A stretch of DNA of 32,024 nt, from positions 1 through 32,024 of the IMG/VR virus record IMGVR_UViG_3300007896_000003, one strand, 5' to 3'. The position numbers and the translations under genes are program-made. The notes below the pieces were generated by a model. The model was not told the origin of the DNA and searched no databases. It saw only the letters and a list, made by a program, of their open reading frames with translations. Origin of the DNA: a virus. Below, in pieces: positions 1 to 32,024 of this stretch (positions are counted from its first letter, which is position 1; each line of letters begins with the position of its first letter).

Positions 1-3
1 ATT

Positions 4-192
4 GTGCGCATTATAAAAAATCATGGTGTGGTGCTGGTAGGTCTGATAAATTACATATATAGTTTAATGGTGGGACAATTTGGGTTTTTTTCTTACGGGT
101 TTTTTATTTTATTGTTTGTTGTTGGTATATGGTTGGTATATACATCTGTATATCTCAGGTATATACTTATTTTAGGAGGATTAGAAAATTAG
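4..192 (+). CDS. small hydrophobic membrane protein, possibly 5' truncated
   Basis: The 62-residue frame opens with GTG. No stop lies between that codon and the window edge, so the real gene may begin further upstream. Residues about 8-25 and 30-56 are strongly hydrophobic and aromatic, consistent with two membrane segments joined by a short Gly/Phe/Ser turn. No charged catalytic motif is visible. Its stop codon overlaps the region where the small terminase appears to start, which suggests translational coupling. A holin-like or superinfection-exclusion role is possible, but nothing in the sequence shows it. The DNA is very AT-rich here (runs of TATATA), so a chance ORF cannot be excluded. 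Confidence 0.35.
   Translation: MRIIKNHGVVLVGLINYIYSLMVGQFGFFSYGFFILLFVVGIWLVYTSVYLRYILILGGLEN
174..179 (+). promoter_or_regulatory. Shine-Dalgarno AGGAGG for the small terminase
   Basis: A perfect AGGAGG lies 8 bases before an ATT codon at 188-190 and 44 bases before the first conventional start (TTG at 224). The spacing fits initiation at ATT 188 and does not fit TTG 224. It therefore argues that the small terminase is about 12 residues longer than a standard start choice gives. Confidence 0.5.
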
Positions 193-601
193 CCCTGCAA
201 AGATAGCGCATAAAGCGGAAATATTGAAATATCTATCAAATTGGGATAATCCATGGCCTACAACAGATGAAGCTATGGGGAAAATTGTAGGTATTACTCG
301 CCAGGGTATTCAAAAACATTTCAAGCCTGCGGAAATAGCGGCTCTGCGGTGTGAAGGCTTGGAATTACGGAAACAAAACTCCAGCGCACCAAGGGCAGCT
401 ATATATGATTCGATGGCGGCGATGGCGGTAAAAGGCAACACCACAGCACAAAAGGAATTTCTTGATCGTACTGAGGGGAAAATAACTGAGAAGATTCAAC
501 ACGGGTTTGATATGACGGCCTTAGACGCTATCCTTTCAGCATTACCCTCTGAATATGCCGATGCAGTAAGGGCACAATTAGCGAAAACGATTAAAAAATA
601 A
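188..601 (+). CDS. terS: terminase small subunit
   Basis: This protein recognises phage DNA and brings the large terminase to it for packaging. The N-terminal part resembles a helix-turn-helix of small terminases: the pattern around EILKYLSNW, then GKIVGITRQGIQKHF, reads like the family's opening recognition helices. The second half (MAVKGNTTAQKEFLDRTEG) matches the common family pattern in which the protein matures through a GD/GN-x-AQKEFLDR helix. I place the start at ATT 188 because AGGAGG lies 8 bases upstream and the extra residues (ISPAKIAHKAEI) extend a plausible helix. The conservative alternative is TTG at 224, giving 125 residues. The gene sits directly before the large terminase, as expected. 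Identity is fairly sure, the exact start is not. Confidence 0.7.
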   Translation: MSPAKIAHKAEILKYLSNWDNPWPTTDEAMGKIVGITRQGIQKHFKPAEIAALRCEGLELRKQNSSAPRAAIYDSMAAMAVKGNTTAQKEFLDRTEGKITEKIQHGFDMTALDAILSALPSEYADAVRAQLAKTIKK

Positions 602-606
602 ATTAA

Positions 607-618
607 CCTCTTAAGAGG
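607..618 (+). promoter_or_regulatory. 12-base palindrome overlapping a ribosome site
   Basis: CCTCTTAAGAGG is a perfect palindrome just after the small terminase stop. As RNA it can form a 4-bp stem (CCTC/GAGG) closed by TTAA. The right arm is also the AGAGG ribosome site of the short ORF at 627, so folding would hide it. The stem is short and the effect may be small. As DNA it could equally be a site for a dimeric protein. Confidence 0.25.
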
Positions 619-626
619 CTGTAAAA

Positions 627-710
627 ATGGAAAAATCCCTTTTTTGTAATATGTTGATTTTCCAAACAAAAATGTCATATCTCCATAAGTGGGAGACCAC
701 AAAAAAATGA
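627..710 (+). CDS. 27-residue leader-type ORF coupled to the large terminase
   Basis: ATG at 627 is 8 bases after AGAGG (614-618) and opens a 27-residue frame (MEKSLFCNMLIFQT...) ending in TGA at 708-710. Its stop overlaps the ATG of the large terminase at 707 in the classic ATGA arrangement, which is the main reason to take both the ORF and the 707 start seriously. No homologue or motif is recognised; there is a short hydrophobic patch and a basic C-terminus. It may simply keep ribosomes moving through the gap between the two terminase genes. A chance ORF remains possible. Confidence 0.3.
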   Translation: MEKSLFCNMLIFQTKMSYLHKWETTKK

Positions 711-1438
711 TACTGTCTACCCCTGATAAATCCCCTGAAAACTTTGCAGCTATTTTGGCGAGTCATTGCGCTCCTGGTGTGATTGAGGGTATGTTGGCAG
801 ACTCCCAACACTATAAAGAGCGAGCCGAGGCACTATCCCATCCCCTGAAATTTATTAATTATGTCAGTACAAAAGATGAACACGATGAAAGTGAACCAGT
901 AAAGCTTTTCCCCCAAAAACCCTATATTGAATATCTCTTAAATTTATTTTACGCAAAAGAGCAATCTATTTTTTTTGTGGCGAAATCACGACAAATCATG
1001 CTCACATGGTTATGCTGTGTTTATGCGTTGTGGTTGGCAAAAGCAGTACCTCATAGACTGATATTTTTACAATCTAAGAAAGAGGAGGACGCTGCTAACC
1101 TGGTATTCTCAGGAGGCCGGACAGGGAAAAACTGGGACACAGCCAGGATATCATTTATAGAGAAACATTTACCGCCCTGGCTACAGGATAAAGGTATTGA
1201 AAGCGCATATAGTAAACTGTTATTTCCGAATGGATCAAAAATATGGGGTGTGCCTGAAGGTGCTGATATGATTAGGTCATATACACCATCTCTTATGATT
1301 TCAGACGAGGCAGCTTTCCAGCCTGAATTTGGGGCAGCCTATACCGCTATGTTACCGATTGCAAAACAGGGCGGTCAGTTGATAGCAATTTCATCAGCCA
1401 ACCCTGGGCCGTTTGGGGAGATAGCGACAGCATGTTAA
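707..1438 (+). CDS. terL: terminase large subunit, N-terminal ATPase part (split gene)
   Basis: The ATPase half of the DNA-packaging motor. A Walker A-like segment VAKSRQIMLTW occupies residues about 91-101 (Lys93), a variant P-loop usual in phage terminases. The Walker B acidic pair lies in SLMISDEAAF (Asp200, Glu201). The coupling motif follows as AISSANPG near the end. The frame then stops after GPFGEIATAC, before any nuclease domain. I choose ATG 707 over GTG 689 because GGGAG lies about 11 bases before 707 and because of the ATGA overlap with the preceding short ORF. Full-length phage large terminases are usually one chain of 450-600 residues. Here the chain ends at 243 residues and the rest continues in another frame from 1432. 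This may be a real split, a frameshift mutation or a sequence error. Confidence 0.85.
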   Translation: MILSTPDKSPENFAAILASHCAPGVIEGMLADSQHYKERAEALSHPLKFINYVSTKDEHDESEPVKLFPQKPYIEYLLNLFYAKEQSIFFVAKSRQIMLTWLCCVYALWLAKAVPHRLIFLQSKKEEDAANLVFSGGRTGKNWDTARISFIEKHLPPWLQDKGIESAYSKLLFPNGSKIWGVPEGADMIRSYTPSLMISDEAAFQPEFGAAYTAMLPIAKQGGQLIAISSANPGPFGEIATAC

Positions 1439-2469
1439 CCTCAACACAATATAAAGGGATTCAATCCGGCATATCACCTGAAGGTGTGCGGGTTATCAGG
1501 CTACATTACAGCGCTGACCCCCTAAAAGACCCTAATACAGAAGTAGGAAAAGCATGGATAGAACGAGAATTACAGGGCTATAAAGGGAAAACAGACCCAC
1601 GGTGGCGGAAAGAAATGGAGATTGATTTTGATGCTCATGGAGGGCAGCTTCTTTTCCCATACTTATTAGAGAACGAGCAGACGTTATTTATCCCACCTGC
1701 GAAAATAGAAGGGATGAGATTATGTGCAGGCTTGGATTATGGCACACGAAACCCCTCGGCCTTTGAGGTACTGTCAGTTGATTATGATGGGAATATACAG
1801 GTTATATGGGAATATTACGAAGCCCCAAGACAACCAGACGAGACAGACGACCAATTTAGAGCACGGAAAGGGTATAAGGTATTAGCCACAGCGATCAAAA
1901 GTTGCCCATATTTTTCCAAGAAACTCCCGATTTATGCTGACCCAAGCTTATGGAATAGGACACAAGAAGCCTCGGATGCTAAAGGCTTAATGAGTATTGC
2001 TGATTTATTCGTACAAGAAAAAGTATTTTTATCGAAAGGGCAAAGAGGCCGAGACTTTGCATGTTATGAAAAATTAAATAGTAAATCATGGAAAGACCCA
2101 AAACAACCAACCTTTACGATCATGAAAAATTGTATATGGTTATGGTGGGAAATACAGCGGTTGAGATTTGCTGATTTTTCTGCAACCGTGATGATTAATA
2201 AGAATTTGCAGGAAAGAATTATTGATAAAGACAACCATGCGTGGGATGCTTTGAAATATGCGATTATGACGATACCGCAGTTTACAGATATGCCAGCCCC
2301 ACGAGTAGCATCACATGACCAACGATTAGACGCACTTAAAAAAGGTGAGACAACACCATTTGAGGATCAAGCCCGAGAGCAATTAAGGCAATCACCATTA
2401 ACACAAAACGACTATGAATGGGGAGAAGAGGATGGATATGACGATGGGCAACTTTATAATACAGTATAA
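1432..2469 (+). CDS. terL: terminase large subunit, C-terminal nuclease part (split gene)
   Basis: The RNase H-fold nuclease half that cuts concatemeric DNA during packaging. Its acidic metal-site candidates are Asp102 in GLDYGTRNPSAF, Asp170 in IYADPSLW, and Asp267/Asp272 in KDNHAWDALKYA, the usual order for this family. The early segment GVRVIRLHYSADP...WRKEMEIDF is the familiar linker between ATPase and nuclease in large terminases. The ATG overlaps the upstream stop as ATGTTAA, and GGGGAG at 1415-1420 stands 11 bases before it, so separate translation by re-initiation is possible. The joined length of about 588 residues is normal for an unbroken terminase, so the split looks secondary. 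Confidence 0.85.
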   Translation: MLTSTQYKGIQSGISPEGVRVIRLHYSADPLKDPNTEVGKAWIERELQGYKGKTDPRWRKEMEIDFDAHGGQLLFPYLLENEQTLFIPPAKIEGMRLCAGLDYGTRNPSAFEVLSVDYDGNIQVIWEYYEAPRQPDETDDQFRARKGYKVLATAIKSCPYFSKKLPIYADPSLWNRTQEASDAKGLMSIADLFVQEKVFLSKGQRGRDFACYEKLNSKSWKDPKQPTFTIMKNCIWLWWEIQRLRFADFSATVMINKNLQERIIDKDNHAWDALKYAIMTIPQFTDMPAPRVASHDQRLDALKKGETTPFEDQAREQLRQSPLTQNDYEWGEEDGYDDGQLYNTV

Positions 2470-2650
2470 TGTGTTGATATATGCAGGGTGTTTTTTACTA
2501 ACAGCTTTAATATTCGTGTCATTAGGATATTATATGGGGCGTAAAACAATAACAGATAAACCTCTGGTTGAAAAACAGTTTAACCCGAAAAGTAAAGAAG
2601 AGCCGGAAGAGAGTGAAATTCAAAGGTGTTTACATAAGGATGTTGAATAA
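2432..2650 (+). CDS. small single-pass membrane protein
   Basis: The protein has about 72 residues and one clear hydrophobic stretch (VLIYAGCFLLTALIFVSLGYYMG), followed by a polar tail rich in Lys and Glu. The 5' end lies inside the terminase nuclease gene. Several in-frame ATGs (2414, 2432, 2438, 2444) are available. GGGGAGAAGAGG at 2420-2431 best serves 2432 or 2438. The stop overlaps the next start as TAATG, so the gene is probably co-translated with its neighbours. The topology would be N-out/C-in or the reverse; no lysis or exclusion motif is recognised. Confidence 0.5.
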   Translation: MDMTMGNFIIQYNVLIYAGCFLLTALIFVSLGYYMGRKTITDKPLVEKQFNPKSKEEPEESEIQRCLHKDVE

Positions 2651-3072
2651 TGAAATTACATTGTATGATATGTTCGTTACAAGGCACACATATAAGCGAA
2701 GACTCGGAAATAGCAATAGTGGACGAACCCAAGCTTAAGTTACCTCTAACCCCTGATATGTTCACTTCAACTAACCCAGAGAGGGCGATCCCTGACCCTT
2801 GGATGCCTGGGGTGGATTGGCAGTCGATGAAATGTCCTAAAGGTAGAACACACCTACCATGGGGAGTGGAGCATCAGGATATTAGCCAGGCTATTAAAGA
2901 GGGCGGACCAAGGCAGATATTAACAGAAAAAGGCTTAATTGATGTTCCAATAGAGGTTATACAAAATTCCAACACACAGATATTTACATGTGAAAAATGC
3001 GGTAGGCAAATTAAAAGCCGGTTAGCGTTTTCTAATCATCAGAAAGCTTGTAAGGGGGAAACGAATGTCTAA
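2650..3072 (+). CDS. CCHC zinc-finger protein of unknown function
   Basis: A 140-residue protein whose C-terminus holds a zinc-finger pattern: Cys114-x2-Cys117-x12-His130-x3-Cys134, in FTCEKCGRQIKSRLAFSNHQKAC. The fold would be a classical beta-beta-alpha finger with Cys as the last ligand. A second Cys pair (residues 5 and 8, CMIC) is near the N-terminus. The middle is Pro-rich, with DPWMPGVDW. The gene lies between terminase and portal with overlaps on both sides, so it is expressed with the packaging genes. DNA or RNA binding at the packaging stage is an inference; the finger is all that is shown. Confidence 0.6.
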   Translation: MKLHCMICSLQGTHISEDSEIAIVDEPKLKLPLTPDMFTSTNPERAIPDPWMPGVDWQSMKCPKGRTHLPWGVEHQDISQAIKEGGPRQILTEKGLIDVPIEVIQNSNTQIFTCEKCGRQIKSRLAFSNHQKACKGETNV

Positions 3073-5323
3073 CCCAACAGAATTATTCCCAGAACGTGGG
3101 GACCCAAAAGTAGGCTATAAAGTATTTACAACACTCGCCGAAGTGATCCAAGACAAGTCAAACTTAGGCTTGCCCGCGAAGTGGAATAGAAATTACGAGT
3201 TATCCAGGAACAAACATTGGGCGCAACCATCCTCTAAAATTTCTCTTATGACCGCTAATCTCTTATTTACCCATCGGCAGCGCACAGTAAATATGCTCAC
3301 TGATAATAACCCTACATTTAATATTGTGAAGAGAGGCAACCCAGAGGAAGCACAGGATGATGTTTATAATAATCTCCTTAAAATAGCTGAGTTCTGGTGG
3401 GGGGATACGGAACAACAAGCTATCCTTGAAAAGTCAGTTATTAACGGTGAAACATATGGGTGCACAATAGAAAAAGTTATTTTCAACCCTGATCTTGAGT
3501 TTAACTTGGGTGAAGTTGAAGTGGAGATAATTGACCCATACTATTTTGGATTTTACCCTGTGAAGTGTAAAGATATCCAAAAAGCTGAAGCGGTGTTCCA
3601 TTATTGGCCGATGTCAGTAAGAGAGGCGCGGCGTAGATGGCCGCAGTTCTCAGATGATATAACATCAGATGATGAATTTCTAAAAGAATTAGGCGATACC
3701 AGGCGTGAAGTAACAGCGAACACTAAGGGACAGCCTAAAGGATATTTTTCTACGTTCGGTGGTATTGTAAAAAATATGCTCAATCTATCGGGCGAGAGTA
3801 GTGCTGAGGGCGCAGAACTTTTAATCTGTGAATGCTGGGTGAAAGATTACACCGTGGGAGAAGATGGGCTGCCTCTCTATAAAGGGAATATACGGGTAAT
3901 CACGACCTGTAATGGTGGGAAGATTGTTTTAGAAGATCGGAGTAACCCTTCAATTTCAGAAACGCTTGAAGATGAAGAGGCACAGAAGACTTACCTTTAC
4001 GATAAATACCCATTTACCCTAACCCAATCTATTACAGACACATCACAACCATGGGGCTATAGTGATTTTGAGCAACTTGAAAATATCCAGATCGAAGTCA
4101 ACAAAACCCTTACACAGTTTACAATATTTAAAGATAAGGTGGCAGGATTCAAATTTATTAATCCTATAACATCAGGGGTTAACAACTCAGAAATTACAAA
4201 CAGGTCTGGCGTTCTCAACCCGTCCAACGAACAAGCTGCACAAGGGCTGAAATATATAGACCCTCCGAAGATGCCCGCTGATCTCATGGCAGCATTTAAT
4301 TTATACAAAGAAATATTTTTCCTTATATCAGGCTCGTTTGAACTTGAAACAGCGCAAACGCCAGGGCAGGAAGTTATAGCGTATAAAGCTATAGCTGCCC
4401 TAATTGAACATGCGTCAAACATGGTAAAGGGTAAGGAAAGCAACTACGGGAAGATGGTTAGGGAACGTGGCCGGATGTTTCTTTCTCATGTAATGAATTT
4501 TTATACTGAAGATCGTTGGATTCCAATAGGTGAAGATCAACAAGTTATTAATGGCCGTGACTTGGTTGTACCTGCCAAATTAACAGTTGTCCATGGTTCG
4601 ACAATGCTAAAATCAAAGGTTGTTGAGCGGGAGGAGGCTATTGTTTTATTTGACAAACAAGCGATAGACCAGAAATCTTTATTAAAAAGGATGGGATGGA
4701 CTGATGTTGAAATTAAAGAAATAACTGATCGTATGCAAGCTGGGCCGTTTAGGGAATTTTTTGAAAAGTTATCTGGTATTGGCGTACCACCTGAAATGCT
4801 TGAGATGTTCCAAAAATTATCCCAAATGGATATGAAAGAGTTCGAGAAGAGTGCCGGTGAAATGCCATCATTTACGGCTATAATTCAAGCTATGTCAGGC
4901 GAAGAGCCACCAGAGAATCCTTTAGAGACAGCAGAGCTTGGTAAAACCAACGCAGATATCCAAACAAAGATGGCAACCGTTGAAAAGATAATGATTGAGA
5001 TAGAGCTATTAAAAGCAAGAATCCAATCAGAGTTTGTTGATCAAGAAGTTAAAAAAGCAGGGGTAATCTTTGACCAGACTAAATTAGAAATTGAAAAAGC
5101 CCAGACAATAGCAGATATTAAAAACGCAGAAGGCCAGGGGCAAAGAGATACAGCCAGGGTAATCAACGAGATTAAAACAGGTGCAACCAAACAAAAAGAG
5201 GCTAAACATAAGAAAGCAGGCGGGGCAGATTCAGAGTTAAAGGGCAAAAGTGCGGCAAGTAGTACACAAGGTGCATATCGAGAAAAGGGGCTTACCTCAA
5301 ACAATAAGGACATAAAACCTTGA
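3065..5323 (+). CDS. portal protein
   Basis: The portal forms the dodecameric ring at the capsid vertex through which DNA enters and leaves. At 752 residues it is in the size range of P22-like portals, larger than most siphovirus portals. Recognisable stretches are the N-terminal region with W-x-RNYELSRNKHW, the conserved ANLLFTHRQRTVNMLTDNNPTF segment, SVINGETYG and DPYYFGFYP, all typical of podovirus-type portals. Residues about 620-700 are a Lys/Glu/Gln-rich coiled coil. The last 60 are low complexity and basic, perhaps a disordered tail or the barrel region inside the head. It overlaps the preceding stop by 8 bases (ATGTCTAA). Position next to terminase supports the call. Confidence 0.88.
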   Translation: MSNPTELFPERGDPKVGYKVFTTLAEVIQDKSNLGLPAKWNRNYELSRNKHWAQPSSKISLMTANLLFTHRQRTVNMLTDNNPTFNIVKRGNPEEAQDDVYNNLLKIAEFWWGDTEQQAILEKSVINGETYGCTIEKVIFNPDLEFNLGEVEVEIIDPYYFGFYPVKCKDIQKAEAVFHYWPMSVREARRRWPQFSDDITSDDEFLKELGDTRREVTANTKGQPKGYFSTFGGIVKNMLNLSGESSAEGAELLICECWVKDYTVGEDGLPLYKGNIRVITTCNGGKIVLEDRSNPSISETLEDEEAQKTYLYDKYPFTLTQSITDTSQPWGYSDFEQLENIQIEVNKTLTQFTIFKDKVAGFKFINPITSGVNNSEITNRSGVLNPSNEQAAQGLKYIDPPKMPADLMAAFNLYKEIFFLISGSFELETAQTPGQEVIAYKAIAALIEHASNMVKGKESNYGKMVRERGRMFLSHVMNFYTEDRWIPIGEDQQVINGRDLVVPAKLTVVHGSTMLKSKVVEREEAIVLFDKQAIDQKSLLKRMGWTDVEIKEITDRMQAGPFREFFEKLSGIGVPPEMLEMFQKLSQMDMKEFEKSAGEMPSFTAIIQAMSGEEPPENPLETAELGKTNADIQTKMATVEKIMIEIELLKARIQSEFVDQEVKKAGVIFDQTKLEIEKAQTIADIKNAEGQGQRDTARVINEIKTGATKQKEAKHKKAGGADSELKGKSAASSTQGAYREKGLTSNNKDIKP

Positions 5324-5412
5324 CTGAAACAGAAAAACAAATCATACAGATATTAATAAGAGGGTTTAAGCAGATTATAACCTCTTTAGAGAAGTTGTTC
5401 AAGAAATTATAA
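5320..5412 (+). CDS. 30-residue amphipathic ORF after the portal
   Basis: TTG at 5320 overlaps the portal stop (TTGA) and is preceded by AAGGA at 5306-5310, a good ribosome site. The product starts MTETEKQIIQILIRGF and ends in EKLFKKL: one long amphipathic helix with Ile/Leu on one face and Lys on the other. Similar tiny helices after phage structural genes are familiar to me, but I cannot name the family. It could be a membrane-active or assembly peptide, or a non-functional reading frame. Confidence 0.45.
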   Translation: MTETEKQIIQILIRGFKQIITSLEKLFKKL

Positions 5413-5422
5413 ATAAAAAACC

Positions 5423-5451
5423 TTGACTTAATATCTCATTAGTGCTATGCG
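5423..5451 (+). promoter_or_regulatory. sigma70-like promoter candidate
   Basis: TTGACT (5423-5428) matches five of six bases of the -35 consensus. After a 17-base spacer comes TATGCG (5446-5451), which matches only half of the -10 consensus but carries an extended TGc just before it (5443-5445). The element lies in the only sizeable gap among the packaging and head genes. Transcription would start near 5458, upstream of two RNA structures. The weak -10 makes this tentative. Confidence 0.35.
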
Positions 5452-5457
5452 CCTAAG

Positions 5458-5574
5458 AAGGGTATAAAATTAATAAACCCATCATCACCCTAAAGGTTCA
5501 TGCTGGGTTAAAACCAACCACGCCAAACGGCCTCGTTGAGAGTAAAATCTTAACGCAGGCCGTTTTTGTTTTTT
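5458..5574 (+). ncRNA. candidate small structured RNA or attenuated leader
   Basis: From the presumed start near 5458 to the terminator at 5574 the transcript would be about 117 bases with no credible ORF. The first fold, 5476-5509, pairs AACCC with GGGTT, then CAT with ATG and ACC with GGT around a CTAAA loop, with small internal bulges. The second is the terminator. A promoter-hairpin-terminator unit of this size could be a phage small RNA. Alternatively it is the 5' leader of the head operon, with the terminator acting as an attenuator. No known RNA family is recognised. Confidence 0.35.
5525..5574 (+). terminator. strong rho-independent terminator
   Basis: The left arm 5525-5541 (AAACGGCCTCGTTGAGA) pairs with the right arm starting at 5548 (TCTTAAC then GC AGGCCGTTT). 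All 17 positions pair, including one G-U, with a single bulged C at 5556, around a GTAAAA loop. The right arm runs straight into TTTTTGTTTTTT. It separates the terminase-portal block from the scaffold-capsid block. The next gene's ribosome site begins one base after the T-run. Confidence 0.8.
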
Positions 5575-5587
5575 AGGAGAACAAACA

Positions 5588-5983
5588 GTGATTTTATATG
5601 ATTTCCAATGTGAAGAATGTAACCAAACATCAGAGCATGGGTTCGACATATCTGATTGCCCTCAAGACACACCATGCCCTTCATGTGGTGGGAGAGCGGT
5701 TAAAATAATTAGCATACCTGGCGCACATCTCGCCAGCGAATCACCTGAGTGGATTAAATCAATCCGAGACGTTGTTGAAAAAAATTCAGGGAAGCCACAC
5801 TGTCAAGAATTTTTAAAAGACCCAACAAGAGATAATTATAAAAAATGGATGAAAGGTGAAGGGGTGAGGCATATGGAAGCCGGGGAAAAACCTGGTCGGC
5901 CAGCACCTCCGCCTTCAGAAAGAGTGGTAACAGAGAAGCTCTTAGCGTTTCGACAACAGAAACGAGCTTTAGGGCTAAGATAA
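5588..5983 (+). CDS. FmdB-like zinc ribbon protein
   Basis: A 131-residue protein beginning at GTG, with AGGAGA 7 bases upstream. The N-terminus ILYDFQCEEC...CPSCGG is the FmdB-type zinc ribbon: Cys8, Cys11, Cys30 and Cys33 form two CxxC knuckles. Such small ribbon proteins are frequent next to phage head genes. The name FmdB comes from a bacterial regulator and does not prove regulation here. The C-terminal 45 residues are Pro- and Arg-rich (GRPAPPPSERVVTEKLLAFRQQKRALGLR), perhaps a helix that binds nucleic acid or a structural partner. It is the first gene after the terminator and leads into the scaffold gene. Confidence 0.7.
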   Translation: MILYDFQCEECNQTSEHGFDISDCPQDTPCPSCGGRAVKIISIPGAHLASESPEWIKSIRDVVEKNSGKPHCQEFLKDPTRDNYKKWMKGEGVRHMEAGEKPGRPAPPPSERVVTEKLLAFRQQKRALGLR

Positions 5984-6004
5984 ACTTTTAAATGGAGAAG
6001 ATAA

Positions 6005-6871
6005 ATGTCAGACGTAACACAGACGCTAAACGAAGAAATTGCGGCCCCGTCACCCGTAACAAACCAAAGTGGACTCATCGACACGGTAGACAGACCGATG
6101 CCGGTATCGTCTGAAGAGACGCAAAAGACTGATGAGGAGATTGAGGAAGAAAAAATTAGCACTGCGAAGGCGGAAGAAGAAAAAGTAGCAGTGCAAGCTC
6201 AAGAGGATGATGCCCGGTTTGACAAGCACCCTCGCTTTCAAGAACTCATTCAATCTAAGAATGCTATGAAGGAAGAGCTTAAAACTTTGCGGTCGCAAGT
6301 GGAAGAAAGTCTTAAAAAAGAGCCAGAAGACCCTGGCTATAAAGACACATCAAAAATGACAGTAGACGAAATCCGTGATTGGATGGAAGATGACCCTGCT
6401 GCCTATATGGCGAACGCTGCGAAGCAAATACGAGCCGAAGTTACAGCGGAAGTCGAAGGCAGGTTATCTCAAAGGTCATATGATGATAAAGTCTTAAAGA
6501 CTTTAAATGACTATGCAGCAAAGAACGAAACCTTTGACCAGATGTGGGATTCTGGAGAAATCCAGAGGTTTGTAGAAGCAAATCCAGGGTATGACGCTAT
6601 ATCAGCGCACATGGCCTTAACGTCTGAGGATAATGCTAAAAACATCGAAATTAAAATCAAAGAAGCTGTGGAAAAGGCCGTAAAGGAAACAGAGGAAAGA
6701 ATTATTAAGAATTTCAAGGCAAAGAGGGGCGCACAGGTCTTAAGCTCAGGCCCAGCATCAACAGGGACAGTACAAGGCAAAGTAGCGCCAGAACTTAAAG
6801 AACCTAAAAAATTTGGCGGTGTCAACACAGTTCTTGCCGCTCGCCTAAAAGAACGGCGGCAAGCCACATAA
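6005..6871 (+). CDS. capsid scaffolding protein
   Basis: A 288-residue, highly charged, mostly helical protein immediately before the major capsid gene, the standard place for a scaffold. The N-terminal 90 residues are acidic and low complexity (EEIEEEKISTAKAEEEK), then come helical stretches such as MTVDEIRDWMEDDPAAYMANAAKQIR, a pattern common in phage scaffolds. The final part (KFGGVNTVLAARLKERRQ) is basic and may contact coat protein, as the basic end of P22 scaffold does. It would assemble inside the procapsid and leave or be degraded before packaging. No protease domain is seen. The call rests on composition and position. Confidence 0.72.
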   Translation: MSDVTQTLNEEIAAPSPVTNQSGLIDTVDRPMPVSSEETQKTDEEIEEEKISTAKAEEEKVAVQAQEDDARFDKHPRFQELIQSKNAMKEELKTLRSQVEESLKKEPEDPGYKDTSKMTVDEIRDWMEDDPAAYMANAAKQIRAEVTAEVEGRLSQRSYDDKVLKTLNDYAAKNETFDQMWDSGEIQRFVEANPGYDAISAHMALTSEDNAKNIEIKIKEAVEKAVKETEERIIKNFKAKRGAQVLSSGPASTGTVQGKVAPELKEPKKFGGVNTVLAARLKERRQAT

Positions 6872-6889
6872 CGCCAGTAAGGAGATAAA

Positions 6890-7867
6890 ATGGCAACATC
6901 AACAAATGAACTCGATATCATAACTAAGGATTATTATGATCTCGAAGATGGAAAAATGGCAAGGGATATTTATTTTGATACTTCATTTTTACTAAACTAT
7001 TTCATCAAGCAGCAAAAAGGAATTTGGGAAAGGCCAACAGGAGGGGATCAGCTTAAAGTATTACTTGAATATGACGGCCAAAATGCAGAATTTTATGAAA
7101 AAGGCGATACCGTCTCATCGGATGATCGTGAGGCAATTACGTCTGTGGCCTTTGACTGGAAACACTGTTATGCGAATGCAACTATTTACCGTATTGATGG
7201 GCTTAAAAACGCCGGTGAATATGCAGTAGTCTCAATGGTGAGTCAAAGGCTGTCAGGGGCACAGAAATCTATTACAAGACTTCTTGCTAGCAGTATCTAT
7301 GATGCCCCGGGTGGTAGCTCAAAACGCCTGACTGGCCTTTTAGCTTGTTGTAATGAGACAGCTACCTTGGCTTACGCCGGTAAAGCAGAAAACGACATCG
7401 TGGCCGCTGATGGCACAAAGCCATGGGAAGGGAAAGTTAATAGCGATGGCGGGGCAATAAGCCTTTCTAAAATCAGAACTGCTTGCTCAACTGCTAAACT
7501 GAGAGACGGTAAAGGTGGAAAGCCTGACATTATAGTAACCACTGAAACGCTTTATAATGTGCTCTCTGATATTCTGCAGGCACAGCAGAGGTTTACTGAG
7601 TCTACTACAACAGTCGAGGCAGGGTTTACAGGATTAAAGTTTGAAGGCAAAGAAATTTTCCCAGATGATTATTGTCCATCCGGTTATTTTTTCGCATTAA
7701 ATTCAAACAATATTGGCTTCCATGTTCACAAAGAAGGTTTGTTTGTAAGAACTAAGTGGAAAACCATCCCTGATTCTCCAGAGGATAAGACCTTAAAGAT
7801 TTATTTTGATGGAAATCAGGTAGTCAACAACAGAAAAGCGCACATTGCGTATTCTGGTCTAACTTAG
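6890..7867 (+). CDS. major capsid protein
   Basis: A 325-residue protein directly downstream of the scaffold, with AAGGAG before its ATG. The N-terminal arm (DYYDLEDGKMARDIYFDTSFLLNYF) and the following mixed alpha/beta stretches with PDIIVTTETLYNVLSDILQAQQRF and GLKFEGKEIFPDDYCPSGYFFALN read as an HK97-fold coat protein: the spine helix, the P-domain and the A-domain strand where a capsomere is built. The LRDGKGGKPDIIVTT...Y segment is a hallmark seen in many environmental phage coat proteins. It is expected to form the icosahedral shell around scaffold and portal. Confidence 0.85.
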   Translation: MATSTNELDIITKDYYDLEDGKMARDIYFDTSFLLNYFIKQQKGIWERPTGGDQLKVLLEYDGQNAEFYEKGDTVSSDDREAITSVAFDWKHCYANATIYRIDGLKNAGEYAVVSMVSQRLSGAQKSITRLLASSIYDAPGGSSKRLTGLLACCNETATLAYAGKAENDIVAADGTKPWEGKVNSDGGAISLSKIRTACSTAKLRDGKGGKPDIIVTTETLYNVLSDILQAQQRFTESTTTVEAGFTGLKFEGKEIFPDDYCPSGYFFALNSNNIGFHVHKEGLFVRTKWKTIPDSPEDKTLKIYFDGNQVVNNRKAHIAYSGLT

Positions 7868-7874
7868 ATTTTTT

Positions 7875-7923
7875 AACCCCTCTATAATCCCACAGGAAGC
7901 GTGGTGGAGGGTTATAAGCTTCC
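7875..7923 (+). promoter_or_regulatory. competing intergenic RNA hairpins after the capsid gene
   Basis: Two folds use the same bases. In one, AACCCCTC (7875-7882) pairs with GAGGGTT (7907-7913) with one bulged C, enclosing CCAC (7890-7893) with GTGG (7901-7904). In the other, GGAAGC (7895-7900) pairs perfectly with GCTTCC (7918-7923). TATAA at 7883-7887 can also pair with TTATA at 7912-7916. There is no T-run, so it is not a simple terminator. mRNA processing or tuning of expression between the abundant coat protein and the next gene is inferred. Confidence 0.45.
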
Positions 7924-7938
7924 GAAGGAGCACGAAGA

Positions 7939-8670
7939 ATGAGTACATCACCAATGAAAAAAGCAGGATTTAGCCAGGGAATTTACCAAACATCTTCAAC
8001 ACAGAAGGAAGCACTCGGGACAAGGAGACTCTTGAAAGATGGGAGAGAGTTTGTTTATGCTCAAGCAGGCGCTTCAGCTTTGGCCGCTGGGAAGCTTGGT
8101 ATCTCGGCGGCTATTGATGCTGCCCACGCAAACAAAGCTATCCTCGCCGCTGTCGCAATTGGGACTACGACCTTGGCAGTAACAGTCACAGCAGGAACAG
8201 CTATAGCGGCAAATGCCTTAAAGGACGGTGCGTTACAAATTAATGACGCTACTGGCGAAGGGTATTCTTACACTATAAGTTCCAACTCTGCTATAAGCGC
8301 ATCCGGCACAATAGTTAATCTTACTCTGGAGGAAGGGATTAAGGTTGCCCTTGACGCTACTTCTGAGTTTACCCTTGTCCATAACCCATGGAAAGGTGTT
8401 GTAGAGAGTACAACTGTCGGCTGTCCTGTCGGTGTACCTGTTGTTGCTGTCCCAGCCCTGTATTATTACTGGGCGCAAACCAGAGGGCTTGCATGTTTAC
8501 TGATGGGCGACACCGTTGCCCTGGGTACAGATGTAATACAGGATACAGCTACCGTGGCAGGTGGGTCGGCTATTATGGCTGCCGCTTCTGTTATCCCAGC
8601 CGTTGCAACCATCCATGGGCTTGCCGGTGTTGATACTGAATATCAGCCTGTAATCCTTAAGATAACATAG
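7939..8670 (+). CDS. head decoration-type structural protein
   Basis: A 243-residue protein next to the coat gene. After a polar N-terminal arm (GFSQGIYQTSSTQKEALGTRRLLKDGREFVYAQAG) it becomes rich in Ala, Val, Thr and Gly and probably forms beta sheets, with ALAAGKLG early in the fold. This pairing of an extended arm and a small beta domain, just downstream of the coat protein, is typical of capsid cement or decoration proteins. No catalytic residue is apparent. It could also be a minor head or spike protein. GGAG stands 9 bases before the ATG. Confidence 0.55.
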   Translation: MSTSPMKKAGFSQGIYQTSSTQKEALGTRRLLKDGREFVYAQAGASALAAGKLGISAAIDAAHANKAILAAVAIGTTTLAVTVTAGTAIAANALKDGALQINDATGEGYSYTISSNSAISASGTIVNLTLEEGIKVALDATSEFTLVHNPWKGVVESTTVGCPVGVPVVAVPALYYYWAQTRGLACLLMGDTVALGTDVIQDTATVAGGSAIMAAASVIPAVATIHGLAGVDTEYQPVILKIT

Positions 8671-8679
8671 GGGGTTATT

Positions 8680-9810
8680 ATGAGTTTAACAATTACAAAC
8701 AAAGAGTTCTCTGTTTTCGGCACTAAAAGGGTTGCGTTTTGCGATGTCGCTTTTGACTCTTCTTACCCAACTGGGGGGGAATCATTAACGCCTTCTGATG
8801 TAGGTTTGTCAGCGGCTACTCATGTGCAAATCTTAGGTAAAAATGGATACACCTTTGAGTATGACTATACTAACGAAAAAGTAAAAGCGTTTGTTAATGC
8901 CCCGCCTATTATTTATGAGGAAAAACATACTGCTGTAGCGAATTTAATCACTTTGGACTATCCCGCGGCATGGATTGTAAATGTATGCCAGGCGGGGCAA
9001 AATATGGCATGGGGTAAAAGCCAGGCGGCTGCCAGCCTTGCAGCTAATACTTTTTGTGTAGTTGGGACTATGGCTGATGGAGTTAGGACTCAGATTTATA
9101 CTGATGGTGCTACTGATGTTGTATATGTCACCTATGTCACACAAGCATGGACAGAGCTTTACGCCCAGTTAGTCCAAGAGGAAGCTGTTACACTTGCTAC
9201 AGGGGCTAACGACCTTGCGAATAAAATGATGGCTTTTGGGTTTTGCGAATCTGCGACTACGGGTGTTTTGCTTCCTGTTGATATTGCCGATACTACGGCG
9301 GCTGGTGAGGTGGGCATTAAGATGGGCTACGCCACTGGCGCTCTTGATATCGAAGCGACACAGAATGGAGAGACGGCGGTAGTAACCTATTTATCTGAGC
9401 CGACAAGTGGGTTCTTGACAGATCGTTTTGTTGAGGATGAAGACCCCGCAAAAGCTGGCGCTGACCCTTACACACAGGCGTTTGATTTTCCACTTCTTTT
9501 GTGGTGTATCTCAGGCGCTCTTACTGTTAATGGTGGGACGACTCAAGTAATTATCGACACAGCTACCACAGCGGCAGCGGGAGAAGCAAGTATTAATTGG
9601 GGGAAAGGCCCGGGCGATTTATTAGCAACCGCAGGGGTCGCTCCTACTGAAGGCTTTGTTTTTGGTTTAAAATCCAATGTCACCGTAACGGCAGGCGCTT
9701 ACATAAAAGGCTACCCATGGGAAATACCTGGCCTTGCTCCTCTTGAAGTCAAGAATGGCGCAGACTTATCAGGGGTTACATCAGTTAAGGTTATGTTTAT
9801 AGGGCGTTAA
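8680..9810 (+). CDS. beta-rich virion structural protein
   Basis: A 376-residue protein starting 9 bases after the preceding gene, behind an ATAGGGGG ribosome site. It is rich in Ala, Thr, Gly and Val with many short alternating strands. The opening (FGTKRVAFCDVAFDSSYPTGGESLTPSDVGL) is a pattern I associate with capsid-associated proteins of environmental phages, often found between the coat and the connector genes. Several internal segments resemble each other loosely (GEVGIKMGYATGA, GEASINWGKGPGD), which suggests a repeated beta domain. A second decoration or head-surface protein is the best guess; no enzymatic motif is visible. Confidence 0.5.
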   Translation: MSLTITNKEFSVFGTKRVAFCDVAFDSSYPTGGESLTPSDVGLSAATHVQILGKNGYTFEYDYTNEKVKAFVNAPPIIYEEKHTAVANLITLDYPAAWIVNVCQAGQNMAWGKSQAAASLAANTFCVVGTMADGVRTQIYTDGATDVVYVTYVTQAWTELYAQLVQEEAVTLATGANDLANKMMAFGFCESATTGVLLPVDIADTTAAGEVGIKMGYATGALDIEATQNGETAVVTYLSEPTSGFLTDRFVEDEDPAKAGADPYTQAFDFPLLLWCISGALTVNGGTTQVIIDTATTAAAGEASINWGKGPGDLLATAGVAPTEGFVFGLKSNVTVTAGAYIKGYPWEIPGLAPLEVKNGADLSGVTSVKVMFIGR

Positions 9811-9827
9811 ACACTTAATATTATTTT

Positions 9828-9861
9828 ATGGTTGAGGTTATTGTAAGGCAGCCTCAACCAT
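9828..9861 (+). promoter_or_regulatory. perfect 10-bp inverted repeat upstream of the adaptor gene
   Basis: ATGGTTGAGG (9828-9837) is the exact reverse complement of CCTCAACCAT (9852-9861) with a 14-base loop. It lies in the gap after 9810 and ends 14 bases before the adaptor start at 9876. There is no T-run, so an RNA processing or stability element is more likely than a terminator. An ATG at 9828, in frame with the adaptor gene, lies inside the stem and has no ribosome site. Confidence 0.6.
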
Positions 9862-9875
9862 CCCAAGGGGATAAA

Positions 9876-10538
9876 ATGGCTATTGAAACAGCGACACAGA
9901 TAAATGATGAGGTTGCAACTATTATCCAAGATTCCTCTTTTGATTTAACAGATACAATTTCATATATAAACAAAGCATTAAAAGAAATATCCGGTCTACT
10001 TTTATTGCCAAAGCTACTTGAAACAGACACTACAATAGACACGGTGCTTTCAACGGCTTATGCCTCACTTCCCACTGATTTTCAACGACACCTGCATTAT
10101 TGTTACTCAGACACAAACAGCATTAAAATCAAGATTTATGGGAGTGTTGAGTTATTATATTCAGATTTTAGCCGACTCGATCTTGAAGGCCGTGTAGTTG
10201 GGGTAGCAAGGCGAGGTGACAGATTATATTACCAACGTATTCCCTCTTCGGCGGAAACGTTAAGAGTTCATTATTACAAAAGCCCAACGATTCAAACGGT
10301 TGGCGGCGACCAAAACGATGCGTTGCCAGAGTTCCTAACCAGACCGCTCCTTGTAAACTATGTGGCAAAAGAAATTTATAAGCTTATAGAGGACGGGGAA
10401 AACGGAGCCAAGACAAACACAAATTATTATAAAAATGAATTTAACGAAGCGATGGCTGAATTAAATCGGTATGTTGGGCCTGAAGCAAGATGTCCTATAG
10501 AAGTTAATGATAGTTTAAATTTGGAGAGTTTTCTATAA
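9876..10538 (+). CDS. head-tail adaptor protein (SU10 adaptor-like)
   Basis: A 220-residue protein that would form the ring below the portal and link head to tail. The N-terminal helices (DTISYINKALKEISGLLLLPKL), the middle strand region (YASLPTDFQRHLHYCY, GDRLYYQRIP, LRVHYYKSP) and the C-terminal helices (FLTRPLLVNYVAKEIYKLIEDGENGAKTNTNYYKNEFNEAMAELNRYVG) match the helix-sheet-helix layout of SU10-type adaptors. I start at ATG 9876, which has AAGGGG 5 bases upstream; an in-frame ATG at 9828 sits in a stem-loop without a ribosome site. The nozzle-like gene starts directly after its stop. Confidence 0.72.
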   Translation: MAIETATQINDEVATIIQDSSFDLTDTISYINKALKEISGLLLLPKLLETDTTIDTVLSTAYASLPTDFQRHLHYCYSDTNSIKIKIYGSVELLYSDFSRLDLEGRVVGVARRGDRLYYQRIPSSAETLRVHYYKSPTIQTVGGDQNDALPEFLTRPLLVNYVAKEIYKLIEDGENGAKTNTNYYKNEFNEAMAELNRYVGPEARCPIEVNDSLNLESFL

Positions 10539-10539
10539 T

Positions 10540-11436
10540 ATGTTGTTATTTAACAATACAACCGGGCTTAAGACTGTCGCTGATCCTACAAGGTTGCCGT
10601 TTGACCCTGCAAAGGGGAACCAAGCACTTGCGGCATGTAAAAATATTGACATTGATGATACCGGCAGAATTTCAAGAAGAAAAGGCACTGATGAAAAAGT
10701 ATCAGGGGATTATCATAGCGGTTTTTCTTGTGGAAATTATGCTCTTTGTATTACAGGAGATGCTTTATCTGTCTTTGAGCCGTCTGATTATTCCGTTACA
10801 GCTATAAGACAAATTACGCCTGGACTTAGAATGTCATATGTAAAAGTTGCGGATAAAATTTATTATACAAATACTGTTGAAGTTGGGTATGTGAAGGATA
10901 GAGTTTCTTATTCATGGACAGCTCCAACTTATGTAGGGCATGCCACAGTTAAAAATTATAGTAATCCTCCCGCAGGGCATATTATTACTTTTTTCAATGG
11001 TCAAATTTATATAGCTATTAATAATTATTTCTATTGTTCTGAGTTAAATTCAAGAAATTGGTTTGAGATGGCAGAAGGATATTACTCTGAAAGCTCAAGG
11101 ATAAGAATGATTGCCCCTGTTGATGGTGGCCTTTTTGTTAGTAACGGCACAGAGATACTATTTTATGGTGGAACAAACTCAAAGGATTTATCACGCAAGG
11201 TTGTAGCTGATTATCCTGCCATAGAGGGGGCGTATGTGCCTTTAATGATGTCTCAGGTCGGTAATCTTGAAATGGGTTATAAGGCTGTTTTAATTGCTTC
11301 TGAACGTGGTATTTGTCTTGGCTTGTCTGATGGTAGTTTGAACAATTTAACAGAGGATACTATTAGTTACCCATCAGCTAATTTTGGTTCATGTATATAT
11401 AAAAATAGAAAATTAACTTTAACATTACAGCCATAG
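10540..11436 (+). CDS. tail nozzle-like structural protein
   Basis: A 298-residue beta-rich protein. The opening GLKTVADPTRLPFDPAKGNQALAACKNIDIDDTGRISRRKGT is the conserved start of a phage protein family found right after the adaptor, where SU10-like phages have the nozzle and P22 has its tail hub proteins. The rest consists of repeated strand units (YALCITGDALSVFEP, DKIYYTNTVEVGYV, GQIYIAINNYFYCSE, GGLFVSNGTEILFYGG, RGICLGLSDGSLNNLTED) that look like blades of a propeller. It probably closes the DNA channel at the bottom of the short tail. The C-terminus KNRKLTLTLQP appears natural. Confidence 0.65.
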   Translation: MLLFNNTTGLKTVADPTRLPFDPAKGNQALAACKNIDIDDTGRISRRKGTDEKVSGDYHSGFSCGNYALCITGDALSVFEPSDYSVTAIRQITPGLRMSYVKVADKIYYTNTVEVGYVKDRVSYSWTAPTYVGHATVKNYSNPPAGHIITFFNGQIYIAINNYFYCSELNSRNWFEMAEGYYSESSRIRMIAPVDGGLFVSNGTEILFYGGTNSKDLSRKVVADYPAIEGAYVPLMMSQVGNLEMGYKAVLIASERGICLGLSDGSLNNLTEDTISYPSANFGSCIYKNRKLTLTLQP

Positions 11437-11447
11437 GAGGTTTTACC

Positions 11448-12185
11448 ATGGCACTTAATTTTTCAACAGGTTTACGAAATGCTTTAGCAAGCCAGAGCGC
11501 AACAAGGCATGTTGCTACTTTAACAGCTACAACGATTAGTGCAGAAGATAATGGCGCAAGTCCTGATACTATCAGTGATAGTGGAAATGGTTTTTTAACT
11601 GCTGGATTTATTCCAAACGCATCTATCCTTGCTTATGGATTCACTGGAGGTATGGCTGCTATCCATGGCCCTTTCATTCCATCTGCTGTAACTGCTGGAG
11701 TAATAACAATTCCAACAGGCAGTACGGCTGCTGATGCCGCAGGTGAAAGTGTTACACTTGTTACATTAGTTGGTGGAACTTTTTTTGATATATTTCAACA
11801 TTCAGTGCTTGATATTTATTCCGGTAACCAACCTGCAAATGCTGATACTGTTGAATCAGGGACAAAGCTCGTATCTATAACAAATGCAAGTGGAGCTTTT
11901 TCTGCAGGGGCAGTAACTAATGGCCTTGTTTTAGATGCTTTTTCAGCTGGAACTATTTCAAAAGAACCCACACAGACATGGTCAGGGAATGGGCTTGCAA
12001 CCGGAACAGCCGGATGGGCAAGATTGTATGATAACAATTATACCACAGGCACAAGTACTACTGCAAGAAGACTGGATTTCCGTGTTGCTGTTTCAGGTGC
12101 AGAGCTTAATTTGACGACAACAAGTATAACGGCAGGCTTACCTGTAAGTCTGACTACCTTTAAACTTACACTGCCTAACGCATAA
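11448..12185 (+). CDS. tail-associated beta-sandwich structural protein
   Basis: A 245-residue protein preceded by a perfect AGGAGG. The start MALNFSTGLRNALA and the second half (LDIYSGNQPANADTVESGTKLVSIT...TWSGNGLATGTAGWARLY...ARRLDFRVAVSGAELNLTTTSITAG) match a familiar environmental-phage family found among tail genes. The family copy I recall goes almost directly from the LRNAL helix to the YSGNQPA segment; here roughly 85 residues (TRHVATLTATTIS...) lie between, which may be an inserted beta domain. No enzymatic motif is visible. A role on the tail or its fibres is inferred from position. Confidence 0.5.
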   Translation: MALNFSTGLRNALASQSATRHVATLTATTISAEDNGASPDTISDSGNGFLTAGFIPNASILAYGFTGGMAAIHGPFIPSAVTAGVITIPTGSTAADAAGESVTLVTLVGGTFFDIFQHSVLDIYSGNQPANADTVESGTKLVSITNASGAFSAGAVTNGLVLDAFSAGTISKEPTQTWSGNGLATGTAGWARLYDNNYTTGTSTTARRLDFRVAVSGAELNLTTTSITAGLPVSLTTFKLTLPNA

Positions 12186-12195
12186 GGAGTGTATT

Positions 12196-12555
12196 GTGGC
12201 ATATACAAACACTTTATTGCTGGATTTATTACCAGAGTATATAAAAAATAACACTAATGTTATGCACGTTTGCAGCGCTTTACCTTCTAATATCACAGAA
12301 TTAGCAAGTTATTCTCTTGGCAGTGTGACAATGGGTATTGCTCATTTCAGCAATATAAAAAGCGGAATAACTACAGGGGGCAGGAGAGTATCTGTTTTAG
12401 ATAAAGAAGTCACTATAACAGCTGCAGGGACAATAAAATATGTCGCTCTTGCTTCTACCACTGTCTTATTCCACGTAGAAGCTGCCACTGCCGTAGATGT
12501 AGTAGTTGGTGACGTTTATAATATTAAGGAATGGGATATAGAAAATACCCCATAA
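12196..12555 (+). CDS. small tail-associated protein
   Basis: A 119-residue protein starting at GTG behind AAGGAG. Its layout, a short helix (MAYTNTLLLDLLPEYIKNN), then VMHVCSALPSNITELASYSLG and GGRRVSVLDKEVTITAAGTIKYVALAS, corresponds to a small conserved phage family usually found beside the gene just upstream. It is predicted to be mostly beta. Function is unknown. Its 3' end is followed by AAAGGAG for the next gene. Confidence 0.5.
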   Translation: MAYTNTLLLDLLPEYIKNNTNVMHVCSALPSNITELASYSLGSVTMGIAHFSNIKSGITTGGRRVSVLDKEVTITAAGTIKYVALASTTVLFHVEAATAVDVVVGDVYNIKEWDIENTP

Positions 12556-12572
12556 TAAAGGAGTTTAGAAAC

Positions 12573-13529
12573 ATGAAAATACAAATTCCACATCCAGTTT
12601 CAATCTGGAATTTGGATGTATTTGATAAAAACGGTTTTTTAAAAACATCTTTAAGGGATTGCCACAATGTAGTTACTGATGAAGGCGCAAACGCTTTTTT
12701 AAATTGTATGTTTCATGGTTCTACACAACTTAACCCTTGGTATATTTTGTTGTTTGAGGATGATTATACTCCAATAGTCACAGACACATACGCTGTTCCA
12801 GGCTTTACTGAGTGTACTGCTTATTCTGAAACAGTCAGGCAGACTTTTGTAGAGAGTGCAGCTTCCAGTAGGTCGTTAGATAACATAAGTAATAAGGCGA
12901 CTGTAAATATAAATGGAACAAAAAGCCTTTATGGCGCTGGCCTTGTAAGTGGCGGTGCAGGGGACAATTTAAAAGGTAACACTGACTCTGAAATATTAAT
13001 AGAAGATTGCGAGGATGCCTGGGATGAATCAGTGGATGCAGATGTAACTTCTACTGCTGATGCTGATTGTCAGGTTGGTAGTTCTTCAGCGAAACTTGTT
13101 GTTGCAGCTGCTTGTGCTGCCGGTGATATCCTTGCCACTGAGGTTGTTGCTGTTGACTTAACTAAAGCTGATAAAATCAGGATGTGGTTAAAATGTTCTG
13201 TTGCTACAAACGCTGGCGATCTACAACTACTTCTTGATGATACAGCGCTTTGCGCAAGCCCACTCGAAACTCTTGATGTCCCCGCTGTTTCTGCGAATAC
13301 ATGGACTCAAGTCACAATGACACTTTCAGACCCAACATTACTTTCTACAATTATATCTATAGGGTTAAAATATACTGTTGATATAGGCGCATGTGATATT
13401 TTTATAGATGATGTTAAAGGCATACTTTCAACATCAGATGGTGTTTTGTATGCGGCTGCAAAATTTACAGCAGCAGTGCCAGTTGAGAATTTAGATGTAG
13501 TAAAAATATGGGCAACATTAACAACATAG
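12573..13529 (+). CDS. tail-associated protein with nested beta-sandwich domain (paralogue A)
   Basis: A 318-residue protein. I start at ATG 12573, 8 bases after AAAGGAG; an in-frame ATG at 12531 lies inside the upstream gene without a ribosome site. Residues 1-139 and 286-318 correspond to the next gene's product, sharing WYI-LFEDDYTP-VTDTYAVP-FTE-TAY-E--RQ, G-TK--YGA-L and Y-AAKF/YCAAKA...PVEN-DV-K. Between them, residues about 140-285 form a separate unit beginning ILIEDCEDAW and ending in CDIFIDDVKGI. That pattern (ED/DD-W opening, SSSAKLVVA, AGDLQLLLDD, TWTQVTMTL, ISIGLKYTVDIG) is a jelly-roll carbohydrate-binding or galactose-binding-like domain. Such a domain would be displayed on the tail and may contact host glycans. 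Confidence 0.6.
   Translation: MKIQIPHPVSIWNLDVFDKNGFLKTSLRDCHNVVTDEGANAFLNCMFHGSTQLNPWYILLFEDDYTPIVTDTYAVPGFTECTAYSETVRQTFVESAASSRSLDNISNKATVNINGTKSLYGAGLVSGGAGDNLKGNTDSEILIEDCEDAWDESVDADVTSTADADCQVGSSSAKLVVAAACAAGDILATEVVAVDLTKADKIRMWLKCSVATNAGDLQLLLDDTALCASPLETLDVPAVSANTWTQVTMTLSDPTLLSTIISIGLKYTVDIGACDIFIDDVKGILSTSDGVLYAAAKFTAAVPVENLDVVKIWATLTT
12990..13427 (+). other. nested CBM-like domain insertion
   Basis: This segment encodes about 146 residues that interrupt the paralogous frame between KGNTDS and STSDGVLYAAAKF. The neighbouring gene lacks it at the equivalent point (GDKVAAGAVMYCAAKA). The insertion keeps the reading frame. Its edges have no obvious direct repeats that I could identify, so it is a domain acquisition, not a recent mobile element. 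Confidence 0.6.
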
Positions 13530-13538
13530 GAGGCGATA

Positions 13539-14084
13539 ATGATACACCAATTAGATAATAAAATTATAACACCAAAAAAGCCAGGATATATAAACACAGC
13601 CCAAGGATGGTCAGTATTTGATTTTGAATTATGGAGAGATGGAAAACTTGTTGATACCTGGTTAGCAAACAACGCTACTACCACAGAAGGCTTTAATAAG
13701 ATCCTTAATGTCAACTTTCATGGCGCTGCTGCAATCACAACTTGGTATATAGCTTTATTTGAAGATGACTATACTCCGTTAGTTACTGATACATATGCTG
13801 TCCCAGTATTCACAGAAAGTACAGCATATACAGAAGCTACGAGGCAAGCATGGGTTGAGGACGCTGCTGCTTCTGCTTCTATAACAAACAGTACAAAAGC
13901 AGCTTTTACTATGAATGCCACAAAGAATATTTATGGTGCAGCGTTAATGTCAAATAATACTAAAGGCGATAAAGTTGCTGCTGGTGCAGTTATGTATTGT
14001 GCTGCTAAAGCTGATACAGTCAAGCCTGTTGAAAATGGTGATGTTTTAAAAGTTGGAGTTACAATTAGTTATCAGAATGTTTAA
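13539..14084 (+). CDS. tail-associated protein (paralogue B)
   Basis: A 181-residue protein with AGGAGG before its ATG. It is the shorter partner of the preceding gene, aligned over nearly its whole length, with the shared core W-I-LFEDDYTPLVTDTYAVPVFTESTAYTEATRQAWVEDAAAS. It lacks the inserted beta-sandwich. The N-terminal 20 residues (HQLDNKIITPKKPGYINTA) are specific to this copy and may be the anchor to another tail protein. The pair may form a mixed fibre or be used at different sites. Function is unknown. Confidence 0.55.
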   Translation: MIHQLDNKIITPKKPGYINTAQGWSVFDFELWRDGKLVDTWLANNATTTEGFNKILNVNFHGAAAITTWYIALFEDDYTPLVTDTYAVPVFTESTAYTEATRQAWVEDAAASASITNSTKAAFTMNATKNIYGAALMSNNTKGDKVAAGAVMYCAAKADTVKPVENGDVLKVGVTISYQNV

Positions 14085-14099
14085 CTAAGAGGTATTTTT

Positions 14100-15728
14100 G
14101 TGGCTTGGACTATAAATACAGCGAGTTATGATGGTAAATTATATGATGTTAGTGCTAAGCAGGCTATTACTTCTCCCCAATTTTTATCTGGGGCTGCGTG
14201 GTCGCCAGATGGGGCTAACTTTATTGCTTCGGGGAACACCGCAGCTCCAAATTGGGTACAATACACTACAACCTCGCCATGGGAAATAGATACATTATCT
14301 TTCGCAACTGAGTATAATACCACACATAACACAGATAGTATGTTCCTGAAACCTGACGGTACGTCTATTTTTTTTACTCTGGGTTCCAGTACATATGGGA
14401 AAACTTTTTTATATCAATATGATTTTTCTACCCCGTGGGATATATCTTCTATTACATTTAACCAAAGAATTGATTTAATATCGAGTGTATATAAATCTGG
14501 CCTTTTCTTTAAGCCTGATGGGTTAAAATTCTATTGGTTTGTTAACGGTTTTATAAAACAATATAATTTAACTTCTGCGTGGGATATAACTACGCTTTCT
14601 TATGATACGCAACTTGATGTCTCTGGTTATAGTAGTAACTCTATCTGCTTATTCTTCCATCCCAGTGGAACATATTTTTATATTACAGATTTAAGCCAGC
14701 CAAAAATTTACCAATTTTCAACATCACTGCCTTGGGCGGTTGACACTGGTATCTACAGTAATAAATTTGGTGATTTTACATCAGAGCAACCGTTATTATC
14801 TTATTTTTTCTTTAAGCCTGATGGATTAAAACTTTACGTAGCTGGTGAAAGTCCTAATATTTACCAATACACAATAGAAGATTATGCAACAACTTATTTA
14901 AACATAACCGCTTCTGCAAAAACAACTGCTTCTGTTGACCGTATCGCTGAGAAAAATATTGATTTAACATTAAGTTCAAAGGGTTCGTTTACACTTGATA
15001 CCCCTGACTTTTCATATACAGCAATCTCAGCAAGTGCAGAAAACACAAACTTTGTTAATTTTTATTCTCCTTTCACTTATGGTTTTACAGAGAATATAAC
15101 ATGCACGGATCTTTTTTACGCATCTAATTTGACATCTGGTGTTACTTTTGCCACTACTCCTGCATCTGTGTTTAGTTGTGTAAACTTAACGATGAACGTA
15201 TCAAATAATGCTGAATCAAAAATAGATGTAGCTATGGATATTGTTTATCCTGTGTCTGTTGTTGATTCAATATTCACAGTTTCAAATAAAATAATAACAT
15301 TAGAGGCATCTTCACTTGCAGTATCAGGCACAGTTGATGTTACATTCCCTAAGCTAACATTAGAAGCTCATGGAGGTGGCGCAGCTTCTCTTGTTTGCCC
15401 TGACCTTACTTTATCAGCATCAGGATTTGTCGGGATAGTCGGGACTACTGATGTGATAAACCCATCTTACACATTAGAGGCTAATGGATCGGCTGTCGTA
15501 GGCGGCACATTTGATGAAACGATATCTGATGTATTATTAGAAGCAATCGGGCTTACTGGCTGTATTGGCACGGCTGACGTTACGATGACTGATATCACTT
15601 TAGCTGCAACGGGTGGCTTTACTGTAGAAGGTACGGCAGATGTCACAATGCCAGATGTTAGTTTATATTCAGAGGGTAGGCTTGAGAGTAGATTCTCAAG
15701 TGAAATTCTAAGACATAGCAGGTATTAA
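14100..15728 (+). CDS. beta-propeller tail fibre protein, N-terminal part (broken gene)
   Basis: A 542-residue protein with a GTG start after AAGAGG. Residues about 1-275 contain five repeats built on KPDG-LKFY/FFT...IYQY-FSTPWDI-TLSY, i.e. a beta-propeller. Residues about 280-400 are a beta-rich linker. From about 400 to 530 there are short repeats of 20-23 residues, GTADVTMPD-TL-A-G, typical of a stacked beta fibre stalk. The expected C-terminal domain (MKNIALSQYTNYNFNSFAE...) is missing here and appears 34 bases downstream in another frame, so this ORF looks like the larger part of a frameshifted gene. The fibre would face outward from the tail and may bind the host surface; that is inferred. 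Confidence 0.6.
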   Translation: MAWTINTASYDGKLYDVSAKQAITSPQFLSGAAWSPDGANFIASGNTAAPNWVQYTTTSPWEIDTLSFATEYNTTHNTDSMFLKPDGTSIFFTLGSSTYGKTFLYQYDFSTPWDISSITFNQRIDLISSVYKSGLFFKPDGLKFYWFVNGFIKQYNLTSAWDITTLSYDTQLDVSGYSSNSICLFFHPSGTYFYITDLSQPKIYQFSTSLPWAVDTGIYSNKFGDFTSEQPLLSYFFFKPDGLKLYVAGESPNIYQYTIEDYATTYLNITASAKTTASVDRIAEKNIDLTLSSKGSFTLDTPDFSYTAISASAENTNFVNFYSPFTYGFTENITCTDLFYASNLTSGVTFATTPASVFSCVNLTMNVSNNAESKIDVAMDIVYPVSVVDSIFTVSNKIITLEASSLAVSGTVDVTFPKLTLEAHGGGAASLVCPDLTLSASGFVGIVGTTDVINPSYTLEANGSAVVGGTFDETISDVLLEAIGLTGCIGTADVTMTDITLAATGGFTVEGTADVTMPDVSLYSEGRLESRFSSEILRHSRY

Positions 15729-15762
15729 TGCTGCCAAAAACATACTGGAAGGGACTATTAAT

Positions 15763-16242
15763 ATGGAATATTTGACCTTAGCAATGAACATGAAAAATAT
15801 AGCGTTATCCCAATATACCAATTATAATTTTAATTCCTTTGCTGAAATAGGCGGCAGGTATTTTGGATTTAACTCTGATGGCATTTATGAATTAGACGAA
15901 GCAGATGATGATAATGATACAAATATTGATGCTTTTGCTGAGTTTACAAGAAGTGATTATGGATTATCAAATCAGAAGAAAATGCGCCGAATAATTGTTG
16001 GTTATGAAGCAAGTGGTAGTATACAACTTGTAACAGCCGCAGACGAAGGCAGCTCTGAAACCTATTCGTTGTCACCTACCTTGGCAGGTAATAAGCAAGG
16101 CAGTGGTGTTTTGTGGGGTAAAAGAACACAGAAAGGCAGATATTGGGACATGAAGGTTCAAAATGTAGACGGTTGTGATTTTAGCCTTGATTTCATTGAA
16201 GCCGATTTTATTATTGGAAGTAAAAAACCACAGGGAAGTTAA
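15763..16242 (+). CDS. C-terminal domain of the fibre protein (broken gene)
   Basis: A 159-residue frame starting MEYLTLAMNMKNIALSQYTNYNFNSFAEIGGRYFG. In related phages, as I know the family, this domain follows the GTADVTMPD-type stalk in one polypeptide and ends with KGRYWDMKVQNVDGCDFSLDFIEAD. Reading upstream in the same frame gives DIAGINAAKNILEGTIN before a stop near 15700, which would join naturally to the upstream ORF after one base is gained or lost at about 15700. GGAAGGG lies about 8 bases before the ATG, so separate translation is possible. The domain is probably a beta sandwich with a DDDNDTNID acidic loop. Confidence 0.55.
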   Translation: MEYLTLAMNMKNIALSQYTNYNFNSFAEIGGRYFGFNSDGIYELDEADDDNDTNIDAFAEFTRSDYGLSNQKKMRRIIVGYEASGSIQLVTAADEGSSETYSLSPTLAGNKQGSGVLWGKRTQKGRYWDMKVQNVDGCDFSLDFIEADFIIGSKKPQGS

Positions 16243-16254
16243 AGGAGAAATAAT

Positions 16255-17622
16255 ATGGCTATACAAGTTGATGTTGTTCCACATATGCAATTTGATCCAG
16301 GTGCGAACGCTGCATCCGAGGTTGTATCGTCACAGTTTACTACTGCGCAGGAATATGCCTCTAATTCGATGACAACGGCAGAGTATTATTTAGAGACTCT
16401 TGTAAATACCTTTACAAGTATAAATACTCCGGCAATTGATATTGATTATAATTTTCAAGAAGTTGAGATTGAAAGTACATTGACAACTTTACGACCTACT
16501 CCGCCAACTGATGCTGAGATGACACCTGAAACTTTTGAACAGCCGACAAGACCTACATTTGATACAATTACAATTCCAAGTGTTACTATCCCTGTATATG
16601 ATATTGTTGATCCTGCAACTGACTTTTCTTATCAAGATAGTGGATATTCAAGTACACTTAATACAGTCTTGAAGGCTTTAATGGCAACATATATTAATGA
16701 TGGTGGTACTGGTCTTGGTGAAGATGTTGAAGATGCTTTATGGGCAAGAGCAAGAGCAAGAACAGAATTAGAAAATGAACGGATGTATGACGAAGTTGAT
16801 ACTTATTATGCTGTAAGAGGTCACGAAACTCCGCCAGGCGCACATGCAGGACAAATATTAAGAGTTAATGCCGAAGTAAATAGAAATAACGAGCAGATGA
16901 ATTATGAAATTATGATAGAGCAGGCGAGGCTTGCTCATGAACATACTAAATTCAATATTACATCTGCTCTTGCTCTTGAAGGGCAAGAAAAAGAATTATA
17001 TAATAATATTCAAAACAGGTTATTAGAAGCTGCTAAGACATTAGTTGATATAGTTTTAACTACATATAAAACTAAGGTTGATGGTTACATATCAAAACTA
17101 CAAGCTGCGCAGATGGAATTAGATGTTAATAAAACGCAAGCTGAAGTTATTATGGAGTCAAACAAAAATCTTGTTGCAATATATCAAAGCGATCTTGAAG
17201 CATATAAGATTAATGTAAGTACAGAGCTTGGTATTATAGAATCTATTGCTAAAGTTTATAGTTATAGAGTAGCTGGGTATGAATCTGATGCAAAGGCCGA
17301 AGCAACAAAATTAGACGCTCAGATAGAATTATATAAAGCAAAAATTTCTCAAGCTAATAATCAAACAATGCTATCTTTAAAAGAAGCAGAATTAACATTG
17401 CAAGCATATTTAGGTCAGATGGGATTAAGTGTTGAAGGTGCGAAAGCTCTTGCAAATGTATCGGCTCAATTAGCGGCATCAGCATTAAGTTCTGTAAACG
17501 CATCTGCAAGTATCGGGGATTCTATAAGTAGAGGCCTTTCAAAATCTCATAATCATACTGAAAGTTTAGGGAATAGTGCGTCTCTTAGTGAAACACATCA
17601 ATATCCACATGCGGAGTCATAA
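16255..17622 (+). CDS. long helical virion structural protein
   Basis: A 455-residue protein behind AAAGGAG. The N-terminal 120 residues are Thr/Pro-rich and extended. The segment DALWARARARTELEN (from about residue 160) with YAVRGHETPPGAHAGQIL is a conserved mark of a podovirus-type structural family. Residues about 200-420 are almost wholly helical with heptads (MNYEIMIEQARLAHEH, QAAQMELDVNKTQAEVIM, YKAKISQANNQTML), forming long coiled coils. The last 30 residues are Ser/Asn/His rich. It probably forms a trimeric tail appendage or internal helical rod. The next gene starts on the base after its stop codon. Confidence 0.6.
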   Translation: MAIQVDVVPHMQFDPGANAASEVVSSQFTTAQEYASNSMTTAEYYLETLVNTFTSINTPAIDIDYNFQEVEIESTLTTLRPTPPTDAEMTPETFEQPTRPTFDTITIPSVTIPVYDIVDPATDFSYQDSGYSSTLNTVLKALMATYINDGGTGLGEDVEDALWARARARTELENERMYDEVDTYYAVRGHETPPGAHAGQILRVNAEVNRNNEQMNYEIMIEQARLAHEHTKFNITSALALEGQEKELYNNIQNRLLEAAKTLVDIVLTTYKTKVDGYISKLQAAQMELDVNKTQAEVIMESNKNLVAIYQSDLEAYKINVSTELGIIESIAKVYSYRVAGYESDAKAEATKLDAQIELYKAKISQANNQTMLSLKEAELTLQAYLGQMGLSVEGAKALANVSAQLAASALSSVNASASIGDSISRGLSKSHNHTESLGNSASLSETHQYPHAES

Positions 17623-19878
17623 ATGCCTGTTGCTTTTAAATACATAGGAGATGAACAAGCTGCAAAGAATTTAAGGCGGTTTGGACAGGTACAACTTGAC
17701 ATTCTGATTAATGCTATGAGCTATCAAGGCTTACAGCAAAATCAGCGTAATGTTAAATTTAGTGACGGTACTATTATTTCGTGTAAAAGAGTTATGAACC
17801 TTGACACTGTAACAATTTACGTTCCTACTCAGATTATTCCAGTAGAGGAAAGAGTAATAACAGAAGTCACTTATTGCTGGTGCAGCAGGTACTTTTCAGA
17901 AGGTACTATTATTGAAGTTATTAATCCTGATTCTAAGGAAGGTGAATATCCTTCATCCATGTTTTCAACTCAATTAAGTTTACACTATCAATCTGAATAT
18001 GGCTCTGCACAATATTATGGATGGATATTTAATATTTGGACTGATAACGCTGCGGCCTATACAGGTATAAGGTATAAAGTAAAGGTTTGTAGAGGCATTG
18101 AAACAAAGAATATTATTTGCGGTTCTTTAAGTATCGCACCACATTCAGTTGGAGATAAAGTTATATTGTTTTGTGCTGGTAATGGAAATTTATTTGAACG
18201 GCATCATTATAATTTTTTACCATTTAAATTTAAAGAAAGCCCTTGTTACGGCAAAATGAATTCTTGTTTTTCTTGTAATACCATATTAAGAGATTTAACA
18301 AAAGACCATGGAATAGATATTGAGGATGCGCTTGAGGGAACTTATGTTATTACAGATTTGAGTATTACAGATATTGCCTCACCAAATGAAGATATGGTTG
18401 ATGTTTTAACATATAAATATATTAGCACAGTAGATCTTGAAAAAGATTGCTTAACTACAGGTATCCCGTATTCTGAAAAAATAACATCGTTCCTTGGAGC
18501 TATTGATTTTACAAATAATACTGTGCAAATAAAACTTAATACAGATGAGGTTGTTACAGCAAATATACATTTTAATTGTCAAGCTCCATATGCTTATAAA
18601 GATAGAGCAAGAATGTTGACAATGATTAAAATTTATCCAGTCTTAAATTATCTTGCTGAGTCTTACGGTATTGGTCGTAGAAGATATCTTGTCTTGAAAA
18701 GTAAAGATAATGGCCAAGATATATATACGATAATTGGGTATACATTTAGTATGCCTGCAAGATGCCCTGTAAGAATGCTATCTTTAAATTTTCTTCATTC
18801 TGACAAATTTGGTTATAGTTATGACGAGACATCACGGTTAATATGGGACTTGGAAAATGATGTTGAAGTATTAAATACATCTACTGAAACAGCGTGCTTA
18901 GTGAAGGATGGCGTGAAGCGATTACAAGAAATAGGAGTCAGCAGTGATGTGCATCAGACTTTATATGAAACCACAGGAATAGTGGGAGACTCTAATAACT
19001 CATGGACAAAGAGAATCGAAGGCTATTATGAAACAAGAGATACCGCAAGTATTCGTGTCCCATCAAAAATTTCTGATGATACTTATAGAACTATCAGAAA
19101 AGACCGTGCGTCAGATGTAACTTATTTTTGGATACCAGTTAAAGAAAAATATATATCTAATTATCAATCTTTTGAAGAATCAAACAAAACCACAAATACA
19201 TATAATAAAGTTTCTTCCTGCGATATGCGCCCTATATGGTGGTTCGCTGCATGGTATATAGATTATAGCAAAGAAGTTTATTCTATTCCAGGAGATAAAT
19301 ATTCTTTACCTAACTACCAATATAGTGAACCTTTCCCTATAACTTTTCAAGGTGAAGAAAGCACGATCTATAAAGATAATGAAATTAAAGAGGAAACAGT
19401 TACCTCATATTATGATAAAGATAAAATTTTAATTTTTGAAAATAATTCAATAATAGAAAAAATAAACGTAGGATATGGCTTAGAAGAATTTGCGGATGAC
19501 TATATCACACAAACTAATGAATTGTTAAGCCATACTTTTCCTTCATCTTATAGCACTTGCGATAACAGTGTTTATTTATTTGATATATATGTTACTCGCA
19601 ATTATAAACATCTCTATTCATGGTCAGACCCATATTGGAAAATGTACCCAGTTATAATAGAAGCTGATACATATAATGCTTATGTAATCGGTTACAAGCA
19701 AGAAGGTATAACAGATTTTTCTAAATTCAAATTAAATGAGTGTGAAAAATTTAGCACAGGTGCTATAATAGATAGAATAAAAGAAATGGCTATAGATTGG
19801 CAAACAGATATTGCGGCGTTAGGGTCAAGAAGCAGTTTTATATATTCGCTTGATGGATTCGGCATACCAAACAATTAA
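17623..19878 (+). CDS. large virion-associated protein of unknown function
   Basis: A 751-residue protein with no domain I can name beyond its N-terminus, where LRRFGQVQLDILINAMSYQGLQQNQRNVKFSDGTIISCKRV resembles a small phage domain of helices followed by a FSDGT strand pair. The rest is rich in Tyr, Ile, Ser and Asp and contains many Cys residues (YCWCSRYF, CYGKMNSCFSCNT, CPVR), unusual for a fibre. A CxxC-like pair near NSCFSCNT could be a metal site. The gene starts immediately after the previous stop (TAAATG), so translation is coupled. It could be a receptor-binding or baseplate-like protein; the evidence is position only. Codon use looks more AT-rich than in the head genes. Confidence 0.45.
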   Translation: MPVAFKYIGDEQAAKNLRRFGQVQLDILINAMSYQGLQQNQRNVKFSDGTIISCKRVMNLDTVTIYVPTQIIPVEERVITEVTYCWCSRYFSEGTIIEVINPDSKEGEYPSSMFSTQLSLHYQSEYGSAQYYGWIFNIWTDNAAAYTGIRYKVKVCRGIETKNIICGSLSIAPHSVGDKVILFCAGNGNLFERHHYNFLPFKFKESPCYGKMNSCFSCNTILRDLTKDHGIDIEDALEGTYVITDLSITDIASPNEDMVDVLTYKYISTVDLEKDCLTTGIPYSEKITSFLGAIDFTNNTVQIKLNTDEVVTANIHFNCQAPYAYKDRARMLTMIKIYPVLNYLAESYGIGRRRYLVLKSKDNGQDIYTIIGYTFSMPARCPVRMLSLNFLHSDKFGYSYDETSRLIWDLENDVEVLNTSTETACLVKDGVKRLQEIGVSSDVHQTLYETTGIVGDSNNSWTKRIEGYYETRDTASIRVPSKISDDTYRTIRKDRASDVTYFWIPVKEKYISNYQSFEESNKTTNTYNKVSSCDMRPIWWFAAWYIDYSKEVYSIPGDKYSLPNYQYSEPFPITFQGEESTIYKDNEIKEETVTSYYDKDKILIFENNSIIEKINVGYGLEEFADDYITQTNELLSHTFPSSYSTCDNSVYLFDIYVTRNYKHLYSWSDPYWKMYPVIIEADTYNAYVIGYKQEGITDFSKFKLNECEKFSTGAIIDRIKEMAIDWQTDIAALGSRSSFIYSLDGFGIPNN

Positions 19879-19893
19879 AATAAGGAGATAAAT

Positions 19894-20463
19894 ATGTTAT
19901 TTCGTAAACAGTCAGGTGAATTAAGTGACGAGTATAAAAAGCAACGTGATTTAATGTATCTGAGAAATAAGAATGATGCTATAGCAAAAGAAAAGCGTAC
20001 AAATCTTGCCGCATTAAAAGATAAAAAATTTACTGTTGCCGCTAATACTTTGGAGACACAAAAAGTAAGAGAAAATGAAATGGCAAAGGCAAGGCTTCTG
20101 GACCAAGGAGAAACTGCAAGGGCAGGCATGAGAGCCGCAAACCAGATGGCCGTGGCGAAAGAAAGAAATAAGTTCGCTGGGATGAAATACATAGCACCAC
20201 AAGAAAGATATGATGAAAAGACAGGGATGAGCTATATGACTCAGCCATCAACTTATAATTTAGAACCAAGGCAAGAGCCAGCCGAAGAGAGTACATGGAA
20301 AGCCCCCACTGGTGGGAAGTTGCGATGGGGTGTTGACGCAAAAGGCAACAAAATATTAACTAATAGAATATCTAAACTACCCGATGTATTTAATACTAAC
20401 AAAAAGAAGAGTAAATATAATGTGCGGGGCACATCTGATTTTTTAAGAGCGTCAACATTTTAA
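19894..20463 (+). CDS. helical protein, possible internal virion protein
   Basis: A 189-residue basic protein behind AAGGAG. Residues about 10-105 are strongly helical and charged (DEYKKQRDLMYLRNKNDAIAKEKR, ENEMAKARLLDQGETARAGMRAANQMAVAKERNKF). The DQGETARAGM-type repeat is a pattern I have seen in proteins placed before phage polyvalent or ejection proteins. The C-terminal 60 residues are Pro/Lys rich and end in KYNVRGTSDFLRASTF. It sits just upstream of the giant gene, so it may be ejected with it or anchor it in the head. That is inferred. Confidence 0.4.
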   Translation: MLFRKQSGELSDEYKKQRDLMYLRNKNDAIAKEKRTNLAALKDKKFTVAANTLETQKVRENEMAKARLLDQGETARAGMRAANQMAVAKERNKFAGMKYIAPQERYDEKTGMSYMTQPSTYNLEPRQEPAEESTWKAPTGGKLRWGVDAKGNKILTNRISKLPDVFNTNKKKSKYNVRGTSDFLRASTF

Positions 20464-20501
20464 AAATGTGATAAAAATTATTAATTGGGTTATAAAAAAT
20501 T

Positions 20502-23500
20502 ATGCCAATACTTGCAGATTATTACAACGAAAATAAAGATTATTACAAAGGGGCTTCTCTTAATGATGTAGCCCAAGATGTTTTTTCCAGAGCAGAAAAA
20601 CCAGATGGGCAAACTTTTGAACAATGGTCAGAAATAACCGGCGTTAATAAAGAGTTAAAAACGGAACAGCCCCCCGAACCTGTACGCAGAAACCTCGGCA
20701 CAGCACCGCAGGAAGATACCACTAACCCACTCTTAGCTATTCCTCGGTCTGGTCTTGTCGCTGCGTCTGATATAGTTGGCGCTGGCGGCGGGCTTCTTAG
20801 GCATTTTGGAGAAACAAGTGAAAGGAAACAACAAGAGATTAAAGACGCTTTTGGCACACTCTTAAGAGATGGAGCAGCTAAACCACAAACAACACAGCCT
20901 TTACGTCCTGAACCAGAGCCAACTACTTTATTTGGCATGGCAAAAAAAGGTATGGGCTATACAGTAAAAAAAGGCGGGGAAGGTTTAAAATATTTAAGAG
21001 ATACAGAAGCGGCTAAATGGTATTCTTCTGTTATGGCTCAACAAAGGCTAAAGGAAGCCAGCAGTTCAAAAACAAAAAGTCCAAATCCAATGTATAACCT
21101 TGTGGGGGATATTTTTAATATAGGCTCTGATGCTTTAAAAAATCTTGGTGAGTCAGATATTAGCAAGTGGAACGCAGATTTAAAAGGCAATAATACTTTT
21201 AGGAATGAAGTTACCCCTCAAATTCAACGGTTAATAAAAAAAGGTGATGATAAATCTCTTAAGACAGCATTAAATTTATTAGAAAAAGGCGAAGGGTGGG
21301 TAGAACGATCTAAACTCAAAGAAACAGGAATGAATAAAATAGCTGATTTTGGCACAGGTATTCATGAAGCAACTCAAAAATTCAGTGATTATGTAAGACC
21401 TGTAACAAGAGAAGGCTCGGCTTTAAGGTATGTCACAGGTGCGATAGAGTCTGTTATCCCGTCACTTCTCATAGGTACGGGGGTGACGGTTTTGACAAAA
21501 AACCCTCAGTTGGGTTTAGCGTCAATGTTCCCACAAGTTTATGGTAGCACTTACGCAGCAGAAAGGGCAGAAGGGAAAAGCACGACAGAAGCACGTATGA
21601 CAGGCGTTGTAAATGCTTCGCTTGAAGTATTAAGTGAGGGTGTCCCTTTAGGTATAATAACAAAAAAAGGTGGTAAATTTGTAACAAAAACGATTAAAGC
21701 AGGAACAGCAGAAGGTATCCAGGAATTTCTTAACGAGGCGATGCAAATTGCTTATGCTGAAGGCATTATCGGAGATGATACTCCGCCGGAGGAGATAGGC
21801 CAAAGATTAATTGATGCTGGTATTATGGGTGCTATAGGTGGTAGTGGAACATCTATGATGTTTGATGTGGCGAGCAAATTAAATAAAAAACAAAATATAG
21901 ACCCTGATAAAACAGATGATGACAATAACCCTGACAACCCTAATTCTTTCCAAAATAGTTATAAGGGAAAACAGGCGGTTGAACAGAAAAAAGCAATAAT
22001 AGATACTATAATCGAAGCAGACGATATCGCTAATTTTGAAAAAGTTCTTAGTAGTAGGGTGCTTGATGAAGCGGATATTAAAAAAATAAAAAAACAAGCT
22101 GGCCCCAATTTATCTTCTGCAATAGATGAGATAATTGAAACTGGTAAAAAACAATCCAACTTTGCTTCTATGATATCAGAAAGTATTGAAACTGGTACTG
22201 ACATCAACGGAGTTGAGTTCTCACAAGAAAAAGCAGAAACACTTATACAAATGGGCACAGAAAACGGATTGTTGACTGAAACCCTTTTAAATGAGCTTAA
22301 AACAGCATACCCACAAATAGCCGAGGTGGTAGATAATTTACTCCAGGATATGACACAAACAGAACAGGCAGAGCAAGGTGAGTTTGTACCAAGAGGTGAG
22401 CCAGATACAGCCGCCCAAGCAGTTGAGGTGTTTGAGGCACAACCCTCGCAATCACCTGCGGCTGATTCATACCAGTTTTTTGAAGACAAAGGGATAGTAG
22501 ATTTAAGCGAAAATGAGAAACAATTTGAAAAAAATCCCTTAGATGCTGAGAGCAATACAGATTATCTCGATAAATACAATGCAGCTTATTTCGATAAATA
22601 CATAAAAAAAGCGAATTTAACAGAAACTACTAATGAACTTACGGTGGCTAATCAGCCGAGCTTAGTGCCAGAAGAGCAAGTTGCTACTGGACAAGAGGTT
22701 GTCGAGCCAAGCGCATTACCTCAAACCAGAAATATAGAAACAATAAAAGCCGACATCGCACAAGCAGAAGAAGGCCAGACATCAGCTTTATACAGGGAAC
22801 TTGCTGATGCCATGGACGCTACAAAAGAGCAAGGCGGGAAAGAAGTTGTTAAAGAAATAAGCAAACCTAAACAAGATACCGTCCAGCTTACCGAGCAACC
22901 AATCGCTAAAACTAAAGAAGAAGCACCACATAAAAAACATGAGGTAACGCTTAAAAGATATTTAGAAGAAATTGAGTTAGCTACACCAGGGAAAAGGATA
23001 AGAACCACTGATGATAAAGCATATGGGCCAGTAGAAGAAACATGGGCAAGCCAGCCATCAACCTTCCCGGAATGGTTTAAGAATAACGGTTGGTCTAAAG
23101 CGGAAGCTATTAAGGCTATAAAAAAAGGTCTTGAAGGCCAGGAGTTTAAAGATACAAGGAGCGGTAAGGGACAGGGGAGTATCTGGCAAGCTGCTCTTGA
23201 CGCTGCTGAGAATGAACGTTCACAAGGGTTAAACGATTTTAGCGCATACTTAGAAAAAAACCCTGAGTCTGTGGCAAATATTACCGCTGAAGAATACCAA
23301 GAAGTTTTAGCTTTTAATGAAGCGCGGGATACCCCAAACGATAAGATTATAGACGCGGCATTGGTATATCGTAAAGACGTACAAGAAGAGTTAAAAAAAG
23401 AATTTAATAAAAAAACACCTATACCAAAAGATAAAGACTTTGTTGAGGCTCCAAAAGAGACTCTTATAAGCGCAGAAGAACAGAAAGAAGCTAAAAAGTT

Positions 23501-26500
23501 ATTTAAAAAAGAAGAACAGCCTATCAAGGCAGAACGCAGAGCAATAGATACTCTTGAGGCCAACAAAGCAGAAACAAAATATCAGGAAGAAATAAGCAGC
23601 TACAATGCTAAACTTGATGAATTAGAAAAAACAGGCAAATGGACTGACGGAAAAGGGACACACACAATAGATGAATTAAAGTTCCCACCAGTGCCAGAAG
23701 GTGTGAGAGATGAATGGTTAGACAAAAAGATAAGTGAAACTAAACGTCAAAAAATTGGCGATATGACTAAACAGGATTTTATTAAAGCAATATTAACAGA
23801 TGACCTTACCGGCCTTGGAAACAAAAGAGCTTATGACAGATCGAAGAAAAAGAAAGTACAAATAAGTATTGATATCGATAATTTAAAAACGGTTAATGAT
23901 AGGCTTGGTCATGCAGCCGGTGATGAACTTATAGTCTTTTTTAGTAAGGCGTTAATAGCAAGTGAGTACAATACTGCTGATATAGCCAGACTTGGCGGTG
24001 ACGAGTTTGTAATCCAAACTAATGATGCAGAAAATATTGACAAGCATATAAATAAAGTATACAATTATATTAAAGCTAATGAGTTAGTTTTTAGCGGTGT
24101 CCAAGTAAAAGTTAGTTTTTCATCAGGAAAGGGGGAAACATATTATGAAGCAGAAAAAAGACTCCAGAGAGACAAGACAAGAAGAACAATCAATGGGGAG
24201 CGAAAACTTGTCCCAAAAGCAGAGGGTAAGGGGCGGGTTCTCAATGACGGGAACAGGAATATACGAGGGGATGACACTGGACGAAATGTGCGACAAGAAT
24301 CCAAACGGAGTATTGACAATAAACGGGAAGGACTTCCCGGTACTAAGATAGCGTATGATAAAAAAAATGCAATTAACCCTCCAAAGAACAGACGGGTTGC
24401 TGACTTACTTAGACCAAATGCTGCCGAGCTTATATTCGCAGAAAAAATAAAACAATATGAGGCAGCCCTTCAAGAACTTGAAAACAACATCCCTGAACAT
24501 GGCAAAGATGCTTTTTGGACAGACGAAAACGGTAACAAACTTTCAATAAAAGATTTAATCCTCCCCAAAAAAGAGATCGTTGAAAACACAGAAGTAAGAG
24601 ACGAGTTTTTAGACGGCCTTGCCGCAGAAGAGAAAGCAACAAAACTTGACCAACTATCAAGAGAAGAGCTTACTGAACTTCTTTATACCGACCCTCTTAC
24701 CGGGTTAAAATCAAAAAGAGCTTACGAAGATTCACAGAAAAAGAAAATACAAATCAGCCTTGATGCTGACGGGCTGAAATATGTTAATGATGTTTACGGC
24801 CATGAAGCAGGGAACGACTTTTTAAGATCATGGGCTAAAGCTCTCAAAGAAGCGTCAGGGCTTGATGTTAAAGTTATTAATAGAGTCGGTGGGGATGAAA
24901 TCATCGTCCAGGCAGACAACTTAAAACAAGCCAGAGAAGCCGTTAAGAAAACAAGAGAGTATCTTGATAAACACAGGCTCAAACTTCCAACACTTGATGG
25001 CTCTGAAAAGTTTATGATTATAAAATTCAGCCATGGCATCGGTACTACTTTATTTGAGGCTGAACAGAAATTAAGACATGAGAAAATAGAACGGTTCTTA
25101 TCAGGCGACAGGGTTGCTCGTGGTGAAACCCCGGATATAGAGGGTGAGAGTTATGTTGAAGGGATACAAGAGCCAACGGCGGGAATAAAAATTGAAGATG
25201 TTGGGGAAAAGCTTGGTGGCGCAAGAAAAGATATTGCAAAACAGATTAAGTCAACGATAGCAGATGATGGCATAGCGTCTCATACATTAAGTGAAATATG
25301 GCCTAAACCCAAAGACTTAGATAATAGTTTTGAGTCTGCCTTTGCTTTTGTTGCAAGGGCTGAGATACCAAGTAAACCTCGTGTAAAATCCAAGGTAAAA
25401 CGGTGGGCTGAGAAAGTGAAGGAGTTGCGGGGGCTTACAGAAAAGTTACTATCTGGCACAATAGATAAAAAATCATTAATAGAGGCCGTTAGAAGGCTTG
25501 GCCGCACTACATACCTTGAAGGGTTTTTGGATAAAGTTACAATTTTTGAAAAAATAGATAAAAATCTTTGGGATAAAATTAAAAGAATAAACTTAGCTGC
25601 AAAAGCCTATACTTTTGATAAAGATAATAACAAAATAAAATCTCCGTATTTAAGTGTTAATAATAAATTATATAACTACAAGGAAAGCTTTGAAGAAGTT
25701 GTCACAGATATTGAAAAAGATTTAAAGCAAGCTGTTGATAAACCTAAAGAAACAATAAAATTTGAAGTCAGGGGAAGTATCGCAAACGGTTATTTTATTA
25801 ACAAAAAAGGGGACGTTGAATATAGGAATTTGAAAAAGTTTAAAACTTCTAAAGAAGCTTTTGAATATAGAGACAATAATATTACTGACCTCATAGAAGA
25901 ATGGGAAAAAGTAAAAAAAAGAGACAATATCCATAAAGCAGATGTAAGAAATAAAATAAATCGTGCCCGTACAGGCAAAGACCACAGGGGGGGGAAGGAT
26001 GTCGGGGCTGAAGAATTTAGAGAAGCCTTTGGGTTTAGAGGTGTTGAATTTGGGTTATGGGTAAAACAAGGGAAGAATACTAAGGAACGGCAAGGAATGA
26101 TTAATGCGGCCTATGATGCGTTATTAGACCTTTCCGCTATATTAAACATACCACCAAAAGCCATTTCTTTTAACGGTCATTTAGGGTTAGGTTTTGGCTC
26201 AAGAGGGCATGGGAGTGCGGCGGCGCATTTTGAACCAGGAAAATTTGTTATTAATTTGACAAAAACAAAAGGGGCTGGATCTCTCGCCCATGAGTGGTTT
26301 CATGCTTTAGATAATTATTTTCAAAAAGAAAGAGGGGCGGGGGTATCTCGTGAAAATAATTATATAACTTATCGGCCTGAAACTGTTTATAAAAATATAA
26401 AAACAGGTATGGAAATTACTCAAAGAAATTATGAATTTATTAAAACAAATAAAGAAGAATGGGTAAGAGTTGAGGGTGTTAGGCCAGAGGTTGAAATAAA

Positions 26501-29500
26501 ATTCTCTGAATTAGTAAAAGTGCTTAATGGCTCCGATATGTATAAAAGGTCTCGTAGAATTGATGCTGGGAAAAAGAACGGGTATTGGTCAAGAATTATA
26601 GAAAGAGCTGCAAGAGCTTTTGAAAATTATATCATTGGTGAAATGGCTGCCGCAGATTATAACAATGACTATTTGGCAAACGTTATGCAAATAGAAAATT
26701 TTCAGAAAAACATGGAAAGATACCCCTATCTTACTACCGAGGAGTTGCCCCCTATTAAAAAAGCTTTTGATGAAATTTTTAGTACACTTAAAACTAAAAA
26801 AACAGATGCCGGGGTTAAACTGTTTTCAACTAAACCCACAAAATCTCAAACAATAACAAGAAAAGACATAAAACAAATCTTCACCCGCATGGAAAACGTT
26901 GCAGTAGGCAAAGACAAAGATGGTAACATCTGGTTTAAGCCTGTCGGCCGTGAGAAAATAACAATACATGAAGTTGACCATATAAACGGTTACATTAACA
27001 CATCAGCGGGCAGGATTCCTGTCGGCAGTTTTCTAAGAACTGATATTGAAGTAAAGACAGGTGGCAAAGGCGCAACGGCTGATACAGAAACATTATGGCA
27101 TGAACTTACGCATTACCTTGAGACTAATGGCATCCTATCTAAAAATAATATCAACACTATTAACGAGGCGATAAGAGAGTCTGATGGTGTATCTGAACCA
27201 ACAGCAGAACATAGGGCTGATTATTTAGGCAGTAGATTAGCCACATGGCAAAAAGAAAAGATGAGTGTTAGATTAGTACTTAAAAAAGTAGTCAACTTTA
27301 TAACTACTATAAGGGATTTTCTTTCAAAGTCTCAACATCAGGTTAGAACTGTCCAAGATATCCTTGGGGATATATACTCTGGTAAAATTTTAAAGGGGAA
27401 GAAAGAAGCTTCGGGTGTTAACGAGTTTGCACAGGCTATAAGTTTTTCTTTAAAGAAAGCTGCCAAAGCTGTTACGGATAATCCTAATTTCAAAAAATGG
27501 TTTGGTGATTCAAAAGTTTTGGATGAGGATGGTTCACCAAAAATTATGTATCATGGGACTGATAGTAATTTTACTGTATTTGATCTCAGACGAACAGAGG
27601 GAGATTCTTTCTTTTTTACAGATGAAAGAAATAAAGCAAAGCTTTACGGTGATAAAATTGTTCCTGTATACCTGTCATTGCAGAACCCTTTAGAATATGA
27701 TTATACTGGGTATGACGATGGCGAATTGCATAGAGATGTAATAAAATATAAGGCAGAAGGGGAATATGATGGAATAATCGCATTAAATATAAGCGATGGG
27801 GAAAAAGTTTATAACCAATACGTAGCCTTCAACCCAACCCAAATAAAATCCATTTACAACACTGGCGCTTTCGATCCGTCTAACCCAGACATAAGATACC
27901 AGATGGCAGGGCAAGAAGATACCAAGCAATTCCAGACCAAGCCGGACAGCACAAAAGAATGGGCTGAGGAAATAATGAAAACATACGCTGAGCGCCAGCA
28001 GAAAAAAGACGCATGGCTTATGAGAGAAAGAAGTGTAGAAGAAAAAGCAGAAAGGCCAACATTAAAAAAGACAACTGAATTGGCAAAGAGATTTAACCTC
28101 TTCCCTTCAGAAGCAGCAAGAGCAATAATAACACGCCATTTCAACGATGCTATGTGGTGGGTTGTTGATAAAAACAGACCTATTGCTACAGTGCAAAGTT
28201 TTTTAGATAAAGTTACCGACAATATAAATGTTTTTTTGAAAGAAACACAACGGCCTAAAAGAACTGCTGCGAGAATACAGACAATGTGGGCTGAGGAGAT
28301 AAAGCCGTTAATTGAAAAAATGGCTAAGTATAATATAAACGTTGAAGATTTAGAAGCGTATAAACATGCACTCCATGCACAAGAGGCTAACAACGCACTT
28401 AAAAGGTCGAACGCTAAGTTGCAAGTTGAAAAAATTATTAAAGTTTTAGAAGCAAGTAAAGAAAAGCAAAAAGTAGATGATATTAGAAAATTTACCAAAG
28501 GCTTAAAAACGCCTAACGAATGGTTTAGCGCATTAAATGATATTATAACTAAATATGGCAGTGAAAAAGTTTTGCGAAAAACTATTACATCATGGAATGA
28601 TTTTTCATCAAAACCATCAGGCATGACAAATGAAGAAGCAAGAGATATATTACAAGAGTATAAAGGTGATAAAAAAATAAAAGAACTTGGGCAGATGGTG
28701 GACTCTTTAAATAAAAATTCTTTAGAACTTCTTTATAACTCTGGTCAAATACCGTTAGAAGAATATGAGGCAATTTTAAATAAGTATGATCATTATGTTC
28801 CATTATACAGAGAAGGTTTTGATGATAGGCTTTTCGGAGCTGCAAAAGGGTTGAAGCCTTCAGGTAGAGCGATAAAAACAAGAAGTGGGTCTACGAGAAA
28901 TGTTGTTGATATTATTGCTCACTCTATAACTAATTATGAAAAAGCTATAACTATAGCGGAAAAAGCACATTCACAAAGAGCGTTATTGGGGTTGATACAG
29001 GCCAACCCAGAGTCAGATATAATAAGCATTGGGGCTGTAAAGAAATCATCACGGCATGACGCAAATGGTAATTTAAGACTATACCCTGATATGTTTGATG
29101 TCCAGCCTAATGAGATGCGCTTAATGGTTGATGGAGAGCAGTATATTGTCACAGTACAAACAGATAATGCGGATGCTATGCTTATGATGCGGACATTAAA
29201 AGCAGAAGATAGCATGACCGGTCCTATTATAAACCAACTCGCTAAAGTAAATCGCTTTCTTGCTAAAATAAATACCACATGGTCACCTGAGTTTATTGTC
29301 TCAAACTTTATCCGTGATATCCAAACTGCTGGGATTAATATTAAAGACACAGGGGTAAAAGGTAAAAGTATGTTGGGTGGGGCAAGAAAAGCATGGGGCG
29401 CAATTTACGCGATAGAAAGAGGCAATCCTAAAGGGACAGAGCTTGAGGCTTACTATGAACGGTTTAAGGCAGCAGGTGGGAAAATTGGTTGGGCTGACGT

Positions 29501-30839
29501 ACATAGCTCGGTTGAAAATCTTGGTAAAAAAATTAAAACTGAAATAAGTTTAGCCAAGGGTGAGCGCCCCATATTAAAAACAATTATCGCTGGCGGGCAA
29601 TTAATAGAAGATATGAATACATCTATTGAGAATGGCATTAGACTTCATGTTTTTAAATTAGCCGTTGAGCAAGGCAAGACAGATGAAAGAGCTGCTCAAA
29701 TAGCTTCTGACTTAACTGTTGATTTTACAAAAAAAGGAGCAGCGGGGCCGGTTATAAACTCTTTATATTTATTCGCTAATGCAGGTATACAGGGGTCATA
29801 CAGAATATTTAGAGCAGGGGCTAAGTCCCCAGCAGTAAGAAAACATATGGCCGGAATAATAGGAGCGAGTTTTTTAATCGGGGTGTTAAACGCTTTTGCG
29901 GGTGGGGTAGATGATGATGGCGAGGATTATTATAACAAAATAGATAATTATGTCCGTGAGCGTAATATGATTATTATGCTGCCAAATACAAAAGGCAAAT
30001 ATATAAAAATACCTCTCCCGTGGGGGTATAATGTATTTTGGAATTTTGGGGCAGAAATATCAAGGGCTTTTTCGCAGAAAAATTACGACCCATTGGCAAG
30101 CGCAGGGCGTGTAGCTTCAACCTTCTTTAATGCCTTTAACCCTGTGGCCGCTGGCACGTTAATGCAAACATTATCTCCGACTATTGCTGACCCTTTTGTG
30201 CAAATAGCAGAAAATAAAAATTGGTTTGGTGGTGAGTTGATGCCTGGTGTAAATAAATTTGACAGAACACCAGAACCTGACTCACAAAGATACTGGAAAT
30301 CAGCAAGCTCGCCATCACAATGGATAACCTCACAATTAAACGATATTACAGGAGGTGATAAAGTTAAAGCAGGTAAGCTTGACTTTTCTCCTGAGACACT
30401 TGATTTATTTGTGGATACTATCGGTGGCTCAGCTTTTAAGTTTATTAAAGATACTTTTGATATCCCCATTAAAGCCATCCATGATGAAGAGATTAAAATG
30501 CACAAAATACCATTTGTTCGCAAAGTGTTTAGTGAAAAATCAGAATGGGCGGACTCAAGGATTTTTTATGAAAACATAAATGACGTGCTTGTCGCTAAGG
30601 AAAGGCTAAAAGCTTATAGAGGGACTATCGAATACCCTAAATTATCAAAAGAGTTAAGGCCACAATTATCTTTAACAGGGTTTGCGTCTGATAGTGAAAG
30701 GAGGCTAAAACAATGGAGGCAAAGATTAAAACAAGCTGAAATCGCAGGCAATAAAACAGCTATAAAGAATATAAACGAAAATATCAAAAGAATTTATGTT
30801 ACTTTTAATAAAGTTTACAATAAAAATATAAAGGAGTAA
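20502..30839 (+). CDS. giant polyvalent internal protein with tandem GGDEF, zincin, ART and LPD domains
   Basis: This 3445-residue protein belongs to the phage polyvalent class, thought to be ejected into the host with the DNA. Domains in order (residues): Pro-rich N-terminus; hydrophobic Gly/Ala stretch about 310-420; acidic linkers to about 1000; GGDEF unit 1 about 1034-1228 (D1124/D1126, LGGDEF with GGDEF at 1165-1169); GGDEF unit 2 about 1319-1531 (D1421, GGDEI 1463-1467); GARKD motif 1572-1577; LPD1-like zincin about 1843-1950 with HEWFH 1930-1934; second zincin with HELTH 2200-2204 and a later EHRAD; ADP-ribosyltransferase-like about 2325-2467 with YHGT 2350-2353 and the SNPDIRY end; LPD38-like C-terminus about 2890-3230 (SNFIRDIQTA at 2933) with a hydrophobic helix near 3116. 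The ribosome site is weak: only GGG about 10 bases upstream. Domain calls are from motifs, not from a search. Confidence 0.8.
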   Translation: MPILADYYNENKDYYKGASLNDVAQDVFSRAEKPDGQTFEQWSEITGVNKELKTEQPPEPVRRNLGTAPQEDTTNPLLAIPRSGLVAASDIVGAGGGLLRHFGETSERKQQEIKDAFGTLLRDGAAKPQTTQPLRPEPEPTTLFGMAKKGMGYTVKKGGEGLKYLRDTEAAKWYSSVMAQQRLKEASSSKTKSPNPMYNLVGDIFNIGSDALKNLGESDISKWNADLKGNNTFRNEVTPQIQRLIKKGDDKSLKTALNLLEKGEGWVERSKLKETGMNKIADFGTGIHEATQKFSDYVRPVTREGSALRYVTGAIESVIPSLLIGTGVTVLTKNPQLGLASMFPQVYGSTYAAERAEGKSTTEARMTGVVNASLEVLSEGVPLGIITKKGGKFVTKTIKAGTAEGIQEFLNEAMQIAYAEGIIGDDTPPEEIGQRLIDAGIMGAIGGSGTSMMFDVASKLNKKQNIDPDKTDDDNNPDNPNSFQNSYKGKQAVEQKKAIIDTIIEADDIANFEKVLSSRVLDEADIKKIKKQAGPNLSSAIDEIIETGKKQSNFASMISESIETGTDINGVEFSQEKAETLIQMGTENGLLTETLLNELKTAYPQIAEVVDNLLQDMTQTEQAEQGEFVPRGEPDTAAQAVEVFEAQPSQSPAADSYQFFEDKGIVDLSENEKQFEKNPLDAESNTDYLDKYNAAYFDKYIKKANLTETTNELTVANQPSLVPEEQVATGQEVVEPSALPQTRNIETIKADIAQAEEGQTSALYRELADAMDATKEQGGKEVVKEISKPKQDTVQLTEQPIAKTKEEAPHKKHEVTLKRYLEEIELATPGKRIRTTDDKAYGPVEETWASQPSTFPEWFKNNGWSKAEAIKAIKKGLEGQEFKDTRSGKGQGSIWQAALDAAENERSQGLNDFSAYLEKNPESVANITAEEYQEVLAFNEARDTPNDKIIDAALVYRKDVQEELKKEFNKKTPIPKDKDFVEAPKETLISAEEQKEAKKLFKKEEQPIKAERRAIDTLEANKAETKYQEEISSYNAKLDELEKTGKWTDGKGTHTIDELKFPPVPEGVRDEWLDKKISETKRQKIGDMTKQDFIKAILTDDLTGLGNKRAYDRSKKKKVQISIDIDNLKTVNDRLGHAAGDELIVFFSKALIASEYNTADIARLGGDEFVIQTNDAENIDKHINKVYNYIKANELVFSGVQVKVSFSSGKGETYYEAEKRLQRDKTRRTINGERKLVPKAEGKGRVLNDGNRNIRGDDTGRNVRQESKRSIDNKREGLPGTKIAYDKKNAINPPKNRRVADLLRPNAAELIFAEKIKQYEAALQELENNIPEHGKDAFWTDENGNKLSIKDLILPKKEIVENTEVRDEFLDGLAAEEKATKLDQLSREELTELLYTDPLTGLKSKRAYEDSQKKKIQISLDADGLKYVNDVYGHEAGNDFLRSWAKALKEASGLDVKVINRVGGDEIIVQADNLKQAREAVKKTREYLDKHRLKLPTLDGSEKFMIIKFSHGIGTTLFEAEQKLRHEKIERFLSGDRVARGETPDIEGESYVEGIQEPTAGIKIEDVGEKLGGARKDIAKQIKSTIADDGIASHTLSEIWPKPKDLDNSFESAFAFVARAEIPSKPRVKSKVKRWAEKVKELRGLTEKLLSGTIDKKSLIEAVRRLGRTTYLEGFLDKVTIFEKIDKNLWDKIKRINLAAKAYTFDKDNNKIKSPYLSVNNKLYNYKESFEEVVTDIEKDLKQAVDKPKETIKFEVRGSIANGYFINKKGDVEYRNLKKFKTSKEAFEYRDNNITDLIEEWEKVKKRDNIHKADVRNKINRARTGKDHRGGKDVGAEEFREAFGFRGVEFGLWVKQGKNTKERQGMINAAYDALLDLSAILNIPPKAISFNGHLGLGFGSRGHGSAAAHFEPGKFVINLTKTKGAGSLAHEWFHALDNYFQKERGAGVSRENNYITYRPETVYKNIKTGMEITQRNYEFIKTNKEEWVRVEGVRPEVEIKFSELVKVLNGSDMYKRSRRIDAGKKNGYWSRIIERAARAFENYIIGEMAAADYNNDYLANVMQIENFQKNMERYPYLTTEELPPIKKAFDEIFSTLKTKKTDAGVKLFSTKPTKSQTITRKDIKQIFTRMENVAVGKDKDGNIWFKPVGREKITIHEVDHINGYINTSAGRIPVGSFLRTDIEVKTGGKGATADTETLWHELTHYLETNGILSKNNINTINEAIRESDGVSEPTAEHRADYLGSRLATWQKEKMSVRLVLKKVVNFITTIRDFLSKSQHQVRTVQDILGDIYSGKILKGKKEASGVNEFAQAISFSLKKAAKAVTDNPNFKKWFGDSKVLDEDGSPKIMYHGTDSNFTVFDLRRTEGDSFFFTDERNKAKLYGDKIVPVYLSLQNPLEYDYTGYDDGELHRDVIKYKAEGEYDGIIALNISDGEKVYNQYVAFNPTQIKSIYNTGAFDPSNPDIRYQMAGQEDTKQFQTKPDSTKEWAEEIMKTYAERQQKKDAWLMRERSVEEKAERPTLKKTTELAKRFNLFPSEAARAIITRHFNDAMWWVVDKNRPIATVQSFLDKVTDNINVFLKETQRPKRTAARIQTMWAEEIKPLIEKMAKYNINVEDLEAYKHALHAQEANNALKRSNAKLQVEKIIKVLEASKEKQKVDDIRKFTKGLKTPNEWFSALNDIITKYGSEKVLRKTITSWNDFSSKPSGMTNEEARDILQEYKGDKKIKELGQMVDSLNKNSLELLYNSGQIPLEEYEAILNKYDHYVPLYREGFDDRLFGAAKGLKPSGRAIKTRSGSTRNVVDIIAHSITNYEKAITIAEKAHSQRALLGLIQANPESDIISIGAVKKSSRHDANGNLRLYPDMFDVQPNEMRLMVDGEQYIVTVQTDNADAMLMMRTLKAEDSMTGPIINQLAKVNRFLAKINTTWSPEFIVSNFIRDIQTAGINIKDTGVKGKSMLGGARKAWGAIYAIERGNPKGTELEAYYERFKAAGGKIGWADVHSSVENLGKKIKTEISLAKGERPILKTIIAGGQLIEDMNTSIENGIRLHVFKLAVEQGKTDERAAQIASDLTVDFTKKGAAGPVINSLYLFANAGIQGSYRIFRAGAKSPAVRKHMAGIIGASFLIGVLNAFAGGVDDDGEDYYNKIDNYVRERNMIIMLPNTKGKYIKIPLPWGYNVFWNFGAEISRAFSQKNYDPLASAGRVASTFFNAFNPVAAGTLMQTLSPTIADPFVQIAENKNWFGGELMPGVNKFDRTPEPDSQRYWKSASSPSQWITSQLNDITGGDKVKAGKLDFSPETLDLFVDTIGGSAFKFIKDTFDIPIKAIHDEEIKMHKIPFVRKVFSEKSEWADSRIFYENINDVLVAKERLKAYRGTIEYPKLSKELRPQLSLTGFASDSERRLKQWRQRLKQAEIAGNKTAIKNINENIKRIYVTFNKVYNKNIKE
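23601..24185 (+). repeat. GGDEF unit 1 of an intragenic tandem duplication
   Basis: Encodes residues 1034-1228 of the giant protein: YNAKLDELEKTGKWTDGKG-THTIDEL, then DLTGLGNKRAY, then IDIDNLKTVNDRLGHAAGD, then ARLGGDEF, then YYEAEKRLQ. It is diverged from unit 2 but keeps the same order and spacing. Asp1124, Asn1132, Asp1141 and GGDEF 1165-1169 match the PleD-type metal and guanine positions. No RxxD inhibitory site is present before the motif. Confidence 0.75.
24456..25095 (+). repeat. GGDEF unit 2 of an intragenic tandem duplication
   Basis: Encodes residues 1319-1531: YEAALQELENN...FWTDENGNKLSIKDL, then DPLTGLKSKRAY, then LDADGLKYVNDVYGHEAGND, then NRVGGDEI, then LFEAEQKLR. The motif-to-motif offset from unit 1 is 298 residues. 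Catalytic Asp1421 and the Glu of GGDEI are kept. Asn1438 replaces the Asp that contacts guanine in c-di-GMP synthases. Confidence 0.75.
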
Positions 30840-30843
30840 AATT

Positions 30844-31236
30844 ATGGCAGGGACAAGAACCCTTAGAGATGGCCTCGAAGGAACCGAAAGAAATTATCAA
30901 ATGTTTGAACCACTAACCAAAACGCCACGGACTGAATTAGCGTTTGTATCAGGTGACACAGTAAAATCTTTTACTATTACAGCCACAGCAAAAGCAACCC
31001 TGGCTGTCTTAGAGATGCCGTCTTTCTCTGGTGCAGTTGTAACAGGAACGCTGTCTATCGAGAACTCAGACAGCGTGGAGATTTATTCTAAAGGAGATAT
31101 GGCAGAAAATGAAACGCATGTGATAGTAACAAGCGTTCCCTTAGTTGGGATAAATACCGTGAAGGTTACTCTTTCTACTGATCCACTTAGCTCTGGAACG
31201 TGCTATGTAACTCTGTATTTAGAAGGAGGCGATTAA
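30844..31236 (+). CDS. small beta-rich virion protein after the polyvalent gene
   Basis: A 130-residue protein with AAGGAG before ATG. After a polar start (RTLRDGLEGTERNYQMFEPLTKTPR) it is a regular run of beta strands ending DPLSSGTCYVTLYLEGGD. A similar small protein often follows polyvalent genes in environmental phages, in my recollection of the family. It may be a fibre base or decoration protein. Its stop overlaps the next start as TAATG. Confidence 0.45.
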   Translation: MAGTRTLRDGLEGTERNYQMFEPLTKTPRTELAFVSGDTVKSFTITATAKATLAVLEMPSFSGAVVTGTLSIENSDSVEIYSKGDMAENETHVIVTSVPLVGINTVKVTLSTDPLSSGTCYVTLYLEGGD

Positions 31237-31940
31237 TGCCAATATATTATTACGATGACGATATTATACAAGGGGGAATGATAGATAACACACCTATCGG
31301 TAGCATAACGCCTTCGTCTGGAGCATTTACAATTCTTAAACTCGGCCAAAATGAGGAGACACTGGCCGCAAGTAAAACCCTTATTGCAACAGATAAGGTT
31401 GTCCAAAAATTAGACCCTGATGGAGTTTCAAGAGATGTCACACTTCCGGTTATAACTAATGACCTGATGTTTATAATTTATAACTCAGGCACAGTTGCGA
31501 CTTTTAATCTTGTCGTTAAGAATCCGGCAGCGGCTACATTGGCGACTTTGGGGCCTGGCATGATGGGAATTTTCCATTGTGGGGCTGCATGGGAGTGGAT
31601 AGATGATAGTGGTATCTATTATGATGCGGTTAATGATAGAGTCGGCATCGGGATAACGGCACCAAGTGCGTTACTCCATCTCCAAAATAATACTGTTGCT
31701 GTTCAAGGTGTCCGTATTACATCAAATGTAAATGGGGCTGATGATGTTATGTTGGGAGTTAGGACTAGCGATGGTAACCATAACATTGGTTTCTTTGGCG
31801 TTAACGGTTTTATTGATGATTCTGGTGCGGTAGCTAACACAGGCACTAAATTTAACAGTGGCAGTTCAGCGTGGATTATAGGTGGGAAAGCATCCAACGC
31901 GGCTTTTGAAACCCAAAGTTTGTTTGCAATTAACTATTGA
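31236..31940 (+). CDS. tail fibre-type protein
   Basis: A 234-residue protein. I start at ATG 31236, which overlaps the previous stop and has GGAGG 7 bases upstream; an earlier in-frame ATG at 31200 lies inside the previous gene. The segment GGMIDNTPIGSITPSSGAFTILKL is typical of phage fibre and neck-fibre proteins, and VGIGITAPSALLHLQNN is the GIGT-x-P-x-x-L-H motif found in trimeric fibre shafts and their C-terminal chaperone regions. The middle (DVTLPVITNDLMFIIYNSGTVATFNLVVKN) is a beta domain. No lytic domain is visible. Confidence 0.55.
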   Translation: MPIYYYDDDIIQGGMIDNTPIGSITPSSGAFTILKLGQNEETLAASKTLIATDKVVQKLDPDGVSRDVTLPVITNDLMFIIYNSGTVATFNLVVKNPAAATLATLGPGMMGIFHCGAAWEWIDDSGIYYDAVNDRVGIGITAPSALLHLQNNTVAVQGVRITSNVNGADDVMLGVRTSDGNHNIGFFGVNGFIDDSGAVANTGTKFNSGSSAWIIGGKASNAAFETQSLFAINY

Positions 31941-31969
31941 TGAATGGGTAACTAAACAGGAGAAAATCA

Positions 31970-32024
31970 ATGGCAATAACAGCAACTAAAGTTTCAGAAA
32001 TCAAAACAAAACAAGGCTTCGATG
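31970..32024 (+). CDS. start of a gene cut by the window end
   Basis: ATG at 31970 is preceded by AGGAGA at 31958-31963 and opens MAITATKVSEIKTKQGFD, running off the end. The phrase resembles the start of small conserved phage structural proteins, but 18 residues are too few to identify it. Confidence 0.5.
   Translation, partial: MAITATKVSEIKTKQGFD

Follow-up and report, generated by a model that had tools for sequence, protein, structure and literature searches.

GGDEF domains are bacterial enzyme domains that produce the signal c-di-GMP. Their occurrence in polyvalent phage proteins was reported in 2017 in a study whose available text describes them as 'not very widespread' and proposes that they interfere with cyclic-nucleotide signalling (PMC5512222), and since it was published there, the idea of an injected GGDEF is not new. 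A precedent for a giant packaged protein is provided by DarB of phage P1, a 250-kDa protein that is packaged in the phage head (PMC9024508), and in phage YuA the GGDEF protein gp44 is annotated with a 'putative role in host cell conversion'. The locus investigated in this study is contained in a window that comprises a whole IMG/VR virus record of 32,024 bases, which is probably a fragment. It encodes a giant protein with two GGDEF units in tandem (Table 1), which we regard, with about even confidence, as catalytically competent members of a compact, phage-specific lineage that form part of the cargo of a polyvalent virion protein.

Table 1. Coordinates of features in the window.
Feature	Position	Strand	Basis
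Large terminase, portal, major head protein, head closure Hc3, structural proteins	689..19878	+	PHROGs
Polyvalent protein, 3445 aa, carrying both GGDEF units	20502..30839	+	ORF and Pfam
Duplicated module copy 1, ~235 aa, residues 1012-1246	23535..24239	+	Local alignment
GGDEF unit 1, residues 1083-1236	23748..24209	+	Pfam, AlphaFold, PDB fold matches
Duplicated module copy 2, residues 1297-1552	24390..25157	+	Local alignment; tree sisters
GGDEF unit 2, residues 1381-1545	24642..25136	+	Pfam, AlphaFold, PDB fold matches
LPD5 domain	25590..26027	+	Pfam E 1.1e-15
LPD1 domain	26562..26798	+	Pfam E 9.3e-16
ART-PolyVal ADP-ribosyltransferase domain	27522..27860	+	Pfam E 2.2e-19
Conserved C-terminal core, residues 2460-3443	27879..30830	+	Relatives without GGDEF; phrog_616
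LPD38 domain	29925..30518	+	Pfam E 2.4e-41

The giant protein unites both GGDEF domains with LPD5, LPD1, ART-PolyVal and LPD38 domains in one chain, as detected with Pfam, and thus shows the combination of several unrelated effector domains with LPD domains that characterizes polyvalent proteins. Its gene is placed just after the virion genes, in the late position that is equally typical of such proteins. In four related loci (L021, L022, L049 and L078), the giant gene is found a few genes away from DNA-ejection, tail-fibre or virion genes, and in the neighbourhood of the giant gene of L019 an amidase was the only match. An earlier note, made from the DNA alone, had predicted ejection of the protein together with the phage genome, and the carrier is indeed of the type that is thought to be injected, as judged from its polyvalent domains, the adjoining virion genes and the proximity of its relatives to DNA-ejection genes. 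The chain also contains two HEXXH motifs (HEWFH and HELTH, at residues 1930 and 2200; window positions 26289-27113), whose sequence suggests zincin-like metallopeptidase sites that could cleave the giant protein into pieces. In the preceding structural region, the large terminase is encoded by two ORFs that overlap (689-1438 and 1432-2469) and that both match terminase families; the gene may be naturally split, or its parts may be separated by a frameshift or by an error in sequencing. A gene for a small FmdB-like zinc-ribbon protein (5588-5983) separates the portal gene from that of the major head protein, and two adjacent genes (12531-14084) that both match phrog_8123, a family of unknown function, form a tandem pair among the structural genes.

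The C-terminal core of the protein is 55-67% identical to its counterparts in three loci (L003-L005) over about 950-1000 residues, and no GGDEF is present in the records of these loci. The same C-terminal scaffold is found with a single GGDEF in L078. The occurrence of this scaffold with two, one or no GGDEF thus identifies the GGDEF module as exchangeable cargo. In L003, which contains the nearest relative of the core, the large protein is split (L003:4648-12538) into ORFs at 4648-7656 and 8216-12538. A polyvalent pyrophosphatase (InPase) domain was detected in 15 of the 59 giant proteins with a GGDEF (L013-L059). A link between both domains, by which InPase would remove the by-product of the cyclase, was considered and rejected: only 2 of 80 InPase-bearing loci contain a GGDEF, and the association is therefore not specific.

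PF00990 matches the 3445-residue protein in two stretches with a total of 92 bits, and each unit on its own exceeds the curated cut-off of 23.8 (unit 1: E 7.9e-17, 55.9 bits, 23796-24140; unit 2: E 2.9e-14, 47.7 bits, 24687-25049), in agreement with the tandem arrangement described in the earlier note. The positions that had been assigned to unit 1 (D1124, N1132, D1141 and the GGDEF motif starting at 1165) are all exact in the translated ORF, and their spacing of 8/17/41 is, as claimed, identical to that of PleD, whose numbering we take to be D327, N335, D344 and GGEEF at 368. With K1129, K1225 and R1228 in addition to these residues and the motif at 1165-1169, unit 1 holds the full PleD set for catalysis and GTP binding, comprising metal, phosphate and guanine residues. 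In unit 2 (D1421, N1429, N1438, GGDEI at 1463-1467, K1528 and R1531; spacing 8/17/42), the binding set is complete except for N1438, which replaces the base-reading Asp and which had not been flagged before. It had equally been missed that both units are compact, with a short stretch leading from NKRAY to the first Asp. The nine residues ahead of the motif read YNTADIARL in unit 1 and LDVKVINRV in unit 2, and by inspection neither unit contains the inhibitory RxxD five residues upstream of the motif, as had been proposed.

AlphaFold models of the single units, based on alignments of 30 window and locus sequences, show a mean pLDDT of 87.4 for unit 1 and 89.3 for unit 2, with values above 95 in the core. 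When compared to the PDB with Foldseek, both retrieve diguanylate cyclases (SiaD, DgcR, PleD and WspR) with a probability of 1.00 and best E-values of 2.7e-9 (unit 1) and 9.4e-9 (unit 2). These confident models and their best matches support the GGDEF fold and, together with the residues described above, bear out the presence of an active site in both units. In a viral structure library, the top-ranking named match is a protein of Bordetella phage CN1 that contains a GGDEF. Sequence searches of the PDB returned diguanylate cyclases for both units and, with weaker scores, also a small number of de novo designed TIM barrels for unit 2.

The duplication extends beyond the GGDEF domain, a feature that had escaped the earlier note. 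Local alignment of the two module copies yields a score of 366, and because the sequences preceding the two GGDEFs can also be aligned with each other (88 compared to 27.7 +/- 4.9 in shuffles), the repeated entity is the whole module of about 235 residues. Units 1 and 2 share 37% identity and, in a tree whose bootstrap had not fully settled, they are placed as sisters (99/94) on long branches inside the clade of embedded copies, thus pointing to an old internal duplication rather than two acquisitions. Two GGDEF copies are found in the window protein only, which is one of 59 giants, some of them incomplete at contig ends.

The units belong to a lineage that is widespread in phages. Whereas a scan of viral contigs with the single proteins of units 1 and 2 gave no matches, a scan of IMG/VR with an alignment of both units and the proteins of YuA (gp44), CN1 and PC1 identified 69 loci. 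Together, the IMG/VR loci, the window and phage records contain the domain in 74 ORFs, which encode 15 small proteins and 59 giants (including the window), most of them 1400-6000 residues long and a few ending at contig edges. The lineage is thus present in 58 giant phage proteins besides that of the window and, in the form of standalone genes, in YuA-like phages. All 75 lineage units retain the first Asp, Lys and Asn, GDE of the motif is kept in 74 of 74, and the Lys and Arg of the final helix in 73 and 65 of the 75. The first Gly of the motif is mostly replaced by Ser, making SGDEF the usual form, and the domain is followed by a conserved tail (KxxRExxGxRAxRGExPP). The near-invariance of catalytic residues despite long branches indicates selection for catalysis. 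The distance from the start motif to the first Asp has a median of 16 residues in viral hits, some of whose contigs were counted twice in two overlapping scans, compared to 24 in bacterial hits. RxxD was detected by the same script in 1 of 72 lineage units and in 11 of 33 bacterial GGDEFs, and the loss of the I-site is, on this motif count, a trait of the whole lineage. In the same tree, with its bootstrap not fully settled, the embedded copies group in a clade of their own (97/91) and standalone members are found elsewhere. Among contigs of metagenome-assembled genomes, the lineage was found on a few small ones (L082, L084 and L086 among them). The remaining genome-contig matches, for the most part, and those to human-faecal phages (L011 and L012) are by their spacing or context ordinary bacterial cyclases and were excluded from the lineage. 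In Pseudomonas phage BL8, an open GGDEF frame (L010:3905-4444) has no annotation and is overlapped by a CDS that was called as 'anti-restriction' in a different frame.

In the mechanism that we envisage, the protein would be packaged with the ejection apparatus and enter the cell with the DNA. Two GGDEFs, either of the same or of neighbouring chains, would then meet face to face and could convert two GTP to c-di-GMP at the active site defined by sequence and predicted fold. With no inhibitory site, the product would not stop the reaction, which would result in a pulse of c-di-GMP at the start of infection that might, more speculatively, shift motility, surface state or metabolism, or swamp nucleotide-based defence. 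Since bacterial STING defences are triggered by c-di-GMP, as described in a previous study (PMC8748872), the molecule is not simply phage-protective and its effect would depend on the host. With respect to SGDEF, the prevalent motif of the lineage, ECA3270 is cited as an active example (PMC3974145), but a serine variant of VCA0965 has lost activity and SGDEF is thus not always active (PMC3974145); the window units carry GGDEF and GGDEI, not SGDEF. A more far-reaching proposal, which we consider unlikely, is a virion-borne single-chain dinucleotide cyclase, whose tethered pair would be active on entry without dimerisation or feedback and whose unit 2 would have drifted in its base choice, with particles delivering a preset signal that is possibly not plain c-di-GMP.

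Other interpretations have to be weighed against this mechanism. The least improbable among them, though still improbable, assumes an active cyclase that operates late in infection or in the lysogen and that is not delivered by the virion. Such a role would suit the standalone members, whose genes belong to the non-structural part of YuA-like genomes, several of them beside an anti-restriction gene, and it is consistent with the increased biofilm of bacteria lysogenic for a Bordetella phage that carries a gene of this kind, although this is an association only (PMC8471281). The window copy, in contrast, is fused to LPD38 and ART modules downstream of virion genes, and the separate clade of embedded copies resides in giant genes beside DNA-ejection genes. 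Slightly less probable is a pair that binds nucleotides without being an enzyme, as sponge or receptor for GTP or c-di-GMP or with a role in the assembly of the giant protein. GGDEFs acting as receptors or sponges exist in bacteria, and with N1438 and GGDEI unit 2 is off the consensus. However, unit 1 keeps all metal, phosphate and base residues, which are near-invariant across the lineage, and in GGDEFs of the receptor type it is usually the active site that is lost and the I-site that persists, which is the reverse of what is found here.

We assign a still somewhat lower likelihood to a product other than c-di-GMP, where unit 1 would use GTP and a relaxed unit 2 would lead to cGAMP or a mixed or linear dinucleotide. 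The base is set by the position facing its Watson-Crick edge, where a Ser distinguishes the cGAMP-making Hypr enzymes (PMC6456294), and a tandem would allow the two sites to diverge. The Ser or Thr expected of a Hypr enzyme at this position is replaced by Asp in unit 1 and Asn in unit 2, and Asp, the expected reader of guanine, is found in 68 of the 75 lineage units. An Asn at the base-reading site occurs in a minority of the lineage (6 of 75), and its presence in unit 2 leaves room for an altered base choice. Finally, the low identity between the two units and their long branches could be signs of a decayed or accidental similarity that lacks a biochemical function, but this is very improbable in light of the HMM E-values, the uninterrupted frame, the preserved active sites and the confident folds.

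The interpretation as competent cyclases on an injected carrier places the pair in relation to several described systems. It shares with the GGDEFs of Iyer et al. 2017 (for example that of the Acetonema longum prophage protein WP_004096050.1) the location in a very large phage protein that combines many domains, ART and further effectors among them, the proposed injection and the same functional guess, a likeness that is based on their description (PMC5512222), and the available text of that study does not mention a tandem pair, a compact lineage, its tail or the loss of the I-site (PMC5512222). A search of the accessible literature returned no biochemical study of the phage GGDEF lineage. What our work adds is the recognition of this compact lineage as large and coherent, with a conserved catalytic set and without an I-site, as well as its division into embedded and standalone members and the tandem form. 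With PleD, WspR and SiaD, the window units share the fold, the first Asp, the Asn, GG[DE]E and the Lys and Arg of the final helix, and they differ in being compact, in the absence of I-site and sensor domain and in their phage-specific tail. The giants of E. coli podophages such as vB_EcoP_phi296 (phrog_616) resemble the window protein in the C-terminal ~740 residues at about 30% identity but carry other N-terminal cargo. YuA gp44 and its relatives in Yuavirus and Vojvodinavirus (Bordetella phage CN1, Pseudomonas phage PC1; PHROG 5594) belong to the same lineage with the same tail and are 36-42% identical to unit 2, yet they are standalone proteins of about 150 residues with SGDEF or AGDEF motifs that keep the Asp and fall elsewhere in the tree. 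Whether phages inject a second-messenger synthase can now be tested directly, given the 58 further giants that contain the domain, the standalone members from phages amenable to culture and the defined set of residues. It is known that cyclic nucleotides can be degraded or sequestered by phages, and a large phage lineage that apparently makes one, with proteins presumably injected as infection starts, would constitute the opposite move.
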